NCBI RefSeq assembly: GCF_024347075.1
Contig: NZ_AP024901.1
Location: 558,001-622,000, forward strand
Source of the DNA: Vibrio rarus
GTDB lineage: Bacteria > Pseudomonadota > Gammaproteobacteria > Enterobacterales > Vibrionaceae
Direction: 5' to 3'
Length of the DNA: 64,000 bases
Positions within the stretch are counted from its first letter, which is position 1. Every line of letters begins with the position of its first letter. Positions 1 to 64,000 of this stretch are shown here, piece after piece. Position numbers and translations under genes: made by a program. The notes beneath the pieces were generated by a model. It had not been told where the DNA came from. It did no database searches and was given only the letters and a program-made list of their open reading frames with translations.

Positions 1-33
1 TTGAACACGTGGACATTATGTGACAGAACTCGC

Positions 34-1710
34 TTATTGAAACGTAAAGCGCTCCTCCAAATAACGAATAAAGTTTCGTTTTCTTTTCATATGCTCTTTT
101 AACTGCCGGACAAATCGGGACCAGTTGAGTTCATGTTGCGTTTTATCAACGCAGGCCATTATTTTAAATCTAGCGATCATTTTTACCGCTTCAAGGTAGG
201 CGCTGTTATTTGTCTCTTCTACCTTATTCGTAATGGCTGTGTGATACAGTGTACAGGCGACATCATAGTGTTTTGAAGGCAGACTATCGGCGACGCTTAC
301 ACCTAAGTAAGCACTCACGGCTTGGTGACGCGCCCACATCAATAGGATATCGATCCGCTGGTAGTTCAGAGCCGTTTCCACCAATAACGGTACGTCTGTA
401 TGAGAATGAGAGCGTGAATTGGTGCGTCGCAACAGTAACTCAATTACATCAGATTGTTGCTGCTCCTTGAGCTTTCCTTTGGTAGGCATCAGGGCTTGTA
501 GCGGTTTTAGTGTTTCTGCGCTAGGGCGTTTTTCAAACTGTTGCCAGCGGATCTGCCAAGCTTTTTTATCTTGTCCCTGTACCGTTGCGAGCTGACATGC
601 AAAGTTAATCAGTGAGGTATGCTCTGGGTTTTGCACCGCTTCACCCGCTTGGGTTAAGCAGTGCTGAGCTTGTGCGTATTGCTCAAGCCTGAGGTGATAT
701 TTTCCTAAGTTTAGCCAATCGTGCCAATCGAGCTCCATTTTGAGCTGCCATTCAATGGCTTTTTGCCACTGTTCTTGTGTCGCTGCCTTATGGCTGTAGT
801 GGCGACAAATTTCGCTCGCCGTAGATGATGGTAAAGCTTCAAAGAGTGCATCCGAATGAAGGGCTTGCTCAAGGGCCATACCGAGGGCTGGCACGTTATT
901 GTCTAAGATCTTTAAGAATGAATCACTGATATCAATTGGTGCTTCAATGATTGGGATGATGAACGCGAGTTTATCGGTGAGCGCGGCACTGCTTGCCATA
1001 AGGGAGTCTAACAAGTGCTGTAAAAATAGCGCTAAGGTGGGGGTGTAGTCACCGCTAGTGGAATCAACGTAGTCGATACAAACGGTGTTGAGGCGCTTGA
1101 TCCCATGCCAAGCCACAGGGTAGCACTCATCATCAGACAAGGCAGCAAGTGCCTGATCAAGTGCGTGGTATTTATCATCTAAGGCCTCAAAATAGGCACC
1201 GGCTTCATCGTAGTCCCAGGCATTATCATAGGGTAAGGCGTCATCAATCAAATCCGTGACTTGTCTGGCGGTGAGTGACTCATTTTGCGTTTCAACGTAA
1301 CAGCGGTACTGCAGAGCCTCAAACAGTGTTGAGTTGTCCTCAAGTTGTGCGTGGAACATCTTAAGTAACTGCTCTTTTTCAAGCGAAGCAAGCCAACGGT
1401 GCACCTCGCGTTCATCAGGCAGAGTCAGACCGTTTTGCACCAGTGGTGCCTGCGCTGCGGTGTATTGCCCCCAGTACACTAGCAAGGTGGCGACGGCATG
1501 CTTACAGATGGGCTGGTAAGAGGCTGCAAGGCACGTACATTTGATGTGCTCGCCGATGATCGAGACATCGTAAAGGTTTTCACCTTGTACCTGTGCGGTA
1601 ATGCGCCCATTATGGTGACGACAGTGGTAGACCTGTTCATATTTGGCCAGTCGCTCACCACGCTCAAAGGTCGCAATACCTGCCCACTCTCGCAGTTCTC
1701 CAAGATTCAC
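34..1710 (-). CDS. SWIM zinc-finger domain protein
   Basis: A 558-residue protein. Residues about 55-80 carry a SWIM-type zinc-binding pattern (CTC, then about 9 residues, then CKH; CxCx(n)CxH). SWIM domains mediate DNA or protein binding, but the function of these long bacterial versions is not established. The rest is helical and looks TPR-like (for example 'YHLRLEQYAQAQHCLTQAG'), with no enzymatic motif I recognise. It starts at ATG 1710 and lies downstream of the Fic gene on the same strand with a gap of about 100 bp, so the two could be co-transcribed. It appears intact. Family assignment is fairly sure; biological role unknown. Confidence 0.75.
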   Translation of the reverse strand: MNLGELREWAGIATFERGERLAKYEQVYHCRHHNGRITAQVQGENLYDVSIIGEHIKCTCLAASYQPICKHAVATLLVYWGQYTAAQAPLVQNGLTLPDEREVHRWLASLEKEQLLKMFHAQLEDNSTLFEALQYRCYVETQNESLTARQVTDLIDDALPYDNAWDYDEAGAYFEALDDKYHALDQALAALSDDECYPVAWHGIKRLNTVCIDYVDSTSGDYTPTLALFLQHLLDSLMASSAALTDKLAFIIPIIEAPIDISDSFLKILDNNVPALGMALEQALHSDALFEALPSSTASEICRHYSHKAATQEQWQKAIEWQLKMELDWHDWLNLGKYHLRLEQYAQAQHCLTQAGEAVQNPEHTSLINFACQLATVQGQDKKAWQIRWQQFEKRPSAETLKPLQALMPTKGKLKEQQQSDVIELLLRRTNSRSHSHTDVPLLVETALNYQRIDILLMWARHQAVSAYLGVSVADSLPSKHYDVACTLYHTAITNKVEETNNSAYLEAVKMIARFKIMACVDKTQHELNWSRFVRQLKEHMKRKRNFIRYLEERFTFQ

Positions 1711-1806
1711 AATGTTCTTCCTTTTATCGAGTTGTTAGACCTATTGAGGAGACTTCACCCAAACAAAACTCCCGCCACAGTAACACCCTGTGCCACCCTA
1801 TGTATA

Positions 1807-2374
1807 TCAAGCTATATTGAGCACATATTTTGTACTTCGACCACCAGCATCAGTCCTCTTTAGACACCCTATTTCTACCAAATAAGCAAGGTGCCGAGTG
1901 GCGGTTGGCTTGCTGACCTTTGCGACCTTATGGTACTGACTGGTATTTATCCCCTCAGGAAAATCACCATCTAATAGTCGATTAAGTACTTTGGTTTGTT
2001 CAGATGAGAGCTTTGACTGTTCAACTTTCCTCCAGTAATTGGTTTTCTGTATAGTCAGATCAATCTCATTTAAGACATCAGCGAACGTTTCATTGAGGAC
2101 CTTACAAAACCACACTATCCACTCAGTGATATCAAGGTCACCTTTCTGGGTTTGTTCGAGTGTTTCATAATAGCTTTTGCGATTAGCCATGATCCCCACA
2201 GACATGGCATAAAAACGAACCGATTGCTTATCGGCCTGGGCCAATGCCAAATCGGTCAGAAGGCGAGTGATACGCCCATTGCCATCATCAAGCGGATGCA
2301 AGGTAACAAACCAAAGATGCGTGATGGCAGCCCTTAATAGAGGGTCTACAAGGGCATCCGTTCTAGACATGTTA
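1807..2374 (-). pseudogene. Fic family protein, C-terminal part (split by IS630)
   Basis: Carries the Fic active-site loop HPLDDGNGR (HPFx[D/E]GNGRxxR), whose His is the catalytic base for AMP transfer to a target hydroxyl. A C-terminal winged-helix-like segment follows ('SQYHKVAKVSKPTATRHLAYLVEIGCLKR'), as in Fic proteins that may bind DNA. The N-terminal part lies at 3488-4025 on the same strand. Removing 2375-3487 plus one copy of the TA target joins the halves in frame as VEWFN-MSRTD. So this was one gene of about 375 codons, now interrupted. The short methionine-initiated piece might still be expressed, but it lacks the N-terminal half of the fold. Confidence 0.88.
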
Positions 2375-2389
2375 TACCATTCTGCTTAA

Positions 2390-2917
2390 TTAGTTGGTCA
2401 GATTAATCCACTGTCTTGTGCACATGTTTGTAACTCGTTCTGGTAGGGCTAAGAAGTCATTCCATGCCTTACTTACGCAATCTACGATGTCATTGAAACC
2501 AGTAAATGTTTTATTCGCCAAGTGATGCTGCCTCATCCAACTCCACACTTGCTCTATAGGGTTCAACTCTGGTGCATATGGTGGAATTTTGAGAATCGAA
2601 ACATTCTCTAAATTGTCTGCTAACTCTTCCGTGTGCCACCCTGCACCATCCATAACCACTAACGCGTGCCTGCCAGATAACGTTGCTTTCGAGACTTGCT
2701 CTAGATGCAATTGCATGACTTCTTTATTGGCACACGGAACAACGAGAGCTTCACCAATCCCTCGACTAGGGCATACGGAACCAAATAGGTAACTGTATTC
2801 AAATTGTTTTTGCTGGATGGCTTCTGGCCTTGTTCCTTTCGTCGCCCATAATTTGGTCGTTGTGTTCTGTTGACCAAATCGAGCTTCGTCTTGAAACCAA
2901 ACATCGACAGTATTCAA
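2390..2917 (-). CDS. IS630 transposase, catalytic DDE ORF
   Basis: The C-terminal catalytic half of an IS630-family DDE transposase. Visible motifs are VWFQDEARFG (first Asp), LVVMDGAGWH (second Asp) and PPYAPELNPIEQVWSWMR (final Glu region). The called start is a TTG inside a longer open frame that continues upstream to the A7 run shared with the N-terminal ORF, so independent initiation here is doubtful. The enzyme cuts at TA dinucleotides, consistent with the flanking TA copies. Confidence 0.82.
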   Translation of the reverse strand: MNTVDVWFQDEARFGQQNTTTKLWATKGTRPEAIQQKQFEYSYLFGSVCPSRGIGEALVVPCANKEVMQLHLEQVSKATLSGRHALVVMDGAGWHTEELADNLENVSILKIPPYAPELNPIEQVWSWMRQHHLANKTFTGFNDIVDCVSKAWNDFLALPERVTNMCTRQWINLTN

Positions 2918-2936
2918 AGCAACATGGCCGGGGATC

Positions 2937-3425
2937 TTAAAGATCGTTTCGATTTGGAATTTTTTTAAAATCTTCTTGGGTTTGCTTGGATTGCTTAGGA
3001 TGCTTTGAGCGTGAGGTTATCCATGAAAAGCCGAGCTTTTTCAGTAGTACATAGACGGAATCAAGGTGATACGTTTTGCCAAAATGATCTTCGATATAAC
3101 TACGGACATCCATGCCAGTCAGGCGACCACCTGATGGTTTGACGGAATTTTCATTAATAAATATGGATAACTGCTGCTTTTGCGCAGATGAAAGATAAGA
3201 ACGTCGACCTGTTCTAGGTTTATCTTTTAGACCTTCAAATCCTTGCTCAAGAAAAGTGGCGACCCACTTATTAACACTTGTTCGGCTCACTTTAAGAAAC
3301 TTGGCAGTTTGTGTTCGTGAGTGACCATCTTGTATGTGAGAAAGTGCAAGTAAACGCATCTTCATTTGATTCGACTTTTGTTTACGGGCAAGTGATTTAA
3401 AGTCAGTATTTCTTAAGTCATTCAT
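2937..3425 (-). CDS. IS630 transposase, N-terminal ORF (helix-turn-helix)
   Basis: A 162-residue protein with tandem helix-turn-helix regions of the IS630/Tc1 type ('SHIQDGHSRTQTAKFLKVSRTSVNKWVATFLEQG' and a winged-helix segment ending GFSWITSRSKHP). It binds the element ends. The reading frame stops after a run of seven A at about 2963-2969. The natural continuation (FQIETIFKIPGHVALNTVDVWFQ) is in the +1 frame and leads into the catalytic ORF. The full enzyme would therefore need frameshifting or transcriptional slippage at the A run, or the element carries a one-base defect there. Confidence 0.8.
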   Translation of the reverse strand: MNDLRNTDFKSLARKQKSNQMKMRLLALSHIQDGHSRTQTAKFLKVSRTSVNKWVATFLEQGFEGLKDKPRTGRRSYLSSAQKQQLSIFINENSVKPSGGRLTGMDVRSYIEDHFGKTYHLDSVYVLLKKLGFSWITSRSKHPKQSKQTQEDFKKIPNRNDL

Positions 3426-3487
3426 ATCGGTTAAGTGAGCTATATTCGAATGATATAATTAGATCATATTTTTAGGCAGAATGGTAT

Positions 3488-4025
3488 TAAACCATTCTAC
3501 GAATTGACCCAATTCCTTTTCCAGCACCGTTCGTGGTGGTGCTTCAAAATGGACATTCGGTCTATCAATACGTCCTGACACGACTTGCATCGGCGCATCT
3601 CCTCGCCACTTTCCGCCTACCACGGGATTGAACAACGCATACCCACTCGGAAACAGTTTCTCATGCCAATATAATATACGCTCTAACGTCAGAGGCTCTT
3701 CTAGACGCTCGATAGTATCTAACATGATGTCCGCGAGTCCATCGGTTTGCTCAGTGGTTGGAAACGGTTTTTCTTCCGACACCCCCAACTTATTCGCGAG
3801 TGAGGAGCGAACCGAAAACGCATTCAATTTTTCACCTTCAATCGCACTTGAATGAACGATGTTGGCTAACAAGGTATCGAGCATACTTTGTTTATGGTCG
3901 AGCGACTGAGTCGACATCTTTCCCAGCAATACTCCCTGGTTCAACCTGCTCTCACGCAAAATAGGTTCGATACGCTCCCTATCCCATTGAAAATCAGGCC
4001 AATCCAATTGTTCCCATATCCACAT
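3488..4025 (-). pseudogene. Fic family protein, N-terminal part (split by IS630)
   Basis: Begins MWIWEQLDWPDFQWD, a typical start of Fic proteins with the DUF4172-type N-terminal domain. I prefer this ATG (4025) to one nine codons upstream because the family starts here. Residues SSAIEGE match the inhibitory motif (S/T)xxxE(G/N), placing it in class II, where an N-terminal helix blocks the ATP site. The frame runs to VEWFN and is then interrupted by the IS630 insertion; the few residues beyond are IS-encoded. The active-site loop is in the separated half at 1807-2374. Confidence 0.85.
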
Positions 4026-4055
4026 ATCTGACTCTCTGATTCGTTTATACACTCT

Positions 4056-4080
4056 ATTCTAATCACATTATGATTAGAAT
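4056..4080. promoter_or_regulatory. Perfect palindrome upstream of the Fic gene
   Basis: Ten-base arms ATTCTAATCA and TGATTAGAAT around a 5-bp centre, 31 bp upstream of the Fic start. A near copy with two arm mismatches lies at 4420-4444 (AATCTAATCA / TGATTCGAAT). Placement suggests an operator for the Fic gene; the binding protein is not identified. Confidence 0.5.
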
Positions 4081-4583
4081 AAAGTGTAGTTTCAAATCAA
4101 AAGTCAACACTAGCCCATATAGCAAGCCTTAAACGTAAACTGAGACACTTTTTTAACAGATCAACCGTCTCAAAAAGGATCTCGATTACATGGTGACTAG
4201 GTAAGCAATTGATTTAGATGAATTAAACATGCAGTTTCGAGGATCAGAGCAAAAGTTAGGGGTATTCGAAGGGATTCTAGAAACTCACATAAGACACTGA
4301 TTATAAATAATTTTTATGGCAATCCCAAACTGAGGTGAGACACTTTTTGCTCCGAAATCGTCGTTTTGAGACAGTTTCACTCGCAGTTCAAAAACCTCAG
4401 TGATTCGAATCCACCAGATAATCTAATCACAATATGATTCGAATAGGCTTCATAATCACATCATCACACCGCTCAATACTTTCCGATCTACTGTCATAGA
4501 AATTACAGTAACTCTATTTACATTAGGTTTACTCAACACAGATAAATAGAAAAAGTCACACTACACGGATGCTGCTCCCTCAT
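4081..4583. other. Intergenic stretch with probable IS/MITE remnant
   Basis: No intact gene. The motif TGAGACACTTTTT occurs twice in direct orientation (about 4140 and 4336), and CTCAAAAA/TTTTGAG segments lie near both. Between them is a short open stretch starting MQFRGSEQKLGVFEG that ends after about 21 codons and looks like a decayed transposase start. The second copy of the Fic-side palindrome is at 4420-4444. I read this as a deletion remnant of an insertion element; its family is not established. Confidence 0.35.
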
Positions 4584-5840
4584 TTAAATCAATCTAAAAT
4601 CTGGGGTCAATTGAGACCAATGCTTTCTAAGTGCGATTTTATGTTCATCCAGCATGGGTAATGTTTCGAGCGTATCAGGCCAATAGCTTCGAGCTCTCTC
4701 AAGAACATCCAAAAGATGGGGCTTGATCGCAACCCAAGGAGCACCCGTTTTTTCAGCCCATAACTTGAAGTCATCCAAAGAAATATCAAACCAATTCTTG
4801 GTGCCTGATAAGTTAAGGGCAAGGCTATCACCAACGATATAAGGAGATGTAAATACCACATCATAAAGTGGTGATAAAGTTGCAGATCTCTGATCAGAGT
4901 ATATCAGCGTCCAGTTTTTCAAATGCGCATCGCCATTTCCCAACAATATATTGATGAGAAGTCTTCTGGCGAATTGCTGAATGTTCTTCAACCGTTGATC
5001 GCTGTATTGATACACTATCTTACCCACTTGCTCGTAATTGACGCGTTGGTATTTATCTGCAGGATACAAACCGAGTACCTGAGCAAAATCCTCGGTGTGG
5101 ATACGCCCAATGTCACTCCGATCAAAACGTTTTATCCCATACGCGTATTGCTCATCAGGTAACTTGATACTCGGCATCCCCTCCAGTTCTTTCATTTCAA
5201 TCAATCGAACCTCTGGTATCTCAGCTCCCACCATTTCAGCGAGTTTCATACAGCTAAATTCGTTCAGCGGAACGCCACGGTGGACAGATGAGGGTGTTTT
5301 GATGATCCACATATCCCCAGAAAACTCTTTATCAATGTGGTAACGTCCATCTCTAAATGATGACGAAAACTTCATCTGTACCCCAGCAAGAGAAAACTTA
5401 CTATTTGTATGTCTCACATTGATCTGTTGAGGCGCAGTAGATAATCGTTGCTCTAATGCCCATTTCGGAACGTCACCTGCATTTATTGGCGTTGCAATAA
5501 TCGCACCAGGTAAATTCGCCCCCATATAAGCTAAGATCGTAAATTCATTATTGATATGACACTGAAGTGCCCTAGCAGTAAGCTCTCTCAATGCCCCTTC
5601 TGGGAGTAGATTCGATAACACTGGGGGGATTTTATCTGTTCGAATTTGTGATTTACTCAGATAATCAGGGTCAAATAATTGCCTAAGAGTAAATACCTGA
5701 CGCGCCTGCGGAGATATCGCTATGAAGTCAGGGTCGAAGGTAAGGATGTTTTTCCCACCCGCATAATGCGCGATGACACCCACACGATTGCCGTGTAAAT
5801 AAATAGCAAGGCCTTCCACTTTCTCTAGTGGTTTGTTCAT
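4584..5840 (-). CDS. hipA: HipA-type serine/threonine kinase toxin (intact)
   Basis: A 418-residue HipA-family kinase, the toxin of a type II pair. In E. coli, HipA phosphorylates glutamyl-tRNA synthetase and induces dormancy; the target here is not known. Seen here: an N-terminal HipA subdomain; the loop SLAGVQMK with Ser150 at the position of the regulatory autophosphorylation site; the catalytic motif NGDAHLKN (Asp304, Lys308, Asn309); and the metal-binding motif SPLYD (Asp327). Length is normal, so it is probably functional. Its ATG overlaps the hipB stop by 4 bp (ATGA), giving the antitoxin-first order with translational coupling. It is the only full-length hipA of three hip loci in the window. 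Confidence 0.9.
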   Translation of the reverse strand: MNKPLEKVEGLAIYLHGNRVGVIAHYAGGKNILTFDPDFIAISPQARQVFTLRQLFDPDYLSKSQIRTDKIPPVLSNLLPEGALRELTARALQCHINNEFTILAYMGANLPGAIIATPINAGDVPKWALEQRLSTAPQQINVRHTNSKFSLAGVQMKFSSSFRDGRYHIDKEFSGDMWIIKTPSSVHRGVPLNEFSCMKLAEMVGAEIPEVRLIEMKELEGMPSIKLPDEQYAYGIKRFDRSDIGRIHTEDFAQVLGLYPADKYQRVNYEQVGKIVYQYSDQRLKNIQQFARRLLINILLGNGDAHLKNWTLIYSDQRSATLSPLYDVVFTSPYIVGDSLALNLSGTKNWFDISLDDFKLWAEKTGAPWVAIKPHLLDVLERARSYWPDTLETLPMLDEHKIALRKHWSQLTPDFRLI

Positions 5841-6151
5841 ACCTCGTCCTCAGAGTTAAACCAAAAGCTAAGATCATCAGAGTCGTCTTTTAACTCATCG
5901 TTCTTTGCATGGTTGCCAGTAGACTCGGTAAGGGTAGAAGTGACCTTTTTACTCCTTGGGACAATCGAAAGTTCTAAATCTAGTCCTTCTAAAACCCTCA
6001 GTAAGGTCGACAATCTAACGTCACTACCAGATTCGATGCGCTGATACTGTTGCTGCTTCATACCGATGCGCATATACATGTCTTTTTGTTCAATTCCCAA
6101 CGTTTTACGTTGTGCAACAAGCAGCTCAGCTATGTCATCAATCGTCTTCAT
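5837..6151 (-). CDS. hipB: HipB-type XRE antitoxin/repressor (intact locus)
   Basis: A 104-residue protein with an XRE helix-turn-helix at residues about 8-62 ('VAQRKTLGIEQKDMYMRIGMKQQQYQRIESGSD'), then a charged acidic tail. HipB antitoxins bind HipA and repress the operon. A GAGGG ribosome-binding site lies about 6 bp before ATG 6151. Three regularly spaced ACAACT/AGTTGT-type dyads immediately upstream (6193-6268) are the likely operators. The acidic tail (DDSDDLSFWFNSEDEV) may contact the kinase, but that is inference. Confidence 0.88.
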   Translation of the reverse strand: MKTIDDIAELLVAQRKTLGIEQKDMYMRIGMKQQQYQRIESGSDVRLSTLLRVLEGLDLELSIVPRSKKVTSTLTESTGNHAKNDELKDDSDDLSFWFNSEDEV

Positions 6152-6192
6152 CCAACCCTCAAACAGCCTAATTATTGTACATTAAATCATTA

Positions 6193-6268
6193 ACAGCATA
6201 TTAGTTGTTTATTTAAACACTTACAACTCTTCAGTTGTTAATTTGCATCAATACAACTTTTAAGTTGT
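6193..6268. promoter_or_regulatory. Three phased operators of the first hipBA locus
   Basis: Inverted repeats ACAACT-N4-AGTTGT at 6223-6238 and 6253-6268 and a degenerate one (ACAGCA-N4-AGTTGT) at 6193-6208. The starts are exactly 30 bp apart, about three helical turns, so bound dimers would sit on the same face. They lie directly upstream of hipB and are most simply autoregulatory HipB sites. Confidence 0.65.
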
Positions 6269-6710
6269 TTATAATGAAAGAGCCACTTTCGCACTGTACT
6301 CAATCTTGAAGGGTTTACCGGGACTTTACACTGAAATTTTGTCGTATCAGAAATTCAATTAGATAAGCAGGTCAATTGTTCACTATAGCTGTAAGTTAAT
6401 TAACAAATGCCTAGGGCGTTAAAACTTGCTTACGGTAAAACACGTTGGAGATGGTTTAGACAATTCAAGAACATTCGTAGAGCTCTCAATTGGAAGCAAA
6501 GCTGAGGCCACCCAACTGTTTTTGTGAGGCTTAAAGTGCTTGTTAATTTTTCCCATTCAACTTTTTGATGACGTCTGTCATTCTATAAAGTGCCGAGCAG
6601 ATTTTTACCATGAACTTTTAGAGACTGATTTTGTCGCTTAGATGTGCTATTTGTATCTATCTGAAATTAAGATCGCTCAATCTACTCGTTCTGCATTTAA
6701 AGGATACGCC
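6269..6710. other. Intergenic region; one tiny basic ORF, otherwise nothing recognised
   Basis: No conserved gene recognised. At 6407-6505 (+) there is a 32-codon ORF with a very basic, Trp/Arg-rich product (MPRALKLAYGKTRWRWFRQF...). It has no convincing ribosome-binding site and could equally be the tail of a lost gene. I see no tRNA, integron attC site or terminator. Confidence 0.3.
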
Positions 6711-6908
6711 ATGACCCCAGGCCTTAAAAGAATAATCACAGTCAACAGCAAACCTCATGGGCACCTACTCAGCGAATTCGACTTTAACGGCGCCACACGA
6801 GTCACCGGCTCAAATGGTGCGGGAAAAACAAGTCTACTCAAGCTCATTCCGTTCTTCTTTGGAGCCGATAGAAAAAGTATTATTGGGGGAGCCGAGCGGG
6901 TGAAGTGA
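6711..6908 (+). pseudogene. N-terminal fragment of an SMC/MukB-like P-loop ATPase
   Basis: Starts at ATG 6711 behind an AAAGG ribosome-binding site (upstream in-frame methionine without one ignored). Sixty-five residues contain VTGSNGAGKTSLLKLIPFFF, a Walker A motif in the setting typical of large SMC/MukB-like ATPases, including those of some anti-plasmid and anti-phage systems. The full protein would be several hundred to over a thousand residues. Here the frame ends at once in a 22-bp tandem duplication, and no further ATPase sequence follows. It is a truncated relic; the exact family cannot be told from the N-terminus alone. Confidence 0.6.
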
Positions 6909-6938
6909 AATAAAGAAGCGGGTGAAGTGAAATAAAGA
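6895..6938 (+). repeat. 22-bp tandem duplication
   Basis: Two consecutive copies of a 22-bp unit beginning AGCGGGTGAAGTG (6895-6916 and 6917-6938). The first copy supplies the stop codon that ends the truncated P-loop ATPase, so this marks the deletion or rejoining point. Confidence 0.8.
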
Positions 6939-6960
6939 GTGGTGTTTCATTTAATGCGCT

Positions 6961-7113
6961 TTAGTAATTAATCTTTGCTCGCTCAGGCGAACCAGTCAGA
7001 TAAATGTGGGCGCACATCTTGTGTTGCCAAAAATTGGCTAGTACATTGCCGTCGTCAAAATCTGGTACCAATATTAATATCAGCCACGCAATAAACACTA
7101 CTTGCACCACCAT
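6961..7113 (-). CDS. Possible small single-pass membrane protein
   Basis: A 50-codon ORF starting at ATG 7113, preceded by GAGGAAAG at a usable distance. The product begins MVVQVVFIAWLILILVP, a plausible membrane segment, followed by a polar tail of about 33 residues. I know of no family. It lies between a truncated ATPase and the higBA pair, on the opposite strand to both. A real small membrane protein or a chance ORF are both possible. Confidence 0.35.
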   Translation of the reverse strand: MVVQVVFIAWLILILVPDFDDGNVLANFWQHKMCAHIYLTGSPERAKINY

Positions 7114-7222
7114 CAAGGATCTTTCCTCAATATTGACACACAAACCCATGACACTCTCCCTTGAAAAGCTCTATAGATATCATGCCTGTTTATTTGCACA
7201 GTTCAGAGTCATACTTAAATCT

Positions 7223-7286
7223 GTTATCACAAATGAGAACATACATATTGACGTTATCATTTTTGGATACTAATATGTCGTTATCA
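7223..7286. promoter_or_regulatory. Three GTTATCA repeats upstream of higBA
   Basis: GTTATCA occurs at 7223-7229, 7253-7259 and 7280-7286, spaced 30 and 27 bp, the last 20 bp before the higB start. The context around the second and third is also similar (CGTTATCA). Possible half-sites for the HigA-type antitoxin; no clear dyad is seen, so this is tentative. Confidence 0.35.
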
Positions 7287-7305
7287 CTTATGTATAAATC
7301 ATCCG

Positions 7306-7602
7306 ATGAAGTTACTTGGCAGAGATAAACTAGAGAAGTACATCAAAAAACATGCTGACGCCAAGAAGCCGTTACTTGCATGGCAGAATGCTGTTCTCCA
7401 TGCGGAATGGGAGAACACCCATGATGTCAAGGAGCGCTTCTCTAGCGCAGATTTTCTGGGCCAGAGCGATAACAGGGTCATCTTTAATATAAAAGGTAAT
7501 CACCACAGGCTTGTTGTAAAAGTGCGCTATGGTAAAAATGGGATGGTTGTTGTTGAATGGGTTGAAACTCATGCTGAATACAGCAAAAAGAAATTCAATT
7601 AA
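7306..7602 (+). CDS. higB: HigB-type toxin (mRNA interferase family)
   Basis: A 98-residue protein of the HigB/COG4680 toxin family. The core 'SADFLGQSDNRVIFNIKGNHHRLVVKVRYGKNGMVVVEWVETHAEYSK' has the RelE-like beta-sheet and the terminal H-x-E-Y motif usual in this group. Such toxins cleave mRNA in the ribosome. It is encoded before its antitoxin, the typical hig order, with 9 bp between them. The ATG has no strong Shine-Dalgarno sequence, so it may be weakly translated or leaderless. Confidence 0.85.
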   Translation: MKLLGRDKLEKYIKKHADAKKPLLAWQNAVLHAEWENTHDVKERFSSADFLGQSDNRVIFNIKGNHHRLVVKVRYGKNGMVVVEWVETHAEYSKKKFN

Positions 7603-7611
7603 GGGTCTATT

Positions 7612-8832
7612 ATGAGCTTTTTCAAGGTAATAAAAAATGATTCAGACCATCAAGCGGCATTATCACGTCTAATGGACCTGATGAATCATGACTATACCGA
7701 AGGCACAACAGGGTCTGATGAACTTGAAGTATTAGGAGTTCTAATTGAACAATATGAATCAAACACATTTCCAATTGAACTGCCTACACCACTAGAAGCC
7801 GTAAAGTTTGAAATGGATCAAAGAGAACTGAGCCGTAAAGATATGCAAGCATACTTTGGGCCTGCATCTCGAGTATCAGAAATATTAAATGGCAAACGCG
7901 CAATGAGCGCTGAAATGCTACGTAAACTGCATCATGGTCTGGGTATTTCTGGAGAAGTCTTACTTCAAGAGCAATCGGAATTAAATCTGAGCCAACCAGA
8001 AATTCAATATGCGAAGTTCCCATTACGCCAAATGTCAGATAATGGTTACTTTACTGACAGCAAGCATCATGTATCAAGTGCTTTAAAAGACCTAAAAGAG
8101 TACGCGGAAGATTTAGTAAAACCACTACTTGATAGTTTTGGTGTTATTCCTGAGAGAGCACTTTTAAAAACAGCTGTTCATGGCAACTCAGCTAAAGCAA
8201 TGGATCCAAACGCGCTATCTGCTTGGTTTGCTATTGTCCATAAAAAATCGCTCGATGAAAGACTAGAGTGTAAATATGAAAAATCCCTACTAACTGATGA
8301 TTTTATGAAGCAACTGGCTTCACTATCAACTCTTAACAATGGTGCTCCATTAGCAAAAGAAAAGCTCAATAATATAGGTATTCATCTAGTAATAGAGAAG
8401 CACCTTCCAAAGACCTATCTTGATGGTGCAGCTTTTATGTCGAAAAACAACCATCCAATAATTGCTTTAACACTTCGATACGACAGAGAAGATAACTTCT
8501 GGTTTACCTTAATGCACGAGCTGTATCACGTTAAACTGCACCTGAACAAAGACGAGGTATTTTATGATGATACCGAACAGCATGCTTTGGAATTAGACAG
8601 CATGGAGAAAGAAGCTGATGATTCAGCCAGAGAAACGCTTATTCCTTCGAGCTTATGGAGAGAAATAAAACCAGCTTTAGTGTCTCCTGCACACGTTCAG
8701 TATCAAGCAAAGCTAGCTAATAGATCACCTTCAATTTTGGCTGGAAGATTCCGGAAAGAAGATGGCAACTACAGGACATTCGCAAGATTGATTGGGCAGG
8801 GAGAGGTAAGAAAGCACTTTAAATTCACATAA
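7612..8832 (+). CDS. HigA-type XRE antitoxin fused to ImmA/IrrE-like metalloprotease domain
   Basis: A 406-residue protein. Residues about 55-120 resemble HigA ('LEAVKFEMDQRELSRKDMQAYFGPASRVSEILNGKRAMSAEMLRKL'), an XRE helix-turn-helix that binds DNA and neutralises the toxin. Residues about 255-400 form an ImmA/IrrE-type domain with zinc motif HELYH (302-306) and a downstream Glu in MEKEADDSA (about 334) as likely third ligand. Ordinary HigA is about 100-130 residues, so the antitoxin has gained a protease-like module. This could couple toxin release to self-cleavage or to a damage signal, but that is inference. All zinc-ligand positions are present, so activity is plausible. Confidence 0.85.
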   Translation: MSFFKVIKNDSDHQAALSRLMDLMNHDYTEGTTGSDELEVLGVLIEQYESNTFPIELPTPLEAVKFEMDQRELSRKDMQAYFGPASRVSEILNGKRAMSAEMLRKLHHGLGISGEVLLQEQSELNLSQPEIQYAKFPLRQMSDNGYFTDSKHHVSSALKDLKEYAEDLVKPLLDSFGVIPERALLKTAVHGNSAKAMDPNALSAWFAIVHKKSLDERLECKYEKSLLTDDFMKQLASLSTLNNGAPLAKEKLNNIGIHLVIEKHLPKTYLDGAAFMSKNNHPIIALTLRYDREDNFWFTLMHELYHVKLHLNKDEVFYDDTEQHALELDSMEKEADDSARETLIPSSLWREIKPALVSPAHVQYQAKLANRSPSILAGRFRKEDGNYRTFARLIGQGEVRKHFKFT

Positions 8833-8840
8833 AAGTAAAA

Positions 8841-8866
8841 AACCCCATCCTTAAAAGGACAGGGTT
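8841..8866 (+). terminator. Hairpin after higBA
   Basis: AACCCCATCCTT / AAGGACAGGGTT pair with a 2-bp internal mismatch, 8 bp after the stop codon. The tail is ATTAACG, not a good U-tract, so termination may be inefficient. Confidence 0.45.
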
Positions 8867-9029
8867 ATTAACGTCTTAGTTCATGTTGACGCATAAACAA
8901 AGACATAACATCAACGAGAGAACCCGAAGTTGCTATAATTTACAAGCAATAAAATTATAGACCTTTTGCTCATATTGAACAAGGCATTATGCCCGGGTGG
9001 CCTCTCATAATAAAAATAGAGGTGCCATT

Positions 9030-9167
9030 ATGGCTACTACAACATGTCAGCACTGCGGCAATATTTGCAGTATTATCTTTCGTCGTTCGCGCACTGTGAA
9101 TGGGAAAACAATCTACTCTAAAGGGCGACCTTTTCCTATTCCAATCTGTGATTGCCAAAAGAAATAA
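9030..9167 (+). CDS. Small Cys-rich protein, possible zinc ribbon
   Basis: A 45-codon ORF at ATG 9030 with an AGAGG ribosome-binding site 5-6 bp upstream. The product has CQHCGNIC near the N-terminus and CDC near the C-terminus, enough cysteines for one structural zinc. It is basic in the middle (FRRSRTVNGK). The ribosome-binding site is partly matched by an upstream CCTCT that could form a short hairpin. No family recognised. It is convergent with the DGR-relic genes on the other strand. Confidence 0.45.
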   Translation: MATTTCQHCGNICSIIFRRSRTVNGKTIYSKGRPFPIPICDCQKK

Positions 9168-9175
9168 CAAGCAAC

Positions 9176-9319
9176 CTAGTCCCTAGCGTAAGTTAGGGGC
9201 TTAATTTCAGCCCCCAACACATGCCGTTCATATTTTGGAAATTGCAATATTGCACCATAACCATACTCAAGCATGGCTCGTATCTTCTCATCAAGAATAA
9301 GAGCGGGTGTATCATTCAT
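9176..9319 (-). pseudogene. Stub resembling DGR accessory protein Avd
   Basis: A 47-codon ORF (ATG 9319) with a GGATAA Shine-Dalgarno-like site. Its middle, LEYGYGAILQFPKYERHVLGAEI, has the helix-turn pattern FPKxERxxLGxxI seen in four-helix-bundle Avd proteins of diversity-generating retroelements. Avd proteins are normally about 110-130 residues, so this would be only the first helices. It begins 50 bp after the variable-protein gene on the same strand, exactly where avd sits in DGR cassettes. No template repeat or reverse transcriptase follows. Assignment rests on motif and position together. Confidence 0.5.
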
Positions 9320-9368
9320 TATTTATCCAAATCTGTGCTATCGCACTGCAAGCAAAGAGCATGAGACA

Positions 9369-10289
9369 TTACTCAAAGAAAGCGGGACGAAAGCCGATGC
9401 TACTGTCCGAGCTCAAGCGCGAAGCGTTGAAGTGAAGCGCCCCAAGCCCTGCACTAGACGCGTAGGCCCAGTAGCCACCGCGAATCGGAAGACGCTCGCC
9501 ATAATTTCGCATGTACAACGCCCCCAAGTCTTGAGGTTTAGCGGAAAACTCAATGAGGAGACGCCGCAACAGTAAGTTTGGTGTGTAAGAATTTGATAGC
9601 GTGACATCTGCAATCAATTTATGACGAGATGCTCCAGAATTACTGCTATCACCAGCAACACCATCTCTAATAGTAACTTTATCGGAAAGCGTTATATCAG
9701 CAACAGCATCAAGAAATGCCTCCTGTGATATCCAATTCGCCTCATCTACTGAAGGGTCATTATCTGCCGTCGATATTATTAGACCATCGACTAGCTTAAG
9801 CTGATCTACCCACTCCAAAACATTGCCGACCAAGTCGCATATTCCAGCGACAGTCCCGTCGTGATTCCATGAAGAGGGACCTGAACCTGTATTGCTTCTC
9901 CCTATGCCAGTATTGGTCCCGGGAGTTTCACCGTCCCCACGAATGGCGGTTTCAAAGTGTTCTTCATGAGATTGTCCGTAATGCGTATTCCCTCTCGGGA
10001 CTGAGTTGTTAGCTATAGACCATAATGCTGCAGCTGCCCATTCATGACCCGACGTTAAATGCCAGCCGGAGCCTTTATCAGTGCATGCTTTTTTTGCGGT
10101 ATCATAATCAACATAAGTCCACGGCTGTACGTCGGGAATGACAGAGCAAGTACCACCAGTTCCGTGACTAGCAATATACTTGGCATACCAAAATCGCTTG
10201 ATAGGCTTGCCATTTACAATAAATGCAGGGTGTAATCCAGTGCCAAGATCTAAATCCGCTCCTGTTCTAGTTTTGATTGCAGCTGATAT
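9369..10289 (-). pseudogene. DGR-type variable protein (FGE/C-type-lectin fold), 5' end removed by IS3
   Basis: An open frame of 306 codons runs from the IS3 boundary at 10289 to a stop at 9369, without its start. Seen: SGHEWAAAALWS, CDLVGNVLEWVD (the GNVxEW motif of formylglycine-enzyme-like folds) and the C-terminal block RGGYWAYASSAGLGALHF...SIGFRPAFF. That block matches the variable region of DGR target proteins (GGxW...AGxxAL...R...IGFR), in which scattered residues are diversified by adenine mutagenesis and displayed on a lectin-like surface. Such proteins are often phage tail tips or surface adhesins. The gene cannot be expressed from its own start here. A non-DGR FGE-like tail protein is the alternative. 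Confidence 0.65.
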
Positions 10290-10319
10290 TGATCTGCTCC
10301 AGTCAGACTGGACACCGCA

Positions 10320-11171
10320 TTAAGCGACATATTGTGTTTCAAAGTTAACTGGGCTTACATACCCAAGAGCACTGTGCCTTCTTGTTCGATTATAATCAAC
10401 TTCGATATATTCAAAAAGTGCTTGGCGCATCTCTTCTCGCGTCATTATCGGCTCGTATTGGACGGCTTCTACTTTCATTGAGTGGAAAAAGCTTTCAACA
10501 CATGCGTTATCCCAGCAATTCCCCTTCCTACTCATACTTTGTTTTAGATTATGAGCTGAGATTAAGTCTCTGTAGTCTTTTGAACAATATTGACTACCTC
10601 TATCACTATGGATAATCACCCCTTCGGGCATGCCTCTACGGAACAATGCCATTGATAGCGCATCACAGACCAGATTCGCGGTCATTCTGGTGCCCATTGA
10701 CCAACCAACTACTTGCCGTGAGTACAAGTCGATAACAACCGCTAAATACATCCAACCTTCGCTTGTCGCTAGATAGGTAATATCTCCAGCCCATTTTTGG
10801 TTTGGTGCTGTCGCATTAAAGTCTTGCTCAAGCAAGTTCGAGGCAATAGGAAGCCTATGCTTACTGTCTGTTGTACATTTGAACTTACGGGCGGCCTTCG
10901 CGATTAAGCTCTGACGTTTCATGCTCGCGGCAATGGTTTTTACATCGTGCTTATTACCATTTGCCTCAAGTTCTTTTTGAATACGCCTTGCACCATCGCG
11001 TTCTTTTTTATCATCAAAGACTTCTCTAACTTTGCTATCAAGCTGCTTTCGGTGCTCGTTGCGTTGAGTGACTTTATGGCGATTATCAATCCAATAATAA
11101 AACCCACTTCGAGAAACCCCAAACACCTTAACCATACGGACAACTCTATACTGCATAAGGTGTTCGAGCAT
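10320..11171 (-). CDS. IS3-family transposase OrfB (DDE integrase core)
   Basis: A 283-residue protein with an N-terminal HTH_21-like region ('VVRMVKVFGVSRSGFYYW') and a retroviral-integrase-type core. The acidic triad is visible in WAGDITYLATSEGWMYLAVVIDLYSR, VIIHSDRGSQYCS and DNACVESFFHSMK. It is complete and probably functional as the OrfAB fusion. The ATG at 11171 is within a longer open frame that reaches back to the slippery site, so the natural product is the frameshift fusion. Confidence 0.88.
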   Translation of the reverse strand: MLEHLMQYRVVRMVKVFGVSRSGFYYWIDNRHKVTQRNEHRKQLDSKVREVFDDKKERDGARRIQKELEANGNKHDVKTIAASMKRQSLIAKAARKFKCTTDSKHRLPIASNLLEQDFNATAPNQKWAGDITYLATSEGWMYLAVVIDLYSRQVVGWSMGTRMTANLVCDALSMALFRRGMPEGVIIHSDRGSQYCSKDYRDLISAHNLKQSMSRKGNCWDNACVESFFHSMKVEAVQYEPIMTREEMRQALFEYIEVDYNRTRRHSALGYVSPVNFETQYVA

Positions 11172-11185
11172 AAACTCATAACAAT

Positions 11186-11470
11186 CTACTTTAGATTTTT
11201 CGCGAAGTAGGTGGCGGCCTTTTTTACAATATCTAGCTCTTCAGTTTGCTCAGCCAGTAATCGTTTGAGTTTGGCATTTTCAGTGGCGAGTTCTCTTTCT
11301 CTATCGCTGATTTTCGCGTCTTTTTTGACGGCTTTACGCCATCCATAGATTTGAGATTCATGTAACGATAGTTGTCGTGCGGCAGCAGCGACACCGACTT
11401 TATCTGCTAATTTAAGCGCTTCGGCTTTGAATTCAAGAGCATGTTTGATTCGTGTTTTTTTAGTTGTCAT
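11186..11470 (-). CDS. IS3-family transposase OrfA
   Basis: A 94-residue protein: helix-turn-helix ('FKAEALKLADKVGVAAAARQLSLHESQIYGWRK') followed by a leucine-zipper-like coiled coil ('ERELATENAKLKRLLAEQTEELDIVKK'). OrfA binds the element's ends and, by -1 frameshifting, is fused to OrfB to make the active enzyme. The slippery heptamer A_AAA_AAG lies in codons VKKA near the end (plus-strand 11219-11225). Confidence 0.85.
   Translation of the reverse strand: MTTKKTRIKHALEFKAEALKLADKVGVAAAARQLSLHESQIYGWRKAVKKDAKISDRERELATENAKLKRLLAEQTEELDIVKKAATYFAKNLK
11219..11225 (-). promoter_or_regulatory. Programmed -1 frameshift site A_AAA_AAG of IS3
   Basis: On the minus strand the sequence GT-A-AAA-AAG-GCC is in frame for the canonical heptamer. 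A -1 shift reads on as GRHLLREKSKVDCYEF and joins the OrfB frame without a stop, producing the OrfAB fusion transposase. Confidence 0.8.
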
Positions 11471-11547
11471 TGTTCACCTCGTTAGTGATTATACTCACTT
11501 AACTCAGTGTCCAAAACTTCTGGAGCAGATCAAAATTCAGGTCTATG

Positions 11548-11570
11548 AAGCTTCTGGACAGAAGCTTTTT
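11548..11570 (+). terminator. Intrinsic terminator-like hairpin
   Basis: A near-perfect self-complementary stem AAGCTTCTG / CAGAAGCTT with a tiny loop, followed by five T. No plus-strand gene ends immediately upstream, so it probably belonged to a gene replaced by the IS3 insertion. Confidence 0.45.
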
Positions 11571-11767
11571 CTAATTTAGTAAGTGATGCATTATCTCAGA
11601 TATGGGGGATACATCAGAAGAGCACGACCTTAGAGGCTAAGTTCATTAGTCACTGATGAGAAGTGAAAAAGCCCACCAGCAGGACTTTTGTTGCAAGTTG
11701 CCACATATGATGCAATGCGCTACAATTGGTATCAACAAACAAATGACCATCGACCAAGGTAATACAT

Positions 11768-12004
11768 ATGGCTACTACAAGCGTTAGACTTGATGAGAGC
11801 CTAGTAGATAGAGCTGCAACCATTGGAACAGCTTTAAATCGAACGACCCCCAAGCAAATTGAGCATTGGGCGAAAATAGGCAAGATCATGGAGGATAACC
11901 CTGACTTAACCTACGAGTTCGTACTGCAGGCAATCATCGCTAAAGCCGAATTAGAGCACGGGAATACGACCTCTTATGAATTTAGCGAAAGTAACAAAGA
12001 TTGA
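11768..12004 (+). CDS. ParD-like antitoxin
   Basis: A 78-residue protein that opens with the ribbon-helix-helix pattern TTSVRLDESLVDRAATIGTALNRTTPKQIEHWAKIGKIMEDNPDLTYEFVLQAI, matching the ParD-like (DUF3423) antitoxin group. AAGG lies about 8 bp before ATG 11768. The gene overlaps the toxin gene by 29 bp, so translation is tightly coupled. It would bind the toxin and repress its own promoter. Confidence 0.8.
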   Translation: MATTSVRLDESLVDRAATIGTALNRTTPKQIEHWAKIGKIMEDNPDLTYEFVLQAIIAKAELEHGNTTSYEFSESNKD

Positions 12005-12278
12005 GCAAACTACGACATTTGCCAAGACCGTAAAAAAGCTACACAAAAACCAGAAACAAGATCTAGATAAAGCAGTGAAAGAGGTTATAGAAAACCCTTT
12101 TATTGGCGTGATGAAGAAAGGCGATTTGTCTTTTCTTAGGGTGCACAAGTTTAAGATGAACAAGCAGCTCACCTTGCTTGGGTACAACTACGATGAAGAC
12201 GGGACGTTAGTCCTGACCTTATTGGCGTTGGGCAGTCATGAAAACTTTTATCGAGATGCATCCAGAACATTTAGATAA
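11976..12278 (+). CDS. RelE/ParE-family toxin
   Basis: A 100-residue RelE/ParE superfamily protein. N-terminal helices ('TTFAKTVKKLHKNQKQDLDKAVKEVIENPFIG') precede a beta-sheet ('DLSFLRVHKFKMNKQLTLLGYNYDEDGTLVLTLLALGSHENFYRD'), the family's usual order. The C-terminal SHENFY is typical of the chromosomal relE-like set paired with ParD-like antitoxins. These toxins act on translating ribosomes or gyrase; which one applies cannot be told here. A strong terminator follows 3 bp after the stop, so the pair is a self-contained unit. Confidence 0.85.
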   Translation: MNLAKVTKIEQTTTFAKTVKKLHKNQKQDLDKAVKEVIENPFIGVMKKGDLSFLRVHKFKMNKQLTLLGYNYDEDGTLVLTLLALGSHENFYRDASRTFR

Positions 12279-12280
12279 CC

Positions 12281-12308
12281 AAAGCCTCGCCAAACGCGAG
12301 GCTTTTTT
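12281..12308 (+). terminator. Strong intrinsic terminator after the ParD-like/RelE pair
   Basis: A perfect 10-bp stem (AAAGCCTCGC / GCGAGGCTTT) with a 5-nt loop and six T directly after the toxin gene. Confidence 0.85.
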
Positions 12309-12505
12309 GTGCCCCTCAAACACCTACAAACTGATCGAAAAAGAGCTTAAGGTTAGCTAACGCTGAAGGAAAGGTGGAATCTACTCCCGTGATACATCAC
12401 GGGGATTAACAGCATGAGAAGAGTGGATAAGTTTTAGTATGGTAAAAACCCATGAACAGGGTGTGAATGAGTAAAAGGTCTAGCCAATAATGGAGCACTT
12501 TCGAG

Positions 12506-13168
12506 TTAGAGACTGCCATCGCTTGATAATCGACGATCAAAGCGCTCCACAGCTAAGACTCGCATATCGTTGGCGACCAAAAGGTCGCAGTGAGCGGTGG
12601 GTAACTCCCCTATCGGCAACTTAATGATGTGAGTGGTAGGTGTTAGCCCTTTAGGAATATTCCAACAACCGTTATGCCAAAGCAGCGCGGTCTTTTCTTG
12701 CTGACCCGCAATCGAGATTCGAAAGTCGTCCTGTTCATCAATCATGCCCAACGGTGCATCCGAGAGATAACCTTTCAAAACCGCTTCTACCTCATCATCA
12801 GTCAGCGGTTTAGCATCAATGATCGTATGGTCAGGGATGGGCTCATCTTCTGGCAATAAAGTGATCGCTCCTACTGCGTCTCGTCCCACCTTTGCTAACA
12901 GATCGAAGGGTTGTGTGGTCGAGGCTTGGTGACGCGCCACAATTCTATCGCGTACTGCTGGGTTGTCAGGTAAGAGGTTGTCAAAAAAGTTGAAAACTTC
13001 ATCACCCTCAAAGCGGTCGCTTCGCAATGGTAACGACAGAGAGATTGGGCGACGACCTCGTTGTGTCAACCACGTCTCACTGTAGACAAACGAATGAGCA
13101 CCATTACTCGCCTTACTTAACGTGCCAACGCGCAGACCGTTCATCAAAACAGTCAGGTTGCTCACCAT
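12506..13168 (-). pseudogene. HipA kinase, C-terminally truncated (second hip locus)
   Basis: The first 220 residues of a classical E. coli-type HipA of about 440: N-terminal subdomain, then RISIAGQQEKTALL (regulatory Ser about 152), IPKGLTPTTHIIKLP (ATP-binding region) and AVERFDRR. The frame stops just after this with TAA, so the catalytic Asp and the NxDxHxKN loop are absent. No remaining C-terminal sequence is visible in 12309-12505. It cannot be an active kinase. The ATG overlaps the hipB stop by 7 bp. The surviving repressor could still bind its operators. Confidence 0.85.
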
Positions 13169-13416
13169 TCCAAGTCCTCACCACTCAGGTTGGATTCAGA
13201 GGTAGCCCCTTTAGGAAGAATGTGCACCTCAAGGCCCAGTGAGTTCAGTAACTTGAATACGGTTTCTATAGAGGTAGTGTCCTGTTTATTTTCAAACTCG
13301 GACACAGTGGCCTGGCGCATACCAACCTTGGCGGCCGCTTCACCTTGCGACACGCATTGCATTTTTCGCTGTTCCCGAACAAATGAAGCGAGCGCCTTAG
13401 GACTATTGACGTACAT
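13162..13416 (-). CDS. hipB: HipB-type XRE repressor (second hip locus)
   Basis: An 84-residue XRE protein ('LASFVREQRKMQCVSQGEAAAKVGMRQATVSEFENKQDTTSIETVFKLLNSLGLEVHIL'), close in layout to E. coli HipB. I start it at ATG 13416 because GGAAAGG lies just upstream; an in-frame ATG at 13449 would place an operator inside the coding sequence. Three TATAC-N8-GTATA boxes upstream match the known HipB operator form. Its partner kinase is truncated, so it may act as an orphan repressor. Confidence 0.85.
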   Translation of the reverse strand: MYVNSPKALASFVREQRKMQCVSQGEAAAKVGMRQATVSEFENKQDTTSIETVFKLLNSLGLEVHILPKGATSESNLSGEDLEW

Positions 13417-13425
13417 ATCCTTTCC

Positions 13426-13499
13426 TATACTGACTTGCGTATAAAACATAGTTTATACTCTAGTCAGTATATACCCTTTAATATACTAACTAGAGTATA
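13426..13499. promoter_or_regulatory. Three HipB operators TATAC-N8-GTATA at exact 28-bp spacing
   Basis: Boxes at 13426-13443, 13454-13471 and 13482-13499, all with perfect TATAC/GTATA arms and an 8-bp centre. The E. coli HipB box is TATCC-N8-GGATA, so only the inner arm base differs. The first box abuts the hipB Shine-Dalgarno sequence. Confidence 0.85.
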
Positions 13500-13514
13500 A
13501 GTGCCCTTTACACT

Positions 13515-14493
13515 GGCTTTGTTGCTTAAATTGATGGAACTAAATCTAGAAGCTACGATCTGATCAGCTACACCCATCAATCGTCGTAGCCTCATACCTA
13601 AACCTCGTTACAAAACAACTAACTGGAAGCAGTACAACAAAGCCTTAATCAATTGTGGTTCTCTGACCTTTTGGATTGATGAGAAAACGATAGCTGAGTG
13701 GAAACAAAACAAACAAGGCAAGCGTGGTAGACCTTGCCGATTCAGCGACTTAGCCATTACTACCGCACTGATGGTGAAACGCATTTTCTCTATGCCATTG
13801 AGAGCGCTACAAGGTTTCCTAGAATCTGTATTTAAGCTGGCTAACATCCCGCTTGTTTGCCCGCACTGCACCTGTATAAGCCGCCGAGCTAAGGACGTTG
13901 AGGTTTCATTTAAAACCAACACCAGAGGAGTAATACAACATCTAGCCATTGATGCCACTGCCTCAAGGTTTATGACGAGGATGAATGGAAGGTCAAGAAG
14001 CATGCTACTGATGGGAAGCGCAGGGTCTGGCGTAAACTGCATATTGCAGTAGATACCCGCGCTCACGAAATAGTCGCAGCAGGGCTGAGTTTATCTAACG
14101 TAACCGATGCCGAAGTGCTCCCCAACTGACTCAAGCAGACGCGTCGTAAAATAATTGAAATATCAGGTGATGGTGCTTATGGCACAAGGAATTGTCATGA
14201 TGCGATACGGATTAAGCGAGCGGTTGCGCTTATCCCACCACGAGAAGGGGCTGCATTCTGGGAGACACCCTCGCAATTTAGCAGTAGCTTGTCAAAAGCT
14301 CTACGGCTCCAACAAGAAGTGGAAAAAACGGTATGGCTATCACAAGCGCTCACTATCAGTGACAGCAATGTACCGAGTAAAACCATTGCTAGGTGGGAAA
14401 TTAAACCTAAGAAATTACAATGCTCAGGTTGTGATCAAAGCGCTGAACAAGCTTACAGGGCTTGGTATGCCTGAAACTCAGTATGTTGTTTAA
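13515..14493 (+). pseudogene. Decayed IS5-family element
   Basis: The left end is GGCTTTGTTGCTTAAATTGA, an IS5-type terminal repeat. The transposase then reads from about 13585 (KPRYKTTNWKQYNKALI...), through LMVKRIFSMPLRALQGF and HLAIDAT (first catalytic Asp). A base is missing at about 13964, shifting the frame. The sequence continues as KRRVWRKLHIAVD, meets an in-frame TGA at about 14128, continues EISGDGAYGTRN, and shifts again near 14265 before ending MPETQYVV at 14493. At least two frameshifts and one stop make it inactive. No right-end repeat was found. Confidence 0.8.
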
Positions 14494-14626
14494 GAGTTCG
14501 ATATGTGACCTTTGGCAAACATACTCTTTGTCTATCAGGTTTGCAAACTGTTCAGGAGTGTCAGAACTCCCCCTTTTACACTGTGCTTTTTAATTCTGTC
14601 CATTTTGACTCAGTATAGCCTTAGAC

Positions 14627-15295
14627 TCACTTTGGTTGTTTCAACACTTTTATATTTGCCGCCGCAAGATAGTCTTCACGAAATATTGCAGATTCCAACA
14701 TTTTCTCAGGCACCTTTAAACGCAGCACCGTTCCTGAACGAATCACCACTTTACTGACGGGGCTGTTGATAAAGGTGATATCACCCTTTTTTAGAGTTAT
14801 ACCTGCACCCAATATAGGCGTATTATTCACTCTCATTCCTTTGACTGTATCATAACCGAATACGGTCAAGCTTCTACCAAGGTGTGACAGGGTTTCTTTG
14901 AACTCAACTTCAACTAGCTTCTGTCTGGATTTTACGATCTTTTTCAAGTGCTCAACTTTGTCTTTGACTGAGGACGAAAAGACCCATTCTTTTATAATAG
15001 GCTCCCACTTTCCCCCTAATCGTAAACACTCTTTGTAGGTGAGCGCATTCTTTTTTCCAGCTTTCAGCGTACAGATCTCTATCGAGTCTTGCTCTGAGAG
15101 CGGAAGGGTAAGCCTGAACACTGCGTCATGAGCAAAGTGGACATACCTATCTGTGATCTCTTCGACATGAAGCCTGTGCTTACCTGCCGTTAGGTCCCTA
15201 CTGAAATCATCGATGATAATGCGACAATGACTTCTACCGTCAACTCTGCATCGAAAGTACCCTTCGCCTTCTTCAAGAACTTCGAAATCACGCAT
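14627..15295 (-). CDS. Hypothetical protein of a three-gene replication-like module
   Basis: A 222-residue protein that I do not recognise. It is soluble and strand-rich at the N-terminus ('GYFRCRVDGRSHCRIIIDDFSRDLTAGKHRLHVEEI'), with a central helical stretch ('SSVKDKVEHLKKIVKSRQKLVEVEFKETLSHLG') and a basic C-terminus. Its ATG overlaps the stop of the upstream gene by one base (TGATG), so the two are translationally coupled. The neighbours look loosely like phage O and P replication proteins, so a DNA-handling role is possible, but nothing in the sequence shows it. Confidence 0.5.
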   Translation of the reverse strand: MRDFEVLEEGEGYFRCRVDGRSHCRIIIDDFSRDLTAGKHRLHVEEITDRYVHFAHDAVFRLTLPLSEQDSIEICTLKAGKKNALTYKECLRLGGKWEPIIKEWVFSSSVKDKVEHLKKIVKSRQKLVEVEFKETLSHLGRSLTVFGYDTVKGMRVNNTPILGAGITLKKGDITFINSPVSKVVIRSGTVLRLKVPEKMLESAIFREDYLAAANIKVLKQPK

Positions 15296-16233
15296 CAGGT
15301 TGGATCCACATTGTCTGTAGGCCCGGTATGTGAATGGCCAAAATGTTTGACCTCTTCATCACTGAGTTCCTCTACATCAACGTGACTTTTACTCAACATC
15401 GCTTGTATGCGACTCCCTAAAGGACCATCAAACGCCCGTCCCTCAGAGATGAGTTTATCCACCTTCTGATCGTGTTTGGACTCATTAGAGGCATGCACGT
15501 ACTGGTTGGTCTCGCGTTGTTTCTCTTCAAGTCTAATATCCATGTCATCGAAGATCACATCCCTAAACCACTGAATGTATTTACGATTAAACTCTTTTTC
15601 AAAGTATTTCTCGGAAAGGCTTTTGACTTCCCGCATTTTATGTTTTTTGACAAATCGCTCTACACGATCCAACTCAGCCGTAGGAACCGGCGAATGGAAA
15701 AGGCGTTGCCTAGCTTGATACATTACCTCTTTGGTCGGGGAGTTAGCCAACTGCCTTAGCCGAACCAATGATGGTGGCCACTCTCGATCTTCATCTAAAC
15801 GTTCGAGCAGATTATCATGCAGACGTACGCAAGCATCAGGAGTCAATTCGGTGGCAAAGCGCATAAAATGCTTGTCTGGCTCCTCCCCAAAATAATGCTT
15901 CATCTTTGAGTCAAACGCTTGCAACAGCATTGACCAGATGCGTAATATCTGCTCGCTTTGACCACGCCTATGGTATTCATCAAAGATCCTTTGAGCGTTA
16001 GGGTTCGATAAACCTCGACGGTTAGAAGGATTATATTTAAATTCTGTCGTTCTGTTTCGATTTGCTGCTGGTGAATTCTGGTTACGAATGCCATAACTCG
16101 TCGCATTCGACTCTCTCACCTTTCCAACCGAGGATTGCTTAGACTGCTTTCCAACATTAGTTAAATGCTCTTCAAAGGACGTACCTATAACGTCACTCAC
16201 TTTTTTTATTTTATCGCGGTCATTATTATTCAT
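15295..16233 (-). CDS. Protein loosely like phage replication P / helicase loader
   Basis: 312 residues. The first about 75 are low-complexity and Asn/Ser/Arg-rich. Residues about 80-170 ('QRIFDEYHRRGQSEQILRIWSMLLQAFDSK...FMRFATEL...EDREWPPSLVRLRQLA') have the spacing of lambda P-like proteins (W-x-x-L...F...L...WPPS). Family resemblance is judged by eye and weak. The gene follows the winged-helix protein (49-bp gap) and is coupled to the next one. The order winged-helix protein then P-like protein is that of phage O-P pairs, which recruit and load DnaB at an origin. Confidence 0.45.
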   Translation of the reverse strand: MNNNDRDKIKKVSDVIGTSFEEHLTNVGKQSKQSSVGKVRESNATSYGIRNQNSPAANRNRTTEFKYNPSNRRGLSNPNAQRIFDEYHRRGQSEQILRIWSMLLQAFDSKMKHYFGEEPDKHFMRFATELTPDACVRLHDNLLERLDEDREWPPSLVRLRQLANSPTKEVMYQARQRLFHSPVPTAELDRVERFVKKHKMREVKSLSEKYFEKEFNRKYIQWFRDVIFDDMDIRLEEKQRETNQYVHASNESKHDQKVDKLISEGRAFDGPLGSRIQAMLSKSHVDVEELSDEEVKHFGHSHTGPTDNVDPT

Positions 16234-16282
16234 CGTGAATCACTTAGTAATATCTAAAGTACAAAAAGTTAGCGTGAACCGA

Positions 16283-17026
16283 TTAATCATCAAACTCATC
16301 GGTCGTGTAATAGTCTCTAAACCTTTCTTCAAATTCACTCATAGCCGATTGTTTCGCTGGTCGAGAATATGGATGGTTAGCGCCACCGGACAGTCGTGAT
16401 TGTTTATAAAAACTGATTTTCTGATACAGTCGGTTTATTAGCTGACTAAGCGTGAAAATTTCATCATCTGACTCATGCACGTCTTTCACTAACGATCTCC
16501 ATATCTCAGTATCGCCACCCATGCCCATCTTGAACAAGATCGCCTCGGCCCAATCATGAACCTCTTGCTCGTGAATCTGGATTTTATGAAAAGTCTTTTC
16601 TTTAGCCAATTTATCTAAAGGGGCGACTTGAGCCCTTTGGCTGCGGCTCAACCGACCTTTTTGAGGTTGTCTATTAAAATTATCTCTTTGTGTTTGCGCT
16701 TGAGCATATAAATCAGGAACAGGAGGCGCCGTTTGCGGTGAAATCATCGCGTTATTTTCTAAGTGCAAGCTTCCCTCAACGTTATTGCTGTTGTTATTCA
16801 TTCGACGGCTACTCAAACTAATTACCTTGATATGATTACTAGATAAATGATGAAGTATCGTACTGGTTGCACCGCTACTAATACCAGTTAACGACTTAAG
16901 CTCAGCATATGTAGTTTGGAAGTTGCCATTTCTATCGGCCAGCTCTGCCAAAGCCATTAATAAAAACTTGCTTTCACCTACTACTGCTTTTAGGTCCCAA
17001 ACCATACTGGTCATCTTGCTCGACAT
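16283..17026 (-). CDS. Winged-helix protein, possible O-like replication initiator
   Basis: I start it at ATG 17026, preceded by GAGGG at 7 bp; the open frame extends to 17194 but upstream starts lack a ribosome-binding site. About 247 residues: an N-terminal winged helix ('VWDLKAVVGESKFLLMALAELADRNGNFQTTYAELKSLTGISSGATSTILHHLSSNHIKVI'), then a polar linker and a helical C-terminus. The layout resembles phage O-type initiators or MarR-like regulators. It heads a three-gene minus-strand operon. Codon use and context fit an integrated phage or plasmid module; no origin iterons were found. Confidence 0.5.
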   Translation of the reverse strand: MSSKMTSMVWDLKAVVGESKFLLMALAELADRNGNFQTTYAELKSLTGISSGATSTILHHLSSNHIKVISLSSRRMNNNSNNVEGSLHLENNAMISPQTAPPVPDLYAQAQTQRDNFNRQPQKGRLSRSQRAQVAPLDKLAKEKTFHKIQIHEQEVHDWAEAILFKMGMGGDTEIWRSLVKDVHESDDEIFTLSQLINRLYQKISFYKQSRLSGGANHPYSRPAKQSAMSEFEERFRDYYTTDEFDD

Positions 17027-17296
17027 TCTATAACCCTCTAACGAACTCATAGTTAAATTATCGTCGAGTCGAGATGGATTAGCAATGAGTTGTGCACTCT
17101 GAAACTTTGGCTTCTTTAGATAAAAGAGCGTTTTCATAAAAGCAATGTAGAAAACCGAGTGTACCAGACAAACCCAAGTGTTTCTTGCAGCCAATTCTTA
17201 CACACAAAAATGCCCATTACTATTTTATCCAAGGCATTACTTAATAAAGGCATGAGGTGCAATTGCGTTCACCATAGTTCAACGGCCTATCATTGA

Positions 17297-17620
17297 TTAA
17301 AAAGTTGCTCTACCGTGCTCATTGGCAAAAACATACCAATGCGTCAATTGTGCTCGCACAATACTTCAAATCCAAACTTTGCATAGAATGTTTGAGCAGC
17401 AGATGAAAGACAATCGACGACAATAGCGTACGCTCTCATGTGGTGATTCACTTCCCACAAGTAATTTAATGCGCGAATTTAACTGATCTTCCTAAGTCCT
17501 GAACCATGAAATTCTTTGTGCACAGCTAATTGAGCTAATAAAAAAACCGGTACTGGATATCTAGGTAGTTTCTTTGCTCTCTGTATTGGCAGTGTTGAGT
17601 AAGTCACGCTACATAGTCAT
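17297..17620 (-). pseudogene. Decayed GNAT-family toxin (TacT-like)
   Basis: The minus strand reads ...YSTLPIQRAKKLPRYPVPVFLLAQLAVHKEFHGSGL, the acetyl-CoA-binding region typical of GNAT toxins (LPRYPVPVxLLxxLAVxxxxxGxGLG). After a frameshift it reads RALNYLWEVNHHMRAYAIVVDCLSSAAQTFYAKFGFEVL, then a premature stop, then MFLPMSTVEQLF. The N-terminus and the antitoxin gene are missing. GNAT toxins acetylate charged tRNAs; this copy is dead. An intact relative of the same superfamily is 1 kb away at 18484. Confidence 0.7.
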
Positions 17621-17762
17621 TTCCCGCCAATTAAGATTGTTAACGGGCTATGCTATAACTCGAATTACACTTTTATAGCCTTTGGGATTCACATCAACGC
17701 CTTGGCCAACGCGCAAACTAAATCTAAAAGTAGGATATAAATCCAATTATACTGAGTTAAAT

Positions 17763-17857
17763 GGGAATATAGTCCCACATTTAACTTAATGGAGTTGCTT
17801 AAATCTCAAGATGAGATTATATTCCCAGTAATGATTAAATAATGGGAATATAGTCCC
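17763..17857. promoter_or_regulatory. Three GGGA-N6-TCCC operators of the third hip locus
   Basis: Perfect GGGAATATAGTCCC at 17763-17776 and 17844-17857, and a weaker copy (GAGATTATATTCCC) at 17813-17826. The last ends 13 bp before the hipB-like ATG. Likely autorepression sites for the downstream XRE protein. Confidence 0.65.
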
Positions 17858-17870
17858 TTAGATTGGTGAT

Positions 17871-18176
17871 ATGGCTAAGCGTAATTTGCACAATGTACTG
17901 TTTCCAAAGCAGCGCAAAATCCTGACTCATTTTGGTGAAGACCTGCTGTTGGCGATGAAACGACGTGGTTTTACAAAGAAGCTGCTGTGTGAACGTACTG
18001 GATTTGATCATAAAACGGTGAACAAAGTCTTCGCAGGTGATCCTGGCGTTGCCATAGGCACTTACTTAAAGGTTATGGCCGTTCTTGGCATGGAGAGTAA
18101 TTTTGCAGAAGTGGCCGCCCATGATGAGGTGGGTATCAAGCTGCAAAATATAAAATTACTGGAAGGTTCAAGATGA
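17871..18176 (+). CDS. HipB-like XRE repressor (third hip locus)
   Basis: A 101-residue XRE-family protein ('FGEDLLLAMKRRGFTKKLLCERTGFDHKTVNKVFAGDPGVAIGTYLKVMAVLGM'), of a type usually found immediately before hipA. Its stop overlaps the next ATG by 4 bp (ATGA). The promoter carries three GGGA-N6-TCCC dyads. It appears intact although its partner is truncated. Confidence 0.75.
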   Translation: MAKRNLHNVLFPKQRKILTHFGEDLLLAMKRRGFTKKLLCERTGFDHKTVNKVFAGDPGVAIGTYLKVMAVLGMESNFAEVAAHDEVGIKLQNIKLLEGSR

Positions 18177-18469
18177 GCCGTGAAATCGTTGAAGTCTATG
18201 CCGACTGGCTGCCAATGGAAGCGCCTTTGCTAATAGGGAAGCTTGCTTACAGCGATTCAAGCAGGGGTGGCGTGTTTAGTTTTACCTACGATAAAGTATT
18301 TTTAACTTCAGCCTATCGCTTGCAAATTGATCCAATCCTGACGCTTCACTCCGGTGAACTCTACAACGATGAAGCCGATAAAAACTTTCGTGCATTTCTC
18401 GATTCATCGCCTGATAGATGGTGGAGTCGTGCACTTTGGTATCGCATTGACAATGTCTTCGTTAACTAA
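18173..18469 (+). pseudogene. HipA N-terminal fragment (third hip locus)
   Basis: 98 codons matching only the HipA N-terminal subdomain: EVYADWLPMEAPLLIGKLAYSDSSRGGVFSFTYD, then DPILTLHSGELYNDEADKNFRAFLDSSPDRWWSR. In full-length members the last motif is followed by GR and about 300 more residues including the kinase core. Here the frame diverges after WWSR and stops. No downstream kinase sequence is present; the TacAT locus follows at once on the other strand. Non-functional as a kinase. Confidence 0.8.
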
Positions 18470-18483
18470 AAGCGAGCGGTTAA

Positions 18484-18981
18484 CTAACCTAAGCTTTCTC
18501 TAACATCTGAGATAGTAATAAAAAGCTTATTTTCTGTATCACTAAACGCCTGAAATCCATATCTTTCATAAAAGTCTTTTGCACCATCTTTAGCATCAAC
18601 AATCACGACTGGAAACGCAACGCTGTCGCTCGCAGCTACCAGCTTTCTTAGTGCATCAATAAGTAACCACTCACCAAAACCTCTCGCTTGATATCGATTG
18701 TCAACAGCCAGGCGAGCGATAAGGCCACCCGATGTCGAAGAATGGTGCTTTTCTTGTAGCCTATCGGGTAATGCCTTTAAGTCAATTGGTGTCATTGTGA
18801 GTGTATAAAAGCCGATGATATGTGAATTGTTTCTATCATCTTCCAATACGAAAGTTCTAGTATTGTCTTTTTTTGCTTGTTGACTCGCCATCACCTTTAA
18901 ATAGTTATTTAGCTCATCGATACCACAGTTGAACCGGTTTCTATCGTGTTTAGCTTTATCGAGAAGCACCGAGTTCATCAT
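18484..18981 (-). CDS. tacT: TacT-like GNAT acetyltransferase toxin
   Basis: A 165-residue GNAT toxin. Seen: the N-terminal 'FNCGIDELNNYLKVMASQQAKKDNTRTFVLEDD' typical of the class; the acetyl-CoA motif region 'GGLIARLAVDNRYQARGFGEWLLIDALRK' (R/QxxGxG/A-like, here QARGFG); and the catalytic Tyr in FYERYGFQAF. TacT enzymes acetylate the amino group of aminoacyl-tRNA and stop translation. The gene overlaps its antitoxin by 4 bp and is probably functional. Confidence 0.88.
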   Translation of the reverse strand: MMNSVLLDKAKHDRNRFNCGIDELNNYLKVMASQQAKKDNTRTFVLEDDRNNSHIIGFYTLTMTPIDLKALPDRLQEKHHSSTSGGLIARLAVDNRYQARGFGEWLLIDALRKLVAASDSVAFPVVIVDAKDGAKDFYERYGFQAFSDTENKLFITISDVRESLG

Positions 18982-19250
18982 TGTGTTTTATTCTCGTACC
19001 GATCAGACGCTGCTTTCAATTTGGCATTCGATTTAGCTGGACGATCTAGGGCATCCATCAACAGCATCGCGTCAGCCTGACTCAATTTTAAAGCCTGCTC
19101 ACGCTCAATCACTTGTTTGGCTTTTTCAATTGCCGCACTCAATACAAAAGAGTTGATACTGGACATACCGGCTATTGCCGCAGCCTTGGTCAGCAAGTCT
19201 TGGGTATCGACATCCACCCGAGCAGTAATACGAGGTAAAGTAGTGGCCAT
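18978..19250 (-). CDS. tacA: TacA-like DUF1778 antitoxin
   Basis: A 90-residue ribbon-helix-helix protein ('PRITARVDVDTQDLLTKAAAIAGMSSINSFVLSAAIEKAKQVIEREQALKLSQADAMLLMDALDRP'), the standard DUF1778 antitoxin of TacT-type toxins. The N-terminus binds DNA and the C-terminus wraps the toxin. Two matching quasi-palindromes (19266-19280, 19321-19335) upstream fit a repressor-site pair. Confidence 0.88.
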   Translation of the reverse strand: MATTLPRITARVDVDTQDLLTKAAAIAGMSSINSFVLSAAIEKAKQVIEREQALKLSQADAMLLMDALDRPAKSNAKLKAASDRYENKTQ

Positions 19251-19265
19251 AATGCTTCTCCTTCT

Positions 19266-19335
19266 GTGTCAAAGTGGCACATTAATATTATTACCTTAAA
19301 CTCGACAACAAGCAAGATACGTGTCACTTTGGCAC
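19266..19335. promoter_or_regulatory. Paired operators of the tacAT promoter
   Basis: GTGTCAAAGTGGCAC at 19266-19280 and GTGTCACTTTGGCAC at 19321-19335. Both have GTG-YCA...TGR-CAC symmetry, and they are nearly reverse complements of each other. They bracket the probable promoter of the TacA-like gene. Confidence 0.65.
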
Positions 19336-19561
19336 CTATTTCAAACCACTCTATTTCCAAAGAACAGATCATTTCCCTCAACCTAAATACTGTCTGGCTC
19401 AGACTCTCGTAAATTACCGGGTATATTACCAATTATTCTATAAGTTTATTTTTATATAACCATGTATACCTAATTATATTATACGGCCCTCTACACCTCT
19501 AAAGCCTTATACCACAAGCCCTAACATCTTCATCTATTTGTCAAAACCCTCTCACTCCCCC

Positions 19562-19579
19562 CGATTTTGGAAATAAAAA
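19562..19579 (+). repeat. Left 18-bp terminal direct repeat (putative att core)
   Basis: CGATTTTGGAAATAAAAA. It contains ATTTT and AAAAT/AAAA arms around a 7-bp centre (GGAAATA), the usual architecture of a tyrosine-recombinase crossover site. A partial echo, ATTTTGGTAAT, lies at 19589-19599. Confidence 0.65.
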
Positions 19580-19603
19580 TTCACTGATATTTTGGTAATG
19601 AAC

Positions 19604-19633
19604 TCCCCAAAAGATTCCACGTCTTTGGGGAAG
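19604..19633. other. Imperfect stem-loop just inside the left end of the element
   Basis: TCCCCAAAAGA and TCTTTGGGGAAG flank TTCCACG. Only one bulged base separates this from a perfect stem. It lies between the end repeat and the first gene and could be a terminator of incoming transcription, a leader structure, or a recombinase-related single-strand fold. Confidence 0.4.
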
Positions 19634-19667
19634 TCACGAATCCAATCAGCTGACCAAGGAGGGTGTA

Positions 19668-21245
19668 ATGAGCAAATTCACTGCACAACAAAAACGAAAT
19701 CGCGGCAACAACAGTGGCGGGGTTGCGCCTGATGCGCAGCGCATTGCCACCACCCTGGCCATTGCACTGCATCGTATTCATCGCAAAGGCGATTCTGATA
19801 CGGTTCGTAAACGCAAAGTTGTTACGTTTCTGACTTGGTGGCTGACGCATGAGCTGATTAATAGTGACAACATTGCGCACCTTCCAACACTCACACGCGT
19901 GACTGGCAAGGCTCAATGTGAGGCGCATACGCTAAGGCCTGTGCGCACCAACAATGTCACTAGAGTGGAATACGCCCTCTGCTATCTCCATAAGGGGGGC
20001 TCTGAATATTTATGGCAGCCCATTCCTGATGCGTTTAATGCGCTATTTGTGGACGCCTTGTCATCGAGTTCAGGGGCATTGCTCACGGATAAACAGCATC
20101 AAGCGCTGTGCGAGGATCTGTCTCGCAAGTGGAAAACGCTAGGGAAGCTCGCCTGTTACCCTCGCGTGAGAAAAGATCGCTTGTTTCGCTATTGGATGCA
20201 CATGGGGCAAAGCGATTCTAAACTCTCTACCATTGCAAAAAGCGTGATGCTACCGCGTCATCAAGACCACCATCATCAAGCGAAGTCGTACCAACGAGAA
20301 ACCAGCGATCAGATACGCTTTAAGGTATTTGAGGCGCACAATCGTTATTTCAAACGCATTACGGATGCAATCCGTCTGTATGAGTTAACGGAGTTCTTTG
20401 GCTTTGTGTTTAAGCCAGAGACAAAGAAACCGGATTATCTAAAACACAGTGGCACCATTGCGCAACTTGAGCGAGTGCAAACCAACGGCACCTATGTGTA
20501 TAAACCCATTGCGCCCATTGTGATGGGTTCTGACAGAGCGCTGTCGGTGGACGATACACGGCAGTTTTTTCATGTGCTCGCCGATAGCGTCAGTGAGGCG
20601 TATCGCACTGTGTCGACGCCAGAGGGGCTCAGACACTATTACAATCTGCGCACCTATCAAATCACGTTTCAGTTTTTAATCCTGACCGGCGTGAGGCCCA
20701 CGCATGCCATTTCAATAGACGCGAGCCAGTGTTATGACTGCCGCCACGCTATGGTGTTCGACAAAGGGCGCTATCGCACTGTGTGGCTGTGTGATTTCTT
20801 CTCACAGGCCCTTAAAGCGTACTTAGCTTTGCAACACGTTGTGTGTCTGCACCTATCACTGACCCCAAACACCTTGTGTCTTTGGTACCTGCTGGATGAG
20901 AATTTCAAGGCGCAGCCACTCACGGCCAAAACCGTTCGACTGGCAATGCAGTCGTTTTCACCCGATGCGTCTGTGGTGCCTTATCAGCTTCGCCATACCT
21001 TTGCACAAATGGCGTTGACCGCAACCCTACCGACTCTATCCACGCAACTGATCGACCGCTTAATGGGGCACAGTGAGTTTGGTGAGCACTTAGGCAATGA
21101 GCACCGCTTTCCGGCGAGCCAGCACATTGCCCAAGACCACTTGAATCGGCTTGCCCATCAGCTAGGGCTCGATTCGCCTAGCACGTTCAGAAACACCCTA
21201 AACCAAAGCACATCTCACACCTGCGAGGCCCATCATGAAGAATAA
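19668..21245 (+). CDS. Tyrosine-recombinase-fold protein lacking the nucleophile (Tfp-like)
   Basis: 525 residues with an excellent AGGAGG-type ribosome-binding site. The C-terminal third is recognisably tyrosine-recombinase-like: LILTGVRPTHA (Arg343, box I), VPYQLRHTFAQM (box II, Arg442, with Tyr439 where His is more usual) and LIDRLMGHSEFGEHLG (His468). After GH there is no Tyr within the normal 9-11 residues (GEHLGNEHRFPASQH), so it should not cleave DNA. The first about 300 residues are basic and helical and probably bind DNA. It likely works as a structural partner of the next protein, whose start it overlaps by 11 bp. A catalytic Tyr placed elsewhere cannot be excluded. Confidence 0.75.
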   Translation: MSKFTAQQKRNRGNNSGGVAPDAQRIATTLAIALHRIHRKGDSDTVRKRKVVTFLTWWLTHELINSDNIAHLPTLTRVTGKAQCEAHTLRPVRTNNVTRVEYALCYLHKGGSEYLWQPIPDAFNALFVDALSSSSGALLTDKQHQALCEDLSRKWKTLGKLACYPRVRKDRLFRYWMHMGQSDSKLSTIAKSVMLPRHQDHHHQAKSYQRETSDQIRFKVFEAHNRYFKRITDAIRLYELTEFFGFVFKPETKKPDYLKHSGTIAQLERVQTNGTYVYKPIAPIVMGSDRALSVDDTRQFFHVLADSVSEAYRTVSTPEGLRHYYNLRTYQITFQFLILTGVRPTHAISIDASQCYDCRHAMVFDKGRYRTVWLCDFFSQALKAYLALQHVVCLHLSLTPNTLCLWYLLDENFKAQPLTAKTVRLAMQSFSPDASVVPYQLRHTFAQMALTATLPTLSTQLIDRLMGHSEFGEHLGNEHRFPASQHIAQDHLNRLAHQLGLDSPSTFRNTLNQSTSHTCEAHHEE

Positions 21246-24138
21246 AGGATTAACCGTGAGCCATATTCAAGATCACCTTCATAACATGGGGCTCGAGGCG
21301 CTAGATAGCGCTCACTATGACACGATCATTGAGCAGATTGCGCTCTATAGCGACACCTCTCGTGTGCTCACTCAAGCCTCGCTTGACCCCATTCAAGCGA
21401 CGATCAAGAGCACCTTTGGGGGACGTCAACGCCTGCTAAAGCGCGCGCTCAATCATGTGTTGCTCTATCTTGAGCAAGTGTGCCAATGGCAACTGCCAGA
21501 GCAAAAGGCGCATGTGTATCGAGATCACAAGCATCAGTGGTTGGTGCAGGTGATGAAGCATGCCCAATTAGGCGGCGCATTATTTGGGCACTATCAACGT
21601 GCGCCTTGGGCCGAGCGCGTCAAAACTCTATCGGCGTGTGAGCTCATCTCACTGCTCGCCATCGAAGTGGCTCCACTTCCTTTGGCGACGTGGCTGGCCG
21701 TGCTGCGCCGTGACCGTAGTAAGAGCAAGGGCAAGGGCAAGGGCAAAAAACCTCGCATCGAAGTCATCGACGATAGGCTCACACTGGCTCTTTGGCACCC
21801 TATCAAGCACAAACAGCAACTGCTTAGCTTTACGCGCTACGCTTTAACGCCTGTCGCGTACGTGGCACTGCAGCACTATTGGCGACGCAGACAACCTTCG
21901 CACCGCGTCTCTGAGCCCGCCTTGTTAGCGGGCCTTGATGACATGGTGCGTGCGCTGGTGCCTGGCAATCCACTGCTCGCACGCACTTATGCTAAGCCCA
22001 TAACAGCGAGACAGTGGCATTTGGCGATGCAGGCCATTTGGCATTGCAAGCATCAGTACCCGCCAGAGCTACTCTTTGATATGGCAGTGCCGAGCCGTCA
22101 CTGCGCGTTTCATCCTGTGCTGCCTAGCAAGGCGCATACCCGAGAGGCGTTAAAACAGCTGTATGTGTTACCTCGCCACGCGAATTCTAGTGGGTCTGTG
22201 CCCAGTGCGAGAAAACGCGGCGCACAGTGGCCCCATCGTGCCTTGTTAAAACGATCAAAAGATGAGCCAAGGGCGAGTCTTAAGGCGCAGCTCGCCGCAG
22301 AGTCGCCGATAGAATGGCCCTTCGATGACGTTGTGCCCGCCTTGATGTATCTGTTTACCCGTGAGTTGATTGTGCATGGCGGCGCAATTTGTCCTAATCT
22401 GGGTCATAACACTTTGTACAAATACACTGGCATTTATTCAAAGCTACCCCGCCCGCTGTCGTACCTTGAGGCGAGCGATCCTCATAAACTCGATGATTGG
22501 GCCAAAACCGCGTTCGAGTCACAAGAGAATGAGGCGCAGCAATGGTTGGTGTACAACTTCCTTCGCAGTGTGTCGCAGCAAGCCCTGACCGATCATTTGG
22601 ATGTCAGTCAGTTTGAGTGCCCTACTCTGCCAAAGAATGTCGATGCCTATAGGCTGCGAACCGATCACGTGCATCACGCGGCGCATCATCTTCTGGAAAG
22701 TGACCACGGCACTCATTTGCAACGCTTGTGCAGCGCAGTAGCATTGCTGCTTGGTTTTTACGGTGCACTTCGCCGCGGAGAAGTGCTTAGGCTTCGCCTG
22801 CAAGATGTGATGCGCCCCTCGGCCACCGGTACGCAATTTCGCCTGAATATTACGCAAACCCTTGAGGGAAAAACCAAGAACAGGCAATCGCGGTTTGTGT
22901 TCGTGGTCATGCCTGAAAGCGCGGCCAACTTAGTGGCGCTTCTCATTCAAATCAAACAGTCTTGCGCACCGCACACCCCGCTCATCGGCTTTGAAGGTGA
23001 AACCTTAAGCTCAAGGGAGCGTCACTATCTGTATCCAGTGACGCAAGTGCTCAAAGCGCTGTATGGCAATCAGGTGCGTTTTCATCACCTGCGCCATTCC
23101 GGGGCGCACCTTTTGTTTTTACAAGGGATAAGCCTTGCGTGCGACTTTCACTCGCATGCCCATTGCGATGGCATGAGTGAAGAGCTGCTGACCAAGGAGG
23201 CGTGCGAGGCCCGCTTTGCTTTTTGGCTCGAAGAGAAACCGTTCTCACAGATGAACGATGGCATTTTACTCGATGTGATGAGTGATCAGCTCGGTCATCG
23301 CTATTACGCCACGACTCGCCAGAGTTATCTGCACGGCGCGGAGTGGCTTCCTGAGTGTTTCTCTCACCCCAAAGCGTATAAAATTTGCGCACTGCAAGCC
23401 CTATTAGGTAAACGCACTGCGGCCTATTTGCTGTCACATCCCAAGGTAGCGAAGCAGCTTAGCCAAGCGCCGAGCGGGCAGGATGTCGTGACGCTAAGCC
23501 AGAACATGCTGATCGACGCGCTACTGACAACACCCTCAGGGCGACGTCTTCGTTACTACTACGCGCCCGATACACCCGCCATTTACGGCAGTAACGAATT
23601 GGTCAGAGAGTGGGACAATCGCGCGCTGTATAACTCGTATCAAACCCATTACGCCAGCGCTCGCGCGAAAGGGGTAACCGCGCTTGACTGGCAAACCCGT
23701 GAGCTGCTTACCGCCCTTCAAGACGGCAGTGAGCGCTTTAGCGACATCAGTGTGTTTTGGCAGCGATGCGGCCAGCATCGCTCGTTTGGGCTCTCAAACC
23801 GACAGCGCACCGCGCTGTGCGAGCTGGGTCCAATCACAGTGACAGGGGCGCGCACCTTTACCGTGAGCTTTGCGTGCAATCAAAAAAACAGTGAAGCCTT
23901 TAACGCGCTGTTTCGCAGCCATTTATTGGCGTGCTTTGATGTGTCGTTTCATCTGGCGCAAAACCGAAAGCAGCCTCCAGAGCGAAAGCTTGCGCTGATT
24001 AAAAGGCGTTACGCCAGAGGCTCTGAGCCCATTACGGTAGAGACCGTGCCTTGTGGCAGCAGCCGCTTTACCGTGACCTTCACCTTCACGTTGCACAGTC
24101 CATTACTGTTTGACTTCATCATTCACTCTCTTACTTAA
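21235..24138 (+). CDS. Large tyrosine recombinase, complete active site (IntB-like)
   Basis: 967 residues, two to three times the usual size. The catalytic domain is at about 470-705: LLLGFYGALRRGEVLRLRL (Arg513), VRFHHLRHSGAHLL (His617, Arg620), SDQLGHRYYATTRQSYLH (His688, nucleophile Tyr698). A Lys-rich patch KSKGKGKGKKPR lies at about 163-174 in the long N-terminal part. Some 260 residues follow the Tyr, ending in repeated strand-like blocks ('ARTFTVSFACNQKNSEAFNALFRSHLLACFDVSF' and 'SSRFTVTFTFTLHSPLLFDFIIHSL'). A C-terminal extension of this size is unusual. It should cut and join the element's ends, probably with the preceding protein. Confidence 0.85.
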   Translation: MKNKGLTVSHIQDHLHNMGLEALDSAHYDTIIEQIALYSDTSRVLTQASLDPIQATIKSTFGGRQRLLKRALNHVLLYLEQVCQWQLPEQKAHVYRDHKHQWLVQVMKHAQLGGALFGHYQRAPWAERVKTLSACELISLLAIEVAPLPLATWLAVLRRDRSKSKGKGKGKKPRIEVIDDRLTLALWHPIKHKQQLLSFTRYALTPVAYVALQHYWRRRQPSHRVSEPALLAGLDDMVRALVPGNPLLARTYAKPITARQWHLAMQAIWHCKHQYPPELLFDMAVPSRHCAFHPVLPSKAHTREALKQLYVLPRHANSSGSVPSARKRGAQWPHRALLKRSKDEPRASLKAQLAAESPIEWPFDDVVPALMYLFTRELIVHGGAICPNLGHNTLYKYTGIYSKLPRPLSYLEASDPHKLDDWAKTAFESQENEAQQWLVYNFLRSVSQQALTDHLDVSQFECPTLPKNVDAYRLRTDHVHHAAHHLLESDHGTHLQRLCSAVALLLGFYGALRRGEVLRLRLQDVMRPSATGTQFRLNITQTLEGKTKNRQSRFVFVVMPESAANLVALLIQIKQSCAPHTPLIGFEGETLSSRERHYLYPVTQVLKALYGNQVRFHHLRHSGAHLLFLQGISLACDFHSHAHCDGMSEELLTKEACEARFAFWLEEKPFSQMNDGILLDVMSDQLGHRYYATTRQSYLHGAEWLPECFSHPKAYKICALQALLGKRTAAYLLSHPKVAKQLSQAPSGQDVVTLSQNMLIDALLTTPSGRRLRYYYAPDTPAIYGSNELVREWDNRALYNSYQTHYASARAKGVTALDWQTRELLTALQDGSERFSDISVFWQRCGQHRSFGLSNRQRTALCELGPITVTGARTFTVSFACNQKNSEAFNALFRSHLLACFDVSFHLAQNRKQPPERKLALIKRRYARGSEPITVETVPCGSSRFTVTFTFTLHSPLLFDFIIHSLT

Positions 24139-24147
24139 GGTGGTCTT

Positions 24148-25359
24148 ATGCTTACATTTCATTCCCAGTATCACGTGCAGCTTAAAGCGTTTGTGGAGTC
24201 CCTTAACCTTAAGGGCCCTGAAAGTGGCGTCACCTTTGTGGTGGATCGCAAGGCGAGCACCTTGATCCTCATTGCCGGCTGCGCGTCGCACCTGCATATG
24301 ATCGCCTTGACTATTGATGATGAGTGCAGCCTGAAAACCGGGAAATTCACCATCAATGCCAGCTTGTTTAAAATGTTTTGCCAGCCACTGTTTGAGAGCT
24401 GTACCCGAGCGGAGTCCATTCATCTGAATGTGGAATATCAAAACCGCCGACTGCCGATGCTAACCATGATGGTGAACCAGACAACCTGGCGTGATGCGCA
24501 GGCCATACCGGCCAATGACACCCATCTTGAACTGTTAAAGACGGTGCAAAGCGCCGGGTTTGAGCTCGTCTCAAAATGCTGGCTTGAAAGCGCGCTCAGT
24601 CACACCCTCGCCCACCCTGCACTGTCACTCTTTAGGCTCAATCATCGCAAGGAGCAATTAGAGATCATCAGCGAGCAGACGCTGCATACTTTCGACGTGC
24701 CGTATCAAAATAACCCCAGTATTGATCTGCAGGTGGATAACGCCAGTGTCGCGGGGTTAAAAGCGCTGTGTCGCCACTCTCGCGCTCACGGCATTTATGT
24801 GTGCGTCGATAGCGAGGTGGCGTATTTCTCCGATGAGATCACCACTGTGTGTTTTGCGCTGCACTTTGATGAGGCGGATATCAAGGCTAAGCCCATTCAA
24901 TACCGTATGGAGTCGACATTTAGCGTACATGCGGGCGAGCTCACCGCGTACAGCAAAGTCGATACCTTGCATCAGCAAAACCAAACCTCGCTGTATGTGT
25001 CGCCAGAGGGCATTTTGATTGGCAGTGCCACCGATAAAGAAGCCTGTCATAGGCTGTTTGAAAACAAAGTCCCGTCAAACAATGCGCCAATGCTCTATAG
25101 CCTGAGAGCCACCGAGTTTAAACAGGCGCTGTCGCAGTACAGAAAACTCTCCACCAGAGAGGTGTATCTGCAAGTGCTGCTTGCCCCTGATGGCAGTCGT
25201 GTCTTGGGGCTGTATAAAGACACCGGCGCAGAGCATCCTTATTCGACGGTGGCGATTGAGTTAAGCCCGCAAGGGTTAGCGTCCATCGAGGAGACCATTG
25301 AATACCATCAAAGCATGAAACCGGCGCAAAAGGATCTGTTTAGCGACTTTAACGATTAA
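24148..25359 (+). CDS. Element-encoded protein with C-terminal beta-clamp-binding motif (Hp1-like)
   Basis: 403 residues, start at ATG 24148 after AAGGTGG; 9 bp after the recombinase gene, so the third gene of one operon. I do not recognise a family. The body is strand-rich with alternating hydrophobics, in repeated units such as KFTINASLFKMFCQPLFES...IHLNVEYQNRRLPMLTMMV and ATEFKQALSQYRKLSTREVYLQVLLAPDGSRVLGLY. These are faintly reminiscent of sliding-clamp folds; that is only an impression. The tail KPAQKDLFSDFND contains QKDLF (394-398), matching the QxDLF consensus for binding the replicative sliding clamp DnaN. This would tie the element to replication forks. Confidence 0.6.
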   Translation: MLTFHSQYHVQLKAFVESLNLKGPESGVTFVVDRKASTLILIAGCASHLHMIALTIDDECSLKTGKFTINASLFKMFCQPLFESCTRAESIHLNVEYQNRRLPMLTMMVNQTTWRDAQAIPANDTHLELLKTVQSAGFELVSKCWLESALSHTLAHPALSLFRLNHRKEQLEIISEQTLHTFDVPYQNNPSIDLQVDNASVAGLKALCRHSRAHGIYVCVDSEVAYFSDEITTVCFALHFDEADIKAKPIQYRMESTFSVHAGELTAYSKVDTLHQQNQTSLYVSPEGILIGSATDKEACHRLFENKVPSNNAPMLYSLRATEFKQALSQYRKLSTREVYLQVLLAPDGSRVLGLYKDTGAEHPYSTVAIELSPQGLASIEETIEYHQSMKPAQKDLFSDFND

Positions 25360-25382
25360 CTATAAAAACAAAGGCTTAGTGT

Positions 25383-25400
25383 CGATTTTGGAAATAAAAA
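25383..25400 (+). repeat. Right 18-bp terminal direct repeat (putative att core)
   Basis: Identical to 19562-19579, beginning 23 bp after the stop codon of the third gene. Flanking bases differ from the left copy on both sides, which puts the crossover region within these 18 bp. Confidence 0.65.
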
Positions 25401-25560
25401 GGCGATGTTAGGCTAGAGGTAAAAATAGAAAAGAAGCAGGAGGGCTATCTAAAAGAGAAAGTGAAAAGTGAAAGAAGAAAAGAGAAAACTCGCAGTTGGA
25501 GAGAAGTGGCGGCCACCACTTCCCTCCGTACCGGCTGCAGGAACTTTAAACCAGAACCAG

Positions 25561-25591
25561 CCGATGGATAAATTCTAACGAATGCCATCGG
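25561..25591. repeat. Inverted repeat upstream of the integrase gene
   Basis: CCGATGG (25561-25567) and CCATCGG (25585-25591), perfect 7-bp arms, 33 bp before the integrase start. It could be an operator or an accessory integrase site. A purine-rich stretch (about 25405-25495) precedes it; nothing else is seen between 25401 and 25623. Confidence 0.35.
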
Positions 25592-25623
25592 TTTAGGGTA
25601 GCACTTAATTGATGGAGGCCATT

Positions 25624-26787
25624 ATGGCTCACATTCGTATCCGTCCGAATGGACGCATTCAGTTTGATTTACACCTTTATGGGACGCGTTTTCGCGAAGG
25701 CACTAAGATGATGGCAACGCCAAGTAACCTTGCCAAGGCCAAAGCCATGCTTAAACGCATGAACGCGGAGATAGACTTAAATTGCTTTGAGTACCGCGAT
25801 TATTTTCCGCACAGCAAAAAGGTTGCCAAATTCGAGCTTTTGCAGCGTGGCAAACACCCCGACCGTTTGTACCCTTTCTTTGAGGACTTCGCGAAAGAGT
25901 GGTACCAGCGCCAAATTCCTAAGTGGAAATCCAGCTATCAAAACACCATGCGCAACATTCTGGAGCGTTACTTGATCCCCGAATTTGGTAATACGCTGAT
26001 GAGTGAGTTTACGCTGGCCAAAGTGGATTTTTATCGCAATCAATTGATGGAAGACACCAAGCCTGACGGCACAAGACGACTGTCGAATCGCCGTATTAAC
26101 AGCATCTTATGGCCCATCATTGCCATGGTGGGACTGGCCGCTGACGAATTTAAATTTGAGTATCCGCTTCGTCGCTATCGCGCACTAAAGGAAGAAAAGG
26201 CCAACTCGAAACCGCTCACCATTGCCGAAGTGAAGCGCTTTTTAGCTGCGGTGGATGAGAAGTGGAGAGATTACTTTATTTTGCGCTTTTGGACAGGCAT
26301 GCGCAGTTGTGAGGTGCATGGTCTTTTATGGAAGTACGTGGATTTTGACCATCGCCTCATTCAAGTCAGGCATAACTATGTCAATGGGGAGCTGTGTGAT
26401 GTGAAAACGCCTAAATCAAGACGTGATTTGAAGATGTGTGATGCGCTGTTTGCGGCATTGAAACGTCAACAAACGCGCTGTGACGTTGACAGTGACTATG
26501 TATTTACCAATGACAAAGGATTGCCATTAGATACTCATTGGATAAGTAAAGGCGTTTGGTATCCCACGCTGAAAAAAGCCGGACTTGCCAAACGTAGAGC
26601 CTACGAAACGCGTCATACGGCGGCGGTGCTTCATATTGCGGCCCTAGAAAACCCGCTCTATATTTCACAGATGCTTGGGCACAGCGATACGCAACTACTG
26701 TTTGAGGTGTATGCCCCTTATGTCGCCAATGCTTCGCGAAATGACGGCAGTGCGTTTAATGCATTGATGAATAAAGAAGGGCTTTAG
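25624..26787 (+). CDS. Phage-type site-specific integrase (tyrosine recombinase)
   Basis: About 387 residues from ATG 25624, chosen because GGAGG sits 7 bp upstream; earlier in-frame TTG/ATG codons overlap that site. The N-terminus 'HIRIRPNGRIQFDLHLYGTRFREGTKMMAT' is an arm-binding domain of the DUF3596 type found in phage and island integrases. Catalytic residues: Arg in FWTGMRSCEVHGLLW, box II RAYETRHTAAVLH (Tyr in place of the first His, common in this group), QMLGHSD, and the nucleophile Tyr in FEVYAPYV. It is complete. It lies outside the direct repeats of the preceding element, at the boundary with the capsule locus, so it may have mobilised a larger island. No attL/attR pair for it was identified. 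Confidence 0.85.
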   Translation: MAHIRIRPNGRIQFDLHLYGTRFREGTKMMATPSNLAKAKAMLKRMNAEIDLNCFEYRDYFPHSKKVAKFELLQRGKHPDRLYPFFEDFAKEWYQRQIPKWKSSYQNTMRNILERYLIPEFGNTLMSEFTLAKVDFYRNQLMEDTKPDGTRRLSNRRINSILWPIIAMVGLAADEFKFEYPLRRYRALKEEKANSKPLTIAEVKRFLAAVDEKWRDYFILRFWTGMRSCEVHGLLWKYVDFDHRLIQVRHNYVNGELCDVKTPKSRRDLKMCDALFAALKRQQTRCDVDSDYVFTNDKGLPLDTHWISKGVWYPTLKKAGLAKRRAYETRHTAAVLHIAALENPLYISQMLGHSDTQLLFEVYAPYVANASRNDGSAFNALMNKEGL

Positions 26788-26830
26788 CGTTCTTTCAATG
26801 GCTCACTTGAAAAACTTGAACAGACAACCT

Positions 26831-26862
26831 GAGATGTAACTATGCCAGCTTAGTTACATCTC
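26831..26862. terminator. Perfect 12-bp hairpin downstream of the integrase
   Basis: GAGATGTAACTA / TAGTTACATCTC around an 8-nt loop, 44 bp after the integrase stop. There is no U-tract on either strand, so it may be a rho-assisted stop or an att-like dyad rather than a classical terminator. The rest of 26863-27001 is AT-rich with nothing recognised. Confidence 0.45.
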
Positions 26863-27001
26863 GGAAGAGTGAAACATTAGCTGTCAGATCGGTTTTAAAT
26901 TTGTTTAAGCTCTTTCGTTTAAGCCTGCTACGTCGTCAATTGATAAATTAATTAATGGCATTGGTATTACAAACCTATATTGCATAATATTGTACTAAAA
27001 A

Positions 27002-27034
27002 AAACGGCAACTAACATGAAGCTAGTTGCCGTTT
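27002..27034 (-). terminator. Terminator of the capsule operon
   Basis: A perfect 12-bp stem (AAACGGCAACTA / TAGTTGCCGTTT). Read on the minus strand it is followed by eight T, about 100 bp beyond the last capsule gene. A strong intrinsic terminator closing the long minus-strand locus. Confidence 0.85.
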
Positions 27035-27130
27035 AAATACTTTGCGCTGTGGCAATAAACTGAAATTCCTACCCAGCCGAATAATGACTCGATTAAGCTA
27101 GTAAAGAAATAGTATAGTTAAGAAATAATT

Positions 27131-28135
27131 TTACTTATTGTAAAACTCTTTGTACCACTGAACAAACTCCGCAACACCCTCTTTGACCGTTACTTTAGGC
27201 TGGTAGCCTGTTGCTTTGAACAAGTCTTGAGTATCTGCGTATGTTTGATAAACATCACCAGGTTGCATGCCTCGGAAATTTTTGTTCGCTTCAATGCCTA
27301 ATTCATCTTCAATGGCTTTAACAAAGTCCATCAAGTTAATTGGCGAGCCATGTCCGATGTTGTAAACCGAATACGGCGCAGAGCTTGTAGCGGGAGAGCC
27401 TGTTTCTACTGTCCAATCGGGGTTACGTTGCGGAACAACATCAGCAATACGAATCACACCTTCAACAATATCATCCACATGCGTAAAGTCTCGCCACATA
27501 TCACCATTGTTATTAATATCAATGGTATCACCATCAAGAATCTTCTTAGTAAAGATAAACGGTGCCATATCTGGGCGGCCCCAAGAACCATACACAGTGA
27601 AAAAACGTAAACCTGTGGTTGGGGTATCGTATAAATGTGAGTAGCTATGTGCCATCAACTCATTAGATTTTTTAGTCGCCGCATAAAGAGATACTGGGTG
27701 ATCAATAGAATCTAACGTTGAAAACGGTGTTTTAGCATTCAAGCCATATACCGAACTAGAAGAGGCATAAACCAAGTGCTTCACTTTATTATGACGGCAC
27801 CCTTCTAAAATATTAAGATGCCCCACCAAGTTAGAGTCAGCATACGCATGAGGATTTTCAATTGAATAGCGCACACCTGCTTGCGCAGCAAGGTGAATCA
27901 CTTTATCAAACTGTTGTTCTAAAAATAGCTTAGCGACAGCTTCACGATCAGCAATATCAAGCTCAATTAACGTGAACTTTTCATGTGCAATGCGCTCTAG
28001 GCGAGCGTGTTTTAACGCCACGTCATAGTAATCATTTAGATTATCGACGCCTACAACGTCATACCCTTTAGCTGTCAATTGCTCAACAACGGCGCTACCA
28101 ATAAAACCCGCAGCGCCAGTGACTAAATATTTCAT
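27131..28135 (-). CDS. UDP-glucuronate 4-epimerase (CapI type)
   Basis: A 334-residue extended short-chain dehydrogenase. The NAD-binding GAAGFIG starts the protein. The segment VDNLNDYYDVALKHARLERI is characteristic of UDP-GlcA 4-epimerases (CapI/LspL/WbpP-like). The catalytic triad is SSSSVYG (Ser) with YAATKK (Tyr/Lys). It converts UDP-glucuronate to UDP-galacturonate for polymer synthesis. Its substrate would come from Ugd, encoded two genes upstream and now broken. Last gene of the minus-strand locus. Confidence 0.85.
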   Translation of the reverse strand: MKYLVTGAAGFIGSAVVEQLTAKGYDVVGVDNLNDYYDVALKHARLERIAHEKFTLIELDIADREAVAKLFLEQQFDKVIHLAAQAGVRYSIENPHAYADSNLVGHLNILEGCRHNKVKHLVYASSSSVYGLNAKTPFSTLDSIDHPVSLYAATKKSNELMAHSYSHLYDTPTTGLRFFTVYGSWGRPDMAPFIFTKKILDGDTIDINNNGDMWRDFTHVDDIVEGVIRIADVVPQRNPDWTVETGSPATSSAPYSVYNIGHGSPINLMDFVKAIEDELGIEANKNFRGMQPGDVYQTYADTQDLFKATGYQPKVTVKEGVAEFVQWYKEFYNK

Positions 28136-28187
28136 ATTAATTGTCCTGAATTACATTTTACAGAAGTACTATTTTGAGATGTTAAGA

Positions 28188-29054
28188 TTAAAGCTTCTTT
28201 GTAGAAGATTTATTAATACTCACTTTACTTCCCTTTAAATAAACATGTTCATAGCAGTAATTGGTCGCATCGATATACCCTTCGACACTACCGCAATCAA
28301 AACGTTTACCTTTGAATTTATACGCGATAACACAACCAGATTGAGCCTGCTTTAGAAGTGCATCTGTGATTTGAATTTCACCACCTTTACCAGGTTCTGT
28401 CTCTTCCAAAATATCAAAGATATCTGGAGTTAAGATATAACGACCAATGATGGCAAGGTTACTTGGCGCACTGCCTTGCTCTGGCTTTTCAACCATATCA
28501 GTGATGCGTATAAGATCATCACTCAAGTGTTCGCCCGCTATTACCCCATACTTATGAGTTTCAGATTCAGGCACCTCTTCCACTGCGACAATCGAGCAAC
28601 GAAACTGTCGAAAAAGCGCTGCCATTTGCTCAAGTACACCTTGACTTTCGTTAATACATAAATCATCAGCCAGCACTACAGCAAATGGGTTATCACCCAC
28701 TAACTCTTTACCGGTTAAAATGGCGTGTCCTAAGCCTTTCATCTCACGCTGACGAATAAAGGTGTAATGCGCCGAGTCAATCAATGAACGGATATCATCA
28801 AGTAACGGTTCTTTATTGGTATCTTGAATTTGATGCTCAAGCTCATAATTTTTATCAAAGTGATCCATGAGTGAACTTTTACCACGGCCAGTTACAACTG
28901 CCATGCTGGTCATGCCTGCTTGGATAGCTTCATCAACGCCATATTCAATTAACGGTTTGTTGACGATAGGCATCATTTCTTTTGGCATTGATTTAGTTGC
29001 AGGCAAAAAGCGGGTACCGTAGCCCGCAGCAGGAAATAAGCAGTGTTTAATCAT
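28188..29054 (-). CDS. galU: UTP-glucose-1-phosphate uridylyltransferase
   Basis: A 288-residue nucleotidyltransferase. N-terminal PAAGYGTRFLPATKSMPKEMMPIVNKPLIEY is the GalU signature (GxGTRxLPxTKxxPKEM). Further motifs are VLADDLC, YGVIAG, MVEKP and the GalU-typical RFDCGSVEGYIDATNYC. It makes UDP-glucose from UTP and glucose-1-phosphate, feeding Ugd and other sugar pathways. It is intact and sits between the capI-like and ugd genes, the usual uronic-acid supply cluster. Confidence 0.92.
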   Translation of the reverse strand: MIKHCLFPAAGYGTRFLPATKSMPKEMMPIVNKPLIEYGVDEAIQAGMTSMAVVTGRGKSSLMDHFDKNYELEHQIQDTNKEPLLDDIRSLIDSAHYTFIRQREMKGLGHAILTGKELVGDNPFAVVLADDLCINESQGVLEQMAALFRQFRCSIVAVEEVPESETHKYGVIAGEHLSDDLIRITDMVEKPEQGSAPSNLAIIGRYILTPDIFDILEETEPGKGGEIQITDALLKQAQSGCVIAYKFKGKRFDCGSVEGYIDATNYCYEHVYLKGSKVSINKSSTKKL

Positions 29055-29242
29055 ATCTAGCCTTAATAATAGTATTGTTTTAAATGAGCCCTATTGTGAA
29101 CTCTATTTATTAATAAACATTCTTGCTGTTCACTTTACTAGCACATATAAATCATAGATGGATAATTTAGAACTAGGAAGAGTCTATTCGATGAATGTCT
29201 AGACAATAAATTTAAAGCCTAAACATTGTATTGAATTAACAC

Positions 29243-29789
29243 TTAATCACTGCCAAATAAGTCACGTGTGTACACTTTTTCGGCAACGTCTTTGATTTCA
29301 TTTACCATGCGGTTAGAAACGATGACATCACAGCTTGATTTGAACTCTTCTAATGACTTGATGACTTTTGAATTGAAGAATGTAGCCTCATCCAAGACTG
29401 GTTCATACACAACAACTTCAATGCCTTTGGCTTTAAGGCGTTTCATGATTCCTTGAATGCTAGACGCTCTAAAATTGTCAGAACCAGACTTCATAATCAA
29501 ACGATAGATACCTATAACTTTAGGGCTACGCTTTAAAATAGAATCAGCAATAAAGTCTTTACGAGTAGTGTTTGAATCAACGATTGCACCAATAATATTA
29601 TTTGGCACATCTGCATAGTTTGCACGCAACTGTTTAGTATCTTTAGGTAAGCAATAACCACCATAACCAAATGAAGGGTTATTGTAATGGTTGCCAATAC
29701 GAGGATCTAAACCAACACCCTCGATTATTTGACGAGCATCTAATCCTAATGATTCAGCATAACTGTCCAGTTCATTAAAATAAGACACC
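29243..29789 (-). pseudogene. ugd: UDP-glucose 6-dehydrogenase, C-terminal part (split by ISAs1)
   Basis: The C-terminal half of Ugd: [32 protein letters not shown], then [18 protein letters not shown], which contains the catalytic Cys (GGxCxPKD), then the C-terminal Rossmann-like NAD domain ending TRDLFGSD. It is separated from the N-terminal half (31113-31742) by a complete ISAs1 with a 10-bp target duplication (29780-29789 and 31113-31122). A short IS-derived leader ([10 protein letters not shown]) could give a start codon, but the NAD-binding domain is on the other side. Confidence 0.9.
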
Positions 29790-31112
29790 CACGGAAAAAT
29801 CACGAACATCCCCGTCAATAAAGGCTTGCCAGAACCTTCAAAAGGTACTCAGAATCCATCGCACACATCGCTCTTTTGTGCTTAATACTCGCTTTCAAAG
29901 TCGTTTCACTCTTCAGCATGTTCAAACACATCTGTCTGATCCTTGCAAAGTTCTCTGCACTTTCTTCTGCCCGTTTTCGGCACGCGTCTTCACCAAATGT
30001 CGTATCGAGAGACCAATGCATCGACTCGACCAACCAATGTGAACGCGTTGCATTTAACAATTCCTTAGCATTTAAATCTTTCGAGCTAATGTAGTATCTC
30101 ACTGTGATTTCTGACTCTTTCGCCACTGTTTCCTCTTGTCTAACAGAAACGACGATACCCATTGTTTTTAGCTCTGGCCAGTCAAACGCCAAATCACCTA
30201 AAACACTTAAATCCGTGTTCGTTAATGCCAACCTGGTTTCTTGTCTACCTCGGGATTTTTCTTGCGTGCTGTAAGAGTCGCCATCGTGTTTTTGGAGCAT
30301 GTTCATATCGAAATAATTATCGAATGCTTGCTCCAAACGACCTTGATTTCCTTTTACCGCCAACAAATAATCTGCGTTTTTGTTTAGTATTTTTTGAGCG
30401 ATTTTCTTTTGGCATCCCATAGCATCAATAGTGACCAAGCAGCCTGATATATCAAGCAGTTCGAGCAACTCTGGAATAGCGGTGATCTCGTTGGATTTTT
30501 CGTAAACTTTGTGTTGTCCGAGACTAACGCCATTTTCAGTCGCAAAAGCGTTCACCATGTGAATTGCGCCAAGACCGCGAGAGTCATCATAAGAGCCCCT
30601 GACAGTCTTACCATCAATGGCTATCACTTCACCTTTGGTTAACTCACAGCAATCTTTCATCCACTCAATGAAGCATTTTTGAAGTCGAGTCGCACTAATC
30701 ATACCCATCGTTCTAGCTATCGTCGAAGTAGATGGAACACCATGACTAAAATCGCCAAATCGCTTCAAGAAATCCAACTTAGCTTCACCGTAAAGACTAA
30801 TCGCCTTCCAGTCATCTTGACCAGAAAGCACAGCACAAATTGTTAACAGAATGATATCAGTTAACTTGTGCTCGACTTTGCCTTGTTGTCGGTAATCTGG
30901 AATGACATCGAAATGCATAAATGGGTGCTGGTTACTCATTGTTGGACCTCCAATTTATCTATGGAGGTATTAGATAACACTGAAAATGATCTACAAATCG
31001 ATCATCAGATCATTGATTGTTATGTGATAACGCTAACGAATGAAGTTCAAAAATTGTGAACTCAATACGTCACGAAGCCTTTAAACATGGGCATCTACAT
31101 GATTTTTCCCTG
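29790..31112 (-). mobile_element. ISAs1-family element, copy 1 (inserted in ugd)
   Basis: A complete 1323-bp element with ends CACGGAAAAATCACG (left) and, inverted, CAGGGAAAAATCATG (right). It is flanked by direct repeats ATAAGACACC at 29780-29789 and 31113-31122, showing a simple insertion that has not been rearranged. It carries one 374-residue transposase on the minus strand. Sequence variant A (see the array entry). Confidence 0.92.
29815..30939 (-). CDS. ISAs1-family transposase (copy 1)
   Basis: 374 residues. The N-terminal DDE_Tnp_1-associated domain ([37 protein letters not shown]) is the mark of ISAs1 / H-repeat proteins. The catalytic core includes [28 protein letters not shown] and [19 protein letters not shown] (third acidic residue region). 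Identical in length to four other complete copies in the window, so recently active. Confidence 0.93.
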
Positions 31113-31742
31113 ATAAGACACCCGCATAGCTAAATAAGTATTGGAGAATAATTTAATTCCCTCTGCTTCAGTTGAGTCAGTGAACAACACTTTTATGTCT
31201 TCTTTTACTGCACCTTCAACTAGGAGATCGGCAAAGACTTTTGCGCGTTCACTTTGCTCACCAACGATAATGCGAGAGGGATGCAAATTATCATACAAGG
31301 CACGACCTTCACGTAAAAACTCAGGAGAAAAGATTAAATTAGCACAGCCTAATTCCTCTTTAATACGAGCTGTATAACCAACAGGCACTGTGGACTTAAT
31401 GACCATAATGGCATTTGGATTAAATACCATTACATCTTTAATGACAGCCTCAACGGAAGATGTATTAAAGTAGTTGGTTTCCGGATCATAATCCGTAGGG
31501 GTAGCAATCACTACATACTCTGCATCACTATAGGCCAACTCTTTGTCTAAGGTAGCCGTGAAGTTTAAATCTTTATTCGCTAAGAAATCTGATATTTCTG
31601 CATCCACTATAGGTGATTGTCTATTGTTTAGAAGATCAATTTTCTCTTCGATGATATCTACAGCAGTAACTTAGTGGTTCTGAGATAACAACATAGCATT
31701 GGAAAGACCAACATATCCTGTACCGGCGATTGCAATTTTCAT
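31113..31742 (-). pseudogene. ugd: UDP-glucose 6-dehydrogenase, N-terminal part with in-frame stop
   Basis: Starts at ATG 31742 with the NAD-binding IAGTGYVGLSNAMLLSQNH. Next comes TAA (31671-31673) where a Glu or similar codon is expected, then [16 protein letters not shown] in the same frame. It continues through KSTVPVGYT and [25 protein letters not shown] to AMRVSY, where ISAs1 copy 1 begins. The gene is therefore broken twice, by a nonsense change at codon 24 and by the IS. Ugd oxidises UDP-glucose to UDP-glucuronate; this copy cannot. A second ugd elsewhere in the genome is possible. Confidence 0.9.
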
Positions 31743-31749
31743 TTTTTAC

Positions 31750-32874
31750 CTACTTAATAGCAGACTTAACAGCCTGCAAATATTTCTGAATAACTATTTT
31801 TTCGTCAAATTCCTTCTCAACTTTAATTCTACTTTCATGACCCATCAATAACCGCTCATGATGAGAATTATTGATCATAAGATCTAATTTATCGACAAGA
31901 CTAGACGTACTACGAGGCTCACACAAATAGCCATTGATGCCATCATCAACGGTTTCTCGGCAACCGACATTATCAGTTGTAACGATAGGCTTACCCATTG
32001 CACATGCTTCCAATAGTGACTTAGGTACCCCTTCACGATAGAAAGACGGCAATACCATACAGTCGACTTGTGCTATTTCTTTTTCAACAGAATCAGAGGT
32101 ACCTAAGTAATTAACAATACCTTCATCTACCCAAGATTGCATATCTTGTTTAGATACAGCTGAAGGATTATTAACATCAAGAAAGCCCAAAAGCCTAAAT
32201 TCGACCTTATCACCGTGCTTTTCTTTTAACTCACGAGCGGCTTCTACATAGTGCCCAATGCCTTTGTCGTAAAGCATACGAGCAATAAGCAAAAAGCGAA
32301 CAACACCATCATCTTCGCTAGGAGATAAGGAAAACCGAGTCAAATCTGCACCAGAACCTGGCACTCTATCTGTGATATCAAGCGGTGCTAATTTATGCTG
32401 AGCGAACAACTCTTTATCTTCATTATTTTGGAAGAAAATGGTATGTGCTTTAGGTTGACTAATTCTATACAAAAAACGAGCAAGTTTGGCTGTGATATTT
32501 TCATTGATAAATACCATACCCAGTCCTGCAATGTTATTAATAGATTTAGTCCCAAAAAGTGACGCGGCTAAAGTACTATAAATATTATTCTTTGGCGTAA
32601 AGTTCAGAACTACATCCGGACGTATTTTTCTATATAAACTAACAAACCCAAAGAAAGTACCAACATCTTTAACTGGATTAGTACCACCTTGGTCAATTTC
32701 AATAGGCTGATACTCAATTCCTAAGTCTACTAGCTTTTTAGAATAATCATCTTTGGGAGAAACAGCGATAACTTGATAACCTTCTTTGACCAAGGCTAAT
32801 ATTGTATTTTTCCGAAAGTTATAAAGATACCAACTAGTATTAGAAGTAATAACTACGGTTTTTGATGAACTCAT
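31750..32874 (-). CDS. Glycosyltransferase, GT4 family (PglA-like)
   Basis: A 374-residue GT-B enzyme. The N-terminus TSNTSWYLYNFRKNTILALVKEGYQVIAVSPKDDYSKKL is typical of GT4 transferases that extend undecaprenyl-linked sugars. The C-terminal GT1/4 motif is SFYREGVPKSLLEACAMGKPIVTTDNVGCRETVDDGINGYL (EGxPxxLLEAMA-like, with the ExxxxxxE pair). Probably a cytoplasmic, membrane-associated transferase in repeat-unit assembly. It lies 8 bp upstream of ugd. Donor and linkage cannot be told. Confidence 0.85.
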   Translation of the reverse strand: MSSSKTVVITSNTSWYLYNFRKNTILALVKEGYQVIAVSPKDDYSKKLVDLGIEYQPIEIDQGGTNPVKDVGTFFGFVSLYRKIRPDVVLNFTPKNNIYSTLAASLFGTKSINNIAGLGMVFINENITAKLARFLYRISQPKAHTIFFQNNEDKELFAQHKLAPLDITDRVPGSGADLTRFSLSPSEDDGVVRFLLIARMLYDKGIGHYVEAARELKEKHGDKVEFRLLGFLDVNNPSAVSKQDMQSWVDEGIVNYLGTSDSVEKEIAQVDCMVLPSFYREGVPKSLLEACAMGKPIVTTDNVGCRETVDDGINGYLCEPRSTSSLVDKLDLMINNSHHERLLMGHESRIKVEKEFDEKIVIQKYLQAVKSAIK

Positions 32875-32957
32875 TTTTGATATTAACCTTTATATTCTGA
32901 ACCAGTACAACTGGATATCTAACTTTGTAATTTATCTAAATTGATTGAGTTTGAGAG

Positions 32958-33024
32958 CACGGAAATCGCATGAACATCACCGTTATGCAACGCTTCCGAG
33001 AACCTTACTTAGGTAGTTTTCATC
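32958..33024 (-). mobile_element. 3' end of a second, divergent ISAs1-family element
   Basis: The end motif CACGGAAATCGCATGAACATC resembles but differs from the abundant ISAs1. On the minus strand the sequence encodes DENYLSKVLGSVA-stop, matching the [13 protein letters not shown] end of the main transposase. The matching other end of this divergent element is at about 34790, so it once spanned this region. Confidence 0.6.
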
Positions 33025-33117
33025 GTAAGCGATTAATTAACCAGTGAAGTATTAATCAGCTTCACCGATTTCAATGTTCCACGGCATGAGATCCGACATG
33101 TCATCGGTTGGAGTTCG
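33025..33117 (-). mobile_element. Possible IS66-type transposase tail fragment
   Basis: The minus strand reads RTPTDDMSDLMPWNIEIGEAD-stop. A LMPWN-type ending is common in IS66 TnpC transposases. Only about 21 codons remain, so this is a tentative label for an IS scar. Confidence 0.3.
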
Positions 33118-34440
33118 CACGGAAAAATCACGAACATCCCCGTCAATAAAGGCTTGCCAGAACCTTCAAAAGGTACTCAGAATCCATCGCACACATCGCT
33201 CTTTTGTGCTTAATACTCGCTTTCAAAGTCGTTTCACTCTTCAGCATGTTTAAACACATCTGTCTGATCCTTGCAAAGTTCTCTGCACTTTCTTCTGCCC
33301 GTTTTCGGCACGCGTCTTCACCAAATGTCGTATCGAGAGACCAGTGCATCGACTCGACCAACCAATGTGAACGCGTTGCATTTAACAATTCCTTAGCATT
33401 TAAATCTTTCGAGCTAATGTAGTATCTCACTGTGATTTCTGACTCTTTCGCCACTGTTTCCTCTTGTCTAACAGAAACGACGATACCCATTGTTTTAAGC
33501 TCTGGCCAGTCAAACGCCAAATCACCTAAAACACTTAAATCCGTGTTCGTTAATGCCAACCTGGTTTCTTGTCTACCTCGGGATTTTTCTTGCGTGCTGT
33601 AAGAGTCGCCATCGTGTTTTTGGAGCATGTTCATATCGAAATAATTATCGAATGCTTGCTCCAAACGACCTTGATTTCCTTTTACCGCCAACAAATAATC
33701 TGCGTTTTTGTTTAGTATTTTTTGAGCGATTTTCTTTTGGCATCCCATAGCATCAATAGTGACCAAGCAGCCTGATATATCAAGCAGTTCGAGCAACTCT
33801 GGGATAGCAGTGATCTCGTTGGATTTTTCGTAAACTTTGTGTTGTCCGAGACTAACGCCATTTTCAGTCGCAAAAGCGTTCACCATGTGAATTGCGCCAA
33901 GACCACGAGAGTCATCATAAGAGCCCCTGACAGTCTTACCATCAATGGCGATCACTTCACCTTTGGTTAACTCACAGCAATCTTTCATCCACTCAATGAA
34001 GCATTTTTGAAGTCGAGTCGCACTAATCATACCCATCGTTCTAGCTATCGTCGAAGTAGATGGAACACCATGACTAAAATCGCCAAATCGCTTCAAGAAA
34101 TCCAACTTAGCTTCACCGTAAAGACTAATCGCCTTCCAGTCATCTTGACCAGAAAGCACAGCACAAATTGTTAACAGAATGATATCAGTTAACTTGTGCT
34201 CGACTTTGCCTTGTTGTCGGTAATCTGGAATGACATCGAAATGCATAAATGGGTGCTGGTTACTCATTGTTGGACCTCCAATTTATCTATGGAGGTATTA
34301 GATAACACTGAAAATGATCTACAAATCGATCATCAGATCATTGATTGTTATGTGATAACGCTAACGAATGAAGTTCAAAAATTGTGAACTCAATACGTCA
34401 CGAAGCCTTTAAACATGGGCATCTACATGATTTTTCCCTG
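33118..34440 (-). mobile_element. ISAs1-family element, copy 2
   Basis: A complete 1323-bp copy of variant B (for example TTTAAACAC for TTCAAACAC near 33250). The 10-bp flanks (left ...GGAGTTCG, right CCCAATCG) do not match, so one side was replaced by deletion or recombination after insertion. Confidence 0.9.
33143..34267 (-). CDS. ISAs1-family transposase (copy 2)
   Basis: A complete 374-residue transposase with the same protein sequence as copy 1 apart from silent differences at DNA level. The nucleotide variants group it with copies 5 and 6 of the large array rather than with copies 1, 3 and 8. Confidence 0.92.
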   Translation of the reverse strand: MSNQHPFMHFDVIPDYRQQGKVEHKLTDIILLTICAVLSGQDDWKAISLYGEAKLDFLKRFGDFSHGVPSTSTIARTMGMISATRLQKCFIEWMKDCCELTKGEVIAIDGKTVRGSYDDSRGLGAIHMVNAFATENGVSLGQHKVYEKSNEITAIPELLELLDISGCLVTIDAMGCQKKIAQKILNKNADYLLAVKGNQGRLEQAFDNYFDMNMLQKHDGDSYSTQEKSRGRQETRLALTNTDLSVLGDLAFDWPELKTMGIVVSVRQEETVAKESEITVRYYISSKDLNAKELLNATRSHWLVESMHWSLDTTFGEDACRKRAEESAENFARIRQMCLNMLKSETTLKASIKHKRAMCAMDSEYLLKVLASLY

Positions 34441-34790
34441 CCCAATCGTATTTCACCAAAATCGCTAATGCCTTCCCAGGTATCTGACCTGACAAAACAC
34501 CACAAATTATCAGCAAAATTATATCGGACAATTTATGATTAACTTTTGCAGCTTGGCGGTAATCTTTAATCGTTGAGAAGTGCATAAATGGATTGGTCAT
34601 TTTTGTCATTGTCTGGCTCCAAATGAATATGAAGCTATTAGACAGCAATCAAAATGATCTACAATCTGATCCTTTATTAAGCAATACAGATGTGACGTAT
34701 ATGATGAAATAAGTAATAAATGGACTAGTGTTTGAAAAATTTTCGCTGGCTTAACCCTTTAAAAATGGGAATGTTCATGCGATTTCCCTG
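34441..34790 (-). mobile_element. 5' remnant of the divergent ISAs1-family element
   Basis: Contains the transposase start (ATG 34609) [45 protein letters not shown], a clear homologue of, but distinct from, the abundant ISAs1 protein. It is cut off at copy 2. The element end ATGCGATTTCCCTG lies at 34790. Together with 32958-33024 it marks an older insertion now mostly deleted. Confidence 0.7.
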
Positions 34791-35025
34791 AGGAAGACTT
34801 GAACCCATTTATTAACGCTGGTTCTACTTACCTTAAGAAACTTGGCAATCTGAGTGCGAGAGTGCCCGTCTTTGAAATGAGCAAGGGCCAGCAATCTCAT
34901 TTTCATCTGCATGGATTTTTGCTGGCTCGCAATTTTTTTTAAGTCGATGTCGTTAAGGCTATCCATAGCGATTAGTCCTAATTGTGAACGCCTCAATTAG
35001 ATCATATTTTTACTTAGATTGGTAT
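34791..35025 (-). mobile_element. IS630-family remnant
   Basis: On the minus strand, ATG 34966 begins MDSLNDIDLKKIASQQKSMQMKMRLLALAHFKDGHSRTQIAKFLKVSRTSVNKWVQVFL. This is the N-terminal helix-turn-helix of an IS630 transposase similar to that at 2937-3425, cut by the divergent ISAs1. The end near 35025 (ATTAGATCATATTTTTA, then ATTGGTATAA) resembles the right end of the complete IS630 copy. Confidence 0.75.
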
Positions 35026-35192
35026 AATAAAGAACCAAACAAGGTATCAATCCGCATTAGCCTTAAATTAGGTTTGTACTCGGTTCTGAGATATGGTATC
35101 TACATTTAGTTAGAGGTGAAAGGGGCGTAAAATACATGAGTATTTTGTATTTTCCTTTCATTACAAATGACGTAAATTTATAGTGACTAAGA

Positions 35193-36338
35193 CTATTTTG
35201 TCAGTATTGATTTCCATATGTGACTGCGCTTTGAAAATAACTCCCGATAGTCAAATTGTTCAGATGTTTCTATACTAAATTTTGAGCTTTGCCTATATTC
35301 ATAACTATTGAATAACTTTTCAATCATTTTAGCCAAAGTTGTATAATCTTTTTTCCTATGTATAAAATTTTTTTGTATCAACTCTGGAATACCGCCGGCA
35401 TTGCTTGCTACTATAGGCAATCCACAATTCATCGCTTCTACGATAGAACGTGGAAGTCCTTCTTGCAGAGATGGCTGAATATATATATCTAGCGATGCCA
35501 GCCAATCTTGAACTTCTTTACCTGGTTTTTTCGTTCCTAGAAACCTTACTCTAGACTCAATTCCCTTTATACTGTTAGCCCAACGAAGATTGTCACCAGG
35601 ACCAAGAACATTAAGCTCAACGTCATATCCTTTATCTAACAGTAATCGAAGGGCTTTTAAAGCATCAGAAATCCCTTTGTGAGGAGAATCAAGGGAACCT
35701 ATTAGACCTAAAGAAATTCTTTTTGATGGTGTAAACTCCTTTATATGATGAACTTTTGTATCACAGTCGATTTCGACGTCAGAAACTCCAAAGGAATTAC
35801 CATTAGTCGGATATCTACTTTGTAAAAAACTTGAAGTGACATAAACCACATTTGGACAATCTAAAACTGCTTTCCTATTTCTATAATAAAATACTGGCGC
35901 ATATAACTTTGCTTCTAACCTTCCATAGTGATAAAGCGCATCCCAAGGACAAGCTACAAATTCAATAGCATAAGGAATACCAAGTTTTTTTGCAGACTTT
36001 ACAGCTAGCAAACCAATTTCACTTGGAAGCCTTGCTATAACAAAATCATAATCGGCGATAATTTCGCACATAGAACTAAGGTTATTACTAAATAGTTCTA
36101 TTGGATTAGATAGGTTTTTAAATCCAATAAAGTTAATAACTTCATTATTTATTCCATTAAATTTGTTGTCACACTCAATAGTAGATAGTTCCGTTTGCTC
36201 GAATCTCGATACTACAGTAATTAAATCTGAATGATTTAAATAGAGATCAAACATCTCACGCTTAACTTTCCCCTTTGAATAAACATTATTATCACTATTT
36301 ACTATAAACCGATGGTCATGTGCAAAAATTGTTTTCAT
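35193..36338 (-). CDS. Glycosyltransferase, GT4 family
   Basis: A 381-residue GT-B enzyme. C-terminal motifs LGLIGSLDSPHKGISDALKALRLLLDKGYDVELNVLGPG and PSLQEGLPRSIVEAMNCGLPIVASNAGGIPELI are the GT1/GT4 nucleotide-sugar site, including E-x7-E. It ends one base after the acetyltransferase stop region and belongs to the compact, very AT-rich central block (35-42 kb) that encodes the repeat-unit-specific enzymes. Donor unknown. Confidence 0.85.
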   Translation of the reverse strand: MKTIFAHDHRFIVNSDNNVYSKGKVKREMFDLYLNHSDLITVVSRFEQTELSTIECDNKFNGINNEVINFIGFKNLSNPIELFSNNLSSMCEIIADYDFVIARLPSEIGLLAVKSAKKLGIPYAIEFVACPWDALYHYGRLEAKLYAPVFYYRNRKAVLDCPNVVYVTSSFLQSRYPTNGNSFGVSDVEIDCDTKVHHIKEFTPSKRISLGLIGSLDSPHKGISDALKALRLLLDKGYDVELNVLGPGDNLRWANSIKGIESRVRFLGTKKPGKEVQDWLASLDIYIQPSLQEGLPRSIVEAMNCGLPIVASNAGGIPELIQKNFIHRKKDYTTLAKMIEKLFNSYEYRQSSKFSIETSEQFDYRELFSKRSHIWKSILTK

Positions 36339-36339
36339 C

Positions 36340-36915
36340 TCAAATCTCTTTTAAAACTTTACTTGGAATACCAGCAATAATGACATTGCTATCGTAAACA
36401 TTATTTACTACACAACCAGCAGCAACTATAGTCCTGTCAGAAAGTCTGCTTCCAGCTAAAATTCTGCTTCCGCAACCTATCCATACATCAGATCCAATAC
36501 TAATTGATTTTAACTCAAGATTATTATACTTTATAGGATTTGTTTGATCACTCCACATATGTTCAAACGTAATAATTGAAGAATTGTGCGCAATAGACAC
36601 GTCACTACCAATATCTAATCCCCCTTTTGCATCTAGGTAACAATTCTCATGAATTGATATATTGTCATCCAGTGTTAGTTGTTCAAATCCTTTAATAGTC
36701 ACATTAGAAGCAATATAAATGTTGTTCCCACACCTACACATAGACTTTAAAATTATCAGTCTAATAAAGACACCAATCTTTGTCGGAAAATTTTTAAATA
36801 TTTCAAAAAATAACATTCTAAAACAAAGCGGCAATACTCTCAATACAGAAGATAAAACAAATATAAATGGATGAAGCACATAGGTTATACTTCTACCAGT
36901 AAAAAAATTATGCAT
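36340..36915 (-). CDS. Left-handed beta-helix acetyltransferase
   Basis: 191 residues with hexapeptide repeats from about residue 55 ('NIYIASNVTIKGFEQLTLDDNISIHENCYLDAKGGLDIGSDVSIAHNSSII', 'SISIGSDVWIGCGSRILAGSRLSDRTIVAAGCVV'). This is the trimeric acyltransferase fold of the WbbJ/Vat type, ending PSKVLKEI as in many sugar O-acetyltransferases. A hydrophobic N-terminus may hold it at the membrane. Probably O-acetylates a residue of the repeat unit. Overlaps the preceding GT2 gene by 8 bp. Confidence 0.85.
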   Translation of the reverse strand: MHNFFTGRSITYVLHPFIFVLSSVLRVLPLCFRMLFFEIFKNFPTKIGVFIRLIILKSMCRCGNNIYIASNVTIKGFEQLTLDDNISIHENCYLDAKGGLDIGSDVSIAHNSSIITFEHMWSDQTNPIKYNNLELKSISIGSDVWIGCGSRILAGSRLSDRTIVAAGCVVNNVYDSNVIIAGIPSKVLKEI

Positions 36916-37813
36916 TTCTAAACACTCCTATAAAAACGAAGAGTTTAAAAATCATACTTGACAACCTATTTCTTTTATAATATTTGTTTTTAGCTAAAAA
37001 TTTTAATCTTAAAAAGAAGCCACTTCTTACTAAGAATAAATCGTCACAAGGATGGTCATAATTTAGTTTGTTTAAGCAATTTATTATTGATAGTGATTCC
37101 TTGATTTGTAAATTTCTTTTATTTACATCAAACAAATTCTTAATAGCACTAAGAGTTTTACCAAAGCCTGAACTAGAAGCACCTATAACATTCCTATCAT
37201 GCTGTCTATAACTTATACGAGGCTCTGTATCATAACTTACATTACCTAATAAGCTTGCTACCTTGATAATCAAACTATCATGCATAATGATATCTTTTTT
37301 ATCTATCATCTTATATACGGATAAAAGTTCAGTCCTAAATTCGTTAGTGAATGCCATAGTACAACCAGTAGCACCAGATTCGATCAGGCTATTTTTGTAT
37401 GTAATAAATGTTCTTTGATTAATGATCTTGATAGGATTTAGAGCTTTATCTACCACCTCAAGAGCAGAGCAATATAATTTAGAGTTGTCATTCGTCAAAA
37501 ATTGTGTAGCCGTTGAAATCTTATTTTTGAACCAAACATCATCTTGGTCACAAAGGAAATAATAATCATAATCATCGATCATCGATATTAATTCAAAAAA
37601 ACTATCAATAACACCCACATTTTGTTCTTGATAGACTTTCGTGTTCGCAGGGTTCATCTCGCGAATAAGTTCAACCGTACCATCTTTGGAACCGTCATCT
37701 CTAACATGTATATCAACGTGAAAATCAGTGTCTTGATCAAGAATAGACTGAAGTTGCTCCTTTATAAATTCTTCACCATTATATGTGGAAAGTAAGATAG
37801 CGATTTTTATCAT
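36908..37813 (-). CDS. Glycosyltransferase, GT2 family
   Basis: A 301-residue GT-A enzyme opening IAILLSTYNGEEFIKEQLQSILDQ, followed by HVRDDGSKDGT and YYFLCDQDDVWFKNKI (the DxD-type metal motif). This subgroup often transfers rhamnose (RfbF/WsaF-like), which would fit the rmlBADC genes in the locus, but specificity is inference. Coupled by overlap to the acetyltransferase gene. Confidence 0.85.
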   Translation of the reverse strand: MIKIAILLSTYNGEEFIKEQLQSILDQDTDFHVDIHVRDDGSKDGTVELIREMNPANTKVYQEQNVGVIDSFFELISMIDDYDYYFLCDQDDVWFKNKISTATQFLTNDNSKLYCSALEVVDKALNPIKIINQRTFITYKNSLIESGATGCTMAFTNEFRTELLSVYKMIDKKDIIMHDSLIIKVASLLGNVSYDTEPRISYRQHDRNVIGASSSGFGKTLSAIKNLFDVNKRNLQIKESLSIINCLNKLNYDHPCDDLFLVRSGFFLRLKFLAKNKYYKRNRLSSMIFKLFVFIGVFRNA

Positions 37814-37823
37814 GTGTAAATCT

Positions 37824-38945
37824 CTAGGAAAATCTGAACATTAAGGGCAGCAATGGCGATGAAAAAAAAGAAATAATAGTTAGTGAACAATGCAACCCAC
37901 CAACAATAATTAGCTTAGAGACATCAGTATTTTTAACTTTTGCTTCTGTTTCATTTATAAAGTCTGCACAAAGAAAAGGAAATAATGGTAATAACCAATA
38001 ATAGTTACGGAAACTGAATGCCATTTCTAAGAGCAAGACACAATAGACTGATAGCAATATGATTAGTGGCAACCATCTTGATTTTTTTATACTTTCAAAA
38101 AAAAACGCACTAAAGAATAAGGCTACCATAACAGGCATTATTGTAGGTATTCGACCAAATAGATTTAGACTGTAAAATGAATACTCAGTACTCTGAAGAT
38201 ACATTAATATCCTATTTAAATTATCACCAAACAAATTACTTGGAAGGAAATTCACAATATAAACTATAGATCCAATAATCCCTAACGGTCTAAACAAAGC
38301 TATTAAAGTGAATATTATTGATGTGTATAATATATATTTCAACCATTTTAAGGAAATTAATCTGGATATAATATATAATATATATACTACGAGTACTGAC
38401 CAATGAAATCCAAATGAAATAACTGCTAATACAAAAAATAAAGCTAGTTTTTGTCTAAATAGAAATGAAAAAGAAAACAAAAGAAATAGAAGAGCATAAG
38501 CTTGTCGATATGCGTTGAAAAATAAATCTAGATATGTAGAGCTAAATAAAAGTAGAACTAAAGTTATAGACCGAGATTGTGAGCTAGTAAATATCCACAC
38601 AATACATGAAACAAAAGCTAACATTAGCAATACAATAACTTCATTGAAAGCAGTAGGAGACACATCAAGTACGGATAAAAGCCAGTATAGAGTACGAAAA
38701 GAGTAATCAAACCTAAAATTAGAAGGAGATGAAACATAATCAACATATGCTTTTAAATAAGTTGGTTCATCTACACCATAGCCATCTCTGGAATATATAA
38801 ATAAGATAAATATAATTACTGACAAAACAAAAGTTGTGTTGTCGATAATTTTACTTTTTTTATAGTTTGCATACAACGATAATAGCAGTAGGCATATATA
38901 TACTAGAAAGTATAAAGTAAGTAATTCATTTCTAAATATAAACAT
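37824..38945 (-). CDS. wzy: Polysaccharide polymerase, EpsG/Wzy type
   Basis: A 373-residue integral membrane protein with about ten hydrophobic segments and a central region 'YSRDGYGVDEPTYLKAYVDYVSS...FRTLYWLLSVLDVSPTAF' that matches the EpsG-family layout. A periplasmic loop and a multi-span arrangement fit Wzy, which joins lipid-linked repeat units on the outer face of the inner membrane. It is the only polymerase candidate in the locus. Very AT-rich, as usual for wzy. Confidence 0.75.
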   Translation of the reverse strand: MFIFRNELLTLYFLVYICLLLLSLYANYKKSKIIDNTTFVLSVIIFILFIYSRDGYGVDEPTYLKAYVDYVSSPSNFRFDYSFRTLYWLLSVLDVSPTAFNEVIVLLMLAFVSCIVWIFTSSQSRSITLVLLLFSSTYLDLFFNAYRQAYALLFLLFSFSFLFRQKLALFFVLAVISFGFHWSVLVVYILYIISRLISLKWLKYILYTSIIFTLIALFRPLGIIGSIVYIVNFLPSNLFGDNLNRILMYLQSTEYSFYSLNLFGRIPTIMPVMVALFFSAFFFESIKKSRWLPLIILLSVYCVLLLEMAFSFRNYYWLLPLFPFLCADFINETEAKVKNTDVSKLIIVGGLHCSLTIISFFSSPLLPLMFRFS

Positions 38946-38954
38946 TATAAATAC

Positions 38955-39836
38955 CTATAGCTCTGTACTTTCTTGTCCATCAAATAACTTTCTTCCTTTC
39001 AAAGTTATATATCTGTAAAGCATATAGTAGCGTCTAAATTTCCATGCCTTATGTATTACTCTTGAAAACAACGAGTGATAAAGTCTTACCGAAAATGATG
39101 CTTGGCTTTTTATTTCAGGAGTAATACTGCCCCCAATCAACGTGAAACAACCTACTTTATCATCTATTCTTTCTTTGCATAAATTGCCTGCTGAGTATTT
39201 TTTCCAACCAAGATGCTCAACATTGATTCTTCTTGGTGTTCTACAAGAATATAATTCAGGCCTAAGGTATCGGATGTGATCTGGGTAAAATTTAGGTGAA
39301 AACTCGATTGACCAGTCCCATCTATATATTGCTGCAGTGGTGTCTACTTGAGATACAAAAAGATTACCAATCATCTTATTTTTATTATACAGTGATTTCT
39401 CTTGTTCAAGAATATTTGCAAGCTCAGGTTCAGACTTTAAATAATCCCAGTTTAATGATATTCCTAACTTGCCTATTGATATATTCTTGTTCATTTCCTC
39501 AATTAGATACGTTAACCAACAAGAACTAGATGGATTACATTGTGAAAAATCAATATCACCATCGGTCAAAACAAAATAGTCTGTTTTAAATCGGGAGCAA
39601 ATGTCCATAATTGTTTCGTTCAGACCTAATATCCATCTATTGGTGGAGTTTCTTTTAACAGAAATATTTTCGATTTCTTCAAGTTCAGTTAATAACTTTC
39701 TGTGAGCGTTTAATTTAGAGTTATTATCCACAATAAATATATGAATATCTATACTAACTGTATCTAAAATTGACCTTACGGTCGTCTCTAGATCTTCGCA
39801 TTCATCCTTGGTCATAATTATAATTGGAAAGGACAT
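38955..39836 (-). CDS. Glycosyltransferase, GT2-like
   Basis: 293 residues. N-terminus FPIIIMTKDECEDLETTVRSILDTVSIDIHIFIVDNNS and FVLTDGDIDFSQ (DxD) indicate a GT-A fold. The C-terminal half is less typical ('SCRTPRRINVEHLGWKKYSAGN'). It sits between wzy and the pyruvyl transferase gene with 9-bp and 0-bp gaps. Acceptor and donor unknown. Confidence 0.75.
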   Translation of the reverse strand: MSFPIIIMTKDECEDLETTVRSILDTVSIDIHIFIVDNNSKLNAHRKLLTELEEIENISVKRNSTNRWILGLNETIMDICSRFKTDYFVLTDGDIDFSQCNPSSSCWLTYLIEEMNKNISIGKLGISLNWDYLKSEPELANILEQEKSLYNKNKMIGNLFVSQVDTTAAIYRWDWSIEFSPKFYPDHIRYLRPELYSCRTPRRINVEHLGWKKYSAGNLCKERIDDKVGCFTLIGGSITPEIKSQASFSVRLYHSLFSRVIHKAWKFRRYYMLYRYITLKGRKLFDGQESTEL

Positions 39837-40670
39837 TTAAAAATTCTCTTCCAAAAAAACTTTTTCAAGTTTATCTATATCATATGTGAATGTTTTAACT
39901 GTACATTTTTTAATACAATCTGTTATATCTTGTGCTTTCACTTCATTAGATATAGTTAAAAAATCTTCATATGGCCTATTTGTTGTAGAATAGTAATCAA
40001 TAAACTTATAATCCCCCCCAGTTATTTTGTCACTAAGTATAATTCTTTTATTTTTTATTCCATATGAATCAGCCAAGATCAGTCCATGCATGGAACTAGA
40101 AAGAATGTGATCACACTCCATTAACTCATCAATGAAACTTTTTGGTGATTGTCTTACTGAGATTATTTTTCCACCTAGTTTAATTACTACTTCTTTTATG
40201 GGGTGGTCTTCATCTACATAATGTAACACTAAACCAAGAGAGTGCGTTTTTGATACTTCAGGTAAGTAAATTTTTGGAAACAATACTGCAGGATCTCCTA
40301 AAGGTAAATCATCCAATTTGATATCAAAATTTTCTTCAAGAGCTTTCTTTGTCAGTTCCCCACGCACAACCTTTACTTGCCCAAGCGATTTAATATGATT
40401 TATGTATTCTCGCTCTATTAGTCCACTACCAAGAACAGTCGTTTTTTCATTCATATTATGGATTACACTACCTACGACAAGATAGTGCGGTAACTTTGAA
40501 CATCCTCGTGTATTTAAAACTTTCTTATTCGAGTAATGCTCAATTAAGTCTAAATTTAGAACATCACCAACATTTGTAATTCTACTATAATATTTAACAA
40601 AAACAACTTTTCCCAATTTGAATTTTATGAACGCAATTAACAAATCAACTATAGAAATTATCTTATTCAT
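39837..40670 (-). CDS. Polysaccharide pyruvyl transferase family protein
   Basis: 277 residues with the PF04230-type pattern: N-terminal NVGDVLNLDLIEHYSNKKVLNTRG, central YLVVGSVIHNMNEKTTVLGSGLIERE and RGELTKKALEENF, then GDPAVLFP and HILSSSMHGLILADSYGI (the conserved SxxHxxI). These enzymes add ketal-linked pyruvate from phosphoenolpyruvate to a sugar, giving the polymer negative charge. It overlaps wzx by 8 bp. Confidence 0.8.
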   Translation of the reverse strand: MNKIISIVDLLIAFIKFKLGKVVFVKYYSRITNVGDVLNLDLIEHYSNKKVLNTRGCSKLPHYLVVGSVIHNMNEKTTVLGSGLIEREYINHIKSLGQVKVVRGELTKKALEENFDIKLDDLPLGDPAVLFPKIYLPEVSKTHSLGLVLHYVDEDHPIKEVVIKLGGKIISVRQSPKSFIDELMECDHILSSSMHGLILADSYGIKNKRIILSDKITGGDYKFIDYYSTTNRPYEDFLTISNEVKAQDITDCIKKCTVKTFTYDIDKLEKVFLEENF

Positions 40671-42180
40671 TTTTTCTCACTTTATTCTTTAATAAATCAG
40701 TCAACATCGATTTATCTTTTTTATCGTAAAAAAACACAGACAAAACAATCAATATCGAAAACTGAGTAAGCATTACCAAAAACAACTCTGACATATTATT
40801 AACTACAACATACTTATTAAATAACTTACAAAATAATAAAGAAACAGCAAACATTATCAGTCCTTTCAACTGGGCATTAAAAAAAGTGTTGTAAGAAATA
40901 CCCAGGCATTGAGATACATATAAAGGGGAGAATATAGCATTCTTGAGTGTTAATGAAATAAATGTTCCTAAAACCACAGAATACACACCCAGTTGAGTAT
41001 AATTAGCGGTGTAATATGATATAGTCAAACCTAGTAATCCACAAAATAAACTAAATAATGCAGGTATCTTCACTTTACCAATTGCTACATTTACAGAAAA
41101 TATAGGTAGCATTCCTAAACTAAGCAATATACTCATGAGCATATAACTAAGGAGTTGACCATGTTCCGAGTACGTTTCCCCTAACCAGTACTCCATTAAT
41201 GAATACGAGTTCATTACAACTACAGCAATGCTAACTGCAATACTCAAGGTAAGAAACCCAATAAATGTTTTAGTTACTGATATTATTTTATCATTGTCTT
41301 GATTTGCAAAATAAATCATAACCATAGGGCCAGTTACTCCAGCAAAGACTAAAGCAAAACTTTTAACTACATTAATAATTTGCATTATAGCTGAATACAC
41401 ACCAGCTTCATAAAGTCCAACATATCGATTCAGTATAATTAGATCAACTTTTGATAATAGCAAAAAACCCAGTTGATTTACTAATATCCAACCTCCGAAT
41501 GCGCTTATTTCTTTAAACTTTCCAAGATCAAAGCATGATAAGTTATACTTAAGCTCTGGTGTTAGTCTTCTTGATATTATTAAAGTCATAATTATAACAA
41601 CAATACCACTAATAACTGATGCTATTCCTATTGCTGTTAGACTAACTTCCCAATATAAAAATAAAATCACAATAAAAAGCACTCGTGAAATAGCACGTAC
41701 TATTTGTAAAGATTGCATTATATCTAGGCGATTTGTTGCATACATAGATACTGACAAAACTGAAGTTACAAGCGATAGAGAAAAATTAGCAAATACCAAT
41801 ATAAACAAATTCTTCGCATCCTTAAGTATATTGTCAGGGATACTAATTACTTTATCTAAGTTTAAAATTGGATAATATACCAGAATAAATTGAAATATTG
41901 CAAACATCGTCATTAGTGACAATGCCGTACTAAATATTATTTTAGCATCAGTATATTGCTTTTTTTCTATTGCAACAGTTAACAAACGATTTATTGATGA
42001 CGTTATTGATTGTGTTATGACGTTTATATAATCGGTAAATATCATAGCCATTGGAATTAAGCCATAAGCTACAACACCTAACTTACTCACTAAGTAAGGT
42101 GTTAATAATATTCCAACCAATACATTACAAAGAAAAGAAAAGAAATTTATAGCTATATTTTTTGAAACTTGTTTTTTCAT
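40663..42180 (-). CDS. wzx: O-antigen/capsule repeat-unit flippase
   Basis: A 505-residue protein of the MOP exporter superfamily. The opening 'NIAINFFSFLCNVLVGILLTPYLVSKLGVVAYGLIPMAMIFTDY' is the polysaccharide-synthase/Wzx signature, followed by about 14 membrane segments. It moves the lipid-linked repeat unit across the inner membrane for Wzy. Its start overlaps the rmlC stop by 4 bp. Confidence 0.88.
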   Translation of the reverse strand: MKKQVSKNIAINFFSFLCNVLVGILLTPYLVSKLGVVAYGLIPMAMIFTDYINVITQSITSSINRLLTVAIEKKQYTDAKIIFSTALSLMTMFAIFQFILVYYPILNLDKVISIPDNILKDAKNLFILVFANFSLSLVTSVLSVSMYATNRLDIMQSLQIVRAISRVLFIVILFLYWEVSLTAIGIASVISGIVVIIMTLIISRRLTPELKYNLSCFDLGKFKEISAFGGWILVNQLGFLLLSKVDLIILNRYVGLYEAGVYSAIMQIINVVKSFALVFAGVTGPMVMIYFANQDNDKIISVTKTFIGFLTLSIAVSIAVVVMNSYSLMEYWLGETYSEHGQLLSYMLMSILLSLGMLPIFSVNVAIGKVKIPALFSLFCGLLGLTISYYTANYTQLGVYSVVLGTFISLTLKNAIFSPLYVSQCLGISYNTFFNAQLKGLIMFAVSLLFCKLFNKYVVVNNMSELFLVMLTQFSILIVLSVFFYDKKDKSMLTDLLKNKVRKNE

Positions 42181-42728
42181 ACCCTAGGCTTCATTTCAAG
42201 TGGTAAAGCAGCGCTGTCTTTTTCGGATAGTAACAGATCTTTATTATCAGCAATAGGCCAGTCGATATTGATCCCGGGATCATTCCACATTATTGAAACT
42301 TCAGCATCCGGATTATAATAATCGGTACATTTATACACGAACTCAGTTTCATCACTCGTTACGTAGAAACCATGCGCAAATCCTTCAGGAACCCATAATT
42401 GACGCTTGTTTTCCGCTGAAAGATATACACCAACCCACTTTCCAAATGTAGGTGAGTCATTTCTAATATCGACAGCAACATCAAATACTTCACCAGAAAC
42501 CACACGTACCAACTTGCCTTGAGTATTTTCAGTTTGGTAATGAAGCCCCCTTAAAATACCTTTTTTTGATTTTGAGTGATTATCTTGAACAAACTGTGTA
42601 GGCTTGCCCGTAACTAATTCTTCAAACTTCTTCTGCTGCCAGGTTTCCATAAAGAAGCCACGTTCGTCACCAAATACTGAAGGCTCTATGATTTTGACAT
42701 CGGGAATTTTTGTATCAATCACTTTCAT
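42177..42728 (-). CDS. rmlC: dTDP-4-dehydrorhamnose 3,5-epimerase
   Basis: A 183-residue cupin enzyme: EPSVFGDERGFFMETW, QDNHSKSKKGILRGLHYQ (His and Lys of the active site), VFDVAVDIRNDSPTFGKWVG, and GFAHGFYV. Third step of dTDP-L-rhamnose synthesis. Two bases separate it from rmlD. Confidence 0.93.
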   Translation of the reverse strand: MKVIDTKIPDVKIIEPSVFGDERGFFMETWQQKKFEELVTGKPTQFVQDNHSKSKKGILRGLHYQTENTQGKLVRVVSGEVFDVAVDIRNDSPTFGKWVGVYLSAENKRQLWVPEGFAHGFYVTSDETEFVYKCTDYYNPDAEVSIMWNDPGINIDWPIADNKDLLLSEKDSAALPLEMKPRV

Positions 42729-42729
42729 T

Positions 42730-43614
42730 TTATTCTTCCGTATATGCTTGGATATTATTAAGTGCTTTTAACCAATCACTGGCCTCAATTGAGAACGTCT
42801 CTTGAATTTTGTTAGTGCGTAGCTTCGAGTTACTTGGGCGTTTTGCAGGCGTCGGATATTGTTCAGTAGTGAGACCGTTTAGCGTTGGTTTTTTATCTAA
42901 AACTTTCTGCTTTGCTGCCTGAGCAAAAATAGTCTCTGCAAATTCAAGCCAGCTAACATGAGGTAAACCTGAAAAATGGTATACCCCACTTTCAACATTA
43001 TCACCTCGCTCAAAATGTTGAGCAATTTGAATGAGTGCCTTAGCAATATCACCGGCATAAGTGGGACCACCAAACTGATCGCCCACGATCCCTAATTCAT
43101 TTCTAGTAGCACCTAAACGAAGCATCGTTTTAACAAAGTTATTGCCATGCTCGCCAAATACCCATGCGGTACGTAGAATAACATGTTGCTGACACGCCTT
43201 TGCAACTTCCATTTCACCTGCGAGCTTACTAGCACCATAAACGCCTTGTGGGTTAGTAATATCAGTTTCTACGTATTCCCCAACTTTATTGCCTTCAAAC
43301 ACATAGTCTGTTGAAATATGCAGCATCATGGCACTTACCGTTGCAGCAGCTTGCGCAAGATATTTAGGTCCATCTCTATTTATCGCATAAGACAATTCAA
43401 TTTGCTCTTCAGCTTTATCAACCGCAGTGTGCGCTGCTGCATTAATAATAACTGTTGGCTGAAACTCTTCAACTATTGCAAAAACTGCATCTCGATTTGT
43501 AATATCAAGATGAGCTTTATCTAGTGGTAAGACTGTTATATTTCCACATTCATTAAGCTGTTGAGTAAGGCAAGAACCTACTTGTCCATGACAACCGGTA
43601 ATTAATACGCGCAT
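42730..43614 (-). CDS. rmlD: dTDP-4-dehydrorhamnose reductase
   Basis: A 294-residue extended SDR. N-terminal LITGCHGQVGSCL (NADPH site), INAAAHTAVDKAE, STDYVFEG and YGASKLAGE (Tyr-x3-Lys) are the RmlD signatures. Final reduction to dTDP-L-rhamnose. Shares its last bases with the start region of its neighbours in the tight rmlBADC run. Confidence 0.93.
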   Translation of the reverse strand: MRVLITGCHGQVGSCLTQQLNECGNITVLPLDKAHLDITNRDAVFAIVEEFQPTVIINAAAHTAVDKAEEQIELSYAINRDGPKYLAQAAATVSAMMLHISTDYVFEGNKVGEYVETDITNPQGVYGASKLAGEMEVAKACQQHVILRTAWVFGEHGNNFVKTMLRLGATRNELGIVGDQFGGPTYAGDIAKALIQIAQHFERGDNVESGVYHFSGLPHVSWLEFAETIFAQAAKQKVLDKKPTLNGLTTEQYPTPAKRPSNSKLRTNKIQETFSIEASDWLKALNNIQAYTEE

Positions 43615-44495
43615 TACTTAGTACCTTGTTTATCATTGACTAAGCGAGTGAGGTACTGGCCATATTCATTTTTCATCATTGGTTTTGCCAATATTAAAAC
43701 CTGCTCATCACTTAACCAACCGTTACGCCAAGCAATTTCCTCTAAACAAGCCACTTTCAACCCTTGTACATTTTCAATCGTTTGCACAAATGAGGTTGCT
43801 TCATACAGGCTATCGTGAGTACCAGTATCAAGCCATGCAAACCCACGACCTAATAGCTCAACATTTAATGAGTCATCTTTAAGGTACATTTCATTTAACG
43901 TTGTAATTTCCAGTTCACCACGATGAGATGGCTTCACTTGTTTTGCCATTTCCACAACGCGATTATCATAAAAATACAACCCGGTCACCGCATAGTTCGA
44001 TTTTGGTGACTCTGGCTTCTCTTCGATAGAAATGGCTTTGTTATTCTCATCAAATTCCACCACACCAAAACGTTCTGGGTCTTTCACCTGATAACCAAAT
44101 ACGGTCGCACCACTATCACGGTTGGCAGCATTTTTCAGAGTTTGAGTAAAAGATTGCCCATAAAATATGTTATCACCTAGTACTAGGCAAACATTGTCAT
44201 CCCCAATAAACTCTTCACCAATCAAAAATGCCTGAGCTAAACCGTCAGGGCTAGGCTGTATCGCATACTCTAGATTAATACCAAAATCTGAACCATCACC
44301 CAACAAACGCTTAAACCCCGCGTTATCCTCGGGTGTGGTGATTATTAAGATATCTTTAATTCCAGCCAACATTAACGTTGAAATGGGGTAAAAAGCCATC
44401 GGCTTATCATAGATAGGCAATAGTTGTTTTGATACGCCACGTGTCAGTGGATACAGTCTTGTGCCTGAACCGCCTGCTAATACAATACCTTTCAC
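43614..44495 (-). CDS. rmlA: Glucose-1-phosphate thymidylyltransferase
   Basis: I start it at GTG 44495, two bases after the rmlB stop region, giving [37 protein letters not shown], the normal RmlA N-terminus (293 residues). A more distant ATG would add 15 unrelated residues and overlap rmlB. Motifs: LAGGSGTRL...K (catalytic), [14 protein letters not shown]. First step of dTDP-rhamnose synthesis. Confidence 0.92.
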
Positions 44496-44499
44496 TACT

Positions 44500-45564
44500 T
44501 TATTCCCCAGTTCCAAGACGTTCACCTGCATACGAACCATCTAAGACACGGCTCCACCATTGCTTGTTATTCAAATACCATTCAACCGTTTTGCGAATGC
44601 CAGACTCGAACGTTTCTTGTGGGTTCCAGCCTAGTTCACGTTCAATTTTGGATGCATCAATGGCATAACGAACATCGTGTCCTGGACGGTCTATGACGTA
44701 GCTTATTAAATCAAGGTAGTTTTCAATACCTTCAGGTTTAGTCGGTACTAATTCTTCTAAAAGTAGGCAAATAGTTTGCACTACTTCGATATTGGCTTTT
44801 TCATTATGGCCGCCAATATTATAAGTTTCTCCTACCTCACCTTCAGTCACTACTTTATAAAGTGCACGCGCATGATCTTCCACAAACAACCAATCACGGA
44901 TTTGCATACCATCACCATAAACAGGTAACGCCTTTCCATCTAGCGCGTTAAGAATCATTAAAGGAATAAGCTTTTCTGGAAAGTGATAAGGCCCGTAGTT
45001 ATTTGAGCAATTCGTTACTACTGTTGGTAAACCATAAGTACGAAGCCAAGCACGGACTAGATGGTCGCTAGAGGCTTTTGATGCAGAGTAAGGGCTTGAT
45101 GGCTCATAGGAAGTCGTTTCAGTGAAAAGATCATCAGTACCTTCAAGATCCCCATACACTTCATCTGTAGAGATGTGATGAAATCGGAATGTTTGCTTCT
45201 TATTATCTTCAAGAGTATTCCAGTAAGAACGCGTTGCTTCAAGAAGTGTGTATGTACCAACAATATTCGTTTCGATGAATGCAGCTGGGCCATCTATAGA
45301 ACGGTCAACATGTGACTCTGCAGCCAGGTGCATTACTGCGCCGGGTTTGTGCTCAGCAAAAACTCTATCTAACTCACTACGGTTACATATATCTACTTGT
45401 TCAAATGCATAACGTTCATTCGAATCCACTTCATTAAGTGATTCCAAATTGCCGGCATAAGTTAATACATCCACATTAACAACGCTGTCTGAAGTGTTAT
45501 TTATGATGTGACGAATTACCGCTGAACCTATAAATCCAGCGCCACCACTGACGAGTATTTTCAT
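44500..45564 (-). CDS. rmlB: dTDP-glucose 4,6-dehydratase
   Basis: A 354-residue [17 protein letters not shown] (NAD site), [26 protein letters not shown] (Thr, Asp and Glu of the active site) and [15 protein letters not shown] (Tyr-x3-Lys). Second step of dTDP-L-rhamnose synthesis, heading the rmlBADC set. The IS array begins 105 bp upstream, separating the gene from wzc, so expression may depend on read-through of the array or on an IS-borne promoter. Confidence 0.93.
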
Positions 45565-45691
45565 CTGATTCTCTTAATTTTTTTATTCATGAATATCTTT
45601 AAGAACTTAAAGATATATTAATTACACTTTATTTTATGTACGAAAAATGACTCGATTTTTCATAAGCCCCACGGAAAAATCACGAACATCC

Positions 45692-47014
45692 CACGGAAAA
45701 ATCACGAACATCCCCGTCAATAAAGGCTTGCCAGAACCTTCAAAAGGTACTCAGAATCCATCGCACACATCGCTCTTTTGTGCTTAATACTCGCTTTCAA
45801 AGTCGTTTCACTCTTCAGCATGTTCAAACACATCTGTCTGATCCTTGCAAAGTTCTCTGCACTTTCTTCTGCCCGTTTTCGGCACGCGTCTTCACCAAAT
45901 GTCGTATCGAGAGACCAATGCATCGACTCGACCAACCAATGTGAACGCGTTGCATTTAACAATTCCTTAGCATTTAAATCTTTCGAGCTAATGTAGTATC
46001 TCACTGTGATTTCTGACTCTTTCGCCACTGTTTCCTCTTGTCTAACAGAAACGACGATACCCATTGTTTTTAGCTCTGGCCAGTCAAACGCCAAATCACC
46101 TAAAACACTTAAATCCGTGTTCGTTAATGCCAACCTGGTTTCTTGTCTACCTCGGGATTTTTCTTGCGTGCTGTAAGAGTCGCCATCGTGTTTTTGGAGC
46201 ATGTTCATATCGAAATAATTATCGAATGCTTGCTCCAAACGACCTTGATTTCCTTTTACCGCCAACAAATAATCTGCGTTTTTGTTTAGTATTTTTTGAG
46301 CGATTTTCTTTTGGCATCCCATAGCATCAATAGTGACCAAGCAGCCTGATATATCAAGCAGTTCGAGCAACTCTGGAATAGCGGTGATCTCGTTGGATTT
46401 TTCGTAAACTTTGTGTTGTCCGAGACTAACGCCATTTTCAGTCGCAAAAGCGTTCACCATGTGAATTGCGCCAAGACCGCGAGAGTCATCATAAGAGCCC
46501 CTGACAGTCTTACCATCAATGGCTATCACTTCACCTTTGGTTAACTCACAGCAATCTTTCATCCACTCAATGAAGCATTTTTGAAGTCGAGTCGCACTAA
46601 TCATACCCATCGTTCTAGCTATCGTCGAAGTAGATGGAACACCATGACTAAAATCGCCAAATCGCTTCAAGAAATCCAACTTAGCTTCACCGTAAAGACT
46701 AATCGCCTTCCAGTCATCTTGACCAGAAAGCACAGCACAAATTGTTAACAGAATGATATCAGTTAACTTGTGCTCGACTTTGCCTTGTTGTCGGTAATCT
46801 GGAATGACATCGAAATGCATAAATGGGTGCTGGTTACTCATTGTTGGACCTCCAATTTATCTATGGAGGTATTAGATAACACTGAAAATGATCTACAAAT
46901 CGATCATCAGATCATTGATTGTTATGTGATAACGCTAACGAATGAAGTTCAAAAATTGTGAACTCAATACGTCACGAAGCCTTTAAACATGGGCATCTAC
47001 ATGATTTTTCCCTG
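45692..47014 (-). mobile_element. ISAs1 copy 3 (complete)
   Basis: 1323 bp, variant A. Flanked by ACGAACATCC (45682-45691 and 47015-47024), which is itself internal ISAs1 sequence; it inserted 22 bp inside the left end of the oldest copy. Confidence 0.9.
45717..46841 (-). CDS. ISAs1-family transposase (copy 3)
   Basis: A complete 374-residue transposase with the associated N-terminal domain and DDE core described for copy 1. Intact and potentially able to mobilise all related copies in trans. Confidence 0.92.
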   Translation of the reverse strand: MSNQHPFMHFDVIPDYRQQGKVEHKLTDIILLTICAVLSGQDDWKAISLYGEAKLDFLKRFGDFSHGVPSTSTIARTMGMISATRLQKCFIEWMKDCCELTKGEVIAIDGKTVRGSYDDSRGLGAIHMVNAFATENGVSLGQHKVYEKSNEITAIPELLELLDISGCLVTIDAMGCQKKIAQKILNKNADYLLAVKGNQGRLEQAFDNYFDMNMLQKHDGDSYSTQEKSRGRQETRLALTNTDLSVLGDLAFDWPELKTMGIVVSVRQEETVAKESEITVRYYISSKDLNAKELLNATRSHWLVESMHWSLDTTFGEDACRKRAEESAENFARIRQMCLNMLKSETTLKASIKHKRAMCAMDSEYLLKVLASLY

Positions 47015-47160
47015 ACGAACATCCCCGTCAATAAAGGCTTGCCAGAACCTTCAAAAGGTACTCAGAATCCATCGCACACATCGCTCTTTTGTGCTTAATA
47101 CTCGCTTTCAAAGTCGTTTCACTCTTCAGCATGTTCAAACACATCAGTCTGATCCTTGCA

Positions 47161-48231
47161 CACGGAAAAATCACGAACATCCCCGTCAATAAAGGCTTGC
47201 CAGAACCTTCAAAAGGTACTCAGAATCCATCGCACACATCGCTCTTTTGTGCTTAATACTCGCTTTCAAAGTCGTTTCACTCTTCAGCATGTTTAAACAC
47301 ATCTGTCTGATCCTTGCAAAGTTCTCTGCACTTTCTTCTGCCCGTTTTCGGCACGCGTCTTCACCAAATGTCGTATCGAGAGACCAGTGCATCGACTCGA
47401 CCAACCAATGTGAACGCGTTGCATTTAACAATTCCTTAGCATTTAAATCTTTCGAGCTAATGTAGTATCTCACTGTGATTTCTGACTCTTTCGCCACTGT
47501 TTCCTCTTGTCTAACAGAAACGACGATACCCATTGTTTTAAGCTCTGGCCAGTCAAACGCCAAATCACCTAAAACACTTAAATCCGTGTTCGTTAATGCC
47601 AACCTGGTTTCTTGTCTACCTCGGGATTTTTCTTGCGTGCTGTAAGAGTCGCCATCGTGTTTTTGGAGCATGTTCATATCGAAATAATTATCGAATGCTT
47701 GCTCCAAACGACCTTGATTTCCTTTTACCGCCAACAAATAATCTGCGTTTTTGTTTAGTATTTTTTGAGCGATTTTCTTTTGGCATCCCATAGCATCAAT
47801 AGTGACCAAGCAGCCTGATATATCAAGCAGTTCGAGCAACTCTGGGATAGCAGTGATCTCGTTGGATTTTTCGTAAACTTTGTGTTGTCCGAGACTAACG
47901 CCATTTTCAGTCGCAAAAGCGTTCACCATGTGAATTGCGCCAAGACCACGAGAGTCATCATAAGAGCCCCTGACAGTCTTACCATCAATGGCGATCACTT
48001 CACCTTTGGTTAACTCACAGCAATCTTTCATCCACTCAATGAAGCATTTTTGAAGTCGAGTCGCACTAATCATACCCATCGTTCTAGCTATCGTCGAAGT
48101 AGATGGAACACCATGACTAAAATCGCCAAATCGCTTCAAGAAATCCAACTTAGCTTCACCGTAAAGACTAATCGCCTTCCAGTCATCTTGACCAGAAAGC
48201 ACAGCACAAATTGTTAACAGAATGATATCAG
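47161..48231 (-). mobile_element. ISAs1 copy 5, left portion (interrupted)
   Basis: Variant B. It runs from its own left end to ATGATATCAG, where copy 6 begins; the remainder of the same copy resumes at 49724-49985. The two pieces sum to 1333 bp, one element plus a 10-bp target duplication. It contains the transposase C-terminal 338 codons (47186-48202), with the true start lost to the interruption. Confidence 0.88.
47186..48231 (-). pseudogene. ISAs1 transposase, interrupted (copy 5)
   Basis: Holds all but roughly the first 36 residues of the transposase. The missing N-terminal codons are at 49724 onward, beyond copy 6. The DDE core is present but the associated N-terminal domain is cut, so activity is unlikely. 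Confidence 0.85.
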
Positions 48232-49554
48232 CACGGAAAAATCACGAACATCCCCGTCAATAAAGGCTTGCCAGAACCTTCAAAAGGTACTCAGAATCCA
48301 TCGCACACATCGCTCTTTTGTGCTTAATACTCGCTTTCAAAGTCGTTTCACTCTTCAGCATGTTTAAACACATCTGTCTGATCCTTGCAAAGTTCTCTGC
48401 ACTTTCTTCTGCCCGTTTTCGGCACGCGTCTTCACCAAATGTCGTATCGAGAGACCAGTGCATCGACTCGACCAACCAATGTGAACGCGTTGCATTTAAC
48501 AATTCCTTAGCATTTAAATCTTTCGAGCTAATGTAGTATCTCACTGTGATTTCTGACTCTTTCGCCACTGTTTCCTCTTGTCTAACAGAAACGACGATAC
48601 CCATTGTTTTAAGCTCTGGCCAGTCAAACGCCAAATCACCTAAAACACTTAAATCCGTGTTCGTTAATGCCAACCTGGTTTCTTGTCTACCTCGGGATTT
48701 TTCTTGCGTGCTGTAAGAGTCGCCATCGTGTTTTTGGAGCATGTTCATATCGAAATAATTATCGAATGCTTGCTCCAAACGACCTTGATTTCCTTTTACC
48801 GCCAACAAATAATCTGCGTTTTTGTTTAGTATTTTTTGAGCGATTTTCTTTTGGCATCCCATAGCATCAATAGTGACCAAGCAGCCTGATATATCAAGCA
48901 GTTCGAGCAACTCTGGGATAGCAGTGATCTCGTTGGATTTTTCGTAAACTTTGTGTTGTCCGAGACTAACGCCATTTTCAGTCGCAAAAGCGTTCACCAT
49001 GTGAATTGCGCCAAGACCACGAGAGTCATCATAAGAGCCCCTGACAGTCTTACCATCAATGGCGATCACTTCACCTTTGGTTAACTCACAGCAATCTTTC
49101 ATCCACTCAATGAAGCATTTTTGAAGTCGAGTCGCACTAATCATACCCATCGTTCTAGCTATCGTCGAAGTAGATGGAACACCATGACTAAAATCGCCAA
49201 ATCGCTTCAAGAAATCCAACTTAGCTTCACCGTAAAGACTAATCGCCTTCCAGTCATCTTGACCAGAAAGCACAGCACAAATTGTTAACAGAATGATATC
49301 AGTTAACTTGTGCTCGACTTTGCCTTGTTGTCGGTAATCTGGAATGACATCGAAATGCATAAATGGGTGCTGGTTACTCATTGTTGGACCTCCAATTTAT
49401 CTATGGAGGTATTAGATAACACTGAAAATGATCTACAAATCGATCATCAGATCATTGATTGTTATGTGATAACGCTAACGAATGAAGTTCAAAAATTGTG
49501 AACTCAATACGTCACGAAGCCTTTAAACATGGGCATCTACATGATTTTTCCCTG
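48232..49554 (-). mobile_element. ISAs1 copy 6 (complete)
   Basis: 1323 bp, variant B, inserted in copy 5. Directly after it comes a 169-bp right-end piece (49555-49723) starting GGACCTCCAA, best explained by a copy that invaded another copy and then lost one direct repeat by recombination. Confidence 0.88.
48257..49381 (-). CDS. ISAs1-family transposase (copy 6)
   Basis: A complete 374-residue transposase, protein identical to copies 1-3; DNA of variant B. Confidence 0.92.
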   Translation of the reverse strand: MSNQHPFMHFDVIPDYRQQGKVEHKLTDIILLTICAVLSGQDDWKAISLYGEAKLDFLKRFGDFSHGVPSTSTIARTMGMISATRLQKCFIEWMKDCCELTKGEVIAIDGKTVRGSYDDSRGLGAIHMVNAFATENGVSLGQHKVYEKSNEITAIPELLELLDISGCLVTIDAMGCQKKIAQKILNKNADYLLAVKGNQGRLEQAFDNYFDMNMLQKHDGDSYSTQEKSRGRQETRLALTNTDLSVLGDLAFDWPELKTMGIVVSVRQEETVAKESEITVRYYISSKDLNAKELLNATRSHWLVESMHWSLDTTFGEDACRKRAEESAENFARIRQMCLNMLKSETTLKASIKHKRAMCAMDSEYLLKVLASLY

Positions 49555-50321
49555 GGACCTCCAATTTATCTATGGAGGTATTAGATAACACTGAAAATGA
49601 TCTACAAATCGATCATCAGATCATTGATTGTTATGTGATAACGCTAACGAATGAAGTTCAAAAATTGTGAACTCAATACGTCACGAAGCCTTTAAACATG
49701 GGCATCTACATGATTTTTCCCTGATGATATCAGTTAACTTGTGCTCGACTTTGCCTTGTTGTCGGTAATCTGGAATGACATCGAAATGCATAAATGGGTG
49801 CTGGTTACTCATTGTTGGACCTCCAATTTATCTATGGAGGTATTAGATAACACTGAAAATGATCTACAAATCGATCATCAGATCATTGATTGTTATGTGA
49901 TAACGCTAACGAATGAAGTTCAAAAATTGTGAACTCAATACGTCACGAAGCCTTTAAACATGGGCATCTACATGATTTTTCCCTGGGACCTCCAATTTAT
50001 CTATGGAGGTATTAGATAACACTGAAAATGATCTACAAATCGATCATCAGATCATTGATTGTTATGTGATAACGCTAACGAATGAAGTTCAAAAATTGTG
50101 AACTCAATACGTCACGAAGCCTTTAAACATGGGCATCTACATGATTTTTCCCTGTAATCTGGAATGACATCGAAATGCATAAATGGGTGCTGGTTACTCA
50201 TTGTTGGACCTCCAATTTATCTATGGAGGTATTAGATAACACTGAAAATGATCTACAAATCGATCATCAGATCATTGATTGTTATGTGATAACGCTAACG
50301 AATGAAGTTCAAAAATTGTGA
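49555..50321 (-). repeat. Four stacked right-end fragments of ISAs1
   Basis: Pieces 49555-49723 (169 bp), 49724-49985 (262 bp, rest of copy 5), 49986-50154 (169 bp) and 50155-50321 (167 bp, rest of the oldest copy), each except the last ending at the element terminus TTTTTCCCTG. They give four tandem copies of the outward-facing promoter-proximal end. The first and third are identical in extent, so the same breakpoint (GGACCTCCAA) arose twice or was copied. Confidence 0.85.
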
Positions 50322-51613
50322 GAGGGCGTTCAATATTCTGTGTCAGGTTAATTTTTAAATTTCTAGCACGCTGTCTAAACGCCCTTCAAAATAAATGGCT
50401 AACTGGGATAAACAAAGGCTCCAATTATGGATTGGCATTGTCCATTTCTCAGACGCATTCAATATGCCAGCATAAAGTAGCTTCAACAAGCTATTTTCGT
50501 TAGGGAACGCGCCCTTCGTTTTAGTCAGCTTTCTAAATTGACGGTGGACGGCCTCAACCGCATTAGTCGTGTAAATCACCTTGCGTATATGCTCTGGATA
50601 TTTAAAGTAATGCGAGAGATTATTCCACTTTCTGCGCCATGAGTTGATGACCAGTGGGTATATGTCCCCCCACTTGGCTTCTAGTTCATCAAGTGCAAGC
50701 TCAGCTGCTTCTTTACTTACCGCTCGATAAACAGGCTTCAAATCCGCCATAAAGGCTTTCTGATTTTTTGAGGCGACATACTTCATGGAATTGCGGATTT
50801 GGTGGATTACGCACAGCTGGGTTTCTGTTTCTGGGAAGATAGTCGCTATCGCCTCAGGGAAACCTGTTAACCCATCGACACAAGCAATTAGGATATCCTT
50901 AACACCACGATTATGCAGATCGGTCAGCACCGATAACCAATAGTTAGCCCCTTCATTTTCTGATAAATGAAGCCCTAATATTTCTTTCTTACCTTGCATG
51001 TTCAACGCTAAAATCGTGTAAACAGCCTTGCTGATATAACGGCCATCCTCTTTGACTTTATAGTGAATAGCATCAAGCCAAACTATTGGATAATGGCTGT
51101 CTAAGGGGCGTTGCTGCCAAGCTTTAAGCTCAGGAATAAGCTTATCTGTAACACTATTTATTGTGCCACTTGAGACGTTAATGCCGTACATATCCTCAAC
51201 GTGTTTATTGATATCTCGGTAGCTCATGCCCATGCTAAACATGGAGAGAATTTTACGGTCTATCTCATCAGTTAATGTTGTTTGCCCCTTTTTAATGAGC
51301 TGTGGTTCAAAAGTGCCGTTTCTATCTCTTGGAGCATCGAGTTCAAAGCTACCTGAAGGATGTTTGATTGTTTTTGATGTTTTACCATTCTTGCGGTTAG
51401 AGATGGGATCGTTCTCAAGATGCTGCTCTAACTCAGCAGTCAGAGCAGCTTCAGTAAGTTGCTTGATAAGTGGGCCAAGTACACTGTCTTTACCCGTAAG
51501 GCTTTTTCCTGCTTGAAGTGCTTTAAGCGCTTGGTCAAAATCAAATGGTTGGGTCATGTGTCACTCCTGTTTTGGATATTCTACTGAAATGACACAGAAC
51601 TTTGAACGCTACC
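50322..51613 (-). mobile_element. IS256-family insertion sequence
   Basis: 1292 bp with related ends (GAGGGCGTTCAATATTCTGT at the left, GGTAGCGTTCAAAGTTCTGT inverted at the right) and an 8-bp target duplication AATTGTGA (50314-50321, 51614-51621). It sits in the right end of the oldest ISAs1 copy. Confidence 0.9.
50355..51557 (-). CDS. IS256-family (mutator-type) transposase
   Basis: A 400-residue Transposase_mut protein: N-terminal SLTGKDSVLGPLIKQLTEAALTAELEQHL, catalytic Asp in PIVWLDAIHYKVKEDGRY, second Asp in ILIACVDGLTGFPEAI with CVIHQIRNSMKYV (C/D-x2-H), and the Glu region in YTTNAVEAVHRQFRKLTKTKGAFPNENSLLKLLY. Complete and likely active. Confidence 0.92.
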   Translation of the reverse strand: MTQPFDFDQALKALQAGKSLTGKDSVLGPLIKQLTEAALTAELEQHLENDPISNRKNGKTSKTIKHPSGSFELDAPRDRNGTFEPQLIKKGQTTLTDEIDRKILSMFSMGMSYRDINKHVEDMYGINVSSGTINSVTDKLIPELKAWQQRPLDSHYPIVWLDAIHYKVKEDGRYISKAVYTILALNMQGKKEILGLHLSENEGANYWLSVLTDLHNRGVKDILIACVDGLTGFPEAIATIFPETETQLCVIHQIRNSMKYVASKNQKAFMADLKPVYRAVSKEAAELALDELEAKWGDIYPLVINSWRRKWNNLSHYFKYPEHIRKVIYTTNAVEAVHRQFRKLTKTKGAFPNENSLLKLLYAGILNASEKWTMPIHNWSLCLSQLAIYFEGRLDSVLEI

Positions 51614-51641
51614 AATTGTGAACTCAATACGTCACGAAGCC

Positions 51642-52377
51642 CACGGAAAAATCACGAACATCCCCGTCAATAAAGGCTTGCCAGAACCTTCAAAAGGTAC
51701 TCAGAATCCATCGCACACATCGCTCTTTTGTGCTTAATACTCGCTTTCAAAGTCGTTTCACTCTTCAGCATGTTCAAACACATCTGTCTGATCCTTGCAA
51801 AGTTCTCTGCACTTTCTTCTGCCCGTTTTCGGCACGCGTCTTCACCAAATGTCGTATCGAGAGACCAATGCATCGACTCGACCAACCAATGTGAACGCGT
51901 TGCATTTAACAATTCCTTAGCATTTAAATCTTTCGAGCTAATGTAGTATCTCACTGTGATTTCTGACTCTTTCGCCACTGTTTCCTCTTGTCTAACAGAA
52001 ACGACGATACCCATTGTTTTTAGCTCTGGCCAGTCAAACGCCAAATCACCTAAAACACTTAAATCCGTGTTCGTTAATGCCAACCTGGTTTCTTGTCTAC
52101 CTCGGGATTTTTCTTGCGTGCTGTAAGAGTCGCCATCGTGTTTTTGGAGCATGTTCATATCGAAATAATTATCGAATGCTTGCTCCAAACGACCTTGATT
52201 TCCTTTTACCGCCAACAAATAATCTGCGTTTTTGTTTAGTATTTTTTGAGCGATTTTCTTTTGGCATCCCATAGCATCAATAGTGACCAAGCAGCCTGAT
52301 ATATCAAGCAGTTCGAGCAACTCTGGAATAGCGGTGATCTCGTTGGATTTTTCGTAAACTTTGTGTTGTCCGAGACT
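51642..52377 (-). mobile_element. ISAs1 copy 7, left portion (interrupted by copy 8)
   Basis: From its left end to GTCCGAGACT; the rest lies at 53701-54297, and the sum is 1333 bp. The left portion carries variant-A bases throughout, but the right portion carries variant-B bases, so this copy is a hybrid. It inserted in the oldest copy at TCACGAAGCC (51632-51641, 54298-54307). Confidence 0.88.
51667..52377 (-). pseudogene. ISAs1 transposase C-terminal fragment (copy 7)
   Basis: The last about 236 codons of the transposase, cut by copy 8 at SLGQHK. Its N-terminal 141 codons are at 53701-54124. Not functional as split. Confidence 0.85.
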
Positions 52378-53700
52378 CACGGAAAAATCACGAACATCCC
52401 CGTCAATAAAGGCTTGCCAGAACCTTCAAAAGGTACTCAGAATCCATCGCACACATCGCTCTTTTGTGCTTAATACTCGCTTTCAAAGTCGTTTCACTCT
52501 TCAGCATGTTCAAACACATCTGTCTGATCCTTGCAAAGTTCTCTGCACTTTCTTCTGCCCGTTTTCGGCACGCGTCTTCACCAAATGTCGTATCGAGAGA
52601 CCAATGCATCGACTCGACCAACCAATGTGAACGCGTTGCATTTAACAATTCCTTAGCATTTAAATCTTTCGAGCTAATGTAGTATCTCACTGTGATTTCT
52701 GACTCTTTCGCCACTGTTTCCTCTTGTCTAACAGAAACGACGATACCCATTGTTTTTAGCTCTGGCCAGTCAAACGCCAAATCACCTAAAACACTTAAAT
52801 CCGTGTTCGTTAATGCCAACCTGGTTTCTTGTCTACCTCGGGATTTTTCTTGCGTGCTGTAAGAGTCGCCATCGTGTTTTTGGAGCATGTTCATATCGAA
52901 ATAATTATCGAATGCTTGCTCCAAACGACCTTGATTTCCTTTTACCGCCAACAAATAATCTGCGTTTTTGTTTAGTATTTTTTGAGCGATTTTCTTTTGG
53001 CATCCCATAGCATCAATAGTGACCAAGCAGCCTGATATATCAAGCAGTTCGAGCAACTCTGGAATAGCGGTGATCTCGTTGGATTTTTCGTAAACTTTGT
53101 GTTGTCCGAGACTAACGCCATTTTCAGTCGCAAAAGCGTTCACCATGTGAATTGCGCCAAGACCGCGAGAGTCATCATAAGAGCCCCTGACAGTCTTACC
53201 ATCAATGGCTATCACTTCACCTTTGGTTAACTCACAGCAATCTTTCATCCACTCAATGAAGCATTTTTGAAGTCGAGTCGCACTAATCATACCCATCGTT
53301 CTAGCTATCGTCGAAGTAGATGGAACACCATGACTAAAATCGCCAAATCGCTTCAAGAAATCCAACTTAGCTTCACCGTAAAGACTAATCGCCTTCCAGT
53401 CATCTTGACCAGAAAGCACAGCACAAATTGTTAACAGAATGATATCAGTTAACTTGTGCTCGACTTTGCCTTGTTGTCGGTAATCTGGAATGACATCGAA
53501 ATGCATAAATGGGTGCTGGTTACTCATTGTTGGACCTCCAATTTATCTATGGAGGTATTAGATAACACTGAAAATGATCTACAAATCGATCATCAGATCA
53601 TTGATTGTTATGTGATAACGCTAACGAATGAAGTTCAAAAATTGTGAACTCAATACGTCACGAAGCCTTTAAACATGGGCATCTACATGATTTTTCCCTG
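52378..53700 (-). mobile_element. ISAs1 copy 8 (complete)
   Basis: 1323 bp, variant A, flanked by GTCCGAGACT (52368-52377 and 53701-53710), internal sequence of copy 7. Among the most recent insertions in the stack. Confidence 0.9.
52403..53527 (-). CDS. ISAs1-family transposase (copy 8)
   Basis: A complete 374-residue transposase, same protein as the other intact copies. Confidence 0.92.
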   Translation of the reverse strand: MSNQHPFMHFDVIPDYRQQGKVEHKLTDIILLTICAVLSGQDDWKAISLYGEAKLDFLKRFGDFSHGVPSTSTIARTMGMISATRLQKCFIEWMKDCCELTKGEVIAIDGKTVRGSYDDSRGLGAIHMVNAFATENGVSLGQHKVYEKSNEITAIPELLELLDISGCLVTIDAMGCQKKIAQKILNKNADYLLAVKGNQGRLEQAFDNYFDMNMLQKHDGDSYSTQEKSRGRQETRLALTNTDLSVLGDLAFDWPELKTMGIVVSVRQEETVAKESEITVRYYISSKDLNAKELLNATRSHWLVESMHWSLDTTFGEDACRKRAEESAENFARIRQMCLNMLKSETTLKASIKHKRAMCAMDSEYLLKVLASLY

Positions 53701-54297
53701 GTCCGAGACTAACGCCATTTTCAGTCGCAAAAGCGTTTACCATGTGAATTGCGCCAAGACCACGAGAGTCATCATAAGAGCCCCTGACAGTCTTACCATC
53801 AATGGCGATCACTTCACCTTTGGTTAACTCACAGCAATCTTTCATCCACTCAATGAAGCATTTTTGAAGTCGAGTCGCACTAATCATACCCATCGTTCTA
53901 GCTATCGTCGAAGTAGATGGAGCACCATGACTAAAATCGCCAAATCGCTTCAAGAAATCCAACTTAGCTTCACCGTAAAGACTAATCGCCTTCCAGTCAT
54001 CTTGACCAGAAAGCACAGCACAAATTGTTAACAGAATGATATCAGTTAACTTGTGCTCGACTTTGCCTTGTTGTCGGTAATCTGGAATGACATCGAAATG
54101 CATAAATGGGTGCTGGTTACTCATTGTTGGACCTCCAATTTATCTATGGAGGTATTAGATAACACTGAAAATGATCTACAAATCGATCATCAGATCATTG
54201 ATTGTTATGTGATAACGCTAACGAATGAAGTTCAAAAATTGTGAACTCAATACGTCACGAAGCCTTTAAACATGGGCATCTACATGATTTTTCCCTG
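53701..54297 (-). mobile_element. ISAs1 copy 7, right portion
   Basis: The continuation of copy 7 after copy 8. It includes the transposase N-terminus (54124 down to 53701), which has one amino-acid difference from the others (HGAPSTS in place of HGVPSTS). Variant-B DNA. Followed by the last 43 bp of the oldest copy (54298-54340). Confidence 0.87.
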
Positions 54298-54475
54298 TCA
54301 CGAAGCCTTTAAACATGGGCATCTACATGATTTTTCCCTGCCATTACAGGCTATCCCTTATAAAACCTGGCTTCTACTACTTTTCCAAAAACTGCCCCAA
54401 TAGGTCCCTAAAAATAACTCTTTTGAACCTTTCATAGGCTATTGAGCCTAGGCATATTTTGCATCGAACTTTAGT

Positions 54476-54501
54476 GAAGACCAGAATGTACTCTGGTCTT
54501 C
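54476..54501 (-). terminator. Hairpin downstream of wzc
   Basis: GAAGACCAGA / TCTGGTCTTC, a perfect 10-bp stem with a 6-nt loop, 41 bp after the wzc stop. The U-tract is weak on the minus strand, so it may attenuate rather than stop transcription between export and sugar genes. Confidence 0.5.
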
Positions 54502-54541
54502 TTCTGAGTGGCAAAACTCAACTTAGTGTGAATTTCTGCGA

Positions 54542-56737
54542 TTACTTACTCTTATACGCATAGTTATAATAGCCGTAAGAATAATAGCTAGATGCAGTCT
54601 TTTCTACCGCATTCAAAATAATACCTTTGGTTGCTACTCCTGCTTGGTCTAAACGGTCTACTGCTACTTCGAGCTCTTTAGTACCTGTGGCGGCGAAACG
54701 AGTGATCATCAATGTGGTTCCCGCATGACGTCCCATGATACCTGCATCTGTAACTGCAAGAATAGGAGGTGTATCCAAGATAACTATATCGTAATTCTCA
54801 CTAGCCCACTGCAACATATCCTCAAAACGAGCATGCATTAGTAACTCTGAAGGGTTAGGCGGTGTTTTACCCTTAGTCATTACATCTAGATTATGAGTAA
54901 AGTCTTTATGTATCACTTCATCAATGGTTTTATCATTTACCAACAAATCACTAAGGCCAAGTTTATGTGGTAGTTTTACATGCTTACCCAGATAGCCTCG
55001 ACGTAAATCTGCATCAATAACCAATACCTTTTGCCCTGAAGCAGCAATAATATTAGCCAAATTTAATGATACAAAAGATTTACCTATACCCGGTGAAGGA
55101 CCCGTAATCATAATGATGTTGTTTTTAGCTTCCATCATTGCAAAATGCAAACTGGTACGCAGTGAGCGTAATGCTTCTACAGAAAGGTCTGCTGGGTTTA
55201 CTTCAGATAACAGTAGTTCACCTGCAGCATATTTTTTGCCTCTGTGTTTTTTAATGGTAAGTTGATCAATTTTAAGCTGCTGGTCAGATTTAGGAATAGT
55301 GGCATAAACAGATAAACCAAGTTCTTCAATTTGATCAGGATTTTCTATACCTTTATGGAAAGCCGATTTAAGCAGTACAAATGCGACACTTAGCATCCCA
55401 CCAAGCAATGTGGCTAATACTACAATAAGCGGTTTTTTAGGTTTAATTGGGTTGCTGTAAACTTCTGCTTTATCCAATATGCGAACGTTACCTACTGTGC
55501 TTGCTTTTACAACACTCAACTCTTGTGATTTATTTAGCAGTTGCAAATAAATTTGCTGATTGACTTCTACATCACGTGTTAAACGTAATACTTCGCGCTG
55601 AGTTTTAGGCATTTTCTTGATTTCTGCCTCCATTCTGCGCTTTTGATTTTCTAATGTTTTACGTTTTTCTAGTACCGCAATATATGCAGGGTGTTGTTTA
55701 GTGAAACGCTGTGACAGTTCGCTTTCTTTGAATGTAAGCTGATTAAGTTGTGCTTCTAGTTCAACCATCACTTTTAGCTTAGATTGTGCTTCTAAGCCTA
55801 AATCTACTGATTCGTTATCTTGACGATATTGGTTTAGTTTATTCTCATTAATGGTTAATTGTTCTTTTATTTCTGGTAGTTTTTTAGAAAGAAATTTAAG
55901 ACTATTTTCGGCTTCTGCAGCATTACGATCAACATTTTGTAAAAAATAATTATTGGTAATGTCATTTAATATATTAATGATTAATGCTTTATTTTCACCC
56001 TCGAAGCCAAATGATAAAATACCCGATTGCTTACCACGCTCACTCACTGTTAATAAACTACTGAGCCATTGAGTAGCATCTAGCTTACTACGTTTACCTA
56101 AACTAAACTGTTGACCTTGTTTACCGCGGATATGTGAAATGAATAGAGATATACCTTGTGCGTTCTGATTTGGTGTTATTTTAGCTTTTGCAAGCTCCCC
56201 TACCTTACCTTTTAACACTAATTTATCGTTTTGGTGCAGACTATATTCCCCTGCTTCTGCATTATCTAAGGTTATAGTATAGCCAACTGTATCTGCGTAA
56301 TCTGGAATATCAAATCGTTCAACTTTAATTTCAGCTTCATCACCAAACCGTTTGGCTAATCCTTTACCTATCACGGGTATATAAATAGGTGTTGCTATTG
56401 TCGTTAGATTGTATTTATCTACAGTTTTACCTAGCACCATACGAGATTTAACTATTTCAATCTCAGTTGTTGCTTGAGATTCTGGGGCGAACATATCACT
56501 CATGCCCTCAGTTAAAGCTGAAAATCCCGAAGACTTTTGTTCTACTTGAACCAGTGCATCTGCCTTATAAATAGGTGTCGCGAGAAGTGCATACCCAATA
56601 CCTACAATAGCAAAGACAAAAGTGGTAAATAGGATTATCCACTTTCCATCCAGCAATAACCCTAATAATTTACCTAAATCGATAACATCAGGTTGTGCTG
56701 TCTGTTGTGGACGTTTTGAACGAGTTTCTTGAGTCAT
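54542..56737 (-). CDS. wzc: Polysaccharide co-polymerase / tyrosine autokinase Wzc
   Basis: A 731-residue inner-membrane protein. A Wzz-type domain starts with a membrane helix at about residues 35-55 (IILFTTFVFAIVGIGYALL), followed by periplasmic coiled-coil helices (about 265-410). A second membrane helix lies at about 435-460. The cytoplasmic BY-kinase has Walker A GPSPGIGKS, A' VLVIDADLRRG and B IVILDTPPI, and a Tyr-rich tail (SSYYSYGYYNYAYKSK) for autophosphorylation. It controls polymer length and works with Wza for export; Wzb removes its phosphates. Full length. Confidence 0.93.
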   Translation of the reverse strand: MTQETRSKRPQQTAQPDVIDLGKLLGLLLDGKWIILFTTFVFAIVGIGYALLATPIYKADALVQVEQKSSGFSALTEGMSDMFAPESQATTEIEIVKSRMVLGKTVDKYNLTTIATPIYIPVIGKGLAKRFGDEAEIKVERFDIPDYADTVGYTITLDNAEAGEYSLHQNDKLVLKGKVGELAKAKITPNQNAQGISLFISHIRGKQGQQFSLGKRSKLDATQWLSSLLTVSERGKQSGILSFGFEGENKALIINILNDITNNYFLQNVDRNAAEAENSLKFLSKKLPEIKEQLTINENKLNQYRQDNESVDLGLEAQSKLKVMVELEAQLNQLTFKESELSQRFTKQHPAYIAVLEKRKTLENQKRRMEAEIKKMPKTQREVLRLTRDVEVNQQIYLQLLNKSQELSVVKASTVGNVRILDKAEVYSNPIKPKKPLIVVLATLLGGMLSVAFVLLKSAFHKGIENPDQIEELGLSVYATIPKSDQQLKIDQLTIKKHRGKKYAAGELLLSEVNPADLSVEALRSLRTSLHFAMMEAKNNIIMITGPSPGIGKSFVSLNLANIIAASGQKVLVIDADLRRGYLGKHVKLPHKLGLSDLLVNDKTIDEVIHKDFTHNLDVMTKGKTPPNPSELLMHARFEDMLQWASENYDIVILDTPPILAVTDAGIMGRHAGTTLMITRFAATGTKELEVAVDRLDQAGVATKGIILNAVEKTASSYYSYGYYNYAYKSK

Positions 56738-56869
56738 AGAGTTGTTTGTTCCGGATGAAATGTGGCCAAAGGTAGTTATCCCTTTGGCCTAAATTTTGAG
56801 TTCGTGCAACCTTGATTGATTGTAAGGCTCTGATTTGGAGTGGCTAAATCTCTAAAGAGATCCATTTAA

Positions 56870-57298
56870 CTATTTTAACTTCTTCACCCACGCTTCTGCG
56901 GATTTCTCTACTAAAGTATAAATATGCTCAAATGCTTCCATACTTTGTTTATATGGATCAGGGATCTCTTTATTTAGCCAGTGGCCATAAAGCATAGTTT
57001 TTCCTCTAGCTGAGGGATCTATTTTAGTAATCTCTGATATGTGCTTCTTTTCCATCACTAAAATCAAGTCACTGTCGGTAATCATTTCAGAGGTAATTTG
57101 CCTTGCTTTATGTTTCGACAAGGAATAACCATGAACTTTGCACGCATGTTCACTTTTTGGATCGGCTGGTTTGTCCGCTAATGCACCAAGGCCTGCAGAT
57201 GTAATCTTCTTATCAGGCAAAGCTTGCTTTAACAGTTCTTCACCAATCGGTGAACGACAAATATTACCAATACAAACCACTAAAATATTATCAAACAT
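56870..57298 (-). CDS. wzb: Low-molecular-weight protein tyrosine phosphatase Wzb
   Basis: A 142-residue phosphatase with the N-terminal P-loop VCIGNICRSPIGEE (C-x5-R; nucleophile Cys9, Arg15) and the DPY motif (IPDPYKQS) carrying the general acid Asp. It dephosphorylates the Wzc tail, enabling cycling of the export complex. Encoded between wza and wzc as usual. Confidence 0.93.
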   Translation of the reverse strand: MFDNILVVCIGNICRSPIGEELLKQALPDKKITSAGLGALADKPADPKSEHACKVHGYSLSKHKARQITSEMITDSDLILVMEKKHISEITKIDPSARGKTMLYGHWLNKEIPDPYKQSMEAFEHIYTLVEKSAEAWVKKLK

Positions 57299-57326
57299 TC
57301 ATTTCGTCCCTTACGTAAATGTAATA

Positions 57327-58604
57327 TTACCAGTTGTGAATTCTAGCCGCGACTTCTGTTGCATCATTTAAACCACCAATGGTTGGTAATAACTGGCGCA
57401 CAACACGATTATATTGCTCAATAGGTGCAGCAGTTACATAAATAACGTCGTAAGGTTCAAGTTCAAACTCAGTGCCAGTAACTAATGCTGTTGCATCACT
57501 AATGTCTAACTGATACACATTAGCGACAATTCTTTCTGGTCTAGTCTGCTTACCTTGCTTAGTAGGTTCGGTTCTTGATGTAGTTTTTTGTTGTTTCTCT
57601 TTTTCAGTTAGTGATTGCTCACGAACTTGAGCTAGATATTTTTCGTGTGATTTGTCACGTTTACCGCTTCGCACTACAAAAACACCGGTAGCATTCGCCG
57701 ACAATTCATTTATTCCACCCACTTCGCTTAACGCTTCAGTTAATGTCATACCTGAACGATCAATTTTAAGCAGTTTAGGATCGTTGACTTCGCCTAGCAC
57801 AAATACTTTTTGTGCATCGTTACGAGGTACGTGGATTATATCTCCACGTTTCAGCAAACGGTTTTCTGTTAAGTCGCCATTTTGCATTAAATCATGCAAA
57901 GATAAGGTTTCAGTTTTGCCATCACGGGTTAATGTAACATTGCGCCAATCGGCATCTCCAGTTAATCCCCCTGCCTGATTAATGGCATCTAGGAAGGTAA
58001 GAGGGACATTAGTTAATGGCTGATAACCTGGCTGACGAATTTCGCCAGTCACATAGGCTTTTTGTGAGCGGAAGCCTGCTATATTGACATCTACCTGTGG
58101 ACTTTCTATATATTTGGTTAAACGTTTTGAAATGTTTTTACGCACTTCCGATACCGTTTTTCCCGCCACCTTAACAAAGCCGATGTAAGGGTAAAAGATA
58201 GTACCGTCAGCATGAACCCAATGCCCGGCTTCTTGGGCACTGCGGTAAGCACCGGCAGGGATGGTTAACTCTGGGTGATCCCAAATGGTAATGTTTAAAA
58301 TATCGCCTTGCCCAATTACATATTCATAGCCCGCTATTTCAGCATCTAATGTTGGATTACTACGAGAGTGTGCTTCAACTTGAGTAAACGATGCATAGCG
58401 ATTAACAAAAGAAGGCGATAACGGGTAAACATTAACCACATTGACTGGTGTGTCGGCCAGTTGTTGTTCCGTCATGTTTGATTCATCAGGAACGGTGTTG
58501 TACACCTGCTTATTACCCAGATCTACACTGGAGCCTGGCATAGTACATCCAGAGATAGCTAATAGTGCTGCCAATGGCAACACAGTTTTGAATATTGGTT
58601 TCAT
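57327..58604 (-). CDS. wza: Outer-membrane polysaccharide export lipoprotein Wza
   Basis: Starts at ATG 58604 (MKPIFKTVLPLAALLAISGC), giving a lipoprotein signal with lipobox AISGC; a start 12 codons earlier would spoil the signal. About 425 residues. The PES domain (YVIGQGDILNITIWDHPEL...) is followed by two SLBB-type repeats ('QKAYVTGEIRQPGYQPL', 'KVFVLGEVNDPKLLKI'), and the C-terminal outer-membrane helix region ends ARIHNW. A Glu/Lys/Gln-rich insert of about 40 residues (EQSLTEKEKQQKTTSRTEPTKQGKQ) lies in the third domain. Forms the octameric export channel. Confidence 0.92.
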   Translation of the reverse strand: MKPIFKTVLPLAALLAISGCTMPGSSVDLGNKQVYNTVPDESNMTEQQLADTPVNVVNVYPLSPSFVNRYASFTQVEAHSRSNPTLDAEIAGYEYVIGQGDILNITIWDHPELTIPAGAYRSAQEAGHWVHADGTIFYPYIGFVKVAGKTVSEVRKNISKRLTKYIESPQVDVNIAGFRSQKAYVTGEIRQPGYQPLTNVPLTFLDAINQAGGLTGDADWRNVTLTRDGKTETLSLHDLMQNGDLTENRLLKRGDIIHVPRNDAQKVFVLGEVNDPKLLKIDRSGMTLTEALSEVGGINELSANATGVFVVRSGKRDKSHEKYLAQVREQSLTEKEKQQKTTSRTEPTKQGKQTRPERIVANVYQLDISDATALVTGTEFELEPYDVIYVTAAPIEQYNRVVRQLLPTIGGLNDATEVAARIHNW

Positions 58605-58676
58605 AATTAATAACTTAAAAGCAGGTTGTTCTGTATACAAGTGTCAGCATAGTACAGGAAAAAAGGAGAAGTAGGT

Positions 58677-58687
58677 ACGCTACCGCC
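58677..58687 (-). promoter_or_regulatory. RfaH ops element (JUMPstart core)
   Basis: The minus strand reads GGCGGTAGCGT, an exact match to the ops consensus that pauses RNA polymerase and recruits RfaH. It lies about 73 bp upstream of the wza start, as expected for a long, RfaH-dependent surface polysaccharide operon that must read through to 27 kb. Confidence 0.9.
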
Positions 58688-59252
58688 CAGAGGATTATTC
58701 GAAATTCCACCATTCGGTAATGTGTTGCGAGCCAAATTGTTGTTTTGTTACTATTTTGATAATTTAGTTACATCTGCAATACATGTTTTTCTTTAGAATC
58801 ACCGTAGTAAATGTGATTATTGATATTCTAATTATTTAGAATATTTACAGGTGTAAGCTAGAAGTATAACTGGCTATTATCATACAAAAAGAATTAATGG
58901 ATAGCGAAGAAAACACTGTGGATTCAAGGGACCAACACTATACAGTTGTGATCTGCATCACACTTGCAATTTAACCTGCGCATCCCACTTCCTATACAGC
59001 CGACATATTTTCAACTATCAATGTGACACCAATAAGACATTAGTTTCATTTTGTAACACTTTATAGGTGGTATTATGCGCCTATTTAGTCCCCCACTCAA
59101 ATAATATTATTATAATTCAAAAAAATTTAGTGGTGCCCATGTGTTACCGGTTTGCCACATGGGTTTTGTTACTTAATGTTTACAACATTTCGATTTCCCT
59201 ACCATTTTAGCCAATAAACAAAGCTGTAATTCATATACAATTCTGTATGTTT
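58688..59252. other. Intergenic promoter region between wza and the SLC10-like gene
   Basis: About 560 bp, AT-rich, without a gene. It holds the ops element at its left edge, presumably the capsule promoter further right (no convincing -35/-10 pair could be chosen), and a terminator hairpin at 59136-59163 at the end facing the transporter gene. Confidence 0.5.
59136..59163 (-). terminator. Terminator after the SLC10-like transporter gene
   Basis: CCCATGTG / CACATGGG with a 12-nt loop. On the minus strand it is followed shortly by a run of seven T (59125-59119 region). About 90 bp after the transporter stop. Confidence 0.65.
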
Positions 59253-60239
59253 TTAACTCTCTGCAATTTCTGTTTTTTGCGCATATTTATTCGCTAAAAT
59301 TGCACAGTAGAAAATTTGAATGGGGTGATAGAGCATGATAGGCAACAATATCATGCCTAAATTAGGGTCATGAGCAAAAATGACTTTGGCCATAGGAATG
59401 CCAGCAGCTAGGGTTTTCTTGGAGCCACAAAATACCGCAGTCACTTCATCAGGCAGTGAGAAACCACATTTTCTCGCTCCCCACTGAATGCTATGCACCA
59501 TTACTAGAAGTACAGTTATGCATACTACAAGGGACATAATTAATAGAGAAACAGAAAAGTTACGCCATACGCCGTGTTCAATGGAATCACAAAATGCGCC
59601 GTAGACAATAATAAGGATCACATATTTATCCAGTTTATTTACTATTGCTTTGTGTTTCTGGCTCCATTGCAAGAGTAACGGTCGCAATAACTGCCCTGCT
59701 AACATAGGCAGTAACAGCATTTTGCAAATGGAGAGTACGGAATCCATCAGGTGGAGTTGTGCCCCTTGCATATCCATAAACAAGTGAATGAGCAGTGGCG
59801 TAATCAGCACACCTAAAATACTAGAAAGAGAGGCATTAAATATGGCACCAGGCAGGTTGCCTTTGCCAATGGCGGTCATCGCAACGGATGATGAAATAGT
59901 ACTGGGCAGTACAAACAAATAGCAAAAACCTAGCGCCAGTGCCATTGGCATGCTGGCTAAAAACCCCTGACCAAACAGTAGCCAGATTAAGGGATAAGCA
60001 ACAAAGGTGGCCCCTTGTACATAAATATGTAATTTCCAGTTTGCTACGCCATCGGCAATCGTCTTTGGTGACAAACCTAAGCCATGTAGAAAAAAGACCA
60101 GAGCGATACCGAGCACAGTTATGCGGTCTAAATGCAGCACCCCACCGGATTTTCCCCACTGAGGGGTGAGTATTGCCAATATAATGGCCAATACCATTCC
60201 TACCAAGAACCACTCTTTTTTCAGCTTGCTTAATAGCAT
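59253..60239 (-). CDS. Bile acid:sodium symporter family transporter (YfeH-like)
   Basis: A 328-residue membrane protein with about 9-10 helices. 'FFLHGLGLSPKTIADGVANWKLHIYVQGATFVAYPLIWLLFG' and 'LPSTISSSVAMTAIGKGNLPGAIFNASLSSILGVLITPLL' match the bacterial SLC10A7/YfeH group, including the crossing-helix motif. FCGSKKTLAAGIPMAKVIF near the C-terminus is also typical. Substrate unknown. A single gene with its own terminator. Confidence 0.85.
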   Translation of the reverse strand: MLLSKLKKEWFLVGMVLAIILAILTPQWGKSGGVLHLDRITVLGIALVFFLHGLGLSPKTIADGVANWKLHIYVQGATFVAYPLIWLLFGQGFLASMPMALALGFCYLFVLPSTISSSVAMTAIGKGNLPGAIFNASLSSILGVLITPLLIHLFMDMQGAQLHLMDSVLSICKMLLLPMLAGQLLRPLLLQWSQKHKAIVNKLDKYVILIIVYGAFCDSIEHGVWRNFSVSLLIMSLVVCITVLLVMVHSIQWGARKCGFSLPDEVTAVFCGSKKTLAAGIPMAKVIFAHDPNLGMILLPIMLYHPIQIFYCAILANKYAQKTEIAES

Positions 60240-60400
60240 CTTACATCTCTAAATTTGGCGCTCACAAAAGCCAGTACTGACAAAACTAGGCGAGATGCTA
60301 CCCAGTTTCTTTTATTTAAGCCAGTAAAAATAAGATTGATTGGTAACCCTATTCCATCATTTGTAAAAAGAGGTGCTAACTATTGAAAGCCCCTTCCCTG

Positions 60401-60751
60401 CTAATTACCGATCCTATGCTCGTACTCCACCACCACCTGATTGCCTTCTACGTAGACATTACGAATATCTCCATCTACTGACATTCGCGAGCATAGCGTT
60501 ACCACATTATTTTCGACGCTTACATTGATTCTTAATGACGGGATGACGTAGGCAGGATCCACTTTTAAGTATTCACAAAATCGACTGACAAATGGGTAGG
60601 TTAACGGGGCACGACCTCGCACCAATTGCCCAAACTCCGTCTGAGACACCCCAAGCTTTCGTGAAATATCCATTTGCGTTAGACGCATTCTGGCTTTTTG
60701 TGACATCCAAGTTTCGTAAAGTGCGGCGCGATCTTGTTCGGTAAATTTCAT
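60401..60751 (-). CDS. XRE-family helix-turn-helix protein
   Basis: 116 residues. The N-terminal half is a lambda-repressor-like helix-turn-helix ('RMRLTQMDISRKLGVSQTEFGQLVRGRAPLTYPFVSRFCEYLKVDPAYV'). The C-terminal half is strand-rich ('RINVSVENNVVTLCSRMSVDGDIRNVYVEGNQVVVEYEH') and not assigned. Probably a small transcriptional regulator; target unknown. No toxin-like partner is adjacent. Confidence 0.7.
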   Translation of the reverse strand: MKFTEQDRAALYETWMSQKARMRLTQMDISRKLGVSQTEFGQLVRGRAPLTYPFVSRFCEYLKVDPAYVIPSLRINVSVENNVVTLCSRMSVDGDIRNVYVEGNQVVVEYEHRIGN

Positions 60752-61461
60752 GGGGCTTAATTAATGTCATATTCAGGGGTCACTAGTGTCTCTTTGCTGT
60801 GTTTCTTCATTGTCAGATTATCGTTAGGTTACTGTTTGCATATTGCTAGTATTCTGCTGTTTACAATGGGTGGCTTAATAAAATCTTCTAATAAATTGAC
60901 TCTGTGGTCACTCTAACGCTTAGACACTGGCTGGTGTGTCATTTATGTACGGCCAATAGGCAAGATTTTCTTTGTTTTTGCAGATTGATGGGGGTAATTA
61001 TGTGTGTCCACTTAAATTTTTTCAGTTCCTCTTTTTTTGAAATTTGTCTGTTGGGTGTATAGGTTGCAAAACGAGATGATGGAGGTCCTAGGCAAGCTAG
61101 CTTAAGGGCTATTAAATCCACTTTTAGCTATGGGTGTCATTGTTATTTTTTTGCACATTTATTGATGGGTGTCTTGATAAGTAATGGTGGGTGTCTCGAT
61201 AAATATTAACCTTAATGGCTAATCTAACTTGCTGTTTACGTAGATACTTAGCGCATCTAGCTATCTTTATTTGCTTGAGTTACCAGCTCACTTTAATCAT
61301 GGGTGTCCCGTTAAAAAGAGCTTTTAAAAAGAGCTTAAAAGAGGGGCTTTAAGTATGGGTGTCTTGATTAAATGCTTAATGGGTGAGGCTCATTACTTAT
61401 GGTGAATAAGTGATGAGCTTCAAAATGGGGCGTTCAGAGGTGAGTGATGGTGTGCGTAGGG
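60752..61461. repeat. Intergenic spacer with five GGGTGTC repeats
   Basis: GGGTGTC occurs at 61132, 61167, 61189, 61301 and 61357, all on the plus strand. Four are in ATGGGTGTC context, and most are followed by TTGAT, TCGAT or CCGTT and an A-rich tract. Each would start a tiny peptide MGV(L/P/I)..., none longer than about 16 codons. A tandem GAGCTTTTAAAAA-like repeat occurs at about 61318-61340. No gene recognised in the 710 bp. Confidence 0.5.
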
Positions 61462-62148
61462 TTACTGTGTTTTTTGTCGGTATGACGCCATTACTTGTTC
61501 GGCGTGTTGTTGGTAGTCTAGCAGGCCATTTGCACGTAGGTGGCAGGCTGGGCAGTCTCCGCAACCACTTCCTACTATGCCGTTGTAGCAAGTTAACGTA
61601 TGGTCGCGCACCATTGCCAGTGCATCATAATGGTCGGCCATGGCCCAGGTTTCTGCTTTGTTTAGCCACATCAGTGGCGTTTGCACTTGCAGCGGATAGT
61701 CCATACCAAGGGAGAGTGCATTATTCATGGCTTTTACAAACTCATCTCTGCAATCTGGGTAGCCTGAGAAGTCCGTTTCGCATACGCCAGTGATAAGCGT
61801 TGTGGCTCCTACTTGGTAGGCATAAATACCCGCTAGGGTTAGAAACAAGATATTGCGTCCTGGGACAAATGAGTTGGGTAAACCGTTTTCGCCAAGCTCA
61901 TTAGAGACGGGAATATCATCTCGGGTTAATGAACTGACAGCCAATTCATTGAGCAAGGTCACATCCATTACTTTATGCGCTTTTACCCCCAATTTTTTGG
62001 CCAACTGTTTTGCTGTATCGATTTCTTGGCGGTGACGTTGCCCATAGTCATAAGTAATGGCATGTACTTCATCAAATTGAGTCAACGCCTGCACTAGACA
62101 TGTGGTGGAGTCTTGGCCTCCACTGAAGATAACAACGGCTTTTTTCAT
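61462..62148 (-). CDS. queC: 7-cyano-7-deazaguanine synthase
   Basis: A 228-residue PP-loop ATPase: [11 protein letters not shown] (ATP motif), [25 protein letters not shown], and the zinc-binding cysteines in [19 protein letters not shown]. It converts 7-carboxy-7-deazaguanine to preQ0 in queuosine synthesis. Complete; ATG at 62148. Minus strand, divergent from mgsA. Confidence 0.95.
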
Positions 62149-62294
62149 TATTTATATATCTCTGATTCTGTTATGTTAATCGCGCTCAATTTAACAAATT
62201 TGCGCTAAAAAATAAATTTAACTATCCAATCCCACACTCAAGCAGACTAGTGGTAGTATCTAATGTAACAACAACAAAGTTAGGTAGATTTAGC

Positions 62295-62750
62295 ATGCAA
62301 AAAACCACCCGTACTATGAAGGCTAAAAAGCACATTGCTTTAGTTGCACACGACCACTACAAACAAGAACTACTACAGTGGACAACTGAAAACAAACAAA
62401 AACTGGCTCGCCACACTTTATACGCCACCGGAACCACTGGGCACCTATTAAGTGATGCCACTGGCCTGGAAATTGACTCTCTAATGAGTGGCCCTATGGG
62501 AGGCGATCAACAGCTAGGCTCTTTAATTGCGCAAGGCAAAATAGACATGATGATCTTCTTTTGGGATCCACTAAATGCCGCGCCTCACGACCCTGATGTC
62601 AAAGCCCTACTGCGCATTGCCAGTGTTTGGAATATTCCAGTTGCAACCAATCGTGCTACTGCACACTTCTTGTTTGATTCTGCTCTTTTAGATCAAGAAG
62701 TGGATATTTCCATACCTGATTATGAACACTATCTTGCAAATCGCACTTAG
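62295..62750 (+). CDS. mgsA: Methylglyoxal synthase
   Basis: A 151-residue enzyme from ATG 62295 ([20 protein letters not shown]); an in-frame ATG 45 bp upstream is not needed to match the family length. Motifs: [50 protein letters not shown] with the catalytic Asp residues, and [13 protein letters not shown]. Converts dihydroxyacetone phosphate to methylglyoxal. Adjacent to helD as in enterobacteria and vibrios. Confidence 0.94.
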
Positions 62751-62803
62751 TCATTGCGAAAAACAATAATTTACTGCATAAGCCACTGATATTTCGTGGC
62801 TTA

Positions 62804-63142
62804 CTACTCTCTCTTATTATGGGTTTTCGATGCACTGATGCGAGGCTTATTAGCCGAACCTTGAGCAGATACTGTCTCTTCACTGCTATCGGTTATAAAC
62901 AAGTTAGTGTCATCCTCGGTATCTTCTTCCCATACTTCTTCCGCTTTACTCTTTGTACGACTTGTCACTACCCGCGTTTCAGAAGGCGTTGCCCCTTTTC
63001 TTGCAATAAAACGTTCTGCCTGTTGCAAAGCATGTAAGGCGTGAACTTGTAAACTTCGCAATGAAAAGGTATTGCTAACAAAAGCCATATACAGCAACGC
63101 CACAACCGCCGAGCCAATCACCATCCCTTTTATGTTCACCAT
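62804..63142 (-). CDS. Small membrane-anchored hypothetical protein
   Basis: 112 residues. An N-terminal hydrophobic segment (MVIGSAVVALLYMAFVSNTF) anchors a polar tail that is strongly acidic in the middle (KAEEVWEEDTEDDTNLFITDSSEET) and basic at the end. No family recognised. It lies between mgsA and helD, convergent with mgsA. Composition and a starting ATG near a Shine-Dalgarno-like AGGAGAGC support a real gene. Confidence 0.6.
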   Translation of the reverse strand: MVNIKGMVIGSAVVALLYMAFVSNTFSLRSLQVHALHALQQAERFIARKGATPSETRVVTSRTKSKAEEVWEEDTEDDTNLFITDSSEETVSAQGSANKPRISASKTHNKRE

Positions 63143-63381
63143 GCTCTCCTGCTATGTTCTTCTGCTCTTCTATTTAAACATTTGTATACAGTATAGCGCG
63201 ATACAAATGGTCAGCACTTTACAGGTTTAGTGCTTTATAACGGTTAAATGCTGATACAGTCGGCAGAGATACCATTTTGCAGGTTTACGCAATTGTCGAT
63301 AGTAGATGAGCAGGATCGCTGTCTTTAATAAAATGTCTATTTAATAAAGACAGCGAATACGGATGGCGGATGAGAAAAAGG

Positions 63382-64000
63382 CTACTTTTTGCTTACTGCG
63401 TACGCCCCTTCTAGCAACTCTGTGGCAAATATGGACGGCTGCAAGTCATAGCAAACGACCACTTCTTTTTTGGCACGAGTCAATGCCACATAAAACAAGC
63501 GGCGCTCTTCGGCAAATGGGAAAGCTTCATTGCTCGATTTTAAGGCCACATCCAAATGTGGAGCGCGCTCTTTTTGTGGGAAGTTGTTCTCATTCACGCC
63601 CATTACCAGCACGATATCCGCTTCTTTACCTTTACTGGCATGGCAAGTCATGTAAGTAAACTGTAAATGGTTGTAGTCCCTTTGCCATTGTGCAAATTGT
63701 TTCGGCTTATCTTTATGTGTACGCCCTAATACCAATACTGATAAAGAGATATCCGTGTTACCAATGCGACGTAGCAGTTTCTCGAGTTTCTTTTCCGCCA
63801 CAACCGATACCGATTTTTGCTTTTTCTGATTATGCGCAATCAGTGTTTTGCTCAATTGTTGTGGGTTTTTAGTAATAAATTCACCCGCCACCTCAGCAAT
63901 TTGTGAGTTAAAGCGATAGGTAGTGTCTAAAAAGTGCGTCGTAGCATGCGGGAAACGCTCTATAAATTGCGTGGTCAGATTAACGTCTGAACCTGCAAAT
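63382..64000 (-). CDS. helD: DNA helicase IV, C-terminal part (runs off the window)
   Basis: The last about 205 residues of a UvrD/Rep-type superfamily 1 helicase; the frame is open to the window edge. Motifs: TTYRFNSQIAEVAGEFI (motif IV), VLVLGRTHKD, FTYMTCHASKGKEADIVLVMGV (motif V) and EERRLFYVALTRAKKEVVVCYD (motif VI with the arginine finger). The neighbouring mgsA gene supports HelD rather than another UvrD paralogue. Partial only because the window ends. Confidence 0.88.
   Translation of the reverse strand, partial: FAGSDVNLTTQFIERFPHATTHFLDTTYRFNSQIAEVAGEFITKNPQQLSKTLIAHNQKKQKSVSVVAEKKLEKLLRRIGNTDISLSVLVLGRTHKDKPKQFAQWQRDYNHLQFTYMTCHASKGKEADIVLVMGVNENNFPQKERAPHLDVALKSSNEAFPFAEERRLFYVALTRAKKEVVVCYDLQPSIFATELLEGAYAVSKK

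Follow-up and report, generated by a model that had tools for sequence, protein, structure and literature searches.

A putative four-gene integrative element of Vibrio rarus with a swappable module that encodes a predicted beta-clamp-fold protein

A repeat pair around three genes

Two identical 18-bp sequences in the genome of Vibrio rarus, CGATTTTGGAAATAAAAA at positions 19562 to 19579 and 25383 to 25400 (+ strand both times), raise the question of whether they are the ends of a small mobile unit or sites inside a larger one. They lie in a 64,000-nucleotide stretch of contig NZ_AP024901.1, here called the window. A sequence-only reading had described them as bounding a self-contained three-gene unit without intA, reminiscent of the strand-biased circularizing integrative elements of Vibrio (SEs). 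Both copies are indeed exact and bracket three co-directional + strand open reading frames, and the block is G+C-richer as described (0.50 to 0.55 at 20 to 25 kb versus about 0.39 to 0.47 on either side). The possibility that the 18-mer is a common genomic repeat was checked across the whole genome (3,877,193 bases in 3 contigs): these are the only exact copies, every other match differs at 3 positions or more, and seven differ at exactly 3. Within the window, allowing up to 3 mismatches added a single match, against an average of 0.20 in shuffled sequences.

Four genes and their recombinase signatures

The first gene, tfp (19668 to 21245, + strand), starts 88 bp after the left 18-mer and, based on its open reading frame and the alignment of homologues, encodes a 525-amino-acid protein of the tyrosine-recombinase fold. 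It is followed on the same strand by intB (21235 to 24138), which encodes a large, 967-amino-acid tyrosine recombinase with a complete catalytic set, and by a gene for a 403-amino-acid protein (24148 to 25359; hp1 of the sequence-only reading) with a predicted beta-sliding-clamp fold. The recombinase-like character of the first two products, proposed from sequence, was borne out by matches of the first to XerC (7.7e-7) and of the second to Phage_integrase (0.001), both under the curated cut-offs. Counting only frames above the HMM score cut-offs, we found R343, R442, and H468 of Tfp to be invariant in 32/32 aligned rows, with no tyrosine at the position of the IntB nucleophile; R514, H617, R620, H688, and Y698 of IntB were invariant in all 31 aligned rows.

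The claim that the locus is without intA did not hold. A 392-amino-acid open reading frame for a DUF3596/Arm-DNA-bind_2 integrase (25609 to 26787, + strand) begins at a TTG 208 bp beyond the right 18-mer, with a likely start at ATG 25624. It scores 70 bits against PF12167 (cut-off, 22) and 50 bits against PF00589 (cut-off, 27.1), which places it with the DUF3596 (IntBPP-1) integrases, and its catalytic residues are conserved in 28 to 29 of 29 rows. At the position of the first histidine of the box II motif, IntA has a tyrosine.

We compiled 40 rows, comprising 33 loci from a scan of named genomes, the window, and six loci of related genomes. The three-gene set recurs with intA behind it, in the order tfp-intB-clamp-intA on one strand, in 29 of the 40 rows (28 distinct loci, since L025 and L051 represent one contig), spread over Vibrio, Photobacterium, Shewanella, Psychromonas, and Salinivibrio. 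The full order was not seen in the other 11 rows: L027 has split genes and yielded no tfp, L047 yielded no intA, L049 lies on a short contig, L054 has its genes at the two ends of a contig, and the remaining seven (L056 to L062) are distant. In six related genomes, intA is found at the corresponding position, and its identity of about 66 to 77% exceeds that of all three other genes of the respective genome. IntB was matched in 11/148 related genomes at an E value of 0.001, a count that includes the own genome and weak matches; at 1e-40, its profile matched 14/394 genomes of the order (own genome included) and 3/114 genera.

Some loci depart from the common arrangement. In L177 (Photobacterium), intA comes first, followed by genes for 213 and 157 amino acids, tfp, intB, and a clamp-family gene (62 bits), which is a circular permutation of the window order. 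The more broken L179, from another genus, has intA, tfp, intB, and then an unassigned 417-amino-acid gene. Extra genes, one of them HipA-like, lie between the third gene and the leader preceding intA in L138, and a 404-amino-acid gene does so in L149, where the third gene is named by position. Genome G079 (L093) has an intA-like frame with the three other genes not nearby, which counts against a four-gene unit.

Extent and flanks of the element

Alignment to the closest relative shows that the 18-mers are not ends. Window positions 19496 to 26787 (+ strand) match positions 8262 to 15565 of L032, on chromosome 2 of V. inusitatus, at 93.1% identity over 7,306 columns, and this block gives the minimum extent of the element. 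It begins 66 bp left of the left 18-mer, extends 1.39 kb beyond the right one, and ends at the intA stop codon. Because the block passes beyond both copies, the 18-mers are internal, and their role as element ends is ruled out. Of the proposed self-contained unit, the three genes survive as a real swappable module (see below), but not with the 18-mers as its termini.

Some other close pairs also diverge within a few bases of the intA stop codon, namely L042/L044 (+3), L034/L039 (+4), and L041/L051 (+11), and others continue beyond it, namely L042/L045 (75 bp), L046/L050 (730 bp), and L046/L052 (1.7 kb). By eye, several relatives of the window end near hairpins. An extra gene of about 193 to 201 amino acids sits right behind intA in L023, L024, L026, L027, L043, L053, and L055. 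Pieces of the intA 3' end were found in the flanks of L030, L032, and L041, and pieces of the tfp 5' end were found in those of L031 and L032, a pattern that suggests repeated insertion, with elements piling up at one place. Genes such as ugd or galU, an epimerase gene, or rml genes lie close by in 17/32 rows (16/31 distinct loci, counting the window).

Comparing the 1.2 kb upstream of tfp with the 1.5 kb downstream of intA, we found no exact direct or inverted match of at least 11 bp, by a method that misses shorter or imperfect repeats. A tRNA insertion site was discarded, as the window contains no tRNA. The right flank at about 26936 to 26969 recurs in other Vibrio genomes, which made it a candidate for a widespread attB. 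In L163 and L164, however, this sequence falls at the end of a transposase-like open reading frame, and by this resemblance it is taken as an insertion-sequence remnant. The search for empty sites that the sequence-only reading had suggested gave no result: none was recognized with either flank as query in 329 genomes each, and the left-flank matches were mostly to its first 86 or so bases, which adjoin a TacA-like gene. A circular 19.4-kb record, pSA70-4, was not accepted as the element in free circular form, as its element genes are fragmented or frameshifted and NnrS, nitrite reductase, and rfbB are annotated on it.

Paired sites in front of two transcription units

The two 18-mers stand upstream of tfp and in the gap between the clamp-fold gene and intA. 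Within the window clade (5 loci), the right copy is exact in four; the left copy is exact in three (the window, L022, and L032) and diverged in L030 and L031. The two arms of the right site are perfectly inverted (CGATTTT...AAAATCG) in L022, L030, and L031. Each of the 24 other loci scored has a palindrome-like box, CTGG-N8-[AC]CAG, in the same gap, and five related Shewanella loci (L034, L035, L036, L038, and L039) have a partner, CTGT-N8-ACAG, at most 1.1 kb upstream of tfp; no upstream partner was found within 1.5 kb of tfp in 19 of the 24 loci outside the window clade. In L034, L036, L038, and L039, the gap motif was matched upstream with as few as 2 mismatches, versus 3 to 5 for the best of 30 shuffled motifs; in the remaining nonclade rows, such matches were at or near chance.

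These paired sites read best as the targets of one protein acting on both transcription units, and the 18-mers are most likely operators, one before each unit. The LexA consensus is CTGT-N8-ACAG. Control by LexA was considered for the box, which is LexA-like, and set aside: its fourth base differs in 24/24 loci, and the window clade is without it.

Module swaps and the mobile-cassette alternative

The three genes tfp, intB, and clamp form a swappable module. Among 28 loci (L025 excluded; best-scoring frame used for broken genes), pairwise distances for the three genes correlated with one another at r values of 0.97 to 0.98 and with those for intA at 0.51 to 0.53, and none of these correlations was reached in 999 permutations. 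The loose coupling of intA (r of about 0.5) fits two units as well as one.

Individual exchanges are visible in the DNA identities. L039 shares 42 to 48% identity with L046 and L050 in the three genes and 92 to 98% in the gap, the leader preceding intA, intA itself, and 300 bp beyond. L038 and L052 share 42 to 48% across the module; the values are 84% for the alignable gap, 98% for the leader, and 91% for intA, with unrelated sequence beyond. L024 and L026 are 46 to 51% identical over the module and 52% over the gap, followed by 91%, 88%, and 85%; their similarity returns only at the leader. The left flank of L039 and L050 is also common (94% over 1,769 bp, with 96.7% over 2,177 bp on the right side), and one Shewanella site therefore holds two different, unrelated modules. 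The right breakpoint falls 17 bp left of the palindrome for L039/L046 and L039/L050 and 11 bp left of it for L038/L046 and L038/L052, and the palindrome at these breakpoints holds the position of the right 18-mer of the window. The swap data thus support the idea of a unit; that the repeats themselves recombine does not follow.

The strongest rival explanation is that tfp-intB-clamp is a mobile cassette that recombines at paired edge sites and parks before resident intA genes. The closer mutual tracking of the module distances, the shared L039/L050 flanks around unrelated modules, and the short spacing between right breakpoints and palindrome would all fit such a cassette, but the left breakpoint of L039/L050 precedes the left palindrome by 188 bp, and the closest pair, the window and V. 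inusitatus, shares sequence outside both 18-mers. Further evidence against edge-site recombination comes from L024/L026, where similarity returns at the leader and not at the palindrome, and from L046/L052, in which module, gap, and leader are 90 to 98% identical while intA falls to 83%. Homologous recombination between related elements would swap modules too, and we consider the cassette unlikely.

A covarying leader upstream of intA

A conserved structured leader precedes intA. A motif search found a hairpin region in 31 of 44 sequences, of which 30 were aligned; that of the window spans positions 25492 to 25623 (+ strand; model score, 132 bits). Under the named structure, 93.5% of cells pair. 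Changes on both sides of a pair occupy 55 cells, whereas shuffles have 17.3 (standard deviation [SD], 3.1). The covariation score reaches 0.182, compared with 0.093 (SD, 0.007) when shuffled and at most 0.079 when the structure is slid. Two weaker measures gave 9 pairs changed on both sides, which 19/500 shuffles reach, and 14 further pair types, under the shuffled value of 17.8. No known RNA family fits: Rfam gave nothing at gathering, with the only matches far below gathering score (E, 4 to 8). The covariance model matched 30/329 family genomes, own included. The leader also precedes the 55%-identical intA of L094 and L095; the model detected it at none of 19 loci of integrases with 36 to 43% identity (L073 to L091).

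The noncanonical pairs are distributed asymmetrically. In a 12-pair helix, 40/360 cells are non-Watson-Crick, and all are A.C on the intA strand, which is G.T on the opposite strand; in 24 further leader matches (six from genomes of the first set), this helix has 27 A.C to 1 G.T. The sign is opposite elsewhere, with 60 G.T (two invariant pairs) to 1 in the outer helix and 9 G.T to 1 in the second hairpin. Based on the A.C excess on the intA strand, the 12-pair helix seems to be selected on the opposite strand.

A predicted clamp fold

The product of the third gene is predicted to have the fold of the replication beta clamp. Its model shows a three-domain clamp fold across 335 residues, at 11% identity to a beta clamp and a high root mean square deviation (5 to 6 Å). 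DnaN Pfam families matched 0/13 homologues at E values up to 1, and a profile of the protein matched no solved chain among PDB sequences up to the same value. The clamp-binding type of tail noted earlier is present as a C-terminal QKDLF followed by five residues, and a strict QxDLF tail occurs in 14/32 clamp-fold proteins. The tail would bind a clamp, and the host genome retains a separate dnaN.

For the third protein of a sister system, beta clamps made up all 50 of the Foldseek matches listed, which is weak support because the mean pLDDT of that model is 49.7. By sequence, this protein weakly matches part of a clamp (E, 0.004), and hhalign detected no relation between it and the window protein. 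Judged on titles and abstract starts, with subscription journals sparsely covered, the papers listed in literature searches included no recognizable element-borne sliding clamp. A protein with the predicted shape of a ring clamp is an unexpected part for an integrase-bearing element.

Interpretation

We conclude, with a probability of roughly 60%, that the locus is a two-module integrative element with a replisome-docking clamp homologue and with the 18-mers as paired internal operators. The first module would be one operon for the inactive recombinase-fold Tfp, the large active IntB, and the predicted clamp-fold protein, and the second would consist of the structured leader and the arm-binding, phage-type integrase IntA. 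As an internal site pair, one before each transcription unit, the 18-mers could switch both units on together. IntA, with help from IntB/Tfp, would then recombine the element ends, and the clamp homologue may dock on the host replisome, coupling recombination to DNA synthesis. Such coupling would suit a copy-out route of the kind proposed for SEs, for which replication after single-strand exchange is put forward in PMC10214605.

It is improbable that the locus is a true SE or GInt whose gene order is permuted and whose proteins have diverged. The part types agree with those described in PMC10214605 and PMC5385486 (a noncatalytic recombinase-fold protein, a large recombinase, a second integrase, and a fourth gene), and L177 has the order intA, tfp, intB, and fourth gene. 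The comparison of proteins, made with one SE (that of pAQU1) and therefore of limited sensitivity, found no detectable relation: hhalign gave probabilities of 0.4% for Tfp, 0.6% for IntB, and 0.1% for Srap, and BLASTP gave an E value of 0.15 for IntA. The SE likeness noted in the sequence-only reading thus stands for the kit of parts, and SE identity by sequence is not supported. We consider it even less probable that the locus is an immobile, decayed relic that persists only as a hot spot among toxin-antitoxin and polysaccharide genes, since the gene pieces in relatives' flanks, the two-frame IntB of L022 and L027, and the failure to recognize an empty site are set against four open frames with conserved catalytic residues in the window and near-identical elements beside differing right flanks.

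We therefore describe the locus as a four-gene integrative element, of a family without a sequence match to the one SE compared, with a swappable recombinase-clamp module. More tentatively, such elements could form a class whose own beta-clamp homologue hitches the recombination intermediate to the host replisome by its tail, which would make copying an inherent part of integration or excision, and the hairpin next to intA might be a strand-specific start site of synthesis or strand exchange. An element-borne clamp-fold protein would offer a direct handle on the way in which multi-recombinase integrative elements are copied with no empty site left behind; the swappable module and the covarying leader also lend themselves to testing.

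Comparison with known systems

We compared the locus with reports on SEs (PMC10214605 and PMC9345347) and GInts (PMC5385486) and with that of PMC8138268. SE-6945, SE-6283, and SE-Pda04Ya311 resemble it in having a recombinase-fold protein without catalytic residues, a large tyrosine recombinase, a second integrase, and a fourth gene. SEs have the order intA-tfp-intB and then srap, whereas the window has tfp-intB-clamp-intA, with a DUF3596-type intA that comes last and follows a structured leader; the Srap of the pAQU1 SE has 161 amino acids, in contrast to the 403 of the predicted clamp-fold protein. SEs end in imperfect inverted repeats of 13 to 19 bp, and the outer regions of the window showed no exact inverted match of at least 11 bp in a search that misses imperfect ones. 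Strand-biased circularization without an empty site and a 6-bp footprint characterize SEs, and SE-6945 is reported to lie directly downstream of a putative terminator (PMC9345347).

GInts (ginABCD islands) are alike by description in combining several recombinase-type genes with a small partner on islands with cargo; PMC5385486 places the operon at the 5' end and describes GinD as small. Their borders are imperfect direct repeats of 10 to 17 nucleotides, compared with no exact 11-bp direct match in the outer regions of the window, where shorter or imperfect ones would be missed. The clamp-fold protein shares with DnaN the three-domain fold of its predicted model and differs in its linkage to recombinases and in having neither a DnaN Pfam nor a sequence-profile match. 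With the IntBPP-1/DUF3596 phage-type integrases, the window intA shares PF12167 and PF00589; it differs in its association with a recombinase-clamp operon and a covarying leader.

Strand asymmetry in the intA leader

We compared the conserved structured leader upstream of intA (25492 to 25623) with homologous leaders and found that, read on the intA strand, all 40 mismatches in the 12-pair helix across these leaders were A.C. Among 24 further leader matches, six of them in genomes of the first set, the same helix contained 27 A.C mismatches versus 1 G.T on the intA strand. Judged from these sequences, the pattern looks as if the folding strand were the one opposite intA.

Genes around the element

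Toxin-antitoxin-like genes are densely clustered left of the element (4584 to 6151, 7306 to 8832, 11976 to 12278, 12506 to 13449, and 17871 to 19250), including HipA, HigB, ParE-like, and truncated HipA genes, an HTH/HipA-N pair, and a TacA-GNAT pair with relatives near the element in two other loci (L030 and L041). Three minus-strand genes encoding 222, 312, and 303 aa (14627 to 17194) gave no Pfam match at an E value of 0.01. Most other clades carry a gene of 104 to 212 aa upstream of tfp (noted in L023 to L025, L033 to L052, and L054), which the window clade lacks; its product often ends in KKxxLAxxAxxSPSAIR, and none of three tested had a convincing Pfam family.

A single 374-aa transposase recurs, as whole copies or as fragments, across the polysaccharide locus of the window (29815 to 30939, 33143 to 34267, 45717 to 46841, 47186 to 48202, 48257 to 49381, 51667 to 52380, 52403 to 53527, and 53669 to 54124); the first of these has one half of a ugd-like gene on either side (29243 to 29818 and 31095 to 31607).

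Related loci

The 19.4-kb circular Shewanella record pSA70-4 (CP078041; L097) contains the element genes in pieces, adjoining chromosome-like genes, and may be either a free circle or an assembly product. At another locus (L130, 9777 to 9912), a strong leader copy (136 bits) is followed by a 207-aa gene and then a different integrase (33 to 39% identical) in place of the usual intA. In a sister system at five loci (L094, L095, L132, L136, and L180), the leader and intA adjoin an operon of opposite orientation that encodes a 1,000-aa IntB-like protein and a second clamp-like protein.
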